Under the pieces are notes generated by a model that saw only the letters and a program-made list of their open reading frames with translations, ran no database searches and was not told where the DNA came from. Of a stretch of DNA of 64,000 bases, positions 1 to 64,000 are shown in pieces. The translations under genes were made by a program, and so were the position numbers. The stretch lies in the NCBI RefSeq assembly GCF_022811665.1, contig NZ_CP094529.1:2356001-2420000 (forward strand), read 5' to 3'. The stretch's first letter is position 1; the number at the start of each line of letters is the position of its first letter. The stretch comes from Chryseobacterium oryzae (GTDB lineage: Bacteria; Bacteroidota; Bacteroidia; Flavobacteriales; Weeksellaceae).

Positions 1-707
1 TTGATATGTATGCCGTAAGACCACATTCCAGATACCTTGGATATCAATTTGAACCTAACACCGCTTTTTCAAAGGTAAACAACTATTGGACAGTTGTAAA
101 CGGAAGTGCTCCAAGCCAGGTTGCCAATGCAGATGCCACGAATGCCTATCGCTCATTCAGTGGTTACTTATGGCGAAAAGTGGTTGATATTGCAGACTTT
201 AATTCTACCTCTGTAAGTGGAAATTCAGATTTAAATGTGGGAATTTTCAGATTACCTGAATTAATGTTGATTTATGCAGAAGCAAAAATTGAACTGAATC
301 AGTTAGATAATTCCGTTTATGATGTGATTAATCAAATTAGAGCACGCGCAAAAATGCCGGCTTTAAATAATGGTCTATCGCAAACTGAATTGAGAAAAGC
401 CCTTCGATATGAAAGAAAAGTAGAATTAGCAAATGACGGATTGAGATGGTACGATATAAGACGTTGGGGTATTGCCAACAATGTAATGAACGGATATTTA
501 TATCTGAACCGTAACGCAAACAACTGGACAAAATCTGCAATTTCAAGTTTTGATGAAAGCGCCAATCCCGTCTACAATCATCCAAAAGCTTCCACCTATT
601 TTACCACCCAACAAGTAGTCTACAAAGTAAATAAAGATGAATATTGGCCGATACCACAATCGGAAATGGACGCCAATCCTTCATTAAAACAAAACCCAGG
701 ATATTAA
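1..707 (+). CDS. SusD/RagB-family outer-membrane lipoprotein, C-terminal part
   Basis: The reading frame is open from the left edge of the window, so the N-terminus with its lipoprotein signal lies outside. The visible 234 residues are typical of the SusD C-terminal domain: a helical stretch with FRLPELMLIYAEAKIELNQ, then INQIRARAKMP, then the ELRKALRYERKVELANDGLRWYDIRRWG segment seen in nearly all SusD proteins, and an ending of the type YWPIPQSEMDANP..KQNPGY. SusD proteins sit on the cell surface as lids of SusC transporters and bind the glycan. The substrate cannot be told from this fragment. The downstream phosphoesterase follows after 19 bp and is probably in the same transcript. Confidence 0.93.
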   Translation, partial: DMYAVRPHSRYLGYQFEPNTAFSKVNNYWTVVNGSAPSQVANADATNAYRSFSGYLWRKVVDIADFNSTSVSGNSDLNVGIFRLPELMLIYAEAKIELNQLDNSVYDVINQIRARAKMPALNNGLSQTELRKALRYERKVELANDGLRWYDIRRWGIANNVMNGYLYLNRNANNWTKSAISSFDESANPVYNHPKASTYFTTQQVVYKVNKDEYWPIPQSEMDANPSLKQNPGY

Positions 708-726
708 GCTATAACAAAAGAATTTT

Positions 727-1830
727 ATGAAAAAGAATATATCATTACTCTTACTACTGCTTTCTGCAGTGTTTTTCGCGCAAGAAAAATTTCAGGCTCC
801 AAAACTAGACAATGAAAAATCATGGAGTATCATCCTCATTCCCGATACCCAAAACTATGTAAAATGGAATCAAAATCAGCCTATTTTAGATTTGATGGAG
901 CGATGGATCGAGGATAATATCTCGACACTTAATATTAAAATGGTCTGTCAGGTTGGTGATTTGGTGGAACACAATAATATTCTTAATCAGGGATATGACG
1001 GCGATCAAAGTGCAGACGACCAATGGAAAGCCATACAGTCTATCATGGGAAGACTGAATGAAAAAGTTCCTTATGTAGCTGCCACCGGAAACCATGACTT
1101 CAGCATCAATAATGAAGGACGAAGATTTTCTCGTTATAATGAGTTTTTCCCTTCCAACTTTAACAGTTTAAATCAAAAACATTTAGCACAGAACTTTTTT
1201 AATGATGCCGGAGCTCCAAGCATGGAAAATTCGGTTTTGGAACTAAAAGGATTAAATGGATTGGACTACTTATTTGTCAGCCTTGAATTTGCACCCCGAG
1301 ATAAAACCCTGGAATGGGCTAAAAAAGTCTTGGAAATGCCTCAATACAAAAACCACAGATCCATTTTAATAACCCATGCTTTTTTGAATGAGAAAGACAA
1401 GCGAACAAATAAAGAAAATTCATGGTTCATGTATGAGCCCTTTTTAGTCAATAATGTTCCTCAAAAGTCTAAATCTATCGCACTTCCGCAATCTAATAAT
1501 GGAGAACAGATATGGGAAAAGCTGATACAGCCGTCCCAAAATATGCAGTTGGTACTAAGTGGTCACATTTCCGGTGAAGGGTTTCGCACTGACACTAACA
1601 GCTTTGGAAAAAATGTCAATCAAATGCTTTTTGATATGCAGAGCGAAGGTGGCGGTCACCGCGATGGTAACGGAGGCGATGGCTGGCTTAGAATTATTGA
1701 ATTCTATCCCGATAATAAAACAGTCAAAGTAAAAACCTATTCTCCTCTATTCGGAATTTCCCCAACGACTCAAAAGAACGCTTATAAAACCGACCCTAGA
1801 AACGAATTTATTTTTAAATTTACTGAGTAA
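727..1830 (+). CDS. Secreted calcineurin-like metallophosphoesterase
   Basis: This 367-residue protein starts with a clear signal peptide (MKKNISLLLLLLSAVFFAQ), so it acts in the periplasm or outside. The metallophosphoesterase motifs appear in order: LIPDTQNY near residue 38 (the DxQ variant common in Bacteroidota secreted members), VGDLVEH near 77, TGNHDFS near 121, a histidine in ILITHAF near 217 and LSGHISG near 278. These residues hold two metal ions and hydrolyse phosphoester or pyrophosphate bonds. It follows the SusD gene by 19 bp and is probably co-transcribed, which suggests it trims a phosphorylated substrate handled by that SusC/SusD pair. The true substrate is unknown. Confidence 0.88.
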   Translation: MKKNISLLLLLLSAVFFAQEKFQAPKLDNEKSWSIILIPDTQNYVKWNQNQPILDLMERWIEDNISTLNIKMVCQVGDLVEHNNILNQGYDGDQSADDQWKAIQSIMGRLNEKVPYVAATGNHDFSINNEGRRFSRYNEFFPSNFNSLNQKHLAQNFFNDAGAPSMENSVLELKGLNGLDYLFVSLEFAPRDKTLEWAKKVLEMPQYKNHRSILITHAFLNEKDKRTNKENSWFMYEPFLVNNVPQKSKSIALPQSNNGEQIWEKLIQPSQNMQLVLSGHISGEGFRTDTNSFGKNVNQMLFDMQSEGGGHRDGNGGDGWLRIIEFYPDNKTVKVKTYSPLFGISPTTQKNAYKTDPRNEFIFKFTE

Positions 1831-1842
1831 TATAATGTGATA

Positions 1843-1987
1843 ATATACTTGAATGTACCAAACTATAATTTACACATAAATCATTTTATTACTTATCGAC
1901 TAATAAATCGGATTATAAAATAAATGAAATTACATTTTTTGATTTGGTGCATTCTAGTATATAATTGCCATATTTTAATGTACCAAA
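1843..1987. repeat. Three-copy AATGTACCAAA-type motif, one copy inverted
   Basis: A 20-base word ATATACTTGAATGTACCAAA lies at 1843-1862. Its reverse complement, with two differences, lies at 1943-1962, and a shorter direct copy AATGTACCAAA lies at 1977-1987. The spacing and mixed orientation could mark binding sites for a regulator or the edges of a small repeat element. No function can be assigned. Confidence 0.45.
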
Positions 1988-2253
1988 TTATATCTCTATA
2001 TAAATTATGATATCTACAACAAACTAAATATTCTATCAACTTTGTGAACTTAAAAGACAATAGAAGTAAACTAAAGCCAAGCTATGTCAATTTCAATTGT
2101 TTCAAATGCATAAATTATATTACAAAAAACTTTACAACTACAAGAGCCTTAATGCTAGATTTGGGATAGCCAATTCGTGTTTAATTTGGCTCAAACGAAC
2201 CAAATCATTGATAAAAGTGTTTGAAGATACGCTCGTTAAGGTCACAAACAGCC

Positions 2254-2298
2254 AAATGGCTCCAATTTATTCCAAATTGAGCCATTTTTTTATTTTTT
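2254..2298 (+). terminator. Intrinsic terminator
   Basis: The arms at 2254-2268 (AAATGGCTCCAATTT) and 2274-2287 (AAATTGAGCCATTT) pair with a single bulged base around a 5-base loop and run into a T-rich tract. The T tract fits rightward transcription only. Confidence 0.75.
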
Positions 2299-2475
2299 GG
2301 GTGTCAGATTAATCTTTTTTAGAGTAATAAAACCTGATCTGAATTATACAGGATCACTTCATAATTCGATGTCAAATGATAGGCTGTACATCATGTGAAA
2401 TTTTATTTTATTGTTCAAAGCTAATATTGCAGTCAACGTACATCATATTGAATCGTCAATGGACCAAAATTAAGA

Positions 2476-3387
2476 TCACGAAAAGGTCTTTCCTGTAAAC
2501 ATATCAATATCAGATGAAGTAATTATGGGATTTGCACCTGCTTTACTTGCTACAATAGCACCCACAGCGCTGGCAAAATCCATAGCCTTATCCGGTTTTC
2601 TATTCGATAACAATTGGGCAATCAAACTCGCCAGAAACGAATCGCCTGCCCCAACAGTGTCAGCCACTTTCACCGGATAACCGCCGTGTCGATAAATTTC
2701 ATCTTCCCATAATAGCAATGAACCGTGTTTTCCCAAAGTCACGCAGATTGATTTTGTATTCGTCTTTTCTGAAATGAAACGGATATTTTCTTCCAAATCA
2801 TCCGATTTAAAGCCCAACTCAGCATCAATTTCAAGGATTTCTTCATCATTAAATTTAATGAAATCGGCTATATTCATCAATTCTTCCAAAAGCCCAATGT
2901 GGTAGAAAGGTTTTCTCAGATTAACATCAAAAACCTTGAACATTCCAGGGTTGGAATCCAGTAGCCTGAAAAGCGTGTTTCTTGAAGCATCATTCCTGCA
3001 GACAAGGCTTCCGTAAAAAAAGACATCGGCATTTTTAACGATATTCAAAGTATCATTATTAATTTCAATAAAATCCCAGGCAGACGGAAATTTGATTTCA
3101 TAAGTTGCAGAACCACGCTCGTTCAATGTTACCTGGACAATGCCTGTATCATAATCTTCTGTCGTAATAATTCCGCTGGTATCAAGCTGATTTTCCCTTA
3201 CATAGTCACAAATTACCTTTCCATCCTCATCATTACCAACCGCACTTATCATTGCCACCGGAAATCCGAAAGACGCCGTTCTGAGTGCCAGATTGAGCGG
3301 AGCACCACCGATTTTCTTTTCTTCTCCAAACACATCGAAGAGTACTTCTCCGAAACTGACTGCGTTTATTTTTTTGTTAAGGAACAT
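2476..3387 (-). CDS. PfkB-family carbohydrate kinase, probably fructokinase
   Basis: This 303-residue cytoplasmic kinase has the ribokinase/PfkB signatures: a substrate-binding IGGAPLNLALR near residues 27-36 and the ATP/anion-hole motif DTVGAGDSFLASL near 245-257, whose last aspartate is the catalytic base. Its length matches fructokinases. It is the last gene of the fructan locus, only 3 bp after the stop of the upstream GH32-like gene, so co-expression is almost certain. In the Bacteroides fructan locus a fructokinase plays the same part, phosphorylating fructose released by the fructosidases. Substrate is inferred from context; a general sugar kinase of the same family is the alternative. 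Confidence 0.88.
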   Translation of the reverse strand: MFLNKKINAVSFGEVLFDVFGEEKKIGGAPLNLALRTASFGFPVAMISAVGNDEDGKVICDYVRENQLDTSGIITTEDYDTGIVQVTLNERGSATYEIKFPSAWDFIEINNDTLNIVKNADVFFYGSLVCRNDASRNTLFRLLDSNPGMFKVFDVNLRKPFYHIGLLEELMNIADFIKFNDEEILEIDAELGFKSDDLEENIRFISEKTNTKSICVTLGKHGSLLLWEDEIYRHGGYPVKVADTVGAGDSFLASLIAQLLSNRKPDKAMDFASAVGAIVASKAGANPIITSSDIDMFTGKTFS

Positions 3388-3390
3388 TAA

Positions 3391-4932
3391 TTAAGGATTT
3401 TTGACATTAATATTACTGAATGAACTGTCTGCAGTACCAAAAATACTCCATTTTTTGTTAACAACATCATATACACGATTGCTGAACGCCAGCTTGTCAT
3501 TCACATAGACCACACAGACATCATTGCTGATGAAAACCGTTACATTATAGTTGGTTCCCGAGATTCCGGACAAAGGATAAGCATTGGCAAAATCCTCACT
3601 TCCACCATTCATTACATAACTCGCCATTCTGTTGGAGGAAGGTTCGAATGAAATTTTAAAACCATTCTTTCCGTCATTATCCTGCGCCAAAATCAATCCT
3701 GATTTCCCGTTCGCAGAAGCATTCAACGTAAAGCTGATCTGATTGGCCTTCTGGAGTTTCCCGAACGTTACCTGAGAATTCGCAGAAAGATTAAAGTTAT
3801 TCCCGTTCTGAGAAGCATTTCCTGTAATCTTATCTACGGAAAGCGGAGCATTTTGTCCAAATACAGATTGCAAGGTAGAAACAGGTTTCACCACCAACGT
3901 TCCATCCGGATTCTGAACTAATTGATGTGCTACGAGATTTCCCGCCCAGTCTTTTCCACCTGTGTTGCTTTCAGGAACTTTTCTTGCAGTCCAACCTACC
4001 AGATAACGGTTGGCATTGTCCGAAACGGTTTTTGCAGCATAGAGATAAGAGCCATCCAACCGGTCATTCGCAGGTGTAGTCCACGGTCCGTTTGGTGAAG
4101 TTCCAATTCTGTAATGTGTTCCGGTATTGTTACTCCAGTTTTCGGAGAAAACAAGATACCAGTAATTGCCCATTTTGAAAAGGTCGGGACATTCCAGCAT
4201 AATGTAATTTTCTGAAGAAGTTATCGTGTAAATCGGATTTTCTAGCGTCCAATTTCCGCTGGCAGGATTGATTGTGGTAAATTTAAGAACAACCGCTTTT
4301 TTAGCAGAAGTCTGTGCAGAAACCAGCATCCAGTATTTTCCATCTTCAGCATTGAAGAAAACGTGCGGGTCTCGGAATTCATAATCATAATAGCCAGCCG
4401 GAGCAGTGATTTTAAAATTTTTCACTTTCGTCCAGTTTTTCATATCCGTACTTGTTGCCAAAAGCACACTTTCCCTCGGATTACCCGCTAAAAACGAAGC
4501 AATTGCATTGTGCCCTGTATAATAGTAGTAATACGTATTTCCAACTTTTACCAGACTTCCTGTTCCCACACCAAAATCCGGTTCAGAAGCTGTTCCGTAA
4601 GGAATTTGTCTCCCTTGATAAGTAAAATCCTTAAAATTGGTCGTCTCAAAGCTGTGAATATCGTGAAATCCTTCGCCTGCAGGTTTAGTTTTAGCATCGT
4701 GCAGGAAGAAAAGATGAAATTTTCCGTTTTCGTAATACGGCATTACATCACCAACATAACCTGCAGTGTAATAAGGATTAGTAGTTCCCATCCATTGATT
4801 GGGCGGCTGCGGAAAGATGTTGGTCTGTCTGAAAATATCTTCCGGATTCACATCAGCCACCGAATCCTGATTCTGGCAAGAATAAGTTGCTAAAGCCATC
4901 ACAGCGGCTAAATATATTTTTCTGATTGTCAT
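3391..4932 (-). CDS. GH32-like levanase/fructan hydrolase lipoprotein
   Basis: This 513-residue protein begins with a lipoprotein signal ending in LATYSC (Cys19), so it is probably surface-anchored. The N-terminal five-bladed fold of GH32 is recognisable from three acidic motifs: GDVMPYY with Asp62 in place of the classical WMNDPNG nucleophile motif, FRDPHVF with Asp188, and LECPDLF with Glu247 as likely acid/base. A C-terminal beta-sandwich follows (about residue 355 onward). It differs from the ordinary GH32 encoded at 11271-12824 and resembles the surface endo-levanase type of Bacteroidota fructan loci, so cutting long fructan outside the cell is likely. Levan rather than inulin is an inference from locus similarity. 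Confidence 0.82.
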   Translation of the reverse strand: MTIRKIYLAAVMALATYSCQNQDSVADVNPEDIFRQTNIFPQPPNQWMGTTNPYYTAGYVGDVMPYYENGKFHLFFLHDAKTKPAGEGFHDIHSFETTNFKDFTYQGRQIPYGTASEPDFGVGTGSLVKVGNTYYYYYTGHNAIASFLAGNPRESVLLATSTDMKNWTKVKNFKITAPAGYYDYEFRDPHVFFNAEDGKYWMLVSAQTSAKKAVVLKFTTINPASGNWTLENPIYTITSSENYIMLECPDLFKMGNYWYLVFSENWSNNTGTHYRIGTSPNGPWTTPANDRLDGSYLYAAKTVSDNANRYLVGWTARKVPESNTGGKDWAGNLVAHQLVQNPDGTLVVKPVSTLQSVFGQNAPLSVDKITGNASQNGNNFNLSANSQVTFGKLQKANQISFTLNASANGKSGLILAQDNDGKNGFKISFEPSSNRMASYVMNGGSEDFANAYPLSGISGTNYNVTVFISNDVCVVYVNDKLAFSNRVYDVVNKKWSIFGTADSSFSNINVKNP

Positions 4933-4943
4933 TGATTCTGATA

Positions 4944-6338
4944 TTAATTCGTTACAAGATAATTAAGGCTGTTCTCCGTGATTTTTTTGATGTTATCCAA
5001 AAATCCGTTTGGCTGGCTTGGTGTTCCGTTCGAAGTTTCGTTGTACCAGTCGTAAGCACCCATTGAGATAGTGATACACTTTTTGTTGGTAGTTCCTCCC
5101 GGAAATTCGGCCACGGCAACACGTCCGTCCAAAGTATTGTCCCAGGCTTCACTGGCTAGGTTATTTCCTCCTGTTTGCGTTCTCCATCCAGCACCGTTCA
5201 CATAGCCGCCCCAATCCGGCAAGAACCACCACGCGGTGTGATTCAATCTGAATGTTCCTTTCTGAAGAAAATTGGCTTTTCCAGATTCGTAGGTCTGAAG
5301 CCCGTCGAAAACAGGATGCGTTTCATTACCTTTGAAGGAAATTCCCCAATCGTTGTTCGCATCTACAAACCCGTTCGGTAAGAAATCCCCGAAAACATTA
5401 TTCGGGCCTTTTCCCGAAGGCACAATTCCCAAAGCATCCACATATTGAGCAGCAAATCACGTTAACAGGATATTTCCGCCCGCATTCAGATAGGTTTTGA
5501 TTTTGGAAGTTACATTTGCATTCAATGCATCACCCGGCAAAGCGGTAGCCGAGTCAAAATGCCACCAAATCACATTGATGCCCGTCAGATTCGCCGCACC
5601 ACTCGCCACATCTGCCATTGAAACATAAACCGCTCCGGAAAACTTTCCGAAAAGCCAGTCAGAAGCTGCAATTTCATCAGGATTGGTAAGACCTGTTCTG
5701 GTTGCTGCAGTTCCGAGGAATGCCACTGTTGGCCCAGAAACCGGAGTGGTTACTTTTGCCGTGTAAATTTCTGTCAGATTCGCATTGGAAACAGTAAATT
5801 GTACAGGGCTACTGAAATTAATCATAGTTCCTGATGCAGGATTGATGCTCACATCATTTGCCATTTCTATCACAGGCTGCAATGCAGTAAGATTCGTTCC
5901 TTCTGGCATTGTGAGTGAAATCGTCTTGCTGGAATGGTTAATAGTTGCCGATAATCCGTTGATTTTAAAACTAATAATAGGAACCTGAGCCTGAACCGTC
6001 ACCTGATAATCTTTATAAATATTACCATTCTTCACTCTGAATTTGACAGGCTGCGAAAAATCAATTACAGTTCCCGAAGCCGGGGAAATCACTGCACCTT
6101 GCGGAATTTCTATTATTGGCGATAAAGCCTTCACACTCGTTCCGTAAGGCAACGTTACCGTGATTTTATCATTTTTATTGTCAATGTCTCCTGAAACGCC
6201 GTTTACTTTAAAGGAAGATACATTCACTGAAACATTTGTTACCAGTCCATCTTCTATACTGTTGTCGCAGGACCAGATCAATATTGCGGAAACCAGCAAG
6301 ATGAAATATACCGGGAGTTTATTAAATATTGTTTTCAT
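4944..6338 (-). pseudogene. Surface glycan-binding lipoprotein (DUF4960-like), interrupted by an in-frame TGA
   Basis: Read from 6338, the frame starts with a lipoprotein signal (LVSAILIWSCDN), two repeated modules of about 75 residues with the pattern INPASGT..FS.PV.FTV, and then a globular domain beginning VAFLGTAATRTGLTNPDEIA. It stops at a TGA at 5457-5459 after GGNILLT. The same frame then continues without a gap through FAAQYVDALGIVPSGKG to a stop at 4944, giving 464 codons in all. A single-base change of an Arg codon (CGA) or Trp codon (TGG) would explain the TGA. The position after SusD matches the glycan-binding protein of known fructan loci. It may be a genuine nonsense mutation, a sequencing error, or yield a shortened 293-residue protein. 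Confidence 0.85.
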
Positions 6339-6350
6339 AAATCTTTAGTT

Positions 6351-8048
6351 TTAATAACCGTTATTTTGCTTGTACAATCCCTGGCTGAAATTGATCTGAG
6401 CCAATGGAATCGGGCAGTATTCTTCAATTCCGTGGTCAAATCCTGCTTGGGAATAGTAAGATCTTTTCGTTTTTTCTCCGGAATAATAGGTATTCATCGT
6501 ACCTGCTGCAGTTCCCCATCTCACAAGGTCGAAGAAACGGCTGCCTTCCATTGCAAATTCCATTCTACGCTCCCATCTCAAGGCTTTTCTTGCAAAATCC
6601 TGATTCCAAGTACAGTTCACACCCGGTTCATATTTGCTGATCAGATTGTTTGAAGTATAACTTCCTGTCAAAACGGTACTGTTCGCTGCACGTTGTCTCA
6701 CCTGATTAATCAATGGCAACGCTTCGTTGATCTGTCCAAGCTCTATTAAAGCTTCGGCTTTCATCAGCAACACATCGGAGTAGCGGATGATGATTCTATT
6801 TTTAGAGTTACCATAAAACGGGTCAACATTTACGGTACAGCCACATCCAACCGGTACATTTTCCTTTAATGAAGCATAATAACCATACGTTCCCGGGCTT
6901 CTGTTCCAGCTTTCCTGATAGATTTTGTTTTCCTCGTATTTCCAAGGCAATCCCGGCAAAGCAACCGTGTGGTAAAGTCTCGGATCTACTTTGTAATTAT
7001 TGAGCTGATTGTAATTCAAATCCGTGTCATTATACGTATCGAACATTGGCAGACCTTGTGGCGTTGTCTTGAAAGCATTCACCAGATTCTGGCTTGGTTT
7101 GTGGAAATCACAACAGCCCAAACCTTGTGGGAGAGAAAGCACATCACCGTAATTAAGCCTTCCGAAAAGCGTTCCGTCATTATCGGAATATTGAATGGAG
7201 AAAACCGATTCCGGACCATTTTCGTGTGCTCCCGGAAGAAAATTGTACCCGAAATCTGATTCAAGAGTATAATTTCCGATCACCTGATTAGCCGCATCAA
7301 TGGATTTCTGAAGCGTTGCAGGATTGATTTGGGTTACCGTATAATTGTCGTCCTGCTCATAGGCCTGATACAATCTCACTTTTGCCAAATATGCATAAGC
7401 CGCACTTTTCTTTGGTCTTCCGACTTCGGATTGCGTTGACGGCAAATCGGCGGCAGCATCTTCAAAATTGGAAGCAATGGCATCCCACAATTGCTGGTCG
7501 GTTTTCGCACGGTTGGAGATTTTCGGATAATCGTCAATTGGTGTATTTTCATCCACGTAAGGCACATATTTGAAGAGGATTTCCAGCATAAAATAAAAAT
7601 GTCCTCTCACGAATTTCATCTCGGCAATACGTTTCTTCTTGTTCGGATATTGCGCTTCAGAAAGCTGGTTAAGCGCTGCAATTGCTTTGTTGCATCTTCC
7701 AATTCCCACATAATGCAGATACCAGAGACGGTCCAATTCACCAAAGTCCGAACGGATATTGTTGGAAATTTCAAAAAAGTGAAATGCTTGGATATCATTG
7801 GTTCCGCTTCCGCCTTTGTAAGCATCGTCAGAACGCACATTTCCGTACGGCCAAAGGCTGAAAGGCGTGTCGTAATGGTCGTTTCCAAGTGCTGCATAAG
7901 CTGCGATCACAAAACCGTCCACATTTTCCGGCGTTACAACATCGGCTTCGGAAAGAACGCCTCTTGGCTCATTGTCCAAAAAATCGTTGCAGGAAGTTGT
8001 TCCCAACAGAAATGCGCAGGCAACTGTTAATAGTATATATTTTTTCAT
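6351..8048 (-). CDS. SusD/RagB-family fructan-binding outer-membrane lipoprotein
   Basis: I place the start at the ATG at 8048, giving 565 residues with a lipoprotein signal MKKYILLTVACAFLLGTTSC; an upstream in-frame start would add 35 residues of AT-rich spacer. The N-terminal part has the CNDFLDNEPRGVLSE pattern, the middle holds tetratricopeptide-like helices (RHFYFMLEILFKYVPY, AYLAKVRLYQAY), and the C-terminus has YSDVLLMKAEALIELGQ, RKALRWERRMEFAMEGSRFFDL and a PIPLAQI..NNGY ending. It follows its SusC partner after 108 bp and would form the lid of that transporter. Fructan as ligand is inferred from the neighbouring GH32 enzymes. Confidence 0.95.
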   Translation of the reverse strand: MKKYILLTVACAFLLGTTSCNDFLDNEPRGVLSEADVVTPENVDGFVIAAYAALGNDHYDTPFSLWPYGNVRSDDAYKGGSGTNDIQAFHFFEISNNIRSDFGELDRLWYLHYVGIGRCNKAIAALNQLSEAQYPNKKKRIAEMKFVRGHFYFMLEILFKYVPYVDENTPIDDYPKISNRAKTDQQLWDAIASNFEDAAADLPSTQSEVGRPKKSAAYAYLAKVRLYQAYEQDDNYTVTQINPATLQKSIDAANQVIGNYTLESDFGYNFLPGAHENGPESVFSIQYSDNDGTLFGRLNYGDVLSLPQGLGCCDFHKPSQNLVNAFKTTPQGLPMFDTYNDTDLNYNQLNNYKVDPRLYHTVALPGLPWKYEENKIYQESWNRSPGTYGYYASLKENVPVGCGCTVNVDPFYGNSKNRIIIRYSDVLLMKAEALIELGQINEALPLINQVRQRAANSTVLTGSYTSNNLISKYEPGVNCTWNQDFARKALRWERRMEFAMEGSRFFDLVRWGTAAGTMNTYYSGEKTKRSYYSQAGFDHGIEEYCPIPLAQINFSQGLYKQNNGY

Positions 8049-8079
8049 TGTTTTAATATTATTTTTGATTTTTTTTTGT

Positions 8080-8145
8080 CTCTCGCTGATTTCGCAAATC
8101 GAGCAGATTTTTTTAATCAGTTTCATCTGGATAATCTGCGAGAAT
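8080..8145. repeat. Short degenerate palindrome between susC and susD
   Basis: The spacer between the two genes contains TCTCGCTGATTTCGCAAATC and, about 50 bases on, GATAATCTGCGAGA. The ends form an imperfect inverted repeat (CTCGCAGATT against AATCAGCGAG on the minus strand), with further internal copies of the AATCTGC word. Elements built of repeated AATCTGCG words are, from memory, scattered through Flavobacterium and Chryseobacterium genomes. A role in tuning susD expression relative to susC is possible. Confidence 0.5.
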
Positions 8146-8156
8146 TTATTCAAATA

Positions 8157-11100
8157 TTATAGTGATAAATTAACTCCAAAATTGAACGTCAGCGGAAGCG
8201 GATAACCGAAAGCCGGCGTTTCCGGATCAATACCCGTGAAGCTTTTGGATTTGATGGTCAGAAGATTCTGTGCGCTGATGTAAATCCTGAAATTGGTAAG
8301 CTTGTACTGCTCCAACACATTTTTAGGAATACTATACCCTAACTGTAAAACTCTCAACTTCAGATAACTTCCATTTTCCACATAATAGGAAGAAAATCTG
8401 GATTCCGCATTACTGTCAACTGTTGTAAGAGCAGGAATATCAGAAGTTGAATTTTGTGGCGACCACGCATTAAGCAACCTTGTTCCTTTGTTGGAACCCA
8501 CATCATCTACACTCCAGAAATCGGTCTGGTATTTTTTGGAATTGATGACATCCACATCGCTGATGCCTTGCCAAAAGGTTGATAAATCGAAGTTTTTGTA
8601 GGAGAAATTAAGATTGACACCGTACATAAATCCCGGATTGGGATTTCCTATCCACGTTCTGTCTTTATCATCGATAATGCCATCACCATTCAAATCAGCA
8701 TAACGGATTCTACCTAAACCTTTGCCTGGCTGTGTGGCAGAATTATCAACTTCGGACTGTGTTCTGAAAAGTCCATCGGCAACATAACCATACATAGAGT
8801 TGATAGGTTTTCCGAGAATATTATCGGTCGTGCCGTTTCCACCATAATTGTTGATAACAGATTGTGGTAATTCGATAATGGCATTTTGGTTCATCGAGAA
8901 ATTCCCTGAAATTTCGTAGCCAAAACCTCCCGAAGTTTTATCGGCATAGCCTAAAGCGACCTCAATTCCTTTGTTTTCCATAGAAGCACCGTTTATCCAG
9001 CGGTCTCCACCTTCGCCAATCACGCCTAAATATGGTGGCAACACGAGAATATCTTTGGTGTCTTTTTTATAAATATCGACACTTCCGGTCAGTTTTTGGT
9101 TAAAAAATCCGAAATCCAGACCGAGATTGGTCTGCGTGGTGGTTTCCCATCTCAAATCATCATTTTTAGTCTGAGTTGCGATGAAACCCGAAGGCAATAA
9201 ACCGCTTCCTACTCCCGAAATATCGTAAGCCGTTCCGTAAGAAGTTGCCCAGGTTGGATTTCCGCCTGCATAATTGGCAATGTAAAGCGAGTACACCGCC
9301 GAGTTGCTGATTTCCTGATTTCCTGTCTGTCCCCAACCTGCTCTCAGCCTAAAATCCGAGAAAAACGGAATCACTTTTTCTGCAAAATCTTCTTTGTTGA
9401 TTCTCCATCCCGCAGAAAAGGCAGGGAATGTTCCGAAACGATTATTCTTTCCAAATCTTGAAGACCCGTCATAACGTAACGTTGCAGAAAATAAATATCG
9501 ATTATCATAATCATAGGAAAACTTCCCGAAGTAGGACAACAAACTGTAGTAAGTAGAACTTCCACCGTTGAAGGCATCTCCCGTTCCGGCATCAGGATAC
9601 ATATATTCTGGTGTCTCTATGAGAAATCCTTCTTTTCTGAGCCAGGTATTGTTAAATATATCTTTGTACATTTCCATTCCGCCCAACAAATCAAAGTGGT
9701 GTTTTCCTGCTTTTGCGGTGTATTGCGCCGTGTTGGTCCACGTCCATTTTTCAGTATCGGACTGGTCGATATTTACCGCATTAGTTTTGTTTTGAAGATA
9801 TCCGGAAACATAACTTCTCTGCAACATTCTTTTATAATAGTTGGAAAAATCGATCCCGAAACTGGATTTCAAAGTCAGGTTTTTCACCGGTTGTAATTCC
9901 GCATAAACATTTCCGAAAAACCTTTGGTAGCGGTAACCATTGTCTTTATTGTATTCCAAAAGACGGACAGGATTCTGACGGTCATTCATTCCGCCAACCG
10001 GACCACCCCACCCGATTCCGTCCACCGTCCGAACAGGGATAATCGGCAAGGCTCTCAAAGCAGGGTCTAAAACGCCCGGGTCCATCAGTTCATTGGTTTT
10101 GGTATAGGTGAAATTTTCCCCGATTTTTAATTTACCATCAAAAAAATTATAGGAAGTATTCACACGCGCAGATAATCTTTTGAAATTGGTCAGCTTCACG
10201 ATGCCGTCATTGTCATAATAGCCCATTGAGAAGTAATATGAACCCTTGTCTGATGAACTTGAGGCCGCTACGTCCAAAGAGTTGGCAACGCCGGTCTGGG
10301 AAACCTCATCGTACCAGTTGGTATTAGCAGATTTGATGGTTTTCGATGCATCCAGATATTCGGGAACGAAGCTGTTGTACAAGGTTGGAACACCATTCTG
10401 AACGCCCCAGTCGAAGTTGTAGCTTAGATTATTTAGATTCGGATTCAGACCATCGTTGATATTCGCCTGCCAAAGCACCTGCCCGAACTGTTTTGCGTTT
10501 AGAACTTCTGTTTTTTTGGCATATTGTGAAAAGGCTGTATAATAATTCAGGTCGATTCTTGTCTTACCCTTTTTTCCTTTTTTGGTGGTAATGATAATCA
10601 CTCCGTTCGCCGCTCTAGAGCCGTAAATACTTGCTGATGAGGCGTCTTTCAAAACCTGCATCGATTCTATATCTCCTGAATTCAGCTCGTGCATTCCGGC
10701 TTTTGTTGGAATGCCGTCTATTACGTACAGTGGGTCTGTATTGTTCAAAGTTCCGACTCCACGGATAAGGACTTTGGTATTCCCGCCAGATGGCGAACCG
10801 TCTGTCGAGATATTCACACCAGCAACTCTACCTTGTAAAGATTTAATGGGATTCGGTTCAGCCTGCTTATTCAAATCTTTCATCTCAACAATGGAAACAG
10901 CGCCTGTGATGTCGGCTTTTTTCTGTTTTGTGTAGCCAGTCACAACCACTTCATCAATATTCTTGATTTTATCATTTGCCAAAGTAATGTTGAGAACCGT
11001 TTTCTCATCCACAACCACTTCCTGAGTAGAATAATCGGGATAAGTAAAAACCAGCGTATTTCCTTTCTGTAAATCATTGATTTCGAATGCACCATTATTA

Positions 11101-11258
11101 TCTGTGGTTGTACTCACACCGGTTTCTGAAACCGTTACAGTAACGCCACTAAGAGGTTTTTGGTTCGGAGAAACCACTTTGCCCTTCACAATTTCCTGCG
11201 CAAAAATGTAGGAAAACGGAAGCAGACAAAGGGCGATTGCCATTTTATATTTCTTCAT
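8157..11258 (-). CDS. SusC/RagA-family TonB-linked outer-membrane transporter (fructan)
   Basis: This 1033-residue protein has a signal peptide (ending IFAQ), an N-terminal carboxypeptidase-regulatory-like domain (about residues 23-105, VKGKVVSPNQKPLSGVTVTV), the SusC signature DEVVVTGYTKQKKADITGAV, a plug with IRGVGTLNNTDPLYVIDGIP and ASIYGSRAANGVIIITTKKG, and a long beta-barrel ending in an aromatic/hydrophobic strand (FNFGVNLSL). It imports oligosaccharides across the outer membrane with energy from TonB. It starts 12 bp after the GH32 gene stop and precedes its SusD lid. Fructo-oligosaccharide is the inferred substrate. Confidence 0.96.
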   Translation of the reverse strand: MKKYKMAIALCLLPFSYIFAQEIVKGKVVSPNQKPLSGVTVTVSETGVSTTTDNNGAFEINDLQKGNTLVFTYPDYSTQEVVVDEKTVLNITLANDKIKNIDEVVVTGYTKQKKADITGAVSIVEMKDLNKQAEPNPIKSLQGRVAGVNISTDGSPSGGNTKVLIRGVGTLNNTDPLYVIDGIPTKAGMHELNSGDIESMQVLKDASSASIYGSRAANGVIIITTKKGKKGKTRIDLNYYTAFSQYAKKTEVLNAKQFGQVLWQANINDGLNPNLNNLSYNFDWGVQNGVPTLYNSFVPEYLDASKTIKSANTNWYDEVSQTGVANSLDVAASSSSDKGSYYFSMGYYDNDGIVKLTNFKRLSARVNTSYNFFDGKLKIGENFTYTKTNELMDPGVLDPALRALPIIPVRTVDGIGWGGPVGGMNDRQNPVRLLEYNKDNGYRYQRFFGNVYAELQPVKNLTLKSSFGIDFSNYYKRMLQRSYVSGYLQNKTNAVNIDQSDTEKWTWTNTAQYTAKAGKHHFDLLGGMEMYKDIFNNTWLRKEGFLIETPEYMYPDAGTGDAFNGGSSTYYSLLSYFGKFSYDYDNRYLFSATLRYDGSSRFGKNNRFGTFPAFSAGWRINKEDFAEKVIPFFSDFRLRAGWGQTGNQEISNSAVYSLYIANYAGGNPTWATSYGTAYDISGVGSGLLPSGFIATQTKNDDLRWETTTQTNLGLDFGFFNQKLTGSVDIYKKDTKDILVLPPYLGVIGEGGDRWINGASMENKGIEVALGYADKTSGGFGYEISGNFSMNQNAIIELPQSVINNYGGNGTTDNILGKPINSMYGYVADGLFRTQSEVDNSATQPGKGLGRIRYADLNGDGIIDDKDRTWIGNPNPGFMYGVNLNFSYKNFDLSTFWQGISDVDVINSKKYQTDFWSVDDVGSNKGTRLLNAWSPQNSTSDIPALTTVDSNAESRFSSYYVENGSYLKLRVLQLGYSIPKNVLEQYKLTNFRIYISAQNLLTIKSKSFTGIDPETPAFGYPLPLTFNFGVNLSL

Positions 11259-11270
11259 ATGATAGAGTTT

Positions 11271-12824
11271 TTATTTGATGTTAAGCTGATAAGCACTGAA
11301 ATCTAAAGAACTTCCCAGAGTATCCGTTGATAAAGTCAGTTCGGAGAAATTTTCGTTCGGAAAGAAGATTTCCGTCAGAACTTTTTCGCCGTCGTTGAAA
11401 AAGATTTCTATGGAAGTTTTATCAATAACCAGTTTCATTTTTGCGTTCACATAAATTTCGTTCATAGGTGCTTTGGTCATTGGCGTTGCGTAGTTTTTTC
11501 CGAAATCTGTTTTTCCAGATTTTGAGCGGTCTATGAACAGCTCTTTAGCTTTGTTATCAATCCCGAAAAGAACCTCTTCTCCCAAAGTATTTTTCAGCGC
11601 AAAAGTGTATTTTCCTGCACTCATCTTTTTTAAATCTAAGTCGATGACTGCTTTTGCTAAATTGATGTCAGATTTGGCAAGCAATTGATTCTCGGATTTT
11701 AAACTTATTTTTTTATTGATTGGCTTTCCCTGATATTTTTTAAGCTGGTCAACAGGAACATTTTTGAGAACATAGCCATCTTTTGTTTTTTTAAGTGAAA
11801 CTTCCCTTGCAACCGTCATACTGCTTCGCCAAAACTCGGTCGGAACTTCCTGTGCGTATTCCCAATTGCTCATCCAGCCGATGATGATTCTCTTATCCTG
11901 CGGAACATTGTCAAAGGAAACACTTGCATAATTGTCTTTTCCCCAATCCAGCCACACAGCTTTTTCCCGCTGAAGCTGTTTCGTAAAATGCTCATCAATT
12001 TTAAAAGTTTTGCCATCAAAATCTCCAACAAAATATTGTCCTGCAGAACCGTTATTCGGACCACCCAGATTGATATTTACAATCAGAACCCATTTTTCTT
12101 CCTTAGAACCTTCAACTTTTAAAGGAAATAAATCAGGACATTCCCAAACACCTCCGTGACCGCCCAAATCTTTCCCAAATTCCGATTGAAAAGTCCAGTC
12201 TTTAAGATTTTTTGAGGTGTAGAAATGCGCTCTGTCCTGCGCTGCCAAAGCCATTGCCCATTGTTTTCTCTTGGCATCCCAAATCACTTTAGGATCACGA
12301 AAATCACGGATTCCGGGATTTTTGAGGACAGGGTTTGAACTATATTTTGTCCAGGTCTTGCTGTTGTCAAGAGAATATGCAATTCCCTGAGATTCTACGT
12401 CAATATTGCCGTCTTTTTCACGGTTAGGATTGTGATAGGTATAAATTGCAACTACAGGATTATTTTTGGCATCTCCAAAACCGGACGTATTATTTTTATC
12501 TACGACTGCACTTCCTGAAAAGATGTATCCCAAATCATCCGGATAAAGCGCAATCGGCTGTTCTTCCCATTTTACTAGGTCTTTGCTGGTTGCGTGTCCC
12601 CAATGCATTGGTCCCCATTTGTTTCCGTCGGGATAATACTGGAAAAAAAGATTGTAAACGCCGTCTTTATAATAGAGTCCGTTTGGGTCATTCATCCAGC
12701 CTTTTTTTGGCGTGAAGTGAAAATTGGGACGGTAAAGCTGTTCTTCCTTCTTCGAATGCAACTGAGCGTTGAGATTCGAAAAAAAGACAGAAGCGACAAT
12801 TAAACTTGATATTATTTTTTTCAT
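11271..12824 (-). CDS. GH32 fructan beta-fructosidase (levanase/inulinase/invertase type)
   Basis: This 517-residue enzyme has a signal peptide (MKKIISSLIVASVFFSNLNA) and all GH32 hallmarks: GWMNDPNGLYY with nucleophile Asp46, FRDPKV with the transition-state Asp177, and WECPDLF with acid/base Glu228, followed by the C-terminal beta-sandwich (about residues 365-517). It would release fructose from the ends of fructans or from sucrose, most likely in the periplasm because the signal peptide has no lipobox cysteine. It lies between the sugar porter and SusC genes with gaps of 33 and 12 bp, so it is part of the same operon. Confidence 0.95.
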   Translation of the reverse strand: MKKIISSLIVASVFFSNLNAQLHSKKEEQLYRPNFHFTPKKGWMNDPNGLYYKDGVYNLFFQYYPDGNKWGPMHWGHATSKDLVKWEEQPIALYPDDLGYIFSGSAVVDKNNTSGFGDAKNNPVVAIYTYHNPNREKDGNIDVESQGIAYSLDNSKTWTKYSSNPVLKNPGIRDFRDPKVIWDAKRKQWAMALAAQDRAHFYTSKNLKDWTFQSEFGKDLGGHGGVWECPDLFPLKVEGSKEEKWVLIVNINLGGPNNGSAGQYFVGDFDGKTFKIDEHFTKQLQREKAVWLDWGKDNYASVSFDNVPQDKRIIIGWMSNWEYAQEVPTEFWRSSMTVAREVSLKKTKDGYVLKNVPVDQLKKYQGKPINKKISLKSENQLLAKSDINLAKAVIDLDLKKMSAGKYTFALKNTLGEEVLFGIDNKAKELFIDRSKSGKTDFGKNYATPMTKAPMNEIYVNAKMKLVIDKTSIEIFFNDGEKVLTEIFFPNENFSELTLSTDTLGSSLDFSAYQLNIK

Positions 12825-12857
12825 TGGATTATTTTTTCTCGAAGATTTTTGAAGGGT

Positions 12858-14171
12858 TTACTCTTTTGTAAGTGTTTTGCTTAATTTTTCCAGTGATACG
12901 CCTTTGGTTTCCGGCATCATAAAAATCACAAATAATAGCTGGAATACCATTGCGATTGTGAAGACCAGAAACACGGTTCCTGCCCCTATAGTTGAAAATA
13001 ATGTAGGTATTAATGAAGGAATAATCGCTGCTAAAACCCAGTGCGTAGAACTTCCGAATGCCTGTCCTGAAGCGCGGAGGTGGTTCGGAAAGATTTCGGA
13101 GATAAAAACCCAGATCACCGTTCCCTGTCCGATGGCGTGAGAAGCGATAAACAGGAATAAAAATACAGGAATCGCTAAGCCCGACCAATGGAAATAAAAC
13201 GCCATAGAAACGAGTCCCAATGAAATGATATAACCGATGGAACCAATGTACATCAGAGTTCTTCTGCCCACCTTGTCGATAAGATTAACACCAACCAAAG
13301 TGAAAACCATATTCACAATCCCGATTCCGATACTGCTGAGCAATGCGGTTTTCTCGCCCAATCCAGCCTCGCCAAAAATTCTCGGTGCATAATATAAGAA
13401 TGCATTGATTCCCGACATCTGGTTGAAAAATGCGACAAGGAAAGCGAGCATTAACGGAAAACGATATTTTTTCATAAAGATATTTTCCTTTGGTGCTTCG
13501 GCATGATCTTCTTCCATCTGAGAAATTAGTAGGTCAGAATCCTGATCCGGATTTACGGTTTTAACTACATTTTGGGCTTCGTTTATTCTGCCTTTGGAAA
13601 CGAGCCATCTTGGACTTTCCTGAATTATAAGCACACATAAGGTGTAGATAGTTGCCGGAATTGCCTGAACACCAAGCATCCATCTCCAGTCGTTATCTCC
13701 GATTCCGCTGAGTAGATAATTGGATAAAAAGGCAACCAAAATCCCCAGCACAATATTGAACTGATACAAGGAAACCAATCTTCCTCGGTCTTTTGCAGGA
13801 GCGATTTCGGAAATATAAGCCGGAGCTGCAATGGTGGATGCCCCAACGCCTAAGCCTCCCATAAATCTGAAAAATGCGAAGATATAAGGATCATTGGAAA
13901 GCGCTGTTCCGATTGCTGAAAGTGCATATAAGACACCGATTGCCAAAAGTGTTTTTTTACGCCCGAATTTGTTGGTCGGGATTCCGCCAAAGATGGCGCC
14001 GATAACGGTTCCCCACAATGCCATTCCCATTACTACCGCACCGTGGAATGCGTCTGAACTCTGCCAAAGCACCTGTAGTTTTTTGTCGGCTCCGGAAATC
14101 ACCACAACATCAAACCCGAAAAGAAATCCTGCCAAAGCTGCAGTGACAGACCACATCAAAATTTTATTCAT
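12858..14171 (-). CDS. MFS sugar porter, probable fructose importer
   Basis: This 437-residue inner-membrane protein has twelve predicted helices and the sugar-porter family motifs: GFDVVVISGA in helix 1, GRKKTLL after helix 2, PESPRWLVSKGR before the central loop, DKVGRRTLMYIG between helices 8 and 9, and PETKGVSLEKL at the C-terminus. It would bring the fructose released by the periplasmic fructosidase into the cytoplasm, where the fructokinase at the end of the operon acts on it. It is the first gene of the run after the sensor gene. The start is supported by the MNKILMWSVTAALAGFLFGFD N-terminus matching family starts. Confidence 0.92.
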   Translation of the reverse strand: MNKILMWSVTAALAGFLFGFDVVVISGADKKLQVLWQSSDAFHGAVVMGMALWGTVIGAIFGGIPTNKFGRKKTLLAIGVLYALSAIGTALSNDPYIFAFFRFMGGLGVGASTIAAPAYISEIAPAKDRGRLVSLYQFNIVLGILVAFLSNYLLSGIGDNDWRWMLGVQAIPATIYTLCVLIIQESPRWLVSKGRINEAQNVVKTVNPDQDSDLLISQMEEDHAEAPKENIFMKKYRFPLMLAFLVAFFNQMSGINAFLYYAPRIFGEAGLGEKTALLSSIGIGIVNMVFTLVGVNLIDKVGRRTLMYIGSIGYIISLGLVSMAFYFHWSGLAIPVFLFLFIASHAIGQGTVIWVFISEIFPNHLRASGQAFGSSTHWVLAAIIPSLIPTLFSTIGAGTVFLVFTIAMVFQLLFVIFMMPETKGVSLEKLSKTLTKE

Positions 14172-14707
14172 ATATAAATATTTATTATTTTTTATTGATC
14201 AAATGGAGTCGCTCATTCTTTATTGATGTTTGCGTTTACAAACCATAGCGATTTCACCTATTGAAAAATATTACTTTGTTTGTGGCTAATATATCCTAGG
14301 ACAGGAATGCGAAGGTCTAATTATGTAACAAAATATTTCGTCAAGGTTAATTATTTGTTAACTTATTTTAATTAACTGAAAATCAAAATTTTAAAATTGA
14401 TGTAATTTCAAAATATGATAATGATGTTTCAAAAATGTAACATCATTCTATAAAAATGTTACGTGGATTATGAGGATTTTTAGAAGTATGAACGAATGTT
14501 AGTGTGGGAAGATTGACCGAAATTTGAGGTCGGGTTTTTGGAAACTACGGCTTTGGTTTTTATAAGATGAATACTTCGGGCAAGCAATGCATCATTGTTC
14601 ACCTGAACAACGATGTCATATTAGTACCGAGAACGATATCTAGTTCGCACAGATACTGCTACTCTTTATTCGGAAAAGAAAGGAAAAAAATATATACGGA
14701 TTAATTA
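14172..14707. promoter_or_regulatory. Probable control region of the fructan operon
   Basis: These 536 bases lie between the sensor-regulator gene stop and the first structural gene. No coding frame looks real. By position it should carry the promoter and the binding site of the HTCS AraC-type domain. I find no clear TAnnTTTG box on the minus strand. Visible structure includes a hairpin-like inverted repeat at 14590-14615 and a smaller GACCGAAATTTGAGGTC repeat near 14515-14535. Confidence 0.5.
14590..14615. repeat. Inverted repeat TTGTTCA-CC-TGAACAA
   Basis: Two perfect 7-base arms surround a 2-base centre, extended by partly matching CATCA/CGATG flanks. There is no adjacent T tract, so a terminator is unlikely. 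It could be a regulator site, but it lies more than 400 bases from the porter start, which is far for an activator. Confidence 0.4.
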
Positions 14708-17473
14708 TTATTCCTCACCACCACTCTTCCTAAACACGTTTGGAGAAACCCCAAACTTATTTTTGAAAACTGTGGAGAAATAATTCGGGGAAGAAAAGCC
14801 GGTTTTATAAGCAATTTCGGAAATCGTCAATCCTGGATTTTGTAGCATCGATTTCGCCTGTTCCAGACGGATATTGTTGATGTAGTCGCTTACATTCACG
14901 TCAAACATTGCTTTTATTTTTCTGTAAAGCTGAATTCTTGAAATATTCAGTAAATCTGCAAGATTTTCCACTGAAAAATCGGGATTGTCGATATTGGTTT
15001 TGATGATCTGATTCAATTTGTTCACAAACGTCTGCTCCATACTTCCGAAGGATTTGCTGTCCACAATTCTTCCGATGTTGTTGGTGTAATAATAACGTAG
15101 TTTTTCTCGGTTGTAAAGCAACGAACACAGAGACTGTGTCAGGATCGGATAGCTGAATGGCTTCGTAAGATATAGGTCAACCCCGGATTTCAGTCCATGA
15201 AGATAAGATTCCTTATTGTCCAAAGCCGTAAGAAGAATGACCGGAATATGAGATGTTCTGAGGTCATTTTTCAGAATTTCGCAAATTTCAAATCCGTTTT
15301 TTTCAGGAAGATTCACATCGCACACAATGATGTCAGGAATTTCGCTTAGCGCTTTATCAATCGCATCCGTACCATCGGAAACCATCACATCAAATTCCGT
15401 CTGTAGCTTATTGCTGAGGAAAAACGACAAATCCGAATTATCTTCCACCAAAAGCAAAGAATACCGATCACCTGGATTTTCCTGGATTTGCATAAAACTT
15501 CCTTCTTCCACCATGCCAAAAACATCTTCTTTTGCTAACGTTTCCGCATCCATAACACTCGGTTCTTTTATCATCTGATCTTCATTGAAATGCTTGTTTC
15601 CTTTGTAAAGGCTGATGATAAATTCCGTTCCTTGAAAAGAACTCACCTCGATTTTCCCGCGATGAAGCTCCACAAACTGACGACTAAGATGAAGTCCAAT
15701 TCCTGAACTGTTTTTGCGGTTGTTGGAACCTTTAAAATAGGGTTCGAAAACGTTGCTGATTTCTTTTTCTGGGATTCCTATACCGTTGTCTTTGAAGCTG
15801 ATAACCACCTGATTTCCTTTTTCCTGAATTGTAATTTCAATTTTTCCATTGTCCGGCGTGAATTTAAATGCGTTTGACAAAAGGTTAAAATATACTTTAT
15901 CCATCAGGTTTCTGTCAATATACAGTTCTAGATTTTTGTTTGTGGAATGGATTTCAAACTTAATATTCCTTTTTTTGGCTTCGTTTTCAAAATCCCTGAA
16001 AATGCCATAAGTGAAATCGTAAATATTGGTTTTGGAAACCCTTAAATTGAAGGTTTTATTTTCTATTTTCCTGAAATCCAAAAGATTATCTACCAACCTT
16101 AGCAAACGGTTTGAATTTTTATTAATCAGTTCCAGCTCATAAGACGGTTTTGTACCCTTGCTTTTAAAAGTATCTTTCAATGATTCTAATGAACTCAGGA
16201 TGAGGGTTATTGGTGTTTTGAATTCGTGGGATAAGCCGGTAAAAAAGTTTACTCTTGCTTCATTACTTTCCTTGAGTTCGTTGGCAATGGTTTCAATCTG
16301 ATTCCTTTGAATCGTCACACGTTCGTTGGTGAGAGTAAGCTGTTTATTTTTAATTTTAATGGTATAAATCAGGTAAATAGCATAGGCAATCAGGCAAAAC
16401 ATCAGAATTAGAAGTACAACTGACCATCGGAACAATTCTCTTTGGGAAGAATAGAGTTCGGTCTGCTTTTTCACGGCATTCACCTGATTTTCGATCACTC
16501 CCTGCTGTTCGATGATTTTATCGAACTGGTTGCGCATAATCTCAGCATTCAGCCTGTCGATAATGGTTGTACTGAGCTTGATACGTTTCGGTGGAATTTG
16601 CCCGTGGTAGATTTTAATGGCAGTTTCAATGGCTTCCGTTCCGCCGGTAGGATAAAGTAAAGTGGCATTCAATTTACCGTCAAGAACCATCTGAATTCCA
16701 CCGTCTTTGGTGTTCAGACCATCCACACCGATAAATTTGATTTGATTTTCCACACCGGCGTTTCTCGCTATTTGCCATGCTTGTGTAGCGAGTTGGTCAT
16801 TGAAAGCAAAAACATATAAGCTTTGATTTCCGAGTGAATCCAGCGTTTTCCTGAAAGCCTCTGCCGGAAGACCTCGGACGGTTTTTATCAGCTCTGTATT
16901 AGGATTATTTTTGATGATTTGCTCGAAACCCAAACTCCTTTCAATCGTTGGGGACGAATTGTCATCGCCTTTTATTTCGATGATTTTTTTCAGATTTTTA
17001 GAGTCAGAAAGAATATATTGCGCTGCTTCTTTCCCAATTTCTATATTATCTGCTCCGATATAAGTGGCGTATCTATCAGAATTGATTTTCCTATCCACCA
17101 AAATCACAGGAATCTTTTTTGCAAAGGCTTTTTCTACTACTGGAATCAGAGAATTGGGGTCAATCGGCGAAATAATGATAACATCTACCCTGCTGTCAAT
17201 CATTTTTTGAATATCCTGAATCTGTTTTTTGACAGAACCTTCCGCTTTGCTAATGCTCAGATGCACTTCAGAATGCAGTGATGCCTGAATCTCCATTGCG
17301 TGGTTCATAGCCTGCCGCCAAGGATGATTGCCCAACCCTTGCGAGAAGCCGATATTTATTTTATCCGATTTTGTTGAAGCATCCTTGCAACCATGCAAAA
17401 TCATCAGCAACAAAAATAAAACGGTACCAACCTTGGGAAAACCAAACGTTCTAAAAAGTTTTTTCATGGACAT
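14708..17473 (-). CDS. Hybrid two-component system sensor-regulator (HTCS) with periplasmic sugar-binding domain
   Basis: This 921-residue protein joins a whole signalling path. An N-terminal export signal is followed by a type-I periplasmic binding protein domain (about 37-320; INIGFSQGLGNHPWRQ, IISPIDPNSL, IGVDGLNTKDGG). A membrane helix lies near 350-373, then HisKA (LSHEFKTPITLIL), HATPase (NLLSNAFKFTPDNG, DNGIGIP), a receiver domain (about 680-795, DIIVCDVNLPEKNG with the phospho-accepting Asp) and a C-terminal AraC helix-turn-helix (LLNISRIQLYRKI, IAYKTGFSSPNYFSTVFK). In Bacteroides thetaiotaomicron the fructan locus regulator BT1754 has the same layout and senses fructose. The upstream position supports control of this operon. 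The ATG at 17467 is an equally good start. Confidence 0.95.
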   Translation of the reverse strand: MSMKKLFRTFGFPKVGTVLFLLLMILHGCKDASTKSDKINIGFSQGLGNHPWRQAMNHAMEIQASLHSEVHLSISKAEGSVKKQIQDIQKMIDSRVDVIIISPIDPNSLIPVVEKAFAKKIPVILVDRKINSDRYATYIGADNIEIGKEAAQYILSDSKNLKKIIEIKGDDNSSPTIERSLGFEQIIKNNPNTELIKTVRGLPAEAFRKTLDSLGNQSLYVFAFNDQLATQAWQIARNAGVENQIKFIGVDGLNTKDGGIQMVLDGKLNATLLYPTGGTEAIETAIKIYHGQIPPKRIKLSTTIIDRLNAEIMRNQFDKIIEQQGVIENQVNAVKKQTELYSSQRELFRWSVVLLILMFCLIAYAIYLIYTIKIKNKQLTLTNERVTIQRNQIETIANELKESNEARVNFFTGLSHEFKTPITLILSSLESLKDTFKSKGTKPSYELELINKNSNRLLRLVDNLLDFRKIENKTFNLRVSKTNIYDFTYGIFRDFENEAKKRNIKFEIHSTNKNLELYIDRNLMDKVYFNLLSNAFKFTPDNGKIEITIQEKGNQVVISFKDNGIGIPEKEISNVFEPYFKGSNNRKNSSGIGLHLSRQFVELHRGKIEVSSFQGTEFIISLYKGNKHFNEDQMIKEPSVMDAETLAKEDVFGMVEEGSFMQIQENPGDRYSLLLVEDNSDLSFFLSNKLQTEFDVMVSDGTDAIDKALSEIPDIIVCDVNLPEKNGFEICEILKNDLRTSHIPVILLTALDNKESYLHGLKSGVDLYLTKPFSYPILTQSLCSLLYNREKLRYYYTNNIGRIVDSKSFGSMEQTFVNKLNQIIKTNIDNPDFSVENLADLLNISRIQLYRKIKAMFDVNVSDYINNIRLEQAKSMLQNPGLTISEIAYKTGFSSPNYFSTVFKNKFGVSPNVFRKSGGEE

Positions 17474-17549
17474 ATGAACACAATATTAATAAAGATGTTT
17501 TACACCTACAATTTTTGGTGAGAGTATTTTATGTTAATTGAATATATGA

Positions 17550-17756
17550 ACGCATCAAAATCCGCCCAAGACATTCAATAAAGGCCAAATCTATGGTGGA
17601 TTGATTTTCGGTTTTGGCTGGGCGATTACTGGCGCTTGTCCCGGACCACTTTTTGCACAGATCGGAACCGGAGCTTTGGCGGTTATCATTACTTTGGCTA
17701 GTGCCATTTTCGGAACTTGGGTGTACGGTTATTTTAAAGAAATATTGCCTCATTAA
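17550..17756 (+). pseudogene. C-terminal remnant of a YeeE/YedE-like (DUF6691-type) transporter
   Basis: The plus-strand frame reads NKGQIYGGLIFGFGWAITGA, then CPGPLFAQIGTGAL and ends GTWVYGYFKEILPH. This is the last membrane hairpin of the small YeeE/YedE sulfur-transport-like proteins, with the GACPGP motif. Only about 68 codons are open; the frame meets a stop at 17547-17549 and no suitable start codon precedes it. The usual length is about 140-190 residues, so the front half and any partner gene are missing. It is followed directly by an intrinsic terminator, as an intact gene would be, which suggests a deletion took the 5' part. Confidence 0.75.
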
Positions 17757-17770
17757 AATCTTAAATCGAC

Positions 17771-17807
17771 AAAGACTGTAATTAAAAACTACAGTCTTTA
17801 TTTTTTT
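17771..17807 (+). terminator. Intrinsic terminator
   Basis: AAAGACTGTA (17771-17780) pairs perfectly with TACAGTCTTT (17790-17799) and is followed by a run of seven or more T. It lies 14 bases after the stop of the YeeE-like remnant. Confidence 0.85.
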
Positions 17808-17819
17808 ATTTAATAATTC

Positions 17820-18515
17820 CTATGCCACAGAAACTCCAAAAAGATGTCCTATCAAAGCAGTAATTCCCATGGCAACAGTTCCCCAGAAACAGATTCTCAG
17901 AACGGCAATTCCGATTTTTGAACCACCGGTCCTTGCTGAAATCGCTCCTAAGATCATTAAAAACATAATGGAAAATCCATACTGGAAATAGACCATTTGT
18001 TTAAGCGGTGCCAAAAGCGAGACGGCAAAGGGAAGCAATGCTCCCAAACCAAATGAAGCAAATGATGCGAACGCAGCCTGCAAAGGTTTTGCCTGTGTGA
18101 TTTCATTAATTCCCAATTCATCGTGAGCGTGAGCTGCCAAAGCATCGTGATTCGTAAGTTCGGTCGCCACTTGCAAGGCAGTTTCTTTGCTTACACCTCT
18201 CCTTTCGTAGATTTTTGCAAGCTCTCTTAATTCTATTTCAGGCATTTCTTCAAGCTCACGTTTTTCTCTTAGCAAATCTGCTTTTTCTGTATCTTCCTGC
18301 GAACTTACTGATACATATTCTCCTGCGGCCATCGACATTGCACCGGCAATCATTCCGGCTAACGCTGCAAGGATTATCGTATTTCTATCCGGAGAAGCTG
18401 CCGCAACTCCAATAACAATACTTGTGGTAGACAACAAACCGTCATTCGCTCCTAAAACCGCTGCACGAAGCCATCCTACTCTATTAACATAATGTTTTTC
18501 TAATTGATGATGCAT
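17820..18515 (-). CDS. VIT1/CCC1-family iron/manganese transporter
   Basis: The start chosen is the ATG at 18515 (MHHQLEKHYVNRVGWLRA), giving 231 residues; a TTG 33 bases upstream is less likely. The family pattern is clear: GANDGLLSTTSIVIGVAAA in helix 1, AGMIAGAMSMAAGEYVSVSSQ in helix 2, a charged cytoplasmic segment rich in Glu (about 80-150; ELREL..IYERRGVSKETA) that binds metal in plant VIT1, and three more helices in the second half. These proteins move Fe2+ or Mn2+ out of the cytosol. It is transcribed leftward and is separated from the DUF3570 operon by a terminator. Confidence 0.92.
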   Translation of the reverse strand: MHHQLEKHYVNRVGWLRAAVLGANDGLLSTTSIVIGVAAASPDRNTIILAALAGMIAGAMSMAAGEYVSVSSQEDTEKADLLREKRELEEMPEIELRELAKIYERRGVSKETALQVATELTNHDALAAHAHDELGINEITQAKPLQAAFASFASFGLGALLPFAVSLLAPLKQMVYFQYGFSIMFLMILGAISARTGGSKIGIAVLRICFWGTVAMGITALIGHLFGVSVA

Positions 18516-18528
18516 AGGTTGTTGTTTT

Positions 18529-18565
18529 AAAAAAAAATGACTTGTCAAATAACATTCAACAAGTC
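18529..18565 (-). terminator. Intrinsic terminator of the ApbE/DUF3570 operon
   Basis: On the minus strand GACTTGT pairs with ACAAGTC (18559-18565 with 18539-18545) and is followed by a run of eight or more T. It lies just past the stop of the DUF3570 gene. Confidence 0.75.
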
Positions 18566-18577
18566 AAGTATTACAAT

Positions 18578-19747
18578 CTATTTGAATCTAAAATTTAACG
18601 AAATAATATCAGAAGTCATCCCGACAGATTTCGTGTAATGTCCGTATCTGATTTCCAGCATATTTAATCTTTCTACGCCAAACAGACCATTTTTAGGATT
18701 AAATCTAATTCCTGCACCGTAAAAATTACTGTTGAATTTAGACAAATCATAATTGCTCGTATAATAATCGTCGAAAGCCATATGTTGTTGGTAAGGTAAA
18801 AAATATTTCGCTGCAGTTTGCGAATAATACCTGTAAAAAGGTGTCACAGAAACAAAAGGCGAAATTTTAAAAGGCGTTTCCAGACTCACAGTGTTCGATT
18901 TCAATCCCCAATCGTCGGTGTAATACCTGTAATACGCTCTCAAAATCACTTTATCTCCAAGAAAATAATTCGCTCTCACACCAACCGGAAGTTTAAACCT
19001 TTTATCAGGCAATGTTTCCTGATGAACCGAATTATCATTAAAATATACCCTGTGAAATGGCAAACTTAAATAACCCGTCTGTTGAACGGCATCGGTAAGA
19101 AATTCCATCTGGAAATTCTGATTGATAATCTGTGAATACGCCAAAGACAGAGCATAGGTATTTCTTCCACTCGTTCCTTCATTTTGGGCAGTTCTGAGCT
19201 CGATGGGAGCAATCAACTTCACTTGGTCAAAATAGGCTTGGAATTTTGCGGTAAATTCTCCCATTTTGTTTGGTGTTTTTTTCGCAAAACCAATATTAGC
19301 GCTATAAGACTGATAATCATATTCTGTAGAAGCCGAAACTCCCGCCAAAAGTGTTGTTCCTTTGTTTTCGTTTTCACGGCTCCAGCTTAGTGCAGGATAG
19401 ATTCTAGTATCTGCGTGAGAAGCGGAAGAATTGGCTTTCAAATCAATCATATCCGAAGAAGCCGACGTGTAATGGTCTATCCCGACACTGAAACCAAACT
19501 TATTTTTCCTGTCTTTTTTATCATATTTTACCAGAGTAACATCGATAGCATTCGAGATGTCGTTGAGCTTTTCAGAACCCGTTCCTCCCGTTACCGCAGA
19601 ATTATTCCCGTCTTGCTTATAATAACTTGAAACCAAATTGGCTTCATCCAGCGTTAGTTTTTTCGGTTGTGTATTGCCTGTATTCTCCTGTGCTTTTGCA
19701 TTGAAAATTCCTAAAAGAGCAACAATACTTACTATAATTTTTTTCAT
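18578..19747 (-). CDS. DUF3570 outer-membrane beta-barrel protein
   Basis: This 389-residue protein has a signal peptide (MKKIIVSIVALLGIFNAKAQ) and then many alternating amphipathic strands ending in ISLNFRFK, as expected of an outer-membrane barrel. It matches what I know of DUF3570, including the N-terminal NSAVTGGTGSEKL segment (residues 49-61). It is the last gene of a four-gene run with a thioredoxin-like protein, ApbE and a DUF4266 lipoprotein. The TGGT at residues 53-56 faintly resembles the [ST]GA[TS] site where ApbE attaches FMN, so this protein is a possible flavin acceptor; that is a guess. No biochemical role is known to me. Confidence 0.85.
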   Translation of the reverse strand: MKKIIVSIVALLGIFNAKAQENTGNTQPKKLTLDEANLVSSYYKQDGNNSAVTGGTGSEKLNDISNAIDVTLVKYDKKDRKNKFGFSVGIDHYTSASSDMIDLKANSSASHADTRIYPALSWSRENENKGTTLLAGVSASTEYDYQSYSANIGFAKKTPNKMGEFTAKFQAYFDQVKLIAPIELRTAQNEGTSGRNTYALSLAYSQIINQNFQMEFLTDAVQQTGYLSLPFHRVYFNDNSVHQETLPDKRFKLPVGVRANYFLGDKVILRAYYRYYTDDWGLKSNTVSLETPFKISPFVSVTPFYRYYSQTAAKYFLPYQQHMAFDDYYTSNYDLSKFNSNFYGAGIRFNPKNGLFGVERLNMLEIRYGHYTKSVGMTSDIISLNFRFK

Positions 19748-19780
19748 TTTAAATCACAATTAAATTTTATTGCTACTATT

Positions 19781-20014
19781 TTAGTTGCAACCGCAACCAC
19801 CACCTACTTTTCCGGCATTGGCTCCTGAAGAACCTTCTCTGTACGACTGAAAACTGAGTTCTGTTTTTTCCACAGTTCTGTTCCCTAAAGCCATTTCGGC
19901 GTCGTTCAGTTTGTTTTTTTCGTATTCTTTTACGGTGGTGCAAGATTGCACTAAAGCAACGATTGCCAAAAAACACACCGTCATTTTTATTTTAGTTATA
20001 CTATTTCTTTTCAT
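19781..20014 (-). CDS. DUF4266 small lipoprotein with Cys-rich C-terminus
   Basis: This 77-residue protein carries a lipoprotein signal with the lipobox LVQSC (Cys25). The mature part has the VKEYEKNKLNDAEMAL segment and ends in GSSGANAGKVGGGCGCN, features of DUF4266. It overlaps the end of the apbE gene by 4 bp and lies 33 bp upstream of the DUF3570 gene, so the three are translated together. The Cys-Gly-Cys tail could bind metal or form a disulfide handled by the thioredoxin-like protein. SSGA at 62-65 recalls an ApbE flavinylation motif, but the next residue is Asn rather than Thr or Ser, so FMN attachment here is unlikely without a variant site. Confidence 0.85.
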   Translation of the reverse strand: MKRNSITKIKMTVCFLAIVALVQSCTTVKEYEKNKLNDAEMALGNRTVEKTELSFQSYREGSSGANAGKVGGGCGCN

Positions 20015-20937
20015 TTTAAATTGATGTTTTGAGATGAATAAATCTTATTATAATCATCGATAATGACGCATTCTAAATGGTTGATTTGATTCACCATATT
20101 CAGTGCGGCATCGATTCCCATAATACTTACCGGAGTTGCCATTGCATCAGCGATTTCTGCATTAGGACAGAAAATGGTGACACTTTTCACGCCCGAAACG
20201 GGCATTCCGGTTTTTGGATTGATGGTGTGAGAATATTTTTTTCCGTTGATGACTACGAATTTTTCATAATTTCCCGACGTTGCAACCGCCATATCTGTGA
20301 TGTTCATATAAGAAAATGGCTGTTTTGAGTTGTCCGGGTCTGCAATTCCGACTGTCCAAGGTTTTCCGTTGGCTTGATTTCCCCAAGTCGTCAAATCTCC
20401 GGAAGCATTTACAATACCGGAAACCACGCCTCTTTGCTGAAGAATTCTTTTCGCCATTTCTGCGGCATAGCCTTTCCCGATTCCGCCAAAACCAATGCGC
20501 ATCCCTTTTTCTTTGAGAAAAACGTTTTGATTGACTGAATATAGAATGATGTTTTGATAATTCACCAATTGCAGATGACTTTTTATCAATTCTGGGTTGG
20601 GAAGCTGCGTCATTTCACGGTCAAAATTCCAGAAACTTTTATCGATTCCTCCGTAGGAAATATCGAAATACCCATCGGTAATTTTGCTGATTCTGATGCT
20701 TCTTTCAATCAAATCAAAAATCTCAGCATCTACTTTTACAGGTTGTATCCCTGCATTTCGGTTGATGAGATTGGTTTGACTTTCTTCATTAAAAGTTGTT
20801 AACAGCCTTTCAATTCTGCGAATTTCTTCAATGGCAGCATCGATATGAAGGTTTGCCCAAGTTTCGTTGTCGTCAACAACGGTAATTTCAAAAGCGTTCC
20901 CCATCAGTTTTTGAGGTCTTTTGAATTCTCTCCACAT
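20011..20937 (-). CDS. apbE: FAD:protein FMN transferase (ApbE family)
   Basis: This 308-residue protein has the ApbE motifs: LMGNAFEITVV at the start, FGGIGKGYAAEMAKRIL near 154-170, VNASGDLTTWG, VATSGNYEKF near 219, the metal/flavin site SHTINPKTGMPV near 237, and AEIADAMATPVSIMG near 260. ApbE moves FMN from FAD to a Thr or Ser of an exported protein. No signal peptide is visible at the chosen start, which is odd for an enzyme that normally acts outside the cytoplasm. It lies 6 bp after the thioredoxin-like gene and overlaps the DUF4266 gene by 4 bp. Its acceptor is probably encoded next door. Confidence 0.93.
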   Translation of the reverse strand: MWREFKRPQKLMGNAFEITVVDDNETWANLHIDAAIEEIRRIERLLTTFNEESQTNLINRNAGIQPVKVDAEIFDLIERSIRISKITDGYFDISYGGIDKSFWNFDREMTQLPNPELIKSHLQLVNYQNIILYSVNQNVFLKEKGMRIGFGGIGKGYAAEMAKRILQQRGVVSGIVNASGDLTTWGNQANGKPWTVGIADPDNSKQPFSYMNITDMAVATSGNYEKFVVINGKKYSHTINPKTGMPVSGVKSVTIFCPNAEIADAMATPVSIMGIDAALNMVNQINHLECVIIDDYNKIYSSQNINLK

Positions 20938-20943
20938 ATTCGT

Positions 20944-21390
20944 CTAAGGTTTTTGGTTGTCTTTAATGTCTCTGATCTCTTTACTGAACGCTAAAGCATC
21001 GCCGGAAATAAGACCTTCCCAACTTTTCAGAATTTTACCTTCCGAGTTTAGCAAAATCGTGTAAGGAAAAATTCCTTTTTGATTGTATTGGTCGGCAAGA
21101 GAAGCATTTTCTTTCTTGAGTTCTGCCTTAAGCTGATTCTTTTTGTTTCTCGGAAAATCTGCATTGAGATAAACAATGACATTATCGGTTTCCAACTTCT
21201 TGAAGTCTTCGGTTTCGATAATATTTTTATGAAGTTTGATGCACGGAATACACCAATCTGAACCGGAAAAATTAAGCAGAATAAGTTCGTTTTTTTCTGC
21301 AGCGATTTTTTTTGCGTTTTCCCATCTGTTTTGAGCATTGAAAACGACTGAAAACACAACCAAAAACAGGGTTGAAAATATTGTCTTCAT
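20944..21390 (-). CDS. Periplasmic thioredoxin-fold protein
   Basis: This 148-residue protein has a signal peptide (MKTIFSTLFLVVFSVVFNA) and a thioredoxin fold with the active site SDWCIPCIKLHKNI (CxxC near residues 47-50) and a cis-proline loop at GIFPYTILL. It belongs to the thioredoxin_7 / DUF255-like group. It is the first gene of the run with ApbE, DUF4266 and DUF3570, and probably keeps cysteines of the DUF4266 tail or another partner reduced. No other function can be read from the sequence. Confidence 0.88.
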   Translation of the reverse strand: MKTIFSTLFLVVFSVVFNAQNRWENAKKIAAEKNELILLNFSGSDWCIPCIKLHKNIIETEDFKKLETDNVIVYLNADFPRNKKNQLKAELKKENASLADQYNQKGIFPYTILLNSEGKILKSWEGLISGDALAFSKEIRDIKDNQKP

Positions 21391-21460
21391 AATATTTTAA
21401 ATGAAATTTTTGTTTAACGGAGTACAGCTTTTAAAATTTAAAAAACTGTATTTATGAATG

Positions 21461-21850
21461 TTATGAAAACAGAATTCTAGGTGGTTCCCAAACTGAACTT
21501 TTAAAACCCTTCAGGCAAAAGTCTTCATCCTTAGATAAAATTTTAGGTGATTTCAGAAGGTTTAGAAAATCCTTTTTAAATTCAAACTCGAAATTTTGAT
21601 TAACTGTAAAAACCAAAACCAATGGTTGAGAATGCATCACAAAAGGAAGTTTCTGATCTTTCCCATAATCTCCATCTTTTGCAGGATGTTCGTAATGGGT
21701 TTTGAGAAAAGCCACCAAAGGCATTTCCGGATTGAGCGCTTTATGCTCAAAGTAATGCTCTACAAGTGTAGGAATTTTTAAAAGCTGATATAGTTCGGTT
21801 GTAGAAACCAAAAACAAAGTAAGCAAAACTATGGAAATCAACTTTTTCAC
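21461..21850 (-). CDS. Small secreted protein, paralogue of the protein at 22101-22463
   Basis: This 129-residue protein has an N-terminal hydrophobic signal (MKKLISIVLLTLFLVSTTEL). It shares with the divergent neighbour at 22101 the series LLKIPTLVEHY, FLKTHYEHP, DQKLPF, KDF and a final PPRIL. The mature part has several His and acidic residues. I do not recognise a named family. Because two copies flank the start of a metal efflux operon, a periplasmic role in metal response is plausible. It is leftward, 70 bp before the thioredoxin-like gene, so it might also be the promoter-proximal gene of that run. Confidence 0.7.
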   Translation of the reverse strand: MKKLISIVLLTLFLVSTTELYQLLKIPTLVEHYFEHKALNPEMPLVAFLKTHYEHPAKDGDYGKDQKLPFVMHSQPLVLVFTVNQNFEFEFKKDFLNLLKSPKILSKDEDFCLKGFKSSVWEPPRILFS

Positions 21851-22100
21851 TACTCAAATTTAAATAATTTTAAGTTAAGAACGATTTTAAATAATTTTAG
21901 ATTGTATAGAAATTATAAAAAACAAATGATTATTTCAACCATTCAACACATTTAAAATTTCCTCTATATACTCTATGAATTAAAATATTATCGACGAAAG
22001 CCAAACAACTCTGACTTCATCATAAAATGTGTCATTTTTGTTTTATAATTTATTAACTTAGAATTTCTCGAACAATTAAAAAACGACTATCTTTGCACCA
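21851..22100. promoter_or_regulatory. Divergent promoter region between two paralogues
   Basis: This 250-base AT-rich spacer must hold promoters for both the leftward and the rightward small secreted protein genes. On the plus strand TATCTTTG at 22088-22095 fits the Bacteroidota -7 consensus TAnnTTTG and lies only 5 bases before the ATG at 22101. No matching -33 box is clear. Confidence 0.4.
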
Positions 22101-22463
22101 ATGTTAAGATGGTTCTCCATACTATGTTTGATGATTTATGTACTTGCAACAACCAATGTAGCGGAAGTATTAAAAACACCTGTCTTAATAGAACATCTAA
22201 TGGATTATCAAGGAAGCTTTTCCGAGTTTTTGGTGGAACATTACGATAATCATCAACCCGATTCAGATTGGGATACAGACCAGAAGCTACCGTTTTTCAA
22301 TCCTCCGATTGTCCTGATGGTTTACGCAAAACTTCCGGAAACCACTTTTCACATAGAACAAATCAAGGAGATCATTATTTCTCAAAAACCAACTGTTTAT
22401 CAGGAAAAAGACTTTTCCAGCAGTTATCTTTCCCGTATTTTCCAGCCTCCTCGCTTTTGTTAA
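22101..22463 (+). CDS. Small secreted protein upstream of the metal efflux pump
   Basis: This 120-residue protein starts with a hydrophobic signal (MLRWFSILCLMIYVLATTNV) and carries the same landmarks as the product of 21461-21850: VLKTPVLIEHLM, FLVEHYDNH, DTDQKLPF, KDFSSSYLS and a final QPPRFC. The His/Asp-rich middle (EHYDNHQPDSDWDTD) could bind a metal ion. It is 82 bp upstream of the CzcA-like pump and runs in the same direction, so they may be co-transcribed. Function unknown; a metal chaperone or sensor for the efflux system is an inference from position. Confidence 0.75.
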   Translation: MLRWFSILCLMIYVLATTNVAEVLKTPVLIEHLMDYQGSFSEFLVEHYDNHQPDSDWDTDQKLPFFNPPIVLMVYAKLPETTFHIEQIKEIIISQKPTVYQEKDFSSSYLSRIFQPPRFC

Positions 22464-22545
22464 TTGATTTTTAATTTAAATATCAGTGTTTTAGGATTTC
22501 TTTCTAAAGCAGTTGATTTCTATTTAATTCAATTAATAAATTTTT

Positions 22546-25500
22546 ATGTTAAATAAAATTATTGAGTTTTCTGTAAAGAATAAACTCATTATTGTGCTGT
22601 TTACCATTGCGCTTATCCTTTTTGGAATTTATGAAACCACCAAACTTCCTATCGATGCACAACCTGATATTACGAGTACTCAGGTTCAGATTATTACTGT
22701 TGCGCCTTCTTACGGCGCTGCAGATATCGAACGTCTCGTAACTTTTCCTATCGAGCAGGCAACCAGTAACATCAGCGGAATTACCCAAATCCGCAGTTTT
22801 TCACGTTTTGGATTGTCGTTGATTACAATTGTTTTTGATGATGATACTGATGTGTATTGGGCTCGTCAACAAGTTCAGGAACGATTACAACTGGTTCAGG
22901 AAAATATTCCTGCAGGCATCGGAAAACCTGAATTAGGACCTATTTCATCCGGTTTGGGAGAAATTTTCCAATATGTTGTAAGACCTAAAAAAGGATACGA
23001 ACACGTTTATGACGAAACCGAACTCAGAACCATTCAGGATTGGGTGATTCGCCGACAGTTATTAGGCACGAAAGGCGTTGCCGATGTCAGCAGTTTTGGA
23101 GGTAAGTTAAAACAATACGAAATTGCCATTAATCCCAATCAATTACAGGCTTTTAACATCAATATCAATGATGTTTTTGATGCCTTGGAGAACAATAATC
23201 AAAATACTGGAGGCGCTTATATTGAGAAAAGAGAAACCGTCCTTTTTATCCGTAGTGAAGGACTTTTAGGAAGCACAGAAGACATCGGAAATATTCAGGT
23301 TTCGAGTACAAAAGAAGGAATTCCTGTTCATATTAAAGATGTAGCGAAGGTAAAAATAGGTTTCGCAACCCGTTACGGAGCAATGACTTACAACGACAAA
23401 GGCGAAGTTTCCGGAGCAATCGTAATGATGCTGAAAGATGAAAATGCCAATGAAGTCGTTGGAAATATTAAAGAAAAATTAGAAAAAATTCAGGAATCAT
23501 TACCGGAAGGTGTTGTGATTGAACCGTTTTTGGACAGAGCTAAAATGGTGAATAACACGATTAGTACGGTAAAAACCAACTTAATGGAAGGCGCATTAAT
23601 CGTCGTTTTCATTCTGGTTTTATTCCTCGGAAATTTCAGAGCGGGATTATTGGTCGCTTCCGTCATTCCTTTGGCGATGCTTTTTGCCATTATTATGATG
23701 AATATTTTCGGAGTTGGAGGAAATTTAATGAGTCTCGGAGCTTTAGATTTCGGATTGATTGTGGATGGTGCCGTGATTATTGTGGAAGCCGTTCTGCATC
23801 AATTAGCCCACAAAAAACATTTTGGAAAAGACAATATACTTTCAAAAGCTGAAATGGACGGTCAGGTTTCCAGTTCAGCAACAAAAATGGTCAACAGTGC
23901 GGTTTTCGGACAAATCATTATTTTAATTGTTTACTTACCAATTTTTACGCTTCAGGGAATTGAAGGAAAAATGTTCAAACCAATGGCACAAACCGTTGCT
24001 TTTGCGTTGATTGGAGCATTTTTATTATCATTAACCTACATTCCGATGATGAGTTCTTTGGTGTTGAGCCGAAAGAAAAAAACAAAAGACAATGTTTCTG
24101 ACAGAGTGATGGCGAAAATTGAAATCGGTCATCAGAAATTATTAATTAAAGCTTTAAAATTCAGAAAAACAATTATTGCAACAGTAATTATTTTGTTTGC
24201 AGGAGCGGTTTTCGTGCTTTCAAAAATGGGTGGAGAATTTATTCCGTCTTTGGAGGAAGGCGATTTTGCGGTTGAGATGAGAATTCTTCAGGGAAGTAAT
24301 ATCGAAGAAACAAAAAAAGCCACAACTAAAGCTTCGAAAATTTTATTAAAACAATTTCCGGAAGTTCAGAAAGTCGTGATGAAAATCGGAAGTGGAGAAA
24401 TTCCGACCGACCCAATGCCGATGGATGGTGGCGATATGATTGTCGTTTTAAAACCTAAAAAAGAATGGACTTCCGCACACTCATTTCCTGAACTTTCAGA
24501 TAAAATGAATGAAGCATTACAAGTCATTCCAGGACTTACTGCAAGTTTTCAGTTTCCGGTTCAGATGCGTTTCAATGAACTGATGACGGGAGCAAAACAG
24601 GATGTGGTCTGTAAAATTTATGGCGAAGATTTGGACAGTTTGGCGACTTACGCTAAAAAGTTAGGAGGAATTATTTCAACAGTCAATAGCGCTCAGGATT
24701 TGTATTTAGAACCTGTCGTCGGAGCTCCGCAAGTTGTGATTGATTATAATCGCGCCGAACTTTCACGCTACAATATTTCCGTTGCAGAAATTAACAGAGT
24801 TATCAATATGGCTTTTGCAGGTCAAACTGCAGGTGCTCTGTATGAAGGCGAAAGGAAATTCGATGTGGTCGTAAGAATGGATCAAGAGCACAAAAAAGAC
24901 ATTTCAAGCATTCAAAATCTGTTGGTTCCAACGCCTAATGGGGAACAAATTCCGTTGTCGCAACTGGCAAAAGTGGAATTAAGAGAAAGTCCAAATCAGA
25001 TTCAGAGAGAAAATACCAAACGTAGAATTGTGATTGGGTTTAATGTTCGTGGAAGAGACGTTCAGAGTATTGTGGAAGAGCTTCAGCAGAAAGTTAACAA
25101 AGATTTGAAGTTATCTGCAGGTTACACGATTTCTTATGGCGGTGCTTTTGAAAATTTAAATCAAGCCAAAGCAAGATTAGGAATTGCCGTTCCGATTTCT
25201 TTGGTAATGATTTTCTTATTGCTGTTCTTCGCTTTCGGTTCTGTAAAACATAGTTTGCTGATTTACACTGCAATTCCGTTGTCCGCAATTGGTGGGATTT
25301 ACTTTTTAGCATTAAGAGGAATGCCTTTCAGTATCAGTGCGGGAGTTGGATTTATTGCTCTTTTTGGAGTAGCAGTTTTAAACGGAATTGTTTTGATTTC
25401 AGAATTCAACAGATTGAAAAAAGATGGAGTAACCAACTTAAGCCGAATTGTTTTGATGGGAACAAGAATCCGTCTTCGTCCGGTTCTGATGACGGCTTTC

Positions 25501-25698
25501 GTGGCTTCTTTAGGATTTTTACCAATGGCAATCAGCAACGGAGCTGGTGCAGAAGTGCAACGACCTTTGGCAACCGTGGTTATCGGAGGCTTGATGTTGG
25601 CAACACTTTTAACCTTGTTCGTTTTGCCGATTCTTTATGTCTTATTTGAACGAATCAGTAAAAAGAAAAAGTTTAATAAGATTAAAGAAAACAGTTAA
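22546..25698 (+). CDS. czcA: CzcA-type heavy-metal efflux RND pump
   Basis: This 1050-residue inner-membrane protein has the RND plan of twelve helices and two large periplasmic loops. The helix-4 motif is LDFGLIVDGAVIIVE, with Asp401, Asp407 and Glu414. The equivalent residues in Cupriavidus CzcA (Asp402, Asp408, Glu415) are needed for transport, and this Asp-containing form marks pumps for divalent cations rather than Cu/Ag-type CusA, which has a different motif. Cobalt, zinc, cadmium or nickel are therefore likely substrates. The TolC-like and adaptor genes follow at 25936 and 27152, completing a tripartite system. Confidence 0.93.
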   Translation: MLNKIIEFSVKNKLIIVLFTIALILFGIYETTKLPIDAQPDITSTQVQIITVAPSYGAADIERLVTFPIEQATSNISGITQIRSFSRFGLSLITIVFDDDTDVYWARQQVQERLQLVQENIPAGIGKPELGPISSGLGEIFQYVVRPKKGYEHVYDETELRTIQDWVIRRQLLGTKGVADVSSFGGKLKQYEIAINPNQLQAFNININDVFDALENNNQNTGGAYIEKRETVLFIRSEGLLGSTEDIGNIQVSSTKEGIPVHIKDVAKVKIGFATRYGAMTYNDKGEVSGAIVMMLKDENANEVVGNIKEKLEKIQESLPEGVVIEPFLDRAKMVNNTISTVKTNLMEGALIVVFILVLFLGNFRAGLLVASVIPLAMLFAIIMMNIFGVGGNLMSLGALDFGLIVDGAVIIVEAVLHQLAHKKHFGKDNILSKAEMDGQVSSSATKMVNSAVFGQIIILIVYLPIFTLQGIEGKMFKPMAQTVAFALIGAFLLSLTYIPMMSSLVLSRKKKTKDNVSDRVMAKIEIGHQKLLIKALKFRKTIIATVIILFAGAVFVLSKMGGEFIPSLEEGDFAVEMRILQGSNIEETKKATTKASKILLKQFPEVQKVVMKIGSGEIPTDPMPMDGGDMIVVLKPKKEWTSAHSFPELSDKMNEALQVIPGLTASFQFPVQMRFNELMTGAKQDVVCKIYGEDLDSLATYAKKLGGIISTVNSAQDLYLEPVVGAPQVVIDYNRAELSRYNISVAEINRVINMAFAGQTAGALYEGERKFDVVVRMDQEHKKDISSIQNLLVPTPNGEQIPLSQLAKVELRESPNQIQRENTKRRIVIGFNVRGRDVQSIVEELQQKVNKDLKLSAGYTISYGGAFENLNQAKARLGIAVPISLVMIFLLLFFAFGSVKHSLLIYTAIPLSAIGGIYFLALRGMPFSISAGVGFIALFGVAVLNGIVLISEFNRLKKDGVTNLSRIVLMGTRIRLRPVLMTAFVASLGFLPMAISNGAGAEVQRPLATVVIGGLMLATLLTLFVLPILYVLFERISKKKKFNKIKENS

Positions 25699-25935
25699 AA
25701 ATATCTGGGTAAAATAACTTAGAATTTATCCTTGTTTTCCTCAATAAATGAAGTGGCATTGTTTATCTTAAAAAAGAATCCAATACATAATCTTTGTTTG
25801 ACCTTGCGATAATTTAAAGGCAAAGAAATACAAAGTTTTCTTAAAAATGAAACTTTATAATTAAGATATACAAAGGCGTTTCACTTAAAATAGAAAGACA
25901 AGTTTTAGATAGAAAAAGTCTTTAAAATAAATACA

Positions 25936-27144
25936 ATGAAATTTTCAAACAATCATAAAAAACTGACTGCATTCTTATTTCTGATTTCTTTCGGAATGAT
26001 GAATGCACAGGAAAACATTACCTATGAACAAACTCTGGAAAAAGCTTTTCAACAAAACAGAACTTTAAAAAACTCAAAATTAATTTCTGAATATCAGGAA
26101 AAATTAAAGGCAAGTTATCTCGATATTCCGCAAACGGAAGTCAGTGCGCAAATCGGACAGATGAACGGTGTGGAAACTGATAATTCTTTTTCTATTTCCC
26201 AGCGTTTCAGCTTTCCGACGGTTTATGCCAAAAGAAAACAAATGCTGGATGCAGAATGGAATGCAAGTGTCATCAATCAAAATCTGACGAAAGCGCAATT
26301 AACAAAGGAAGTTTCCGATGTTTTTTACCGAATTCTGACACTTCAGGAAAAGAAGAAGGTGATTGAATATATCACCAAATTATACAGCAGTTTTGCAGAA
26401 AAAGCGAGTTTGAGACTGAAAAAAGGTGAAACCAATATTTTGGAAGAGTCAACAGCGGAAATTCAGAGCGAACAGGCAAAAACGCAACTGAATATGCTTG
26501 AAAATGATTTGAATATCGCTAAACTTCAGCTTCAGTTATTGCTTCAGTCCGAAGAAAAATTTCAACCAGTTTCGGACAAACCGATGATGAATATTAATCT
26601 TCAGGTTTCGGAAGAAATGGTTCAGCAACATCCTGAATTGCAATATTTAAATCAGCAGATTAAAATCAATGATGCAGAAGCTCAGCTCGAAAAATCTAAA
26701 TTATTACCGGATTTATTGGTTGGATATACAAATCAAAGTATGAAAAACCTTAATAACAATCGTTTTAATGCGGTTCAGGTCGGTGTGGGAATTCCTTTGT
26801 TTACGAAAGGTCAACGAGCTTTGGCAAAAGCAACGAAAGCGAAAGTGGCGATTTCTGAAAACCAATATCAATTAAAAGAAATTGAACTGAAAAACAGATT
26901 CGGACAGCAAATTAATAATTACACCAATCAACTGAAAATCGTTGATAATTATGAGCAAAAACAACTTCCAAAATCTGAAACAATTTTAAAAACGGTTCAA
27001 AAACAATTGGAAGTCGGCGAAATCGATTATCTGAACTGGGTAATTCTTACGAATCAGGCGGTAAAAACAAAGGTTGATTACATCGATAATCTCGAAAGAC
27101 TCAACCAAATCGGAGCAGAACTTAATTTCTTACTATCAAAATAA
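25936..27144 (+). CDS. TolC-family outer-membrane channel of the metal efflux system
   Basis: This 402-residue protein has a signal peptide (ending MMNAQ) and two repeats of long amphipathic helices with strands, as in CzcC/TolC proteins: LEKAFQQNRTLKNSKL, VGVGIPLFTKGQRALAKATKAK, and a C-terminal VDYIDNLERLNQIGAELNFLL. It lacks a lipobox. It is 237 bp after the pump and 7 bp before the adaptor gene. It forms the exit duct through the outer membrane. The gap to the pump contains a weak hairpin near 25829-25857 but no clear terminator. Confidence 0.9.
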   Translation: MKFSNNHKKLTAFLFLISFGMMNAQENITYEQTLEKAFQQNRTLKNSKLISEYQEKLKASYLDIPQTEVSAQIGQMNGVETDNSFSISQRFSFPTVYAKRKQMLDAEWNASVINQNLTKAQLTKEVSDVFYRILTLQEKKKVIEYITKLYSSFAEKASLRLKKGETNILEESTAEIQSEQAKTQLNMLENDLNIAKLQLQLLLQSEEKFQPVSDKPMMNINLQVSEEMVQQHPELQYLNQQIKINDAEAQLEKSKLLPDLLVGYTNQSMKNLNNNRFNAVQVGVGIPLFTKGQRALAKATKAKVAISENQYQLKEIELKNRFGQQINNYTNQLKIVDNYEQKQLPKSETILKTVQKQLEVGEIDYLNWVILTNQAVKTKVDYIDNLERLNQIGAELNFLLSK

Positions 27145-27151
27145 CAGCGAA

Positions 27152-28303
27152 ATGTATCTTAAAAATATATCAATCCTTAGTTTAAGTGTAATTCTGATTT
27201 TATCTTCCTGTTCAGGAAAAAAAGAGGAAGAAAAAACGGTGTATGAAAACACAAAATTCAAGGAAAAAGACCAGAATACGGTTCAAATGTCGGATAAACA
27301 ATTGCAATCCATTGGTTTAACGACAACAACAATTCAGGAAAAAACAATGCAAAAACTCGTCCGCCTGAATGGTAAAGTTGAAATCTCGCCGTCTCACATC
27401 AGTTCGATTTCCAGCATTATGGGCGGTCATATCAAATCGATTAACGTGATTAACGGAAGTCATTTCAGCAAAGGACAGGTTTTGGCAGTTGTGGAAGACC
27501 CGCAATTTATTCAGTTACAACAGGATTATCTGGTGACGAAAGCACAGTTGGAATCGGCAAGATTGAATTTAAGCCGTCAAAAAGATTTGAATATCACCAA
27601 AGCGACCAGTGATAAAACTTTGCAAACCGCTCAGGCAGATTATTCTACATTGAATGCTACTTTGAAAGGTTTGGAAGAAAAACTGAGAATTATTGGAATC
27701 AATGCAAAAGGATTAAATTTATCGAATATCAGAAGCCAAATTAATGTTTATGTACCTTTTAGTGGTTTTGTGAGCAAAATTTTAGTGAATAACGGACAAT
27801 ATATTAATCCTTCTGATACTTTGTTTGAGTTGATTAATCCTGCAGGTTTATTGCTTGAATTAAAAGTGTTTGAAAACGATGTAAATGATGTGAAAATCGG
27901 ACAGGAAATTTTGGTTTACAACAATCAAAACCCTGAAAAAAAATCGACAGCTAAAATTGTAAGTATTGTACCGAGTATTGAAAACGGCGGTTCGTCGGTG
28001 GCTGTTGCGAAGCTTTCAAGTCCGAATCCTGAGTTTATCAAAGGAATGTACATCAATGCAGAAGTGACAATCAACAGTCGATTTACCATTGGTTTACCGA
28101 ATGAATCTGTGGTTTCCTTTGAAAGCAAAAGTTATGTTTTTGAAGATTTAGGGAATAAGAAATATAAGATGATTCCTGTGAATGTGGGAATTTCTGATGA
28201 TCAATTCACCGAAATTTTGAAGGCGGATAATTTGAAAGATAAAAAGATCGTTCAGAAAGGTGCTTATGGTCTTTTGATGGCGATGAAAAATCAGGCAGAG
28301 TAG
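27152..28303 (+). CDS. RND periplasmic adaptor lipoprotein (CzcB/CusB type)
   Basis: The ATG at 27152 gives 383 residues with a lipoprotein signal ending LILSSC; an earlier in-frame start would overlap the TolC-like gene and lacks a signal. The membrane-fusion pattern is clear: a barrel-sandwich half motif VNGKVEISPSHISSI..GGHIKSINV, an alpha hairpin (QLQQDYLVTKAQLESARLNL), a second lipoyl half (INVYVPFSGFVSKILVNNGQ) and a C-terminal beta barrel. It bridges the CzcA-type pump and the outer-membrane channel. It is the last gene of the operon; a terminator follows after about 160 bp. Confidence 0.93.
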   Translation: MYLKNISILSLSVILILSSCSGKKEEEKTVYENTKFKEKDQNTVQMSDKQLQSIGLTTTTIQEKTMQKLVRLNGKVEISPSHISSISSIMGGHIKSINVINGSHFSKGQVLAVVEDPQFIQLQQDYLVTKAQLESARLNLSRQKDLNITKATSDKTLQTAQADYSTLNATLKGLEEKLRIIGINAKGLNLSNIRSQINVYVPFSGFVSKILVNNGQYINPSDTLFELINPAGLLLELKVFENDVNDVKIGQEILVYNNQNPEKKSTAKIVSIVPSIENGGSSVAVAKLSSPNPEFIKGMYINAEVTINSRFTIGLPNESVVSFESKSYVFEDLGNKKYKMIPVNVGISDDQFTEILKADNLKDKKIVQKGAYGLLMAMKNQAE

Positions 28304-28854
28304 AAATAGAACTTGTTTTATCTATATAAAATGTTTAAAATACCAATAATATCAAGGAGGAATTAGCAAACTTTGAAATTCATATTAAATATCATTTAAC
28401 ACCTTCAAAATATTATCTATGTCTTGTAGCAAATGGTTTGAATAGAGTCCTGTTAAGTTCACCATAAAAAACGCCTAACAGCTTGTAAATAAGTGTTTAG
28501 GCGTTTTTATTTATATCTGTAGCCGACATTTGGCCGACAAACAAATGTCTATTTTCTTTTTTTGTCACTAACTCTGTCACTAGGAAAAAAATTAGTGACA
28601 GAAAATACCGCAGTTAATTCCGTAACGTTTAGTTTAGGGCTATATTCCTTGTCTTTTAAAATACATCGCTATTTGAAATTATGATTGGATTGACCGTAAC
28701 AGATCAATTGTGAACTACCTCACATTTTTTTGTGATGTATGTCCTTGGTATCGATTAATTTTCCTTATAATTTTACCATAATAAAAGAAGATAGTTTAGA
28801 CTTTTCAGAATTTTTAGTTTGCTTTTCTATCATCTACATTAAATCAATTATACA
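28304..28854. other. Intergenic region with terminator and unexplained inverted repeats
   Basis: These 551 bases lie between the efflux operon and the oxidoreductase block. A strong terminator is at 28466-28508. Beyond it are a tandem GCCGACA...GCCGACA pair (about 28523-28542), and a perfect 10-base inverted repeat TCTGTCACTA/TAGTGACAGA (28573-28582, 28593-28602) with a third TGTCACTA copy just upstream at 28563-28570. On the minus strand a 27-codon frame (about 28384-28464) ends DNILKVLNDI; it may be noise. The repeats could be the scar of an integrated element. Confidence 0.5.
28466..28508 (+). terminator. Intrinsic terminator after the metal efflux operon
   Basis: AAAAACGCCTAACA pairs with TGTTTAGGCGTTTTT with one bulged base around a 13-base loop. 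A run of five T ends the structure, and the matching A run on the other side could serve leftward transcription. Confidence 0.8.
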
Positions 28855-29469
28855 ATGAAAAAAGTACTCATACTTGGTGCATCGGCACCTATTGCAAAAT
28901 TTGTTTCTAGCTTTTTGGACGAAAATAAGGACATCGAACAAGTCTTACTGATGAGAAATGAACGGAAAATCTACGACAAAGACAGAACAATTATTGGAGA
29001 TGCCACAAATGCGGCGGATTTGGTAAGCGCAATGCATGGCGTGGATCTTGTTTTCTCTGCATTAGGACCATTTCATATGGAAAAATTGGCAAAAACCGTT
29101 GTTGCTGCTATGGAAGAAGCCAACATCAAGAGACTGATTTGGACAGCAAGTTTAGGCATCTACAATGAAAGTGCTTTCTCCGAAGCCGGTGTACGGGAAT
29201 TAGGAAAACCCGAAGTTCCAAACACTTATCTGTGGGATCAAAAAAACGGCGCCGATGTTATCGAGCACAGCAATCTGGATTATACCATTATCAGACCTAA
29301 TTGGTTGACTAATAATGATATTGTAGAAGATATAGCACTCCAACATAGAAACGAAAAAACAGAGAGTCATTTCATTTCCAGAAAAAGCGTTGGAAAATTT
29401 GTGGCGGATCTTATTCAGAATTCTGATCAATATATCAAAGATTCTGTAGCAATATCCGCAAAAAATTAG
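28855..29469 (+). CDS. NAD(P)-binding oxidoreductase of the NmrA/atypical SDR type
   Basis: This 204-residue protein starts with a Rossmann motif VLILGASAPIAKFVSSFL, a variant of GxxGxxG in which the second glycine is Ala. A conserved GDATNAADLVSAMHGVDLVFSALGP segment follows, with RLIWTASLGIY and YTIIRPNWLTN in the second half, as in the flavin-reductase-like/NmrA-like atypical SDRs. Such proteins bind NAD(P) and reduce small substrates or sense redox state. It opens a run of rightward oxidoreductase genes. The real substrate is unknown. Confidence 0.85.
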   Translation: MKKVLILGASAPIAKFVSSFLDENKDIEQVLLMRNERKIYDKDRTIIGDATNAADLVSAMHGVDLVFSALGPFHMEKLAKTVVAAMEEANIKRLIWTASLGIYNESAFSEAGVRELGKPEVPNTYLWDQKNGADVIEHSNLDYTIIRPNWLTNNDIVEDIALQHRNEKTESHFISRKSVGKFVADLIQNSDQYIKDSVAISAKN

Positions 29470-29568
29470 AGAATGATTATTGTAAAATTTTGATCATCAT
29501 TGTTGCGAATGCAAACGTTTCATTAATGGATCATTTAAAATCAAATTTAAAATTTAAAATAAAATATT

Positions 29569-30402
29569 ATGAGCGATAAAAAAGTATGGTTTATAACAGG
29601 CGCCAGTAGCGGTTTTGGTCTTGCAGCAGTAAAGACACTTTTGAAACACGGTTTTCGTGTGGCAGCCACTTCCAGAGACGAAGCCAAACTGGCAAGTGAG
29701 GTTAATGACCAAAGCGGAAATTTCTTTCCGATTTCTATGCAGATTACTGATCAAAACAGCGTCGATGAGGCGGTGACAAAAGTGAAAAATCATTTTGGAA
29801 GAATAGACGTTACTATCAACAATGCCGGTTATATATTGGTAGGCGCTATTGAGGAATTAACCGATGACGAGATAAAAGCCAATTATGATGTGAATGTATT
29901 TGGGACAATGCGTGTCATCCGCTCGGTAATGAAAGTTTACAGAGAACAAAATTCGGGTTATTTCTTGAATATGGCCTCTATTTCCGGTTCCATTACTTCT
30001 CCGGCTCAAGGCATTTACAGCTCCACAAAAGCGGCCGTGATATTGCTTACCGAAGCCGTGGATGAAGAAGGAAGAGAGTTTGGTGTAAGAGCTACAGCGG
30101 TATGTCCGGGCGGTTTCAAAACCAATTTCCTTGGCGGATCTGCAAAATTTCCGCAAAATCCTATGAATAATTACCGGGCCGTGAGACAAGCCGAACAAAG
30201 TTTCCGTCAGCTCAATCAAAATCAGGGAGGCGATCCGGTAAAAGCCGCAGAAGCATTTATCAAATTGGCTGAAAGCAACAATCCGCCACAAAGAATTTAT
30301 TTGGGAACCGATGGTTTCCGGGCTGCTGAATACAAAATAAGGGAAGTCGCCACCGAGCTTGAACAATGGCAACAGCTAAGCCTTAGCACCAATTACCGTT
30401 AA
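29569..30402 (+). CDS. Classical short-chain dehydrogenase/reductase
   Basis: This 277-residue enzyme has TGASSGFGLAAVKTLL (cofactor binding), NNAGYILVGAIEELTDDE, MASISGSI with the catalytic Ser, and YSSTKAAVILLTEAV with the YxxxK pair. The Arg in ATSRDEAKL at the end of strand 2 suggests NADP(H). It lies 99 bp after the NmrA-like gene. Related proteins in this group are annotated as general oxidoreductases. No substrate is visible. Confidence 0.9.
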   Translation: MSDKKVWFITGASSGFGLAAVKTLLKHGFRVAATSRDEAKLASEVNDQSGNFFPISMQITDQNSVDEAVTKVKNHFGRIDVTINNAGYILVGAIEELTDDEIKANYDVNVFGTMRVIRSVMKVYREQNSGYFLNMASISGSITSPAQGIYSSTKAAVILLTEAVDEEGREFGVRATAVCPGGFKTNFLGGSAKFPQNPMNNYRAVRQAEQSFRQLNQNQGGDPVKAAEAFIKLAESNNPPQRIYLGTDGFRAAEYKIREVATELEQWQQLSLSTNYR

Positions 30403-30467
30403 ACTAAAAACTCCTTAGATTGCTGAAATTGATGTTTAAAAAAATTTTAGTTCATAAAGGATTCTAA

Positions 30468-31232
30468 ATGCACTTTTCAATGGCAGATCAAATTAAAATT
30501 CAAACCAACTTTTTTGATGATAAGGCTTTCAGTGACAATTTTTGTGGTTCCGAAGGTTGTGAAATTCCAGCTGTAAAAAAGCAGAAACCAACATTAATAT
30601 ATGTTTTTGATGGATTATGCTCTTACTGCTACGGTTTCGATACGCAGCTGTTTATCATCCGGGATGAACTGAAAGCGGAAGTAGATCTGAAAATTATCAG
30701 TGGCGGGATGAATATCGGAAAAGACACCCCTCGCATCAAAGAAAAATTGGGCGAAACTTTCCGGAAAGATTACCAGCAGGTGGTACAGATTACGGGCGCT
30801 AATATATCAGAGAACTATTTGGCAGGAACTGTTGACAGCGAAAATTATATTGTTAATTCCGAAATCCCGGCGAGGGCATTTTCAACTTTCAAATCTTTAC
30901 CGGAGATGAAAGACAAACATCTGGACTTCGTTTTTGCCATGCATCAGAATCTGTATGTGAATGGACTTAACCCGAATGAAGATGAGTTGTATAAAAAAAC
31001 AGCACTTGCTTTTGGTTTAAATGCCGATGAATTTTTAGTCAAGATGAAATCTCCCGAAGCTTTGGAATGGGCTTACCAGGATTTTGACTTAGCAAAACAA
31101 ATAGGCTCAGATCTGTTTCCCCAACTCTATCTGCAACAGGATAATCAAACAGAAAGAGTGCTGCGTGTCTATGCAAAAGCACCTTTAGCCATCCGAAAAA
31201 TCAGAGAAAAAATAGAAGAATTAACACATTAA
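30468..31232 (+). CDS. DsbA/FrnE-like thioredoxin-fold protein with N-terminal extension
   Basis: This 254-residue protein has the core TLIYVFDGLCSYCYGF with a CSYC active site, followed by the helical insert and the C-terminal FPQLYLQQDN strand with a cis-proline. Compared with the next gene product it carries an extra 40 residues at the N-terminus containing another cysteine pair, FCGSEGCEIP. No signal peptide is present, so it is probably cytoplasmic, like FrnE-type oxidoreductases. It lies 16 bp before its paralogue at 31249. The ATG at 30480 is an alternative start. Confidence 0.85.
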   Translation: MHFSMADQIKIQTNFFDDKAFSDNFCGSEGCEIPAVKKQKPTLIYVFDGLCSYCYGFDTQLFIIRDELKAEVDLKIISGGMNIGKDTPRIKEKLGETFRKDYQQVVQITGANISENYLAGTVDSENYIVNSEIPARAFSTFKSLPEMKDKHLDFVFAMHQNLYVNGLNPNEDELYKKTALAFGLNADEFLVKMKSPEALEWAYQDFDLAKQIGSDLFPQLYLQQDNQTERVLRVYAKAPLAIRKIREKIEELTH

Positions 31233-31248
31233 ACCTAATTAAAATAAA

Positions 31249-31908
31249 ATGAAACCAACGATAATATATGTTTACGACGGACTATGCTCCTGGTGTTACG
31301 GCTTCGAAAAGGAAATGCAAATATTGTATGACAAATTTCAGGATCGCTATGACTTCCAGTTGGTAAGTGGCGGGATGTTTCCGGCAGAACAAAACCGAAG
31401 AATCAAGGATATTCTGGGTGAAGGCTTTAGAGAAGCTTATGCACGGGTTATAGAATATTCTGGTGCCGATATCACCGAAAAATATCTGGGTGGATTGGTA
31501 GAAAAAGACAACTACCAACTCAATTCCGAAAAGCCGGCACAGGCATTTTCTGCATTCAAAACCTACCCGAATAAAAGCTACCGCCAGATTGAATTTGTGA
31601 CGACTATGCAAAGTTTTATGTATGGTGAGGGGCTCAATCCCAATGAAGATGAGATGTACCACAAAACTGCGGAACATTTTGAGATTGATGCCGATGAATT
31701 TATAGCAAAGATGAAAACGGATGCGGTATTGGAAGATGTGAAAAAAGATTTTCAGTATGCACAAGCATTGCAGGTGACCGGCTTTCCGCAGGTTTTCCTT
31801 AAAACACCTCAAGACCAATATTACCTTATCGCCCGAGGATACGATAAAGAAGACAATATTGCGGCAAGAATTGCGGAGATTGAAAAACAGAATGTAATTA
31901 ATGAATAA
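31249..31908 (+). CDS. DsbA/FrnE-like thioredoxin-fold protein
   Basis: This 219-residue protein is a tandem paralogue of the previous one. It begins directly with PTIIYVYDGLCSWCYGFEKEM (active site CSWC, residues 14-17), shares LVSGGMFPAE and FRE.Y..VI..SGA.I...YL with it, and has the TGFPQVFLKT cis-proline segment. It has no signal peptide. The pair probably handles thiol-disulfide exchange in the cytoplasm under the same stress as the neighbouring oxidoreductases. Confidence 0.87.
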   Translation: MKPTIIYVYDGLCSWCYGFEKEMQILYDKFQDRYDFQLVSGGMFPAEQNRRIKDILGEGFREAYARVIEYSGADITEKYLGGLVEKDNYQLNSEKPAQAFSAFKTYPNKSYRQIEFVTTMQSFMYGEGLNPNEDEMYHKTAEHFEIDADEFIAKMKTDAVLEDVKKDFQYAQALQVTGFPQVFLKTPQDQYYLIARGYDKEDNIAARIAEIEKQNVINE

Positions 31909-31956
31909 TCTAAAGTCTGTCATTTTGCAGACCGAATCTATTGATAAAAATATAAA

Positions 31957-32928
31957 ATGAAAGCAGTTGTTATTACAGAATATGGCGCACCAGAAGTATT
32001 GAAAACAGAGGATCGTCCTATTCCTGAAATCGGGAAAGATGATGTTCTGGTAAAAGTGAAAGCAGCCGGCATCAATAGACCGGATGTGTTTCAAAGAATG
32101 GGTAATTATCCGGCTCCAAAAGGTGTTCCTGCTAATATTCCTGGATTGGAAATCGCCGGCGTGATCGAAAAAATTGGTGCTGATGTTACCGGATTTAGTA
32201 TTGGTGATAAGGTACTTGCTTTGTTAGGCGGTGGCGGCTACGCGGAATATGTAAGTGTGCCTGCCTTGCAATGTTTGCCGATTCCCCAAAATCTGAATTT
32301 TGAAGAAGCCGCAAGTTTGCCGGAAACCATCTATACGGTGTATCACAATGTTTTTCAAAGAGGAAACTTGCAAAGTGGCGAACGGATTTTGATACACGGC
32401 GGAAGTAGTGGCATTGGAATTACTGCCATCCAATTGGCAAAAGCCAGTGGCGCTGAAGTTATTGTAACCGTTGGTGATGATGTCAAGGGAGAAAAATGTC
32501 TGGAACTGGGCGCTGATCAGTTTATTAACTACAAAAAACAGGATTTCGAAGCTGTACTGAAAGAGCATCCTGTCCATCTCATTTTGGATATGATCGGTGG
32601 CGATTATTTTCAAAAAAACATCAATATTTTACAGGAAGAAGGCCGATTGGTTTATATCAATGCGATGAACGGTAATGAGGTAACACTCAATATTTTTCAA
32701 ATGATGCAGAAGCGCCTGAGCATTATGGGCACGACTTTGAGAAGCCGGGACAAAGCTTTCAAGGCGGAGCTGACTGCTTCCATTAGACACAATATACTGC
32801 CGCTGATCGAAACCGGGAAATTTGTGCCGGTAATCTATAAGGTATTTTCAATGGAAGAAGCAGCGCAGGCTCATCATTTGATGGAAAGCAATAAACATAT
32901 CGGGAAGATTATTTTGAAAATCGATTAA
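31957..32928 (+). CDS. Quinone-oxidoreductase-like MDR enzyme (zinc-independent)
   Basis: This 323-residue protein belongs to the medium-chain dehydrogenase/reductase family: GIEK-type start, VKVKAAGINRPDVFQRMGNY, PGLEIAGVIEKIGADVTGF, and the cofactor site IHGGSSGIGITAIQLAKASGA. The zinc-binding Cys and His residues of alcohol dehydrogenases are missing, which places it with NAD(P)H:quinone reductases of the PIG3 type. It would reduce quinones or other electrophiles with NADPH. It is the last gene of the rightward run before a terminator. Confidence 0.9.
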   Translation: MKAVVITEYGAPEVLKTEDRPIPEIGKDDVLVKVKAAGINRPDVFQRMGNYPAPKGVPANIPGLEIAGVIEKIGADVTGFSIGDKVLALLGGGGYAEYVSVPALQCLPIPQNLNFEEAASLPETIYTVYHNVFQRGNLQSGERILIHGGSSGIGITAIQLAKASGAEVIVTVGDDVKGEKCLELGADQFINYKKQDFEAVLKEHPVHLILDMIGGDYFQKNINILQEEGRLVYINAMNGNEVTLNIFQMMQKRLSIMGTTLRSRDKAFKAELTASIRHNILPLIETGKFVPVIYKVFSMEEAAQAHHLMESNKHIGKIILKID

Positions 32929-32984
32929 ATAAAATGCTTAAAAATCATACGTATTGACCTTAAATAAGATTATTCTTCAATAAA

Positions 32985-33025
32985 AAAACAACTTCCGATT
33001 ATTAATGGTAATCGGAAGTTGTTTT
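32985..33025. terminator. Bidirectional intrinsic terminator between convergent genes
   Basis: A perfect 17-base stem, AAAACAACTTCCGATTA (32985-33001) with TAATCGGAAGTTGTTTT (33009-33025), has a 7-base loop and flanking A and T stretches. It can stop the rightward MDR transcript and the leftward aldo/keto reductase transcript. Confidence 0.9.
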
Positions 33026-33044
33026 ATATCTACCTCGTATTTAA

Positions 33045-33878
33045 TCAGATAAATTCTAAGTTTACTTTTCTATGGGGCGGCGGGAAAGCCGCATCTAAAA
33101 TAGCATTATCTTCTGCCGTCAAAATAATATCTGCAGCTTTTGCATTGTCTTCTACGTGCGCCACCGTCGAAGCTTTAGGGATAGAAATAACAATCCCTGA
33201 CTGTATGCTCCAGGCTAATGCAATCTGTGCGGGCGTAGCATTGTGATTGTCGGCAACTCGCTGCAACTGATTTCTGGAAACAAGCCTCGATTCATCAATC
33301 GGCGAATAAGCCATTAGCGGAATACCTTCCTCTTTTGCCCAGGGAAACATATCGTATTCAATTCCGCGGTGTGAAAGATTGTAAAAAACCTGATTTGTGG
33401 CACAATCTTTCCCATTAGGAACTTCAAAAACATCTTCCAAATCCTGTACATCGAAATTACTGACGCCCCAATTCAGAATCTTACCATCTGCCACTAATTT
33501 CTCGAAAGCACGAACCGTTTCTTCCACTGGATACGAACCTTGCCAATGCAATAGATACATATCCAACCGATCGGTTTTCAGGTGCCCCAAACTACGCTCG
33601 CAAGCCGCAATAGTGCCTTGATAAGAGGCATTTGAGGGCATTACTTTGCTTACCAGATAGATATCATCACGCATCCCTTCTATAGCTTCACTAATCAGAT
33701 CCTCAGACCTTCCATTGCCATAATATTCTGCAGTGTCAATGAGCGTCATCCCCAATTCTACGCCACGCCGAAGCGTATCAATTTCTTGTTGTCTTCTGTT
33801 AGGATGATCACCTATTTTCCAGCAACCCTGCCCGAGTGCAGGCACTTTATTTCGGTTTTTTAATGTAACAAATTTCAT
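33045..33878 (-). CDS. Aldo/keto reductase
   Basis: The ATG at 33878 gives 277 residues (MKFVTLKNRNKVPALGQGCW); a TTG three codons upstream is less likely. The catalytic set is visible: Asp in LIDTAEYYGNG (with Tyr), Lys in YLVSKVMPSN, and His in YLLHWQGSYPVEET. WGVSNFDVQDLEDV and the C-terminal IPKASTVAHVEDNAKA form the NADP(H) site. It reduces aldehydes or ketones; the substrate is open. The broken small gene at 33884-34120 ends 5 bases upstream of the start. Confidence 0.92.
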   Translation of the reverse strand: MKFVTLKNRNKVPALGQGCWKIGDHPNRRQQEIDTLRRGVELGMTLIDTAEYYGNGRSEDLISEAIEGMRDDIYLVSKVMPSNASYQGTIAACERSLGHLKTDRLDMYLLHWQGSYPVEETVRAFEKLVADGKILNWGVSNFDVQDLEDVFEVPNGKDCATNQVFYNLSHRGIEYDMFPWAKEEGIPLMAYSPIDESRLVSRNQLQRVADNHNATPAQIALAWSIQSGIVISIPKASTVAHVEDNAKAADIILTAEDNAILDAAFPPPHRKVNLEFI

Positions 33879-33883
33879 ACAAT

Positions 33884-34120
33884 TCAATGTTTTGGCTTTA
33901 AATATGGGCTATTGAAATTAGTCGTAAAACCGTCTTTCTTCAAGATCAATTTATCAGAGATTTTTCTGATAATTTCTTCATTAAGCTCCTTATCATTTAG
34001 ATTTTTCTTCAATAACCATTACCCTTGATAATCTAGCAAATCCTTGACCAAATTGAGAGAATTTTTGTTATCATAATCGCGGTCCAACTTATCGATTTGA
34101 GTTTTCATACCTTCGATCAT
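33884..34120 (-). pseudogene. Short gene with an in-frame stop, function unknown
   Basis: From the ATG at 34120 the frame reads MIEGMKTQIDKLDRDYDNKN and on through LVKDLLDYQG, then meets a TAA at 34019-34021. Without any frame change it continues for 44 more codons (WLLKKNLNDKELNEEIIRKI and onward) to a TGA at 33884. The residue mix on both sides looks protein-like (charged helices), so a 78-residue protein broken by a stop is likely. I do not recognise the family. It sits just upstream of the aldo/keto reductase start and was probably co-transcribed with it. Chance openness in AT-rich DNA cannot be excluded. Confidence 0.4.
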
Positions 34121-34315
34121 TTAATTATAGATAGGCTAGTTTGTCAAAGTATATAATCCCATTATTTATGACTGAATTTATAAGTCAAAAATCTTAATTA
34201 AAAAGACAAAACATATTAGGTTCTTCTTCATTTTGGCTACAACCCTACTCACTTTGGCAACATTTACTCCTCAGCATTTGATGAACTTTGCCTTGTAAAT
34301 ATTAAACAAGACAAA

Positions 34316-35119
34316 ATGCAAAAGACAATCTTTATAACAGGGGCATCCTCAGGATTAGGAAAAACGACGGCCACACTATTTCAGTCCAAAGGATGGAATA
34401 TCATCGCAACAATGCGAAACCCGGAGAATGAAAAGGAACTGACTCAACTAGAAAATGTAACCCTCTTAAAACTAGACGTCACGGATTCAGATCAAATTGA
34501 AGAAACGGTTGCTACAATAATCGAAAATCATTCGGTAGATGTTGTACTTAACAATGCGGGTTACGGATTGATTGGGCCTTTAGAAGCCTTGAGTGATGAA
34601 CAAATCTTCAAACAAATTAACACCAATCTTTTAGGTGTTATCCGCGTAACAAAAGCTTTCACTCCATATTTTCGTGAGAAAAAATCAGGGATGTTCATCA
34701 ATATTACATCGATGTTTGGATTGATTGGTTACCCAACTTGCTCGGTTTACTCGGCTACCAAATTTGCGATTGACGGTTTTTCAGAAAGTCTGGCGTATGA
34801 ACTTGCCAACTTTAATGTACAGGTAAAAATAGTGGCTCCGGGTGGCATCCAAACCGATTTTGCAGGTCGGTCAATGGATGGCGGACAACATGAAGCATAC
34901 CAATCTTTGGTAGAAAAAGTGAGCGAAGGCTATAGCGAAGAAAGCATGAGCCAGTTTTCCACACCTGAAAGCATTGCCAATATCATCTATGAAGCGGCTA
35001 CAGATAGCAGAAATAAGTTGCGCTATATTGCGGGCAACGATGCTGTTTCTCTATATTCTGAAAGAGAAAAATGGTCTGCACAAACTCAATTTGAAAAAAT
35101 CGTGAATATTTCTTCCTAG
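34316..35119 (+). CDS. Classical short-chain dehydrogenase/reductase
   Basis: This 267-residue enzyme has TGASSGLGKTTATLF, LNNAGYGLIGPLEALSDEQ, NITSMFGLIG with the catalytic Ser and YSATKFAIDGFSESLAYEL with the YxxxK pair. ATMRNPENEK after strand 2 suggests NADP(H) preference. It starts a second rightward group: the AraC regulator begins 24 bp downstream, so this gene is a likely target or partner of that regulator. Substrate unknown. Confidence 0.9.
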   Translation: MQKTIFITGASSGLGKTTATLFQSKGWNIIATMRNPENEKELTQLENVTLLKLDVTDSDQIEETVATIIENHSVDVVLNNAGYGLIGPLEALSDEQIFKQINTNLLGVIRVTKAFTPYFREKKSGMFINITSMFGLIGYPTCSVYSATKFAIDGFSESLAYELANFNVQVKIVAPGGIQTDFAGRSMDGGQHEAYQSLVEKVSEGYSEESMSQFSTPESIANIIYEAATDSRNKLRYIAGNDAVSLYSEREKWSAQTQFEKIVNISS

Positions 35120-35130
35120 TAAACATTTGG

Positions 35131-35138
35131 TAAATTTG
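35131..35138 (+). promoter_or_regulatory. Possible -7 box ahead of the AraC gene
   Basis: TAAATTTG matches the Bacteroidota TAnnTTTG consensus. It lies 5 bases before the ATG at 35144, so a transcript from it would have almost no leader. No convincing -33 box is seen. Confidence 0.25.
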
Positions 35139-35143
35139 TATCT

Positions 35144-36052
35144 ATGAAAAATGTACCGCAAAAATTCAACTCGATATCCGATTTACATAATGCTCTCGGT
35201 TTCCCAAAACCACTGCACCCATTGGTAAGTCTGGTGAATTATGCTGATATCAAAACACCAGCAGAGGAACTACCGAAAGCTCTTTTGCTTAATTTTTATA
35301 AAATATCTTACAAAAAGCATCTTAAGGGAAAGTTAAAATATGGGCAGGGTTATTATGATTTTGATGAAGGAGGTTTGTCGTTCATTTCACCCAATCAGGT
35401 TATTCAAAGTGTAGAAGATGAAGCAGATTATTCCGGTTACACATTGCTGTTTCATCCGGATTTCATCAGGAATTATCCTTTAGGAACAAAGATAAAAAGC
35501 CTTGGCTTTTTTACTTATTCCGCTAAGGAAGCCTTGTTTTTGTCGGATAAAGAAAAACAGATTCTTTTTGCGATTTTTGATAATATTAAGGAAGAGCTTA
35601 GCGGCAATATCGACGATTTCAGCCAGGATTTGGTAGTTTCCTACATTGAGGTTTTATTGAATTACAGCAACCGCTTTTATAAACGCCAATTTATTACCCG
35701 AAAAACAGTTAATAATGATTTGTTAAGTCAAGTAGAAAATCTTTTAAATACATATTTTGACGAAGAAAAACCTTTACAAAACGGAATGATAACGGTCGAT
35801 TATTTGGCATCCCAATTCCATCATTCGCCGCGATATTTAAGCGATATGCTGCGTTCTCTCACGGGGCAAAATGCACAACAACATATCCACGAAAAATTAA
35901 TTGAAAAAGCGAAGGAATATCTTACCTCTACTACCCTATCTGTATCGGAAATCGCTTATCAGTTGGGGTTTGAACATTCCCAATCATTTAACAAATTATT
36001 TAAAAAGAAGACCAACTTAACACCTTTAGCATTTAAAGAATCATTTAATTAA
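35144..36052 (+). CDS. AraC-family transcription regulator
   Basis: This 302-residue protein has an N-terminal ligand or sensor half (about 1-190, with GQGYYDFDEGGLSFISPNQV resembling a cupin) and a C-terminal double helix-turn-helix: YLASQFHHSPRYLSDMLRSL and IAYQLGFEHSQSFNKLFKKK, ending LTPLAFKESF. Such regulators often control the adjoining reductase gene, here the SDR 24 bp upstream. The next gene begins 7 bp downstream, so the regulator is inside an operon. Confidence 0.92.
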   Translation: MKNVPQKFNSISDLHNALGFPKPLHPLVSLVNYADIKTPAEELPKALLLNFYKISYKKHLKGKLKYGQGYYDFDEGGLSFISPNQVIQSVEDEADYSGYTLLFHPDFIRNYPLGTKIKSLGFFTYSAKEALFLSDKEKQILFAIFDNIKEELSGNIDDFSQDLVVSYIEVLLNYSNRFYKRQFITRKTVNNDLLSQVENLLNTYFDEEKPLQNGMITVDYLASQFHHSPRYLSDMLRSLTGQNAQQHIHEKLIEKAKEYLTSTTLSVSEIAYQLGFEHSQSFNKLFKKKTNLTPLAFKESFN

Positions 36053-36059
36053 AATCAAA

Positions 36060-36395
36060 ATGGACATACCAGCATTCATCAATACATTCATCATAATTAG
36101 TAACGCTTACAAAACCGACAACTATCTGGAACTTTGGCAAGACCATGCCGTTTTAGACGACCCGTCTGTCGGTCAGGTTTTTAAAGGACATTCAGGAATT
36201 AAAAACTATTTTGAAAGCTATTTCATTGGTTATAAAACCCAGACACGACTTGTAAAACTATACATTATAAGCGACAATAAAGCTCATATTGAAGTGGAAT
36301 TCACAGGCGAATTTCCCGAAGGAAAAATAGGCGGAATATTTGATTTTACTTTTAAAGAAGGAAGAATATATAAAGCCAAAGCTGACCTGATGTAA
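36060..36395 (+). CDS. SnoaL-like/NTF2-fold protein
   Basis: This 111-residue protein has the NTF2-like pattern: an N-terminal helix, YLELWQDHAVLDDPSVGQVFKGHSGIKNYF and a set of strands ending IGGIFDFTFKEGRIYKAKADL. These small cone-shaped folds serve as isomerases, hydrolases or binding proteins. It lies between the AraC and GyrI-like genes with gaps of 7 and 18 bp. The specific role is unknown. Confidence 0.82.
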   Translation: MDIPAFINTFIIISNAYKTDNYLELWQDHAVLDDPSVGQVFKGHSGIKNYFESYFIGYKTQTRLVKLYIISDNKAHIEVEFTGEFPEGKIGGIFDFTFKEGRIYKAKADLM

Positions 36396-36413
36396 AATTA
36401 AACTCAAAAAAAT

Positions 36414-37028
36414 ATGGATAATAAACAATCATACAACGATTATTACAAAGCAAGCGAACAGCCGGAAATCGTAGAAATCCCCAAAGCGAGCTATATCTCC
36501 ATAGCTGGAAATGGCAGCCCTGGAACTGATATTTTTTACGAGAAGAAGAAGGCCATTGTGGAATTTGTTAAAGCCTTGCAAAATCAGTTTAAAAATACTG
36601 AAAATGCATTTTCCGAAACTATTGTTGAGATATTTTATTGGTTTGATGAAGACAAGGTTGGATATGTTGATATTGGTAATTTTTATACAACGGTGGATTT
36701 GTCATTGCTGAATTACAGAATTGCAATCCGAGTCCCGGAATTTGTCACAAATGAAAACATCACGAACATTGCAGCACAAAAACCACATATACCGTTCGCC
36801 AATATGTTTGAACGATTTGTATATACGGCAGGAAAATGTGTTCAGCTTTTGCATAAAGGTCCATTTGCAGGAGAATTAGAAACATTACCCATTCTGCAAA
36901 AATTTGCCACCAAAAACGGACTGAAAAAATCAGGAATGCATCAGGAAATTCATCTGATAAACTTTGAAAAAGGAGAAAATCAGGCTTATCTTGAAACTAT
37001 TTTACGAGATGCTGTGACTGAAATGTAA
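36414..37028 (+). CDS. GyrI-like small-molecule-binding domain protein
   Basis: This 204-residue protein matches the single-domain GyrI-like family: EIVEIPKASYISIAGNGSPG at the N-terminus, then WFDEDKVGYVDIGNF and a C-terminal GMHQEIHLINF strand. GyrI-like domains bind hydrophobic small molecules, and some hydrolyse toxic cyclopropanoids. It has no DNA-binding part. Its position behind an AraC regulator and reductases fits a toxic-compound response. Specific ligand unknown. Confidence 0.83.
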   Translation: MDNKQSYNDYYKASEQPEIVEIPKASYISIAGNGSPGTDIFYEKKKAIVEFVKALQNQFKNTENAFSETIVEIFYWFDEDKVGYVDIGNFYTTVDLSLLNYRIAIRVPEFVTNENITNIAAQKPHIPFANMFERFVYTAGKCVQLLHKGPFAGELETLPILQKFATKNGLKKSGMHQEIHLINFEKGENQAYLETILRDAVTEM

Positions 37029-37071
37029 TCTCTTTTCGCTAAATTTAATCAAAATCAAAACAAACTCATTA

Positions 37072-37386
37072 ATGGACATAAAAGAACTTTTGGAACGCTC
37101 AAAAAACATACGGGCGATCTATCATCAACTGGAAAAAACTCAACACGGTACAGAATGGACTGTAGAGGAAGATGTACTGGCGTTTTTAACCGATGCCGGT
37201 CTGGTCGGTCGTCACACGATGTCACAGCAAAACCGTTGGCCAGCAAAAAATACGGAGGTTATGTTGGAACATAAATTATGCGAATGCATCTGGTGGTTGG
37301 CAATTTTAGCCGACAGAATGGATATTAATCTGGAAGAATCGCTAGAAAAATTTTTAACCAAAACCGAAAATTTGTTAGGTGAATAA
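37072..37386 (+). CDS. MazG-like all-alpha protein, possible nucleotide pyrophosphohydrolase
   Basis: This 104-residue, largely helical protein has an acidic first helix pair (WTVEEDVLAFLTDAGLVGR) and a second helix with EVMLEHKLCECIWWLAILAD followed by MDINLEESLEKF. That arrangement resembles the small MazG-like pyrophosphohydrolases, where paired Glu and Asp residues hold magnesium. The motif spacing is not classical (the second ExxD is replaced by ExxH/E), so activity is unsure. It ends the rightward run before a terminator. Confidence 0.6.
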   Translation: MDIKELLERSKNIRAIYHQLEKTQHGTEWTVEEDVLAFLTDAGLVGRHTMSQQNRWPAKNTEVMLEHKLCECIWWLAILADRMDINLEESLEKFLTKTENLLGE

Positions 37387-37430
37387 TTCACTTAGAAAAC
37401 TACGGGATGGGTTCAATATTTTCTAAAAAG

Positions 37431-37473
37431 AAAACCGACATTTGAAGTTTTTAGGCTTCAATGTCGGTTTTTT
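37431..37473. terminator. Bidirectional intrinsic terminator between convergent genes
   Basis: AAAACCGACATTTGAAG (37431-37447) pairs with CTTCAATGTCGGTTTT (37456-37471) with one bulge around an 8-base loop, with A-rich and T-rich flanks. It separates the MazG-like gene from the leftward dehydrogenase. Confidence 0.85.
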
Positions 37474-37490
37474 AATCGTTTTTGAGAATT

Positions 37491-38333
37491 TTATTTTTCT
37501 AAATACCGGATAATCCCAATAACATCTTCTCTTCCGAAACTTTCTGAACTTGCTTTTTCGTAGATTTCTAAATTTCTATTCCCTAAAGGAAAATCTGCTC
37601 CCGCATCTTTGGCTAAACGAATGTCTTTCAGCATGAGGTCTAATGCAAAAGCAGCCTTAAATTGATTATTGAGAAGCAATGGAGTTTTCACCTTGGTCGC
37701 ACCGCTTCCACTCGCACTTTCATTGATGATCTCCAACATCATTTCACGATTTACGCCCAATTTATCAGAAAGTAAAACAGTTTCTGCCAATCCTTCATAA
37801 ATCATTGCCAAAAAGTAATTAATGGAGATTTTTGTAGCTAAACCTTTTCCATTTTCACCAAGATGTTTTATTTTCCCCATCTTTTCCAAATAAGGAGTAG
37901 CACGTTTCAGATCTTGGACATCACCACCAACCATAATAATTAAAGTTCCTTCTGCAGCAGGTTTGGTGCTTCCCGCAACCGGTGCATCCAAAAAACCAGC
38001 TTTTTTAATTTTGACTGCATCCCCCACTTCTTTGGACATTTCCTGAGAAATCGTGCTCATGTCTACAAACAATTTTCCTTCTAGATTATTTTTAAAAATC
38101 TTTTCGTAAACAGATTTTACAGCATTGTCGTTGGTAAGCATTGTAAAAATAATGTCCGAATTATTCACCAAATCTTCAACAGACTCACTCACCGTAGATT
38201 TTATTTTAAAATCTTCAGATTTTTCTGTAGTTCTGTTATAAACAAAAAGTGGAAATCCTGCTTTTTCAATATTTTTTGCCATCGGATGTCCCATATTTCC
38301 GATTCCGATAAATCCTATTTTTTCTACACTCAT
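37491..38333 (-). CDS. 3-hydroxyisobutyrate-dehydrogenase-family NAD(P)-dependent oxidoreductase
   Basis: This 280-residue enzyme has the beta-hydroxyacid dehydrogenase signature IGFIGIGNMGHPMAKNIEKA, the substrate-binding DAPVAGSTKPAAEGTL near 118-133 and the catalytic-Lys segment GLATKISINYFL near 167. The C-terminal all-helical domain ends normally. The family includes 3-hydroxyisobutyrate, tartronate-semialdehyde and glyoxylate/succinic-semialdehyde reductases; which one cannot be decided here. It is the last gene of a leftward stretch. Confidence 0.9.
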   Translation of the reverse strand: MSVEKIGFIGIGNMGHPMAKNIEKAGFPLFVYNRTTEKSEDFKIKSTVSESVEDLVNNSDIIFTMLTNDNAVKSVYEKIFKNNLEGKLFVDMSTISQEMSKEVGDAVKIKKAGFLDAPVAGSTKPAAEGTLIIMVGGDVQDLKRATPYLEKMGKIKHLGENGKGLATKISINYFLAMIYEGLAETVLLSDKLGVNREMMLEIINESASGSGATKVKTPLLLNNQFKAAFALDLMLKDIRLAKDAGADFPLGNRNLEIYEKASSESFGREDVIGIIRYLEK

Positions 38334-38359
38334 TTTTTTTGATTTTTAATTGATACATA

Positions 38360-38803
38360 TTACTGCTTTATTTCCTGAAGATCGCTTATTTTTAATTCTG
38401 ATAATTTTAAGTTAATTTCATATTTATATTTTCGAATTTCATTAGGGTTTCTGCAAACCACATCATAGCCTTCCGGTGTAAACATCGTTTTTTCAAAATG
38501 AATAATCATCCAGTTCCGATCATCGCTCATAAATATAATTTCCCATTTACTTTTCGTAAAAAAAAGAATACCAGAGCCTCTCCAAGTAAATTTTGTATTT
38601 TCTTGGTTTAAAGGTTTATCCCAACCTTTTATAGATTTAGGTTTTCCGTTTTTCAGAAATTTTACTTCATCTGAAAGACCTATAATTCCGTTCTTGGACT
38701 TCATTTGATAGTTGAATGTTGGATTCAATTTATCGCCTTTTGTCCACATCGGAAAGTTGGAAAATACAATATACCAAACGCCCACCAAATAAGATAAATT
38801 CAT
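38360..38803 (-). CDS. Lipocalin-like protein
   Basis: This 147-residue protein opens with LVGVWYIVFSNFPMWTKGDK, matching the GxW start of lipocalins, followed by strands such as NPTFNYQMKSKNG, GWDKPLN and KWEIIFMSDDRNWMIIHF that recall the bacterial lipocalin (Blc-like) barrel. No signal peptide is visible, so it is probably cytoplasmic. It lies 26 bp upstream of the dehydrogenase and may share its transcript. Family assignment is by pattern only. Confidence 0.6.
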   Translation of the reverse strand: MNLSYLVGVWYIVFSNFPMWTKGDKLNPTFNYQMKSKNGIIGLSDEVKFLKNGKPKSIKGWDKPLNQENTKFTWRGSGILFFTKSKWEIIFMSDDRNWMIIHFEKTMFTPEGYDVVCRNPNEIRKYKYEINLKLSELKISDLQEIKQ

Positions 38804-38887
38804 CAGGATTATATTTAAGTTTAAATTTTCATTAAAAAGTACGAATTCTTCATTTAATTTTTAATATCAATTTACACAATTCTCTTT

Positions 38888-39601
38888 TTAGTGTATATTA
38901 AGTTTTTTAAACAACAGTTCTTTGTAAGTATTTCCGATGGACAACTTCAAATATCCGCTTTTAATGATAATCTGTGCAAACCCGTTTTCTATGGCAGAAA
39001 TTTTTGATAAAGGTATAATGTGAGATCTATGAATTCTTATAAATAAATTATCAGGAAGATGAGCTTCAAGATCACGTAAAGTACCATAACCCGTAATATT
39101 TCTTTCTTCACAATGAAAAGTTACATAGTTCCCAACCGACTCGATATAATTGATTTCTGCAAAGCTAATTTTTATTAATTTTCCTTTCTGCTCCGTTTTC
39201 AGCAACAAATAATCGGGATTCCCAACAACAGAATTGTGGCTGAAATACCATTTTCTTACTTTATCTATCGCTTTAGAGAAGCGGTCATAGGAAACTGGCT
39301 TTACAAGATAATCTATAGCATTAAGATTAAAACCATCCACCGCATACTCCGGAAAAGCTGTTGAAAAGATAATCTTAACATTTTCATTTACCAGTTCTGC
39401 AATTTCCAAACCCGACATTTCATCCATTTGAATATCTAGAAAAACAATATCCGCTTGCAGTTTCTTAATAGATTTTAGTCCCTCCAAAGGATTGGTAAAA
39501 GTTCCTACCAACTGTAAATCCTGTTCTTTGCCGATATAATACTCCAAAACATCTATCGCATGCTGTTCGTCGTCTATAATAATACATTTTATTCTGTTCA
39601 T
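38888..39601 (-). CDS. LytTR-family response regulator
   Basis: This 237-residue protein has an N-terminal receiver domain (IIIDDEQHAIDVL, the phospho-accepting Asp in IVFLDIQMDEMSG, and FSTAFPEYAVDGF with the Lys in YLVKPVSYDRF) and a C-terminal LytTR DNA-binding domain (INYIESVGNYVTFHCEERN, FIRIHRSHIIPLSKI). Its start overlaps the end of the sensor kinase gene by 4 bp. The pair would control nearby genes; the CPBP protease gene lies just upstream of the kinase. Confidence 0.94.
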   Translation of the reverse strand: MNRIKCIIIDDEQHAIDVLEYYIGKEQDLQLVGTFTNPLEGLKSIKKLQADIVFLDIQMDEMSGLEIAELVNENVKIIFSTAFPEYAVDGFNLNAIDYLVKPVSYDRFSKAIDKVRKWYFSHNSVVGNPDYLLLKTEQKGKLIKISFAEINYIESVGNYVTFHCEERNITGYGTLRDLEAHLPDNLFIRIHRSHIIPLSKISAIENGFAQIIIKSGYLKLSIGNTYKELLFKKLNIH

Positions 39602-40665
39602 TGCCGGATTTCTAGTTGGAGATGATAAAAGTTTTGTTCGTTTTGTATGCTGAGTTTATATTTTTGAGGGAAGGCGTGATCTAAACGTTGCCTCAAATTA
39701 TTAATTCCTATATTGTTAGATACTATTTCAGACGAGGTTTTGCGTTTTTTGTTTTTAAGTTTTAAACAAACAATTTTTTCAGTTACAGAAATTTTAATTT
39801 CTAAAGGATGTTCCGGATCATTCAGATCACCATATTTAAAAGCATTTTCTACAAGGGTAATAAAGGAAAGCGGAGGAATCTTTTGGTCTTTGATCTCTCC
39901 GTTAATTTTAAAACTTATTTGTTTGCGGTCGGAAAAACGCATCTGCTGTATATCTATTACCCGCTGCAAATGGTCTAGCTCTTTCTGAACCAATACTTTC
40001 CCATTATTTTCATCAGAATTATCCAGAGCATAACGCATTACATCGCTTAATTTCAAAATATTTTCTGCCAATGGTTGTGATACTTTTAGAGCTTGGGAGA
40101 ACAAAACATTGAGTGTATTATACAGAAAATGGGGATTAATCTGAGTGCGTAAAAATGCATATTGATATTTGATGGTTTCAAGTTCTTTTTTATTCTTCAA
40201 ATCGTCTATTTTCAAACGTTCCAATTCCGAATTTTTGAGGTTTTGCTGTGTTTTTAACCATTCCACAATCACAAAATAAAGCAAAGCGTAAACAAAAAAT
40301 TTAAAAGTTGCAATAATAACCTCCTGGCTATATGCCGCAAAAGAAAAAGAATCGGATTTAATATTAATTCCAAATCTTGGGAACACATTATCAATCAACA
40401 AATATCCTCCACCAAAAAGGCTAACAGATATCCCAAGAAAATAAATCGCCATTAAAACTTTACTCTTACTCGATAATGAAAATCCGTAAACGCACAAGTA
40501 AAAAAATAAAATCAGAGGAAGGCTCATCGCTAAAACATCTATAATATGAACATTTTCATTCGTCATTAAATTAAGACAGTAAGTATATATTATATAAATG
40601 CTCCAGGCTAAAATGTGCAGTAGAATTTTGGGAAAAGATTGGAGTGCTGAAAAAAACTTCGTCAA
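39598..40665 (-). CDS. LytS-type membrane sensor histidine kinase
   Basis: This 355-residue protein has about four membrane helices in the first 150 residues, a short coiled coil (ERLKIDDLKNKKELETIKYQ) and the His_kinase domain with INPHFLYNTLNVLFSQ, where His is the phosphorylation site. The C-terminal ATPase part has LVENAFKYGDLND and NNIGINNLRQRLDHAF. This is the standard partner of a LytTR regulator. The signal is unknown. Confidence 0.93.
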   Translation of the reverse strand: MTKFFSALQSFPKILLHILAWSIYIIYTYCLNLMTNENVHIIDVLAMSLPLILFFYLCVYGFSLSSKSKVLMAIYFLGISVSLFGGGYLLIDNVFPRFGINIKSDSFSFAAYSQEVIIATFKFFVYALLYFVIVEWLKTQQNLKNSELERLKIDDLKNKKELETIKYQYAFLRTQINPHFLYNTLNVLFSQALKVSQPLAENILKLSDVMRYALDNSDENNGKVLVQKELDHLQRVIDIQQMRFSDRKQISFKINGEIKDQKIPPLSFITLVENAFKYGDLNDPEHPLEIKISVTEKIVCLKLKNKKRKTSSEIVSNNIGINNLRQRLDHAFPQKYKLSIQNEQNFYHLQLEIRQ

Positions 40666-40690
40666 AACTGCTAATTTTTTAGTAAAAACT

Positions 40691-41392
40691 TTAGTAAAGA
40701 TACTGGATTATCACATCCCACAAAATATGAATCATAATCAAAACTTTAATATTTCTATATTTGAAATACAACATTGCGAAAATCGACCCGAATATAAAAG
40801 GCTGAATCAACATAAACATAGTTCCATAAGAATAATGTGCAGCCGAAAAAATAACAGATGACATCAACACAGCACCCAATTTATTCCCGGAAATAGAATA
40901 AATTCTCGTCATCATATACCCTCTAAAAATAAACTCTTCCACAATACCTGCAGTAATTGATGAGATATAAATAAAAATAGGATATTGCTTTAATAATTCA
41001 CTTAAATCTTCCGATGTTTGTGATGAAAAGCCTAAATAATGCAGCAAATTGGAAGTCCCAATACCTATTACAGCGAAAGCAATGATGGTAAAAAATATTG
41101 TTTTTAAATAAAATAAAGGTTTATATTTTAAGTCTTTCCATTCTGTAAATTTCCTTTTTTCAATATATATGGAATACAAAATGGTGATGAAAAACAGAGT
41201 CCAAATAATAATTTTGGAAATAATGACTTTTACGGTTAAAGATTTGACAAGAAAATTATCTAAAATTATTTTTTTACCATAAAGAATCATTAAAATATAA
41301 AGAACAACAGGAACAAAAATTCCTATAATTGCTAAAATGTTTCTACGGATTTTATTCTCAACCTTTTTTTCTGAATAAATTAAAGCTTTCAT
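40691..41392 (-). CDS. CPBP-family intramembrane metalloprotease
   Basis: The ATG at 41392 (MKALIYSEKKVENKIRRN) gives 233 residues; upstream in-frame codons look like spacer. Seven or so membrane helices are visible, with the Abi/CPBP motifs GIVEEFIFRGYMMTRIY (EExxxR) and AVLMSSVIFSAAHYSY with the metal-ligand His, and a further His in VLIMIHILWDVI. These proteases resemble Rce1 and act in peptide maturation or self-immunity. It is 25 bp upstream of the LytS-like kinase start and likely co-transcribed with that pair. Confidence 0.88.
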   Translation of the reverse strand: MKALIYSEKKVENKIRRNILAIIGIFVPVVLYILMILYGKKIILDNFLVKSLTVKVIISKIIIWTLFFITILYSIYIEKRKFTEWKDLKYKPLFYLKTIFFTIIAFAVIGIGTSNLLHYLGFSSQTSEDLSELLKQYPIFIYISSITAGIVEEFIFRGYMMTRIYSISGNKLGAVLMSSVIFSAAHYSYGTMFMLIQPFIFGSIFAMLYFKYRNIKVLIMIHILWDVIIQYLY

Positions 41393-41823
41393 TTCTATAA
41401 ATTTTGATGATTCAAAAATGCTTAGAATAAAAACTTTTCCAAAAAAAATTATGTGAAATGCAATTTGCCCTATGTGAAATGAATTAAAATACAATAATTT
41501 TGGATTTTGCACTCAAAAGCATATCATTTTCGCTATGATACAATAATAAATTCATTAATATGGAAGAAAAATCGAAAACTGAAATTGTTATTTATTATCC
41601 ATCTATCTCAAGTATTAATAATTTTTGGCACGAATATTCATTAAAGAAGTTTTATAAAACTAAAAATTCTCACTTACAATTATTTTAGCTTTTTTTAATT
41701 ATCTTTAAAAGTATAAAATTGAGTGCGGTTAATATCTAAATTATTGAATGAGTTTAGCAATTTTTAATCGCCAATATTTTTGTATGATCTAATTAAATAA
41801 ATGATGTGGAAAATCTTAAGTTT
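41393..41823. other. Divergent intergenic region
   Basis: These 431 bases separate the leftward protease operon from the rightward export operon and should carry both promoters. A 42-codon rightward frame is at 41560-41688. No clear TAnnTTTG box or terminator stands out. Confidence 0.4.
41560..41688 (+). CDS. Possible small protein, 42 residues
   Basis: The frame begins MEEKSKTEIVIYYPSISSIN, continues NFWHEYSLKKFYKTKN and ends at a TAG. There is no strong ribosome-binding site and no family resemblance. It could be a small protein, a remnant, or chance. Confidence 0.22.
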   Translation: MEEKSKTEIVIYYPSISSINNFWHEYSLKKFYKTKNSHLQLF

Positions 41824-43254
41824 ATGAAATTCAGGAAAATTCTGTTTATTTTGTTTATATTTTCTTCTTCCAAAATCCTTTGTCAGCAATTTACATTAAA
41901 AGAATGTATCGAAAAAGGAAAACAGAATAACACGGCTGTAAAGTTAGCAGAACAATCTCTGGAAACCAGACAACAGCTTTTGCAATCCAGTAAAAACAAT
42001 AATTTACCCAAAGTTGACTTTCTTGGGGGATACAATTATATTGGAGAACCAATCAGAATCAATATGCAGCAGGTAAAAGATGGTATTGTTGAAGGTTCTG
42101 CTAACCAAAGTGCCAATTCTGCGAATGCTGTTTACCAACAGATTACAGGAAATCCGCTCCCACAACAGGTTCAGAATGTGATTTATCAGACTTCAAAAGA
42201 TATCATTAGTGCTGTGTATCCCAATTACAATCCTGCCATTGCAAAACAGAGCTATTTTTTGGCGGGAATTCTGGTTCGACAACCCATTTATCTGGGCGGT
42301 AAACTCAACGCTGCCAAAGAACTGACCAAACAACAGGTTGAAAGTGGAAAAGCAAATTTGGAATCCTCCCAAAATCTTACAGCATATAACATTGCATTAA
42401 ATTACATTCAGGTTATGTATCTCAATTCTATGATTGAGAGGCAGGAAAAAATAGTAGAATCTCTTGAGAAAAATGAAAATTATGCTCAGAATCTTCTGAA
42501 AGCAGAAATTATCCCTCCATATTTAAAAAACTGGTCTAATATTACCAAGCTTCAAGGCGAAACCAATCTTAAAAATCTAAAACTAGAAAAAGAAAATGCC
42601 CTTTTAACCTTAAAAGATTTAATGGGAATTTCTCTTGATGAACCATTGGAAATCCAAGAAAAACTGAATGAAAGTATTGAAGTTCCTAATTTTTCTTCAT
42701 CGGAAAAAAATACAGATTTAAAACTACTATTAAGTAAAAAGAAAGAGGCCGAAACCACCAATGATATTACCAAATCTTTATCAAGACCAAATATTTTTGC
42801 CATTGGAAATTATCAGTTTTTCAGGAAAGACCTTCCGCTTATCACACCACCTTGGCTGGTTGGTATAGAAATGCAATGGACAATTTTTGATCCCGAACGG
42901 AAATCCAGAAATCTCGCATCTCAATCTTTGGTAAAGGAAGCTGACCTTCTTATCAATCAAAAACAAAAGTCTTTGGATTTGGCAACCAAAATTTCTGAAA
43001 ATAAATTATTGAGTTTCAAAGAACAGAGCGAAACTTTTGATACTGCCCGAAAACAGACTTACACCACTACCGAAATGGTAAGAAAAAGAATGGAAAACAG
43101 CCTGTCTTCGGTAAAAGATGTAAATGACGCATTACAATTTCAATATGAAGCCGAAAAATTGTATTATACCTCTTTAGTAGCATATCAAACCGTGATTGCG
43201 ACTTATTTTTATATTACCGGAAACATTGATGATATTACCAAGTATATTCCTTAA
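41824..43254 (+). CDS. TolC-family outer-membrane efflux protein
   Basis: The ATG at 41824 gives 476 residues with a signal peptide (MKFRKILFILFIFSSSKILC); a GTG 18 bases upstream is the alternative. The two TolC repeats show FTLKECIEKGKQNNTAVKLAEQ at the start, GILVRQPIYLGGKLNAAKEL in the first half and VGIEMQWTIFDPERKSRNLA in the second. It starts an operon with an HlyD adaptor and two ABC-2 permeases and would supply the outer-membrane duct for that exporter. Confidence 0.92.
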   Translation: MKFRKILFILFIFSSSKILCQQFTLKECIEKGKQNNTAVKLAEQSLETRQQLLQSSKNNNLPKVDFLGGYNYIGEPIRINMQQVKDGIVEGSANQSANSANAVYQQITGNPLPQQVQNVIYQTSKDIISAVYPNYNPAIAKQSYFLAGILVRQPIYLGGKLNAAKELTKQQVESGKANLESSQNLTAYNIALNYIQVMYLNSMIERQEKIVESLEKNENYAQNLLKAEIIPPYLKNWSNITKLQGETNLKNLKLEKENALLTLKDLMGISLDEPLEIQEKLNESIEVPNFSSSEKNTDLKLLLSKKKEAETTNDITKSLSRPNIFAIGNYQFFRKDLPLITPPWLVGIEMQWTIFDPERKSRNLASQSLVKEADLLINQKQKSLDLATKISENKLLSFKEQSETFDTARKQTYTTTEMVRKRMENSLSSVKDVNDALQFQYEAEKLYYTSLVAYQTVIATYFYITGNIDDITKYIP

Positions 43255-43266
43255 ACTGATAGCAAG

Positions 43267-44262
43267 ATGAAAAACTTTATAAAAAATTATTGGGCAGTTT
43301 TTATTCCGATTGTTGTGCTGATTATTGCTTTGATTTATCTTTTTCAAAATAAAACCTCCGAGAATAATAAAGAAACAGTTCTGGGAATGGTAGATGCAGA
43401 ATTTGTGGATGTTTCCGCTTCTTTGCCGGGAAGAGTGGTTGATATTTTGGTGAAAGAAGGTGATGAAGTGAAAGAAGGTCAGGTTGTTGCTCAGATGAAA
43501 ACCTCTGAAATAGAAACTATCAAGGCTCAGGTTTCTGATGCTGTAGTCATCGCACAGAACCAACTCGATAAAGTGAATCGTGGTGTAGAGCCCGAAGTTT
43601 TGAAATCTGCAGAAAATCTTCAGCAAATTGCTAAACAGCAAATGGATTTAATGAACAAAACCTATTCCCGTTTCCAGACACTGTATTCGGAAGGAGTAGT
43701 TTCGGGACAAGAAAGGGATGTGATTTATTTTAAATACAAAGCAGCTCAAAAGGAATTAGAAACCGCCAATCTTAATGTTCAGCTTTTAAGACGTGGCAGT
43801 AATCAAGAAATGAAAAACTCGGCTCAGGCTTTACTCAATCAGGCAAAAGCGGCAGATGAACTCGCACAAGAAGTTAAAGACAATGCGTCCATAAAAGCAC
43901 CTGCTTCCGGGAAAATTTCTACCATAATTTCGAACAAAGGCGAAATGGTGAATGCAGGTTATCCAATGATGACGATTCAAAAAGACCATTCTTTTTTTGT
44001 TAAATTCAATATCCGTCAAAATCAAATGACTAAAATTGATAAAGGCAGTAAAGTAACCATGAAAATTCCTGGTTGCGTACCCGAAAATGTACAAGGAACC
44101 GTGGTAGAACTTGCTCCTGCTTTAGGCTATGCAGACTGGGTTCCGGAAAAACAAAATGGCGAATTTGAGCTGAGAACTTTCCAGATAAAAGTGAAACCTG
44201 AGAATGCGAATTCGATAAAAGGGCTTCGCTCAGGAATGACCGCACAACTTATTTTCGATTAA
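43267..44262 (+). CDS. HlyD-family membrane-fusion protein
   Basis: This 331-residue protein has an N-terminal membrane anchor (YWAVFIPIVVLIIALIYLF), a lipoyl half motif VSASLPGRVVDILVKEGDEV, a long coiled hairpin (about 75-190), the second lipoyl half ASIKAPASGKISTIISNKGE, and a C-terminal barrel. It resembles YhiI-type adaptors that accompany ABC-2 permeases. It lies 12 bp after the TolC gene and 27 bp before the first permease. Confidence 0.92.
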   Translation: MKNFIKNYWAVFIPIVVLIIALIYLFQNKTSENNKETVLGMVDAEFVDVSASLPGRVVDILVKEGDEVKEGQVVAQMKTSEIETIKAQVSDAVVIAQNQLDKVNRGVEPEVLKSAENLQQIAKQQMDLMNKTYSRFQTLYSEGVVSGQERDVIYFKYKAAQKELETANLNVQLLRRGSNQEMKNSAQALLNQAKAADELAQEVKDNASIKAPASGKISTIISNKGEMVNAGYPMMTIQKDHSFFVKFNIRQNQMTKIDKGSKVTMKIPGCVPENVQGTVVELAPALGYADWVPEKQNGEFELRTFQIKVKPENANSIKGLRSGMTAQLIFD

Positions 44263-44289
44263 TTTATATTCTAAAACAGATTTTAACCC

Positions 44290-45456
44290 TTGAAAGCCAT
44301 CAGTAAAATCATGATTAGAGAATGGAAACGGATTTTTTCGATTCCAAATTTTTATGTGGTATTATTGGTGATTCCGCCAATCATTTTTCTTTTTTATGGA
44401 TTAATTTATCAGAAACAATTTGCTAAAGAACTTCCTATGGCAGTTTGGGACGAAGACCAATCTTTGGTTTCCAGAACATTGACTGATATGATGGAGCACA
44501 GCGAATTAATAAAATTTACAGCTACAGTTAACAGTAACGCAGAAATTGAAAAACTAATACAGGAAGGAAAAATCTTCGGGGCAGTGCACTTTCCTAAAAA
44601 TATGGAATCGGATGTTAAGAAAAATCATCAGACTAACATCCCGCTTTATACCAACGGTGCATACTTAGTTCCTGCAAAAATGATTTACAAAGGTGCAGCA
44701 GAAGTTATTATTAAAGGTGGATTAGCGGTAGTTCTTCAAAAGGCAGAAAAACAGGGAATGCCTGCTGACAAAGCCAATGTATTGGTTCAGCCGATTAAAT
44801 TGAATACAACTGTACTTTATAATCCAGATTTTAATTATCAGCTGTATCTAACGCCTGGTTTAATAACTGTCGGACTTCAAATGGCTCTTATCGTAGCATC
44901 AGTTTTAATTTTGAATCTGGAATTTAAAAGAAATACCATTGATGAACTTTTACAGATTTCCACCTCATCTTCTCAGATAATCATTGGAAAAATGCTGGCT
45001 CATCTTTGCGTGTCTTGGTTGCTTTTTGTTTTAATTGCTTACCTTGTTTTCCCAATTTACGACTTAGGTAAACCGAAAACCGATTTTAATTTTTTCCTGA
45101 TTTATACGTTGATGTCGCTGGCTTGTATCGGAATTGGAATGATGTTTTCTGCAATTTCTAACAATCTTCTTTTCGTGACAGATGTCGCCATGTTTTTTAC
45201 ATCTCCGGCATTCGTTTTCAGTGGATTTACATTTCCGAGATGGGCAATGCCTTGGTACGACCAGTTTTATGCAGACATCATGCCTTACACTCATTTTTTG
45301 GATGGATTTATTAAGCTGTATTTTATGGAACTGCCACTCTCTTATGCAAGTCCGGAAATGGTAAAACTATTGGTTTTCATTGGGATTACTTTCCCATTGA
45401 GTATCTTATTTTTTCAGAAAAAAATCAATCTTCATTTAAAATCTAAAGCGGTATGA
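44290..45456 (+). CDS. ABC-2 type transporter permease
   Basis: This 388-residue membrane protein has one N-terminal helix (FYVVLLVIPPIIFLFYGLIY), a large periplasmic domain (about 45-175; PMAVWDEDQSLVSRTL) and five helices in the second half, including NTIDELLQISTSSSQIIIGKML, as in YhhJ-like ABC-2 permeases. The frame opens with a TTG at 44290; the ATG at 44311 (MIREWKRIF) is equally good. It overlaps the next permease by 4 bp. No ATPase domain is present here or next door. Confidence 0.9.
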   Translation: MKAISKIMIREWKRIFSIPNFYVVLLVIPPIIFLFYGLIYQKQFAKELPMAVWDEDQSLVSRTLTDMMEHSELIKFTATVNSNAEIEKLIQEGKIFGAVHFPKNMESDVKKNHQTNIPLYTNGAYLVPAKMIYKGAAEVIIKGGLAVVLQKAEKQGMPADKANVLVQPIKLNTTVLYNPDFNYQLYLTPGLITVGLQMALIVASVLILNLEFKRNTIDELLQISTSSSQIIIGKMLAHLCVSWLLFVLIAYLVFPIYDLGKPKTDFNFFLIYTLMSLACIGIGMMFSAISNNLLFVTDVAMFFTSPAFVFSGFTFPRWAMPWYDQFYADIMPYTHFLDGFIKLYFMELPLSYASPEMVKLLVFIGITFPLSILFFQKKINLHLKSKAV

Positions 45457-46613
45457 AAGTGATTTTTGATGTATTGAAAAGAGAAGTTAGAAAGGTATCA
45501 AAAGATTCCAGTCTGTTTTTAATTTTGCTTTTAGCCCCCATTCTTTATGCCTTTATCTACGGAAGTATTTACTTTAATAAAGGCGAGGAAAAAGTGAAAA
45601 TGGCATTGGTAGATGATGATGGTACCGCGGTTTCCCGACTGCTCACGCAACAGTTTGATGCCACACCGATGATCGAGATTATCCCAAGTTCTAACCTTTC
45701 TGAAGCCAAAGAAAAAATGTACCGTGGTGATGTTCAGGGTTATTTTTACATTCAGTCGGATTTCGAAAAGAATATTTTATCGCAGAAACAAGCAAACGTA
45801 AATATTGTGCTGAATGCATCAAGGTTTTTGCCGTCGAGTGATTTGCTAAGTACAGTCACTAAGGTTTGCTTAACGGTGGGAGCGGGCGTAAGAAAAACCT
45901 ATTTCAACAAGCAAGGAATGGGTGATGATGAAGCTATGAAAATGACCAATCCCATCAATATGGATTACCGCCCATTGTATAATTCTGGCATGACTTATGG
46001 CGATTTTCTGTTGCCCGGATTATTAGCCATCATATTACAACAGACGCTTCTGATAGGTGTCGCAGCTGCTTTTGCATCGGAAAGAGAAGAGAATTTATTA
46101 AACAAGCTCTACGAAACTTCCAAAGCTAATATTTCGAAAATAATATTGGGGAAAACCATGCTCTATGTGGTTGTATTTATGATTTTCGGAATCTTCTTTT
46201 CAATTGTCAATTTTTCGGTTTTCGGAGTTCAAATAAGAGGAAATTATTGGGATTTGGCAGTGATTTATGCTTTGTTTGTGATTGCTATCACCACATTAGC
46301 GATGCTTATTGGCAGTTTTTTCAAAACCAAATTACTTGTTTTTCAGGTTTTGGTATTTTCGTCTTATCCTATTTTTTTAATTACAGGATATTCTATGCCT
46401 TATCAGGCTTTACCAAAATTGGTTCAAGGATTGTCTGATGTTTTGCCCACTTCTCCCTTTTTAAAAACTTACATTTCTATTGTACAATCTGGCGGTTCAT
46501 TATCGGATAATCTAAACTCTGTTATTCATTTAATTGTTCTGTGGTTGATTTTTGAACTTCTTTTGATTGTAAGAATAAGATATTTAATTACTAAAACTAC
46601 TATTTCTTCCTAA
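45453..46613 (+). CDS. ABC-2 type transporter permease
   Basis: This 386-residue protein is a paralogue of the preceding one: an N-terminal helix ([20 protein letters not shown]), a periplasmic domain starting [17 protein letters not shown], and C-terminal helices with [22 protein letters not shown]. Its start overlaps the upstream permease by 4 bp, so the two are translationally coupled and probably form a heterodimer. Its last 14 bases overlap the end of the converging sdhB gene, leaving no room for a terminator. Confidence 0.9.
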
Positions 46614-47349
46614 AAAATAAAGCCCGGCTGTATTCAAAATTCATTCTGGCAATGTTGAGGACAGAAATACCTTGCGGACATTCTACTTCGCAGGCTTCTG
46701 TGTTGGAGCAGTGTCCAAAATGTTCAGAATCCATCTGTTTTACCATATTCAGAACTCTTGTACTTCTTTCTTCTTTTCCTTGTGGAAGCAATACCAAATG
46801 TGATATTTTTGCAGATGTGAACAGTGCTGCACTTCCGTTTTTACAGGTTGCTACACACGCTCCACAGCCAATGCAGGCGGCAGAATCAAAAGCCTCTTCT
46901 GCGGTTTGATGCGCTACAGCAATGGCAGTAGCATCAGGAGCCTGACCGGTATTTACAGAAACAAAACCACCCGAAGAAATAATCCTGTCAAAAGCCGAAC
47001 GGTCTACTTTCAAATCTTTTTTGATAGGAAATGCTTCTGCACGGAAAGGTTCAATCACAATGGTTTCGCCATCTTTGAACGAACGAAGATGAAGCTGACA
47101 AGTCGTTGTATGCTCCAGCGGACCGTGAGCCAAACCATTTATCATCACACCACATTGCCCGCAGATACCTTCCCGACAGTCGTGATCGAATTCTACAGGT
47201 TCTTCACCTTCCAGAATCAGTTTTTCATTCAGAGTATCGAGCATTTCCAGAAAAGACATATGCGGATTCAGGGCTTTCAAATCGTAATTAACAAGCTTTC
47301 CTTCGCTGTTTCTGTTTTTCTGTCTCCATATTTTCAAATGTAAATCCAT
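46600..47349 (-). CDS. sdhB: Succinate dehydrogenase/fumarate reductase iron-sulfur subunit
   Basis: This 249-residue subunit has the 2Fe-2S ligands in [14 protein letters not shown] with a further Cys in TTCQLHL, the 4Fe-4S motif [15 protein letters not shown], and the last cluster motif [17 protein letters not shown]. It passes electrons from the flavoprotein to quinone. It follows sdhA by 11 bp and overlaps the converging permease by 14 bp. Sequence alone does not settle whether succinate oxidation or fumarate reduction dominates. Confidence 0.96.
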
Positions 47350-47360
47350 AGTTTCTGTTT

Positions 47361-49280
47361 TTATTTGTAACTTCTTACCGTTGGCTGTATTTCTTCAAAA
47401 ACCAAAGGTTCTTTTATGAGTTCTGGCTCATTGTTTTCTCCCGTCCAGTTCCACGCTGAGATAAACTGATAATCTGCATCATTCCGCAAGGCTTCACCAT
47501 CTGGTGTCTGATATTCTTCCCGGAAGTGTGCCCCACAAGATTCGTTTCTGGTGAGCGCATCGTAGCACATCAGTTCTCCAATTTCAAAATAATCGGCTAC
47601 TCGACCTGCTTTTTCCAGTTCCGAATTCATTTGGTCGGCTTCTCCCGAAACTTTCACATCGGTATAGAATTTTTGTTTTAGTTTTCTGATTTCTTCGATG
47701 GCATATTTCAATCCTTTTTCATTTCGAGCTAATCCACAGTAATCGTAAAGCAGTTTTCCGAGGGTTTTATGGAAATAATCCACCGTTTTACTTCCATTGA
47801 TTTTGATGAAATTTTCAATTTGTGATTTAACTTCATTTTCAGCTTTTTCAAACTCAGGATGATCGGCAGATATTTTCCCGGTATGAATTTCACCTGATAA
47901 ATAATTCGCAATCGTATAAGGTGCTATAAAATAACCGTCAACAGAAGCCTGAAGCAGAGAATTAGCACCCAGTCTATTCGCACCGTGATCCGCAAAATTG
48001 GCTTCACCCAACGCAAATAATCCGGGAATTGTGGTCATTAATTCATAATCTACCCAAAGACCACCCATCGAGAAGTGTGCAGAAGGGGAAATCATCATCG
48101 GTTCTTGGTATGCGTTGTAACCTGTGATTTTCAGATACATATCGAACAAATTCCCGTATTTCTCCTGGATTTTTTCTTTGCCCTGTTCTTTGATAGCTTT
48201 AGAAAAATCGAGATAAACCGCATTTTTCAAAGGTCCGATTCCAAAACCTGCATCAATTCTTTCTTTGGCAGCTCTGGATGAAATATCTCTTGGGGCGAGA
48301 TTTCCAAAAGCAGGATAACGTCTTTCCAGATAATAATCTCTTTCTTCTTCAGGAATATCATTGGGTTTTCTGGTTTCATTTTCTTTCAGAGGAACCCAGA
48401 TTCTGCCGTCATTACGCAAAGATTCTGACATCAATGTCAATTTGGATTGATAATCTCCAGATTGCGGTAAAGAAGTGGGATGCACCTGAATCCAACTCGG
48501 TGATGCCATGAATGCTCCTTTTTTATGAGCTCTCCAAATCGCAGAGCCATTACAGCCCATTGCCAATGTGGATAAATAATAAATTTTTCCGTAACCACCA
48601 GTTGCTAAAACCACAGCGTGAGCAGCGTATCTTTCTATTTCTCCGGTATCCAAATTGCGGACGATGATTCCTCTTGCTTTTCCTTCGATTATTACCAAAT
48701 CCAACATTTCGTGTCGGGAAAATAACTGAACACTTTTCTTTCCGACCTGTCTCATCAACGCCTGATAAGCTCCCAAAAGCAATTGTTGCCCGGTTTGTCC
48801 TCTCGCATAGAAAGTTCTGCTCACTTGGACACCTCCGAAAGAACGGTTATTCAGATAACCTCCGTATTCTCTTCCAAACGGAACGCCTTGTGCAACCGCC
48901 TGATCGATGAGGTTTAGAGAACATTCTGCCATTCTGTAAACATTGGCTTCACGAGCACGGAAATCGCCGCCTTTCAAAGTATCTACAAACATTCTGTAAA
49001 CGCTGTCACCATCATTTTTATAGTTTTTAGCAGCATTTACACCACCTTGTGCTGCCACAGAGTGTGCTCTTCTCGGGCTGTCCTGAAAACAAAATGACTT
49101 TACATTATAGCCCATTTCTCCCAATGATGCAGCCACAGAGCTTCCCGCTAAACCAGTTCCAACCACGATAACATCAAGTTTTTTTCGATTGGCGGGATTA
49201 ACCAATTTGGCAGTTTTCTTATAGTTTTCCCATTTTTTTTCTAATGGACCTTCTGGTATTTTTGAATTTAAATTCATCAT
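47361..49280 (-). CDS. sdhA: Succinate dehydrogenase/fumarate reductase flavoprotein subunit
   Basis: This 639-residue subunit has the FAD-binding [20 protein letters not shown], the covalent-FAD His segment [15 protein letters not shown], the substrate-site motif [12 protein letters not shown], and the catalytic loop [15 protein letters not shown]. The length matches Bacteroidota-type enzymes. It lies 8 bp after sdhC. With the upstream porin and DASS carrier it would act on imported succinate or fumarate. Confidence 0.96.
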
Positions 49281-49288
49281 TATAACAT

Positions 49289-49945
49289 TTAGCGGTAAGT
49301 GAAAAATACATAAACAGGCATCATTGCAAACCCTGCACTTATGATAACGGAATAAGCTATCCCGGCAATTTTAAACCATTTTATAAACTTAGGATGATAC
49401 AGACCGAGTGTTCTTGTCGCACTGTAAATCCCGTGGATGAGATGGTAACATAGCGCAAACATCGAAATCACATATATTACTACATACCACCATTCTTTAA
49501 AAACAGTTACTACGAGAATGTATAAATCTTTGTTTCCGTTTTCATCTAAAGGAATTGTTCCAAATTTGTACACATACCAGAAATTCTGAAAGTGTATGAC
49601 CAGGAAAATCAAAATAAAGGTTCCTAAAAGCCCCATATTTCTGGAGTACCATTTACTGGCTCTTCCACGTCGGTCGGTCTGATAATTCGCACCGGATTTT
49701 TTATTCTTTAGCGTAATTATTAATCCATCAACAGCGTGTAAAATGATACTCGCATACAATATGTATGAAACAATCTCTATAATGATATTTCCTGACAGAA
49801 AATGCGAGTAAGCATTAAACTGTAAATGTGCTCGTTCTTTCGGTAAAAAAAGCTGAAGATTTCCTAAAAAATGAATCAGCAGAAAGAAACTCAAGAACAA
49901 TCCTGTGAGACACATCAGCATTTTTCTAGATAATGATGATAACAT
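49289..49945 (-). CDS. sdhC: Succinate dehydrogenase cytochrome b subunit
   Basis: This 218-residue membrane subunit has five helices and conserved His residues ([41 protein letters not shown]) that would bind the haem b groups. It is the single large membrane anchor found with Bacteroidota and Wolinella-type complex II enzymes, rather than two small subunits. It lies 10 bp after the carrier gene. Confidence 0.94.
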
Positions 49946-49955
49946 AACTATTCGA

Positions 49956-51386
49956 TTAATAATATCCTAAAACTTTCATCCAAAGACCGCCAACTACCAT
50001 ATATATAATGAGTAACACAATTCCTATTTCCAAACCACGAAGCCACCAGGCTTTCAAATCTACGTAGCCGCTTCCGAAAAATACAGGAGCAGGACCGTGT
50101 CCGTAATGCGTCAGTACACCATACACAGAACCCATAAAACCAAGCATCATTGCTAATAACATTGGCGGAATTCCTACTGCTACGCCTACACCAAGCAATG
50201 CGGCATACATTGCAGCAACATGAGCCGTTGCACTGGCAAAAATATAATGACTGAAAAAATAAACCAGAATGATAACCGGAAAAGCAACAGTCCAAGTCAT
50301 ACCACCGATTTTTGCTTTAATCAGATCACTGAACCAACAGATAAATCCCAATTCATTTAGTGAACTTGCCATCATTACCAAAACAGCAAACCAAACAATA
50401 GTATCCCAAGCTCCTTTTTCAGATTTCACATCTTCCCAGGTAAGAACAGAAGTTAATAAAAGTAAAGTAAGACCAATAAATGCAGTTGTAGTAGCATCTA
50501 TTGATAATGCCCCTCCAAAAATCCAAAGTCCCAGTAAAATGAAAAATGCCAACAACATCAGCCATTCATTTTTAGTGATCGGCCCCATCTCTTTCAGTTT
50601 TTCAGCAGCCATTTTGGGAGCATCAGCAGTTTTTTTGAGTTCTGGCGGATATAATTTATATAAAACCAATGGTACTACGAAAAACGCCACCAAACCGGGA
50701 ACAAAACCTGCTGCAGCCCAAGACATCCATGTAATATCGATTCCAAAACCTGCTGCAAATTTCTGACACATCGGGTTACTCGCAGTTCCGGTGAGAAACA
50801 TAGAAGATGCAATAAGGTTCATATAATAACTGTTTAGTGTAAGAAAAGAACCCAGTTTTCTATGCGTTTCCTGTTTATCGGGAACCGAGCCAAAGCTCAT
50901 AGCCATAGACTTCATTATTGGATAGATAATTCCACCACCTCTTGCCGTATTACTTGGGATTGCAGGAGCAAGACACATATCTGCCAAACCTAAACCATAA
51001 GCCAGACCGAGAGAACTTTTCCCAAAAACGCGGATAAATAAAAAGGCAATTCTGTTTCCCAATCCTGTTTTGATAAAGCCTCTTGCAATAAAAAATGAAA
51101 TCCCGATCAGCCAAATGACTTTATCTCCAAAACCTGAGAGCGATTTTGTGATGGATTTTCCTGCATCTCCCGGTGCAACAACCTGTGTAAGTGCGGTGAG
51201 CCCGATTGCCATCATACACATAGTTCCCATTGGAGCCGCTTTTAAAATAATGCCAAGAATTGTTGCAGCAAAAATAGCGAACAGATGCCAAGCATTTTCG
51301 GCAACGCCTTCTGGAGCTGGAATGAACCATATTGCAAGTGCAACGGCAAAGGTGATTGCAACACCTTTTATGTTTATCTCTTTCAT
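49956..51386 (-). CDS. DASS-family anion/dicarboxylate carrier
   Basis: This 476-residue protein has about 12 helices and the divalent-anion:sodium symporter motifs IPSNTARGGGIIYPIM (first SNT loop) and FLTGTASNPMCQKFA, together with a second SNT-like SATAHVAAMYAALLGV. The family moves succinate, fumarate, malate, citrate, 2-oxoglutarate or sulfate. The neighbouring complex II genes make C4-dicarboxylates the best guess. It follows the porin gene after 23 bp. Confidence 0.9.
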   Translation of the reverse strand: MKEINIKGVAITFAVALAIWFIPAPEGVAENAWHLFAIFAATILGIILKAAPMGTMCMMAIGLTALTQVVAPGDAGKSITKSLSGFGDKVIWLIGISFFIARGFIKTGLGNRIAFLFIRVFGKSSLGLAYGLGLADMCLAPAIPSNTARGGGIIYPIMKSMAMSFGSVPDKQETHRKLGSFLTLNSYYMNLIASSMFLTGTASNPMCQKFAAGFGIDITWMSWAAAGFVPGLVAFFVVPLVLYKLYPPELKKTADAPKMAAEKLKEMGPITKNEWLMLLAFFILLGLWIFGGALSIDATTTAFIGLTLLLLTSVLTWEDVKSEKGAWDTIVWFAVLVMMASSLNELGFICWFSDLIKAKIGGMTWTVAFPVIILVYFFSHYIFASATAHVAAMYAALLGVGVAVGIPPMLLAMMLGFMGSVYGVLTHYGHGPAPVFFGSGYVDLKAWWLRGLEIGIVLLIIYMVVGGLWMKVLGYY

Positions 51387-51409
51387 AATAATTGATTTAA
51401 AATTAGAAA

Positions 51410-52564
51410 TCAGAATCTGCTTTGTACCTGAACGATGAGCAGATTATTGTTATATTGTGTTGAGTTTTCTATTTGATTTTTGTAACGGTCGAACTGCATT
51501 CCGAGCTGTATTCTGGCACCATAATCTTTCAGGAATTCGAGCCCGAACATCGGTGTAATGGTTTGGCGTGGATTGGAATTAACTTTGAAGTTTGTGTCCA
51601 AATATTCGTATCGGCAGGAAAATTCTAACGCACTGAGGTTTTTGTGATGAATTTCGTACCGAAGATTAGGTAAAAAGTACACACCTCGGATTTGATATTG
51701 ATTGATATCTTCCGGTCTTAGCTCCGGAGCAACGGCAAAATAAAGTAAGTGATTGGTTGCCTGTTTACCTTCTATCTGCATATCCAAACTCCATTTTGGA
51801 TTGAAATGAATATTAGAACTCACATCAACACCTACTGCATATATTTTCTTGCTGAAATATTCACCTGTTCCGCCATTTAAACCTAGATTAACACTATGTT
51901 TTTTATCCAAACCAAAAACAAGCCTCGTAGAATATTGTTTTCCGTTATCATTGTCGTTAATTTGATTTTTGCCATTTCCATTAACGGCAGAAAAAGCATA
52001 ATCTAAAGGGATTTTACCTAACTGAACCCGTCCTGTAGCAGATAATCCTATTTGGAAACTCGTCCATCCCAGTTTACCAAACTCGTTGTATTGGTTAGAC
52101 CAGTCCAAAGATTTAATAATATCTATAGGATACGTTTCTTCAATCCCGAACCAAGGACGAAATTGCCCTGCTGTAAGCGCCAGTTTCGGACTGAAAGTAT
52201 ATTTTAAATAAGCATTTTCTAATACTCTGGATTTTGGATCATTTTTAAAGTCGGCAAGATTTGCCAATACAGCCACTTCTGTATGTTTACTGATTTGGGC
52301 TCTCATTTGCACTCTCATATATTTAATCATAAAGCTGTTGTCTGTTCCTGTATGATCGCTGTGATGCAGTCCGTTCACATCAACATCTTTTGCGGTACTT
52401 ACCAGATAACGTCCCTGAAAAAGTCCTTTAACCTGAAGTTGAGGATATTTTACGGGATTTTCAGTTTTTTTAATTTGTAAAGAATCGGCGTTTTGTGCCA
52501 TAGAAACGATAAACGTCATAAAGAAACAGAGTAATAATATTCTTTTAGTATAAAGGGGAATCAT
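51410..52564 (-). CDS. Outer-membrane porin of the OprO/OprP type
   Basis: This 384-residue protein has a signal peptide (ending MTFIVSMAQ) and a beta-barrel pattern with the phosphate-selective-porin landmarks YMRVQMRAQISKHTEVAVLA, LTAGQFRPWFGIEETYP and a C-terminal aromatic strand NNLLIVQVQSRF. Such porins let small anions through. Heading the DASS-SDH operon, it probably admits dicarboxylates rather than phosphate. Confidence 0.88.
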   Translation of the reverse strand: MIPLYTKRILLLCFFMTFIVSMAQNADSLQIKKTENPVKYPQLQVKGLFQGRYLVSTAKDVDVNGLHHSDHTGTDNSFMIKYMRVQMRAQISKHTEVAVLANLADFKNDPKSRVLENAYLKYTFSPKLALTAGQFRPWFGIEETYPIDIIKSLDWSNQYNEFGKLGWTSFQIGLSATGRVQLGKIPLDYAFSAVNGNGKNQINDNDNGKQYSTRLVFGLDKKHSVNLGLNGGTGEYFSKKIYAVGVDVSSNIHFNPKWSLDMQIEGKQATNHLLYFAVAPELRPEDINQYQIRGVYFLPNLRYEIHHKNLSALEFSCRYEYLDTNFKVNSNPRQTITPMFGLEFLKDYGARIQLGMQFDRYKNQIENSTQYNNNLLIVQVQSRF

Positions 52565-53162
52565 AAGTTTTAGTTTTTTTTAGAATCTGCCGGAAAATTT
52601 CAAGCATTTTATTAATTAGTACAATCGACTTAATTTCTCATCATAAACAGAAATTACTGACTGGAAACTGTGTTGAAATAAAACTCCTGAGCAGATTCTT
52701 ATTTTAAGAAATATGATAAGTTGATTGAAAAGAAAATTTCTTTTTCATCAAAATGAATCAGCTAAGTGCTAAAAAAATAAAGGTGGTGTAGTTTCCATAG
52801 TCGTTTTAGTTTTTTTGAATTGATAATCTGTGATGGAAATCTTAATTTGATATGATAAATTTATGAGAATTATTTCACTAAAAAAATGACATAATATAGG
52901 TTTCGCAAAATATTCAGAAATTTAATATCGGGAACTTTATTCTTAATATTTTATTAATGTTTTAAAAGCATTTATTGAAATTTAAAAAGATAAATCAACA
53001 GCATTTTATTCACCCTTACATGATAAGAATGCCATTAAACACTTAAAAAACACTTCTAAACAATGAATTTATGTATGTTGAAACACTGAACACGCCGTTA
53101 CGTTTCAGAACAATTAAAGACTTAAAAAATAATTCGATTATCTCTTACAACAGGAAAATATA
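52565..53162. other. Gene-free region upstream of the porin operon
   Basis: These 598 bases, very AT-rich, lie between the lipoprotein gene stop and the porin start, and should carry the porin operon promoter on the minus strand. I see no clear promoter box, terminator or gene. A nine-codon frame at 52769-52798 (minus strand) is not convincing. Confidence 0.4.
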
Positions 53163-54242
53163 CTAATCAAAAAGATGAGGATTGAGTTGAATTTTAATGT
53201 AAGCGGTTTTCTGTTTTTTGCCTTTCACCGGTGCCGAATTTAATGGGTAAACCGGAACATAAAAGGTTTCATGGTCTGTCCAAAATGCCTTTTTTTCATC
53301 TGCTATTTTGAAGTTGGTGAAGTTTACATACAACAGGTTCTCCTGCTTATGAGTTTCTGGCAGATATTGGCTTACGAGAAAATTATTTCCCACATCGTTA
53401 TTATTGGAGACAAAAGATACCCAGTTTTTTGAAGGTACAATCTGCGGATAGCCATCTGTAGAGAGCCTAAATATAACCGCATCTTTTACAGCATAAAAAG
53501 TGTAATAAGAATCTATTACCTCATCTGAATTTTCTTTAAAAACTTCAAGATTTAAATAGGGAGACCGTCCTACATAATCGTTAGCAAGAGGTCCGGTTTC
53601 TGTAGAAATATTTTCGTGTTGTGTGATAACTACTTTCTTTCCGTTTTCTATATACGTCCACAAGTCATCTTTCAGAATTATGTTGGGATTTTTAACCAAA
53701 GCTTCATCAATCCGCAATTTATTGGCTGTATTAAATTCTTGCTCGGAAACTTCTGTAATAGTACCAAATTTTTTGAAAGATTTGTTGTTGAAATCATCCG
53801 AACGTTTATAGGTACTGCTTCTAATTTCATAAAGATTGACACCTTTCAGGGTTAAATCGTAAGATGCGGTAAATTCCGATTTTAAAACGAAAGCTTCAAT
53901 GCTGTTCGAAATATCATTATTAATGCTGAAATGGATGGAGTAAAAGTCATCAAACTCATCAAAACCGTAAAAATTATCTAGTTTTCCGTATGCAAATTTT
54001 AAACTTGCCGCGTCTTTGCTTGGCTTCACAAAAAACTGCACCGTATCCAACTTTGTAAATAGCTGAAAAGGTACTTCCAGAATATTATCTACTCCTTTTA
54101 TTTTTTTAAAATCGGCAAATGTTATTTCTTTCTTTGGCTGTTCTGTGTTTGGACTGTTCATTTCAGTCTTATCAGCTTTAGAATTGCATGAAATATTTAC
54201 AGCTACCCATGCAAACATTAAATATATATAGATAGACTTCAT
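53163..54242 (-). CDS. Lipoprotein of unknown function
   Basis: This 359-residue protein has a lipoprotein signal with the lipobox VNISC (Cys19), then a short polar linker (SPNTEQPKKEITFADF) and a beta-rich body. No motif or family is recognised. Its gene is alone between the porin operon and the efflux operon; a terminator at 54449-54496 separates it from the latter. It is probably anchored in the outer membrane or facing the periplasm. Confidence 0.75.
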   Translation of the reverse strand: MKSIYIYLMFAWVAVNISCNSKADKTEMNSPNTEQPKKEITFADFKKIKGVDNILEVPFQLFTKLDTVQFFVKPSKDAASLKFAYGKLDNFYGFDEFDDFYSIHFSINNDISNSIEAFVLKSEFTASYDLTLKGVNLYEIRSSTYKRSDDFNNKSFKKFGTITEVSEQEFNTANKLRIDEALVKNPNIILKDDLWTYIENGKKVVITQHENISTETGPLANDYVGRSPYLNLEVFKENSDEVIDSYYTFYAVKDAVIFRLSTDGYPQIVPSKNWVSFVSNNNDVGNNFLVSQYLPETHKQENLLYVNFTNFKIADEKKAFWTDHETFYVPVYPLNSAPVKGKKQKTAYIKIQLNPHLFD

Positions 54243-54551
54243 ATTTTTTCAGTAAAAATAACAGTCTACAAATAAAAAAACAACTAAACACCTAATAATA
54301 GAGCAAAAAATAACAAATTAATTCTTTAATCTGTGATAATAATCTCCAGTAAATTTTATTTGAATTTGGATAATGAACCGTTTTTCCAATTATATTTTTT
54401 TGAAAATCTGACTCGGTTAATGATCTTAATTCCATCCAGTTTTCATACATATAAAAATAAAAAAGTCATACAACCTCAATAAGTTATACGACTTTGTTTA
54501 AATTAAAAATTCGAAATAAATATTTTTTCCATTTACATTACAAACCCTTCC
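54243..54551. other. Intergenic region with terminator
   Basis: These 309 bases hold the terminator of the leftward efflux operon (54449-54496) and, nearer 54243, the promoter of the lipoprotein gene, which I cannot pinpoint. Confidence 0.5.
54449..54496 (-). terminator. Probable terminator of the efflux operon
   Basis: On the minus strand AAAGTCGTATAACTT pairs imperfectly with the complementary segment at 54461-54475, followed by a T-rich tract (complement of ATAAAAATAAAA). Confidence 0.6.
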
Positions 54552-56126
54552 TTAAATAGGTAATAAAGGTCTGAAATGTACATACACTTTTTTCTCTTTA
54601 ATATAATAGCATAACAGTAAAAACAGAACGGCTAGAGAAAGCCAGATCATTACAGAATAGTAATCCATAATAGAACGAAGTAAAATCTGATTGTCCAACT
54701 GCACTTTAAATACTTTTTGCGTAACCGGCGGAATATCTTTTTTAGACCATCCGTTGTTTTTAAGGTATAAATTAATCCCGCTGATTTTATCGTTATAAAA
54801 CTGATTATTATTGCTGATGTAATCTAAAAAACGACTGTAATGAATATTATAATTGTAAACTGTAAAATATTTGGTTAGGAAAGAACTTACCGTATATCCT
54901 AAAAATCTTACTATCAAACAAAAAGCCGCGGCAGACGGTGCCAAATAATACGGAACAATACTAATTGCAAATAATATTGTAGGAACCATAATTAACCCCA
55001 CCCCAAGACCATGAGCAAACAGCGGAATGCCATAATAGCTTTCATTTCCGGCATTATCCAGCATTTGTACCATGCAGAGATGGTATATTAAAAGTGCCGT
55101 AAAGCCACACATCCAAAGCCAGATTACATTAGATTTTTTTATTTGATGCCACGCTGCTAAAGCTACTCCCGTAATAATTCCTATAAGATTAAATACAAAA
55201 ATATAGGATATATGACGGGGATCCATGTGGAGAATATTTTTATAAAAGCTTCCCATATAGGCAAAAGAAAACCTTTCTATATACATAAAAAACAGAAGCA
55301 AAGCAGCCCACAAATAATTTTTCTCCTTAAAAATAGAAAGATCTATATAAGGTCTTTTTAAAGTAAACTGACGGATTACAAAGAAAAATACAGCAAAAAA
55401 TATAATTACAGCCACCTGAATTATTTCTGAATTTTGAAACCAGTAATACTGCTGTCCGTAGACACTTAAATATCCTAATCCTATTAAAATTATTGCCAGT
55501 AAAATAAAACTGCTCACATCCAGCTGAATAAGGGTATGCCGATGAAATACTTTGGCAGAAGATATACAGACCAGTACCACCACTACACTGCTTGCAAACA
55601 TGACCATAGACAGCTTGTACACAATATCAAAATTATACTGATCTATTAAATCTGCCGTAATAAGATTATTGAACGAACTTGTACACAATAACATCCCGAA
55701 AAATAAACTGTACGCAACCTCTTTTGCCCGAAAAGATTTCATAAAGCCGGTTGCCATAGAAAGGTATAAATTAACGGCACTTGCAAAAAGCATCCCCTGA
55801 ACAAAACGCACCACAAAAATCACCAGCAAAATCTGAGATGAAAATAAAAGATAACAGCACAGCAACTGAAAAAGCTGAAACTGAATAAAATACTGTTTTG
55901 ATGTAAAATAACTGTAAAACCTTCTTTCTAAACAGTAAAAAGATGCAAAACCAGCGTAATAAAGAGAAATTGTAAACTGTATATCATTAGGCTCAATCCC
56001 ATAATATCCTGCGGCAACATCTTCATTTGCCAAAGGAAGAAAAAACATAATCATATTGGGAAGCAGAAGCGCAAAAAGAATAATCTTTGCGAGCCACGCA
56101 GGAACCCATTTTTTAAACAGACCCAT
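54552..56126 (-). CDS. MFS transporter of the DHA2 (EmrB-like) type
   Basis: This 524-residue protein has about 14 membrane helices, longer than the 12-helix sugar porter earlier in the window. Its place behind an HlyD adaptor and a TolC channel matches EmrAB-TolC systems. The classical DHA2 motifs are weak (FVVRFVQGMLFASAVNLYLS resembles motif B), so the exact subfamily is uncertain. It lies 5 bp after the adaptor gene. Substrates would be hydrophobic drugs or toxic compounds. Confidence 0.85.
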   Translation of the reverse strand: MGLFKKWVPAWLAKIILFALLLPNMIMFFLPLANEDVAAGYYGIEPNDIQFTISLYYAGFASFYCLERRFYSYFTSKQYFIQFQLFQLLCCYLLFSSQILLVIFVVRFVQGMLFASAVNLYLSMATGFMKSFRAKEVAYSLFFGMLLCTSSFNNLITADLIDQYNFDIVYKLSMVMFASSVVVVLVCISSAKVFHRHTLIQLDVSSFILLAIILIGLGYLSVYGQQYYWFQNSEIIQVAVIIFFAVFFFVIRQFTLKRPYIDLSIFKEKNYLWAALLLFFMYIERFSFAYMGSFYKNILHMDPRHISYIFVFNLIGIITGVALAAWHQIKKSNVIWLWMCGFTALLIYHLCMVQMLDNAGNESYYGIPLFAHGLGVGLIMVPTILFAISIVPYYLAPSAAAFCLIVRFLGYTVSSFLTKYFTVYNYNIHYSRFLDYISNNNQFYNDKISGINLYLKNNGWSKKDIPPVTQKVFKVQLDNQILLRSIMDYYSVMIWLSLAVLFLLLCYYIKEKKVYVHFRPLLPI

Positions 56127-56131
56127 TTGTT

Positions 56132-57181
56132 TTATTTATGATGTGGAACAGTAACCGTAACATTCATCCCGGAAAGAAGTTTAGAACGCCATTGTTTATC
56201 AACATCCAAAATTTCTATTTTTACTGGAATTCTCTGAACAATTTTTACAAAATTTCCTGTGGCATTATCCGGCGGAAGTAAAGAAAAACTTGAACCCGTA
56301 GCCGGAGAAAACGCCAAAATTTTTCCTTTGAATTTTTTATCCGGATAAGCATCTGCTGTAATAGTTACCAAATCTCCAACAGAAAACTCCGCTATCTGAG
56401 TTTCTTTGAAGTTAGCCATAATCCATTTTGGCGTTTCATCATTTACAATATAACATAGATGATCTCCCACATCAATCATCTGCCCTTTTTCTATTTTTCG
56501 CTTTCCAAGTCTTCCGTTGTAAGGAGCCGTTATTACCGTGTAGCTTACATCCAGATTACGGCGTTGTTTTACTTCATTCAGACGTTGTTTTTCGGCACCG
56601 ATTACTGCTTTTTCCTGATTCAGATCCTGAACTTTTTCCTGAGCAACTCTATAGTGCTGTTCTGCCTGAGAAAGATCACTTTTATAAATATTCAGATTGG
56701 CTTCAATCTGCTCCAGTTTTTGTGCAGTGGCAGATTTCTGACTGTAAAGCTGTTTGTATCTTTCATACTCAAGATTTTCTTTCCAGACTTTAATTTTTGC
56801 TGCTTCAATTGCTTGGTAAGCTTCACGAGCTTCAGCTTCCAGCGTTTCCCGCTGCTGATTAAGAACCTGCGTACTCGCATTCTGTTTCTGAAGTTCTGCT
56901 CCTACCTGGTTTGCATCAAGCTTATATTCTTTGCTATCGATTATAAACAAGGTATCGCCCGCTTTAACGTTATCAAAATCATTAAACTTCACCTCTCTTA
57001 CATACCCTCCTACTCTGGCAATTACAGGGTTGATGTATTCTACAACCTGTGCATCGTTGGTAGTTTCATTATGCAAAAATGTATAAATAGATAAAAAAGC
57101 TTTTACAGCAATAATCAGTACGAAAACCCATGCAACTGCAGAGGTAAATTTTACAAGTTTTTTACGATGAGATACTTTCAT
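56132..57181 (-). CDS. HlyD/EmrA-family membrane-fusion protein
   Basis: This 349-residue protein has a membrane anchor (FTSAVAWVFVLIIAVKAFLS), the EmrA-like start TTNDAQVVEYINPVIARVGG, a long coiled hairpin (about 90-205) and the second lipoyl half DVSYTVITAPYNGRLGKRKI. Its start shares one base with the TolC stop (TAATG), so translation is coupled. It connects the MFS pump to the outer-membrane channel. Confidence 0.92.
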   Translation of the reverse strand: MKVSHRKKLVKFTSAVAWVFVLIIAVKAFLSIYTFLHNETTNDAQVVEYINPVIARVGGYVREVKFNDFDNVKAGDTLFIIDSKEYKLDANQVGAELQKQNASTQVLNQQRETLEAEAREAYQAIEAAKIKVWKENLEYERYKQLYSQKSATAQKLEQIEANLNIYKSDLSQAEQHYRVAQEKVQDLNQEKAVIGAEKQRLNEVKQRRNLDVSYTVITAPYNGRLGKRKIEKGQMIDVGDHLCYIVNDETPKWIMANFKETQIAEFSVGDLVTITADAYPDKKFKGKILAFSPATGSSFSLLPPDNATGNFVKIVQRIPVKIEILDVDKQWRSKLLSGMNVTVTVPHHK

Positions 57182-58497
57182 TATAATGTTCCTGTTTCGA
57201 ATTTTAGGGAATAATAATTTTTCAGAATTTCCATTTTTGACTGTTCCAGTTCAAATTTGGCTTTCACCTGCTGCAAATTGGCATCCAACAGATCGGTAAT
57301 AAGTGCAGTCTGATTAAAATAGGCATTCTTTAGAATTCTTGCATTTTCATCTGCGTATTTTTGGTTCTGCTCATAGACTTTTTCGTGCTTCACTGCTTCA
57401 TCATATTGATAAAAACTTTTATAAATACGGGTTCTTATCTCATCGTTTGTAAACTCATGGTGAAGATGTGCCGAATTCAGTTCAATTTTAGATTCTTCAA
57501 CTTTATGTTTATTATGATACAAACTGCTGATGTCGTACGAAGCTTTCAGCCCTATAATTCCTAAGCTGTACCAGTTGGGATTATAAGGATAAAGAAAAAT
57601 CTGCGGGTTAGAAAACTGCAAAGAACCGGTAATCCCGACTTTCGGGTAGTAATTGCCTTTATTCAGTTTCAGTTTCATTTCGGCGGCTTGTGTTTCGTGG
57701 TGAGAAAGTTCTGCATCAAAACTTTTATTTAACGCCAACTCAATTGTTTCTTCCAAAGTAAAAGGAGGAATCTGTTCTTCGGATGGTGATATTTCTGGTT
57801 CCAGTACAGTTTTATCGTCATTTCCCATCAAAACATTAATCTGTTGCTGCAACACAATAATACCGTTATCAATTTCCGTTAAGGTCATTTTTCTTTTGCT
57901 GAGCTCGAGTTCGGCACGAAGAACATCACTTTCAAGAATAATTCCGGCTTTGTACAGGTTTTTTATTTCTGTAAGCTGGCTTTCTTTATCATGAATATCT
58001 TCTTCCATCGTAACTTTCCACTGTCGCTGCAAATAAAGATCTATAAAAAGATGTATTGCCTTAAGTTTGGTTGCACTTACCAGTTTCTCTTTGTCGGTAA
58101 CAGAAATTTCAGATAAAATCTGCGCCAACTTAATTTCGTTTTTAGTTTTAAAACCATCGAAAATATTCAAATAAAGATTGGCACCCGTATTATACAGCGT
58201 ATGAATTACATCGTGATGCTCTGGTTTGTTAAAAATCCCATTTTCGTAAACCAACATATTCGAGGCTTTATCTACAGAACCAAAAACACTTAAATTAGGT
58301 AACTGATTGCTTTTAGCCTGCTTGGTTTTCGCCTCAGAAATCTGAATTTTAAGCTTTTCCAGAGCGATTTCTTTACTGTGTTCTTCTACACCGCTAAGCA
58401 ACCGGTTAAGACTTAAACCTGCTGTCTGTGCGTGTACGGAAATCTGAAAATTAAGAAGCACTAACCCTAAAAAAAACTTCTCTTTTGTACGGATCAT
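57181..58497 (-). CDS. TolC-family outer-membrane channel
   Basis: This 438-residue protein has a signal peptide (FLGLVLLNFQISVHA) and the paired helical repeats of TolC proteins: LLSGVEEHSKEIALEKLKIQ, YNTGANLYLNIFDGFKTKNE and LIDLYLQRQWKVTMEEDI. It is the first gene of the leftward efflux operon, divergent from the AraC regulator 110 bases away. Confidence 0.92.
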   Translation of the reverse strand: MIRTKEKFFLGLVLLNFQISVHAQTAGLSLNRLLSGVEEHSKEIALEKLKIQISEAKTKQAKSNQLPNLSVFGSVDKASNMLVYENGIFNKPEHHDVIHTLYNTGANLYLNIFDGFKTKNEIKLAQILSEISVTDKEKLVSATKLKAIHLFIDLYLQRQWKVTMEEDIHDKESQLTEIKNLYKAGIILESDVLRAELELSKRKMTLTEIDNGIIVLQQQINVLMGNDDKTVLEPEISPSEEQIPPFTLEETIELALNKSFDAELSHHETQAAEMKLKLNKGNYYPKVGITGSLQFSNPQIFLYPYNPNWYSLGIIGLKASYDISSLYHNKHKVEESKIELNSAHLHHEFTNDEIRTRIYKSFYQYDEAVKHEKVYEQNQKYADENARILKNAYFNQTALITDLLDANLQQVKAKFELEQSKMEILKNYYSLKFETGTL

Positions 58498-58607
58498 TTA
58501 CTATTCACTTTTAAAGATGCAAAGTTATAACGTTAGTACTTTTGTCATTTTATATAAAATAGACTGATTTTTATCCAAATCAGCCAAAATTATTTTTATT
58601 TTTGAAT

Positions 58608-59393
58608 ATGAAATTATTTGATATTCTTGAACAGATTGACACATCACCGAAAGATGTTTTTATTATTCATGAAAGGTTTGAACGCGATTATGATTTGCAT
58701 TCGCATCACAAAGATCAACTAAGCTTCGTAGAAGGAGGAACTGCGTATGTAACTATTGAAAATGAATACCTTGTGGTTCCGGCAATGCATTTTTTATGGA
58801 TTCCGGCAAATACGCCTCACCGTTTGAAGGTTTCTCATCATGCTACCCAACTTCACTCTTTTTACTTTAAAAAATCGGGTTCGGATTTTTATCAGAATCT
58901 TAGAATATTTCCTGCCAACAAACTGATTATTGAACTGATTAAATTCTCTGAACGATGGAATAACGAATTTATAGATTTTTCTGAACCTTATGCCCACACT
59001 CTATTTTCGCTGCATGATTTATTGGCTTTAACAAGCGAAAAACCTATAAAATTACAATTACCCACTTCGGAACATCCTAAAATCGAAAAAATAACCGAGT
59101 ACATCCACTCCAGATTTAATGCTCATCTTACGCTGAATGAACTTTCGGATAATTTCAGCATGAGTGAACGGTCATTCAGCAGATTATTTAAAAAGGAACT
59201 GAAAACTTCTTTTTTACAGTATCTTAAAACCTATAGAATTATTCAGTCCATCAACCTTCTGCAAAAACACCACGACAGCTCTATAGAAGAAATTGCCAAT
59301 TCCTGCGGTTATGAAACCATTACCGCTTTTAGCAATGCTTTTTTAGAATTAACAGGCATGAGACCTTCACAGATGAGAAAAATGATGTACTGA
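58608..59393 (+). CDS. AraC-family regulator with N-terminal cupin
   Basis: The ATG at 58608 gives 261 residues (MKLFDILEQIDTSPKDVF); a TTG two codons upstream is less likely. The cupin part has YDLHSHHKDQLSFVEGGTAY and WIPANTPHRLKV, and the DNA-binding part has LNELSDNFSMSERSFSRLFK and IANSCGYETITAFSNAFLEL, ending TGMRPSQMRKMM. It is divergent from the TolC-EmrA-EmrB-like operon and is the obvious candidate regulator of it. TATTTTTG at 58597-58604 fits a -7 box but lies very close to the start. Confidence 0.93.
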   Translation: MKLFDILEQIDTSPKDVFIIHERFERDYDLHSHHKDQLSFVEGGTAYVTIENEYLVVPAMHFLWIPANTPHRLKVSHHATQLHSFYFKKSGSDFYQNLRIFPANKLIIELIKFSERWNNEFIDFSEPYAHTLFSLHDLLALTSEKPIKLQLPTSEHPKIEKITEYIHSRFNAHLTLNELSDNFSMSERSFSRLFKKELKTSFLQYLKTYRIIQSINLLQKHHDSSIEEIANSCGYETITAFSNAFLELTGMRPSQMRKMMY

Positions 59394-59618
59394 TACAATA
59401 GACCGATAATTCCTCAATTCAACAGACGGTTTAGAGATAAATAATATCAAAACTTAAAAAAACTTAAAACCTCAAATCTAATATTATGTTAAATAGTTCT
59501 AAAAAAATATAAACTATTGTAACGCACAGAATAAAGGTAAGATAATTGTGTTATAGAAGCAAAGACCAAAAACTAATAGCTGGATTTTTTTTATTACTAA
59601 TCCCTTAAAAGGAAACCT

Positions 59619-60086
59619 ATGAAAAAATACTTTGCAGTTTTTATAACAGTTTACACGATTGTTTTGTTGTATATGATGTTTTATGCATCGGGAAGAGAAC
59701 CTTCTGAAATCGCTTATTTTCAGCATAAACCTTTTATAACAATTCAGAATTTTTTCGAAAATAACAATATAGATAATCAGGATTTTATCATTAATATTTT
59801 TGGAAACATATTTTTGTTCAGTCCGTTCGGTTGGTTAGGATTGTGCATAAAGAAATTTAACAGATTTTTGCCCATCACCATCTTTTTCCTTGTTGCCATT
59901 AGCCTAATTGAGTCTTTACAGTATTTCTCAGGGCGAGGAGTTGCCGATGTTGATGATGTTTTTCTTAATACATTTGGGATGCTCTTAGGTTTTGTATTAT
60001 TTAAATATGCGACTTGGAAAAATATTGCAAACATTAGATTTCATTTTGATTTATTGGAAAAAGGCAAATTATCTCCCGTTTCTTAA
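59619..60086 (+). CDS. VanZ-family membrane protein
   Basis: This 155-residue protein has four to five membrane helices and the VanZ pattern: YIL-type first helix, a central NIFGNIFLFSPFGWLGLCIK and SLIESLQYFSGRGVADVDDVFLNTFG, where the Asp-rich loop is conserved. The name comes from a teicoplanin-resistance gene, but most VanZ-like proteins have no known function. The 225 bases upstream show no features. Confidence 0.85.
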   Translation: MKKYFAVFITVYTIVLLYMMFYASGREPSEIAYFQHKPFITIQNFFENNNIDNQDFIINIFGNIFLFSPFGWLGLCIKKFNRFLPITIFFLVAISLIESLQYFSGRGVADVDDVFLNTFGMLLGFVLFKYATWKNIANIRFHFDLLEKGKLSPVS

Positions 60087-60160
60087 ATGAAAACATTTTA
60101 GAAGAAACATCCACTTTTTGCACAGAATTTGCAGTGAGAATTGCGTTTATTGCCTCAATT

Positions 60161-61162
60161 ATGAAATCAATTTTGCCGAATAGACGGCTTTTCACTTATT
60201 TTTTCGTTCTAATTTTCTCAGTATTCTCAACTTTAGCATTTTCACAAAAAAAGAAAACAACCATTCTGTTTGAAAAAGCGAATGTTGAAGAAAACATTGC
60301 CTATAAAACCGATGAAAACAACAACAAAATTTTGTTGGATATGTACACTCCAAAAAATACTGAAACTAAAAAGTTGCCTGTAGTAATATATGTTCATGGA
60401 GGAGCGTGGGTAGAAGGCAGTAAACTGATTTATGGAGATAATTTTATTGAAAATACTATTTCAAAGCTTTTAGATCAGAATTTTGCAGTAATAAGTATCA
60501 ATTATCGGCTTGTAACAAAGGAAATTCATTTTAATGCACCTATACAGGATACCAAAGATGCAGTGCGTTGGGTAAGAAAAAATTCAGACCAATATCATTT
60601 AGATTCTAATAATATCGGGATGTGGGGAGATTCTGCAGGAGCACATCTTGCACTTTTAAGTGCTTATACAAACGATAACAAGTTTGTCGGCGATTCTACC
60701 CTATCGAAATATTCCGCACGAGTAAATTATGTTATTGATAATTTTGGACCTACCGATATGAACAGGCTGCTTCATACACGGGCACCACAGCCGTTACTTT
60801 TTGCAGTGGGATTAATTTCAAAAAAAATAATAGAAATTAGGGGAAAACTGATTAAGGGAATAACCGGTTTCGATGCCAAAGAAAACAAAAAAGAAGTGAT
60901 AGAGATTTGTAAAGACATTTCACCACTCTTGTATTCAGAAAATACAGTTCCTACGTTGATGATTCATGGGAATAAAGATAAAATTGCCCCTTTGAGCCAT
61001 TCTAAACGACTGAGAAGAATGCTTAAAAAATCTAAAACTGAAAATAGTTTAATCATTATTAAAAAAGGAACTCACGGATTCAGCACCACAGATAAAACAG
61101 AACTTGAAAAGATAAGTAATGCGATGGTAAATTTTGCGGTTGCTCATCAACAAGCTCCATAA
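60161..61162 (+). CDS. Secreted alpha/beta-hydrolase (esterase family)
   Basis: The ATG at 60161 gives 333 residues with a signal peptide (LIFSVFSTLAFS); a GTG 27 bases upstream is the alternative. The oxyanion motif VYVHGGAWVEGSK, the nucleophile elbow WGDSAGAHLALLS, and the acid/His pair MIHGNKDKIAPLSH and KKGTHGF mark a carboxylesterase of the BD-FAE/HSL-like type. Such enzymes remove acyl groups from sugars or small esters. There is no glycan locus beside it, so the substrate is open. Confidence 0.9.
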   Translation: MKSILPNRRLFTYFFVLIFSVFSTLAFSQKKKTTILFEKANVEENIAYKTDENNNKILLDMYTPKNTETKKLPVVIYVHGGAWVEGSKLIYGDNFIENTISKLLDQNFAVISINYRLVTKEIHFNAPIQDTKDAVRWVRKNSDQYHLDSNNIGMWGDSAGAHLALLSAYTNDNKFVGDSTLSKYSARVNYVIDNFGPTDMNRLLHTRAPQPLLFAVGLISKKIIEIRGKLIKGITGFDAKENKKEVIEICKDISPLLYSENTVPTLMIHGNKDKIAPLSHSKRLRRMLKKSKTENSLIIIKKGTHGFSTTDKTELEKISNAMVNFAVAHQQAP

Positions 61163-61340
61163 AATATTCTTTTGTAGATTTTTATCGCTATTAAAGGAAA
61201 TACTGCTATTTCTTTTGCAGTTATCTTTCAAAATGATTAATATTGTAGTGGGTTGAAAATCAGGTTTTTGAAATTATTATTTTATATTTTAATTTTATAT
61301 TACACTTTGATTTTCAATTATTTAAATTGAATTTTAAGAA

Positions 61341-61880
61341 ATGAAAAAAAACTTCATATACATCCTTATTCTCGTTGTTGTTGCGGTTATTGCTTTAGTT
61401 CCGGGTATAAGAAACTTTTTGAAAGACCAGTTTTTGCCGGTTGCCACGATTGAAAATGCAGTTCACATCAGCAATGAAGATTACGATATAGAGCTACAGG
61501 GAATAAATGTTCCAAGCACAAACCTCAAAAATTTTAAAGATAAACCTCTTTTTCTTAATTTTTGGGGAACCTGGTGTCCTCCATGTGTTAAAGAATGGCC
61601 TACTATTCAGAAATTGTATGACGGCAGAAAAGATCACCTCAACTTTGTGCTTATTGCGATGAAAGATGATGAAGCTAAAGTGCGTAAGTTTCTTAAAGAA
61701 AATAATTATACCGTTCCTGTATATATCGCACAAAGCCCAATTTCGGAGAAAGTACTTCCCAAAGCTTTTCCTACTACATTTTTATTGGATCAAAATGGGA
61801 GAATTCTCCTTAAAGAAGATGCTTATACCGATTGGAATACAGAATCTATACATCAATTCATAGATAATATTATCAAATAA
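61341..61880 (+). CDS. TlpA-like thioredoxin-fold protein, membrane-anchored
   Basis: This 179-residue protein has an N-terminal membrane helix (FIYILILVVVAVIALVPGI) and a thioredoxin domain with FWGTWCPPCVKEWPTIQ (CPPC) and a cis-proline at KAFPTTFLLDQNG. It belongs to the TlpA/ResA group, which reduces disulfides in the periplasm, often for cytochrome c maturation. No cytochrome genes are nearby, so its target is unknown. Confidence 0.9.
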   Translation: MKKNFIYILILVVVAVIALVPGIRNFLKDQFLPVATIENAVHISNEDYDIELQGINVPSTNLKNFKDKPLFLNFWGTWCPPCVKEWPTIQKLYDGRKDHLNFVLIAMKDDEAKVRKFLKENNYTVPVYIAQSPISEKVLPKAFPTTFLLDQNGRILLKEDAYTDWNTESIHQFIDNIIK

Positions 61881-61963
61881 TAATTTTAACGGAATTTTAA
61901 TAATGCATTGGTACGCAATTTGAAAATTCTATTACGTTGAAGTTATAAAAAACAAACACAAAA

Positions 61964-62305
61964 ATGAAATATTCTAAAATCACAATTGCTAAAGAGGCCA
62001 TAAGCCACAAAGGATTTCTGAAAAAAATCCCCGATATTTTCAGAATGGTTAAGTTATGGAGAAAAGGTGTTTATCCTGCAAAGTCGATGGATATGATTCT
62101 TCCGCTTTTAGGGATTTTATATGTACTTTCTCCCATAGATTTAATTCCAGATTTTTTCATTCCTGTTGTAGGGGTTTTGGACGATTTGGCTGTTTTATCC
62201 TTTACCATCCCAAAACTAATGAAAGAAGTAGATAAATTTCTTCTTTGGGAAACCGAACGAAAATATGGCAATGCACAAATAATAGAGGCAGAAATTGTAA
62301 AATAA
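61964..62305 (+). CDS. YkvA-family (DUF1232) membrane protein
   Basis: This 113-residue protein has the YkvA pattern ILYVLSPIDLIPDFFIPVVG followed by VLDDLAVLSFTI, in which the PID-IPD motif and the Asp pair are conserved. It has one or two membrane-associated segments. Function is unknown. A terminator follows directly. Confidence 0.88.
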   Translation: MKYSKITIAKEAISHKGFLKKIPDIFRMVKLWRKGVYPAKSMDMILPLLGILYVLSPIDLIPDFFIPVVGVLDDLAVLSFTIPKLMKEVDKFLLWETERKYGNAQIIEAEIVK

Positions 62306-62307
62306 AT

Positions 62308-62333
62308 AAAACCATCCGAGTGATGGTTTTTTT
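62308..62333 (+). terminator. Intrinsic terminator
   Basis: AAAACCATC (62308-62316) pairs with GATGGTTTT (62322-62330) around a 5-base loop and leads into a T run, just after the YkvA stop. Confidence 0.85.
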
Positions 62334-62374
62334 GTTTATCATGAATTCGGTACTACCTTTTCATCACAAATCAT

Positions 62375-62382
62375 TAAATTTG
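62375..62382 (+). promoter_or_regulatory. Possible -7 box of the UMP synthase gene
   Basis: TAAATTTG fits the Bacteroidota TAnnTTTG consensus and ends 19 bases before the ATG, which allows a short leader. No clear -33 box is seen. Confidence 0.35.
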
Positions 62383-62401
62383 CAATATCTAATAAAAAAT
62401 A

Positions 62402-63760
62402 ATGGAAAGTAAAAAAGAATTCTTTTTGGAATGCTACAAACTGGGCATCATCAAATTTGGAAGATTCACCCTGAAAAGCGGTATTGAAAGCCCTTTTTAT
62501 GTAGACTTAAGACCACTCGCATCCGATCCTAAAATCCTTAAAAATCTTGCCAACTATCTTTTGGATATGCTTCCTTTGGATAACTTCGACCTCATCTGCG
62601 GAGTTCCTTATGCTGCACTTCCGATGGCAACTGCGATGTCTTTGGAAAGCTACATTCCGTTAATTATTAAAAGAAAAGAAGCCAAAGAATACGGTACAAA
62701 AAAAATGATTGAGGGAATTTACCAGAAAGGACAGAATTGCCTTTTGGTAGAAGACGTTATCACCTCCGGAAAATCTTTGGTAGAAACCATTGCCGAAATC
62801 GAGCAGGAAGATATTAAAGTAGCAGATATTGTTGTGGTTTTAGACCGAGAACAGGGAGGAAAACAACTTTTGGAAAGCAAAGGATACCGCGTTCATACAC
62901 TTTTCAATATTTCTGAAGTTTGCGAAATTCTTCAAGAAAATGGAGATCTTAGCGATGCAGAAGTTCAGAGAATTAACGATTTCTTAAAAGGAAATCATAT
63001 TCAGTTTGAAGAAAAAAAGAGACTTTCTTATCAGCAGAAATTTGAGCAGGCACAACATTCTGTTTCAAAAAAATTATTAGAAACGGCATTAGCAAAAGAA
63101 TCTAATCTCATTGCTTCGGCAGATGTTACTACTACAAAAGAACTTTTGGAACTCGCAGAAAAAGTGGGACCACACATTATTGCATTAAAAACTCACATCG
63201 ACATTATTTCGGATTTTGATTACCAAAATACCATTATCCCATTAAAAGAAATAGCCTCAAAGCATAAATTTCTATTAATGGAAGACCGAAAATTTGCCGA
63301 TATAGGAAATACTCAGGAATTGCAGTTTACAAGCGGAGTTTTCAGAATTACCGACTGGGCAGATTTTGTAACTTCTCAGGTTATCGGAGGTTTCGAATCT
63401 TTAGACTGCTTCAAAAATGTGGGCGTAGTTGCCATTATAGGAATGTCTTCCAAAGGTACGTTAACATCCAATAATTACCGTGAAGAAGCCCTGAAAATCG
63501 CCCTTTCTCATCCTAACGTAATTGGTGGGGTTTCTCAAAATCCTATTCCTGAAGAAATTCTGCTTTTCACTCCTGGAGTAAACCTCGCAGATTCAGGTGA
63601 CGGAAAGGGGCAGCAATATAATACTCCGGAACATGTATTTAAAACCCTTCATACAGATTTTATCATCGTAGGAAGAGGAATTTATAAATCTGAAAACCCA
63701 GAACAGGCAGCATCACAATATAAAAGTGCAGGCTGGAATGCCTATCTCACATCTTTGTAA
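62402..63760 (+). CDS. Bifunctional orotate phosphoribosyltransferase / OMP decarboxylase (UMP synthase)
   Basis: This 452-residue protein joins both last steps of UMP synthesis. The N-terminal OPRT domain (about 1-205) has FGRFTLKSGIESPFYVDLRP and the PRPP-binding CLLVEDVITSGKS near 113-126. The C-terminal OMP decarboxylase (about 215-452) has ALKTHIDIISDF, the catalytic DRKFADIGNT with Asp295, Lys297 and Asp300, and TPGVNLADSGDGKGQQYNTP plus FIIVGRGIY. The order and the wording of these motifs match eukaryotic UMP synthase much more closely than the short bacterial PyrF. The gene is flanked by terminators and stands alone, consistent with import as a unit. Confidence 0.95.
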   Translation: MESKKEFFLECYKLGIIKFGRFTLKSGIESPFYVDLRPLASDPKILKNLANYLLDMLPLDNFDLICGVPYAALPMATAMSLESYIPLIIKRKEAKEYGTKKMIEGIYQKGQNCLLVEDVITSGKSLVETIAEIEQEDIKVADIVVVLDREQGGKQLLESKGYRVHTLFNISEVCEILQENGDLSDAEVQRINDFLKGNHIQFEEKKRLSYQQKFEQAQHSVSKKLLETALAKESNLIASADVTTTKELLELAEKVGPHIIALKTHIDIISDFDYQNTIIPLKEIASKHKFLLMEDRKFADIGNTQELQFTSGVFRITDWADFVTSQVIGGFESLDCFKNVGVVAIIGMSSKGTLTSNNYREEALKIALSHPNVIGGVSQNPIPEEILLFTPGVNLADSGDGKGQQYNTPEHVFKTLHTDFIIVGRGIYKSENPEQAASQYKSAGWNAYLTSL

Positions 63761-63782
63761 AAAATAATTATACTTATTACTT

Positions 63783-63827
63783 CCTGAAATTTGAATTGTA
63801 ATATCATTCAAATTTCAGGATTTTTTT
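63783..63827 (+). terminator. Intrinsic terminator after the UMP synthase gene
   Basis: A perfect 14-base stem, CCTGAAATTTGAAT (63783-63796) with ATTCAAATTTCAGG (63806-63819), has a 9-base loop and is followed by a run of seven T. Confidence 0.92.
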
Positions 63828-63918
63828 ATTGAATACTTTTATATTTTAACAGTATTACTGTTTTAAAAAATATTTTTTTTGCATTAAAATACATTATATT
63901 TGATGCTTTATCAGAGCA

Positions 63919-64000
63919 TTGAAAAAATTTGGTGTAAGTATTTTTCTGTTTTTTGGAATTGTGCAATTTCATGCACAAAAAGACAGTATATCTATAAATG
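63919..64000 (+). CDS. N-terminus of a secreted protein, cut by the window edge
   Basis: From a TTG at 63919 the frame reads (M/L)KKFGVSIFLFFGIVQFHA followed by QKDSISIN, a typical Bacteroidota signal peptide with cleavage after HAQ. The frame stays open to the last base of the window. A TTG start is inferred because no ATG lies in frame downstream of the TGA at 63901-63903. The family cannot be judged from 27 residues. A TATATTTG box at about 63894-63901 is a possible promoter element. Confidence 0.55.
   Translation, partial: MKKFGVSIFLFFGIVQFHAQKDSISIN

Follow-up and report, generated by a model that had tools for sequence, protein, structure and literature searches.

A gene for ApbE, the FAD:protein FMN transferase, lies in the window (the whole 64,000-nucleotide stretch of DNA analyzed here) within a cluster that raises two questions, namely, which protein receives the FMN and what the resulting flavoprotein does. 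The sequence-only reading had proposed an ApbE-based extracytoplasmic redox module of a kind recurring in Bacteroidota, an idea that was right in outline and is already in print, since the available text of Méheust 2021 (PMC8238504) describes such clusters. According to that text, the DUF3570 protein of Chlorobium (C. luteolum) is flavinylated by its own ApbE at two [S/T]GA[S/T] motifs, and there is a class of clusters with a thioredoxin-like (Trx) protein and DUF4266 that includes 316 lacking DsbD and 25 that contain VIT1. The window cluster belongs to this DUF3570/DUF4266/thioredoxin flavinylation class. With a probability of about 0.6, we read the module as an electron relay that runs from thiols to flavin and terminates at the outer membrane.

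A conserved four-gene operon

The cluster runs from 21390 to 18578 on the minus strand in the order Trx-ApbE-DUF4266-DUF3570, and all four genes were found in the operon where they had been placed, with Pfam scores above the cut-offs. They encode a Trx protein of 148 aa with a signal-peptide-like leader and a CIPC motif (20944..21390; Thioredoxin_2, 39.6 bits, and Thioredoxin_7, 35.1 bits), an ApbE of 308 aa without a signal peptide (20011..20937; PF02424, 274.5 bits), a small lipoprotein-like DUF4266 protein of 77 aa with a lipobox-like LVQSC and the C-terminal sequence GGGCGCN (19781..20014; 66.1 bits), and a DUF3570 predicted outer-membrane barrel of 389 aa that is the putative flavin acceptor (18578..19747; 109.9 bits). 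The earlier estimate of 4- to 33-bp spacing is close to the gaps of 6 bp between Trx and ApbE and 33 bp between DUF4266 and DUF3570, but ApbE and DUF4266 overlap by 4 bp. The single terminator that had been claimed corresponds to a terminator-like hairpin 3' of DUF3570 (18566-18538, minus strand; 13 pairs, 3 of them G-C, followed by a T run), which is weak evidence alone because five such sites were found compared to a mean of 3.7 in shuffled sequences.

All four genes were present together in 106 of 121 DUF4266-bearing regions and in all 37 regions from the window's family, so the arrangement is not due to chance; these loci were sampled through DUF4266 matches, with regions lacking DUF4266 left out, 120 regions were fetched with some DUF4266 places, chiefly of Chlorobiaceae, omitted, and the rows are kin to one another, so the counts are not independent. 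Within the window's genus, ApbE was found in 12/12 genomes with DUF4266 and in 0/12 genomes without it. Among 148 family genomes, 38 contain an ApbE of the cluster type, scoring above 400 bits, and DUF4266 is found in 37 of those 38. Against the relay, one genome (G400) has a cluster-type ApbE while the other three genes are absent from the surrounding 12 kb.

DUF3570 is the likely flavin acceptor

Ser221, His237, and Asp264 of the window ApbE align with the Ser, His, and Asp of solved ApbEs, residues given as the ApbE catalytic triad in the available text of PMC12052999. Genome-wide profile searches identified only this one ApbE in the source genome and no match to either FMN_bind or NqrB/RnfD proteins, so that the earlier remark that no usual acceptor lies nearby extends to the whole genome for these families.

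The suggestion that DUF3570 may be the acceptor pointed in the right direction, given the flavinylation of DUF3570 reported in the text of PMC8238504, and we regard DUF3570 as the likely flavin acceptor. We aligned 123 of 125 DUF3570 open reading frame matches, excluding those of <340 residues or <200 bits, which dropped the two pieces of a split gene (L165); the label Chlorobiaceae used for one group of rows (f18) was taken from matching contigs. In this alignment, the first candidate site, D91-H-Y-T-S-A-S97 (19457..19477, minus strand), is in the register D-x-x-[ST]-x-A-S with the Chlorobiaceae DSVSGAS, and the second, S107-S-A-S110 (19418..19429, minus strand), aligns with the second Chlorobiaceae SGAS where that is present. 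A96 and S97 are each kept in 121/123 rows, the latter as Ser, and both are invariant in an 82-row DUF3570 alignment, while position 110 is Ser in 36/36 family rows, 48/55 other rows, and 18/32 Chlorobiaceae rows. Thus, on the alignment, S97 and S110 occupy columns homologous to the Chlorobiaceae flavinylation motifs and would be the residues that carry FMN.

Several features of these sites count against the relay. No literal [S/T]GA[S/T] was found in the window DUF3570; TSAS and SSAS have Ser where the published motif has Gly, with [ST]-x-A-S kept at both. The second site is without the Asp of the extended motif, D-x-x-[S/T]-G-A-[S/T]. The 55 rows that belong neither to the family nor to Chlorobiaceae have D91 replaced by Ser in 15 cases, a motif that begins with Ala in 4, and S97 replaced by Ala in 2. 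In favor of the relay are the effects described in the available text of PMC12052999, the source of the extended motif, where replacing its Gly with Ala lowers flavinylation to about 50% and replacing its Asp with Ala has a minor effect.

The sequence-only reading had placed the acceptor elsewhere, at T56 or T53 of DUF3570 or within the SSGAN segment of DUF4266. Both quoted segments, DGNNSAVTGGTG in DUF3570 and SSGAN in DUF4266, are present; there is a loose similarity of SAVT and TGGT to the motif, and the loop 1 segment that contains them (D46 to S58, DGNNSAVTGGTGS; 19574..19612, minus strand) has glycines that are largely conserved outside Chlorobiaceae and lies on the same modeled side of the barrel as S97 and S110. 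However, position 56 is Thr in 8/123 aligned proteins and Ile in 50, and position 53, which is Thr in 70/123, is occupied by Met or Gly in 6/36 family rows and is a gap in 18/32 rows of Chlorobiaceae, from which the demonstrated case of flavinylation comes. For DUF4266, [S/T]GA[S/T] was found in 0/122 proteins, and at the place of SSGAN a pattern that caught 118 of them gave 79 with Asn and 13 with Ser, the latter in SGGS or GGTS. Conservation of the TGGT and SSGA segments, on which that proposal had been staked beforehand, was therefore not found, and a Thr of loop 1 or a Ser or Thr of DUF4266 is a highly improbable acceptor. The companion check, on the C-terminal Cys pair of DUF4266, did show conservation, with CGC in 122/122 proteins, that of the window included. 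The CxPC motif is similarly found in 112/113 Trx proteins.

Both candidate sites lie in one loop of a modeled barrel

The AlphaFold2 model of DUF3570 (pLDDT 89.5, pTM 0.82) is a closed 16-strand barrel that matches solved outer-membrane barrels over its whole length, and its even strand number, closure, and signal-peptide-like leader are those of an outer-membrane beta-barrel. Outer-membrane barrels have both chain ends in the periplasm. This rule, the gap lengths (mean of 13 versus 5), and the end-to-end matches to known barrels together orient the model, in which the loop that holds both S97 and S110 would be extracellular. Residues conserved in ≥90% of rows crowd the site end of the barrel (mean height of 0.78 versus 0.60; P of 0.003 by random draws, with A96 and S97 included). 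This loop is also the least confident part of the model, which counts against the relay.

The window ApbE lacks an export signal

By a hydrophobicity rule of our own, which was used for all leader calls in place of SignalP and in a looser, ATG-only form for Trx, DUF4266, and DUF3570, the window ApbE has no signal peptide or lipobox. There is no room for a leader, since an in-frame TAG lies two codons 5' of its ATG. ApbE was also leaderless in 86/112 cluster ApbEs, in 37/37 of the window's family, and in 38/40 of a locus set that is nearly all Chlorobiaceae, while its cluster partners mostly have leader-like starts, including 37/37 family Trx proteins. In the ApbE tree, two separate branches are leaderless throughout, one of 21 Chlorobiaceae rows and the other a 65-row clade that includes the window. 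Other lineages have kept an exported ApbE, either leader-bearing or fused to Trx; among the best 120 database matches to one such fusion (from locus L120), 118 contain both domains, and 91 of those 118 have a leader-like start. Neither leaderless cluster ApbEs nor exported Trx-ApbE fusions were met in the portions of the literature searched.

These data lead us to propose, tentatively and at somewhat less than even odds, that this module's ApbE is a cytosolic enzyme and that FMN is bonded to the barrel before its export. An unfolded, flavin-carrying DUF3570 precursor would then pass through Sec and reach the cell surface for assembly with the flavins already in place, and FAD export would therefore no longer be needed. 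Somewhat less probable is that ApbE in this lineage is periplasmic after all, whether it is exported in some other way or arises as an occasional read-through product of Trx and ApbE. The exported fusions fit that alternative, as does the Trx stop being in frame with the ApbE open reading frame in 18/37 family members, the window included; the C. luteolum apbE was, in the text of PMC8238504, cloned much like a signal-peptide-truncated one, which may imply a leader there. Read-through is opposed by the frame, which is not conserved and was 0 in 24/84 pairs, about what chance would give. Since some lineages have a leaderless ApbE and others an exported one, matched natural comparisons of the two are available.

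Neighboring genes and the path of electrons

A gene for a VIT1-family transporter (17820..18515, minus strand; 230.5 bits, with the start taken from a relative, the open reading frame itself reaching 18548) adjoins the window module. Across five family codes, 39/121 loci have VIT1 at a distance of no more than 2.7 kb and always on the same strand; it is downstream in 28 of these and upstream in the other 11. Against the relay, VIT1 was not found in the remaining 82 of the 121 regions examined, and in the window the hairpin lies between DUF3570 and VIT1. The window module is also adjoined by genes for an RND pump and an adaptor of the CusB/HlyD type, and an RND-like family, judged by eye, recurs in 22 loci. 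No DsbD was found within the window cluster; the one genomic DsbD over cut-off is unlinked (G000:C1:2768591, 91.6 bits), about 0.39 Mb from the module. A DsbD gene in the cluster is not required, since 316 clusters of the class are listed without one in the text of PMC8238504, and a linked, same-strand DsbD was found in 19 loci, all of Chlorobiaceae.

The relay is supported here by the gene set, the homologous sites, the single ApbE, co-inheritance, VIT1 linkage, the barrel model, and the absence from the genome of the two commonest substrate families. We infer the path and direction of electrons, and a role in iron, as follows. A DsbD-type membrane reductase, encoded elsewhere, would pass electrons to the exported Trx-like protein, and from this they would move to DUF4266, a lipoprotein that would receive them at its CGC pair. 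The next carriers would be FMN groups that ApbE would have bonded to the DUF3570 barrel at Ser97 and Ser110, and the final acceptor would be extracellular, with ferric iron or a different metal the likeliest candidate. The portions of the literature searched contained no electron-transfer measurement on any module member.

The available texts of PMC7762939 and PMC4902296 present bacterial relatives of VIT1, such as MbfA, as exporters of iron, which does not agree with simple uptake and counts against the relay. Their activity, with the RND pump and adaptor beside the module and the RND-like genes of other loci, raises the prospect that the role of the flavin barrel is in metal homeostasis or efflux and not in iron assimilation. 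VIT1 would then remove Fe2+ or Mn2+ from the cytosol, and the chain of flavin and thiols would set the redox state of metal that leaves or meets the envelope. We consider this account unlikely; the RND linkage is a simple count of loci, and a flavin on the outer face would suit reduction of something outside better than it would suit export. Electrons might also flow the other way, with the flavin oxidizing the DUF4266 and Trx thiols in a thiol-oxidation or repair device, as direction is not readable from sequence. This seems less probable still, since the linked DsbD in 19 Chlorobiaceae loci points to electron supply and the models that Trx matches in NCBIfam, each with a score under its cut-off, are those for DsbH, TsoB, thioredoxin, and DsbD.

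Comparison with known systems

Flavinylated proteins may rival cytochromes as electron carriers of the envelope, and how an outer-membrane barrel gains flavins, and on which face, is not stated in the portions of the literature searched. The window member offers precise candidate sites, S97 and S110, and a structural prediction that places them in one loop, putatively on the outer face. Compared to the module in the available text of Méheust 2021, it has the same adjacent ApbE, DUF3570 (PF12094), Trx-like (PF13899), and DUF4266 (PF14086) genes, with ApbE as the FMN transferase and DUF3570 as the proposed substrate, the same CXC end on DUF4266, and the VIT1 neighbor of some clusters. It differs in having no adjoining DsbD and in its motif, [ST]SAS rather than that text's [S/T]GA[S/T]; the leaderless ApbE, the Trx-ApbE fusion, and a Rieske neighbor are further differences, none of which was found by term searches of the text of PMC8238504.

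The Chlorobiaceae modules (e.g., of Chlorobium and Chlorobaculum) share a homologous barrel, with motif columns that align to S97 and partly to S110, and a commonly leaderless ApbE, but they have the order Trx-DUF4266-DUF3570-ApbE (21/21 scored), DsbD adjoining in 19 loci, and SGAS-type motifs. The window member raises the question of whether flavin is attached inside the cell and then carried out with the chain. Its ApbE resembles the Klebsiella cytosolic ApbE that serves a soluble fumarate reductase, as described in the text of PMC12052999, in that both are without a signal peptide; in contrast to the cytosolic Klebsiella substrate, that of the window would be a leader-bearing, predicted outer-membrane barrel.

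A published flavinylation module in the window

We found that the minus-strand cluster at 21390-18578 genuinely belongs to a flavinylation module already described in print. Pfam confirmed its four genes, which encode a thioredoxin-like protein (21390-20944), ApbE (20937-20011), a DUF4266 lipoprotein-like protein (20014-19781), and DUF3570 (19747-18578), separated in gene order by a 6-bp gap, a 4-bp overlap, and a 33-bp gap. A terminator-like hairpin (18566-18538, minus strand) follows DUF3570, and a VIT1-family transporter starts just past it on the same strand. Full-text literature searches under the DUF names led to a single paper, Méheust et al. 2021 (PMC8238504). Its passages on these families report that Chlorobium luteolum DUF3570 receives flavin from its cognate ApbE, that modification is abolished only when both predicted [S/T]GA[S/T] sites are changed, and that the clusters contain a thioredoxin-like protein and a DUF4266 protein with a conserved CXC end. 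The sequence-only reading, which had proposed a flavin-based redox module, was thus right in kind but had rediscovered a class already in print.

An RND pump (22546-25698) and a CusB/HlyD-type adaptor (27074-28303) adjoin the module (region 21461-28303), with an ORF between them that is channel-like by eye. Two mutually resembling ORFs of 120 aa (22101-22463) and 129 aa (21461-21850) lie on opposite strands and matched no Pfam or NCBIfam family; the 129-aa ORF was found again in 12 loci. Positions 2476-17473 hold what we take, from labels assigned by eye, to be a fructan/levan use locus, with GH32-like proteins, a SusC/SusD-like pair, a sugar transporter, a fructokinase-like protein, and a hybrid sensor. 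A short open stretch on the plus strand (17560-17757) resembles a YeeE/YedE transporter's C terminus, has no N-terminal part in view, and is perhaps a remnant.

Candidate acceptor sites in DUF3570

DUF4266 matches were present in 103 of 392 phylum genomes and 37 of 148 family genomes; 120 regions fetched around such matches, with the window, gave 121 loci. In an alignment of 123 DUF3570 rows (out of 125 ORF hits), D91-HYTSAS97 of the window protein (site 1) aligned with the Chlorobiaceae motif DSVSGAS, and A96 and S97 were each kept in 121 rows. The second Chlorobiaceae SGAS aligned with SSAS of the window (site 2, S110), a column that is Ser in 36/36 family rows, 18/32 Chlorobiaceae rows, and 48/55 other rows; in several Chlorobiaceae proteins the second motif lies at another place. 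At the place of the first motif's Gly, the window and most rows outside Chlorobiaceae have Ser, position 95 being Ser in all 36 family rows and 51 of the 55 others, and Gly in all 32 Chlorobiaceae rows. The relevant part of a review writes this motif D-x-x-[S/T]-G-A-[S/T] and states that Gly-to-Ala lowers flavinylation to about 50% and that Asp-to-Ala has minor effects (PMC12052999), so compatibility of Ser at the Gly place with flavinylation is plausible, if unproved. Counter to this tidy picture, among the 55 other rows D91 is Ser in 15, the first motif residue is Ala in 4, and S97 is Ala in 2.

The acceptors proposed from sequence alone were not supported, and the earlier chemistry was correct in kind and wrong as to site: T56 of DUF3570 is Thr in 8 of the 123 rows and T53 in 70, and none of 122 DUF4266 proteins contains [S/T]GA[S/T].

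An AlphaFold2 model of DUF3570 from an 82-row alignment (pLDDT, 89.5; pTM, 0.82) has 16 strands by our own count and matches solved barrels end to end, and the matches listed by a fold search are generic outer-membrane barrels only. Both sites fall between strands 3 and 4, in a gap of low confidence (residues 96-99 and 105-111 under 50). If both barrel ends are taken as periplasmic, as in the matched structures, this loop would be extracellular. Gaps average 13 residues on the site side versus 5 on the other, and the 26 residues conserved at ≥90%, which include A96 and S97, are skewed toward the site end (mean height, 0.78, versus 0.60 over every scored residue; P = 0.003 from random draws).

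Co-inheritance of the module genes

DUF3570 is likely the only ApbE substrate in the window genome (3.24 Mb, 99.98% complete), which falls in the Chryseobacterium/Epilithonimonas group judging from what its nearest protein matches are called. This genome has one ApbE match, and a search covering two substrate families, FMN_bind and NqrB/RnfD, found neither. Within the genus, ApbE is present in 12/12 genomes with DUF4266 and 0/12 without it. Cluster-type ApbEs, defined as matches over 400 bits, occur in 38 of 148 family genomes, and 37 of these have DUF4266; in the exception (G400), thioredoxin, DUF4266, and DUF3570 are absent within the 12 kb around ApbE (L184, G400:C9:12000-24000). Some ApbE is found in 89 of the 148 genomes, so part of the family's ApbEs are outside this module. 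DUF3570 fragments persist in four genomes lacking DUF4266 (G449, G490, G493, and, weakly, G512), and none of the other module genes was found around three of them, which suggests joint decay of the whole module. At a separate locus (L165, genome G396), an in-frame stop splits DUF3570 into two open pieces beside the other three module genes.

Electron supply and metal link

DsbD occurs in some published clusters and is absent in 316 others, according to the section on them (PMC8238504); the main text of a 2024 follow-up (PMC11334425) names neither DsbD nor thioredoxin. In the window genome, the one DsbD over the cut-off is found in a 713-residue open frame away from the module. Nineteen Chlorobiaceae loci have a DsbD next to the module and on its strand. 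In 13 loci of four family codes (L092, L086, L090, L083, L084, L074, L077, L080, L082, L085, L099, L103, and L113), the gene immediately upstream of the module, on the same strand, encodes a relative of a small Rieske protein (one representative tested in Pfam, 40.3 bits), a possible extra electron carrier; the main text of the eLife paper (PMC8238504) does not mention Rieske.

In 39/121 loci, from five family codes, VIT1 lies within 2.7 kb of the module; it shares the strand of the module in every case and is found downstream in 28 and upstream in 11. This repetition in two positions strengthens the metal link beyond the 25 clusters with VIT1 counted in print (PMC8238504, cluster section). 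Since VIT1 relatives can be exporters, as stated in the pertinent part of PMC7762939, a role of the module in metal assimilation is not established.

ApbE export and the place of flavin attachment

In the window, the TAG that ends the thioredoxin gene is in frame with ApbE and lies two codons before its start, which makes a leader impossible. Under a rule that scored as a leader any hydrophobic stretch following an ATG, GTG, or TTG codon upstream of the domain, 86/112 ApbEs were leaderless: 37/37 in the family, 20/21 in Chlorobiaceae, where the exception (L140) looks spurious, and 29/54 elsewhere. The other 25 of these 54 have a clear leader, which in one (L120) heads a thioredoxin-ApbE fusion. 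By a looser, ATG-only rule, leaders were found on 110/113 thioredoxins, 118/122 DUF4266 proteins, and 108/120 DUF3570 proteins. Of 40 ApbEs from a second, overlapping set of loci in named records, 38 were leaderless, among them the enzymes of Chlorobium ferrooxidans, Chlorobaculum thiosulfatiphilum, and Novimethylophilus. Two of the loci with DUF3570 and a leaderless ApbE (L244 and L266) come from Novimethylophilus and from a MAG of Gallionellaceae, both of which belong to a phylum other than that of the window.

In a quick ApbE tree, whose depth is unsure owing to long branches, leader-bearing, fused, and leaderless forms grouped with four changes in all, giving two separate leaderless branches (21 and 65 rows) and a lone leaderless ApbE (L122) among fused ones. 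Among the best 120 database matches (P0244-P0363) to the exported single-chain fusion (L120:4060-5430), 118 had both domains, 91 of them with a leader-like start; judged by such starts, exported fusions are common. The fusion linker often retains a Met and the sequence that begins free leaderless ApbE. ApbE is thus clearly exported in some lineages and apparently not in that of the window.

PMC8238504 describes E. coli coexpression with signal-peptide-truncated DUF2271 constructs; for DUF3570 of C. luteolum together with the cognate apbE, it speaks of a "similar cloning strategy". This suggests that cytosolic modification of a DUF3570 is possible, but the wording may also mean that a leader had been noticed on that apbE. 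Sec reportedly lets chains bearing rigid attachments through, with an opening of as much as 2.4 nm (PMC6028853, in a passage citing Bonardi 2011), so export of a flavin-bearing chain would be physically conceivable. Among the literature matches listed for leaderless or cytosolic ApbE, only the review PMC12052999 names ApbE; the cytosolic ApbEs that it describes come from Klebsiella and eukaryotes and act on fumarate reductases.
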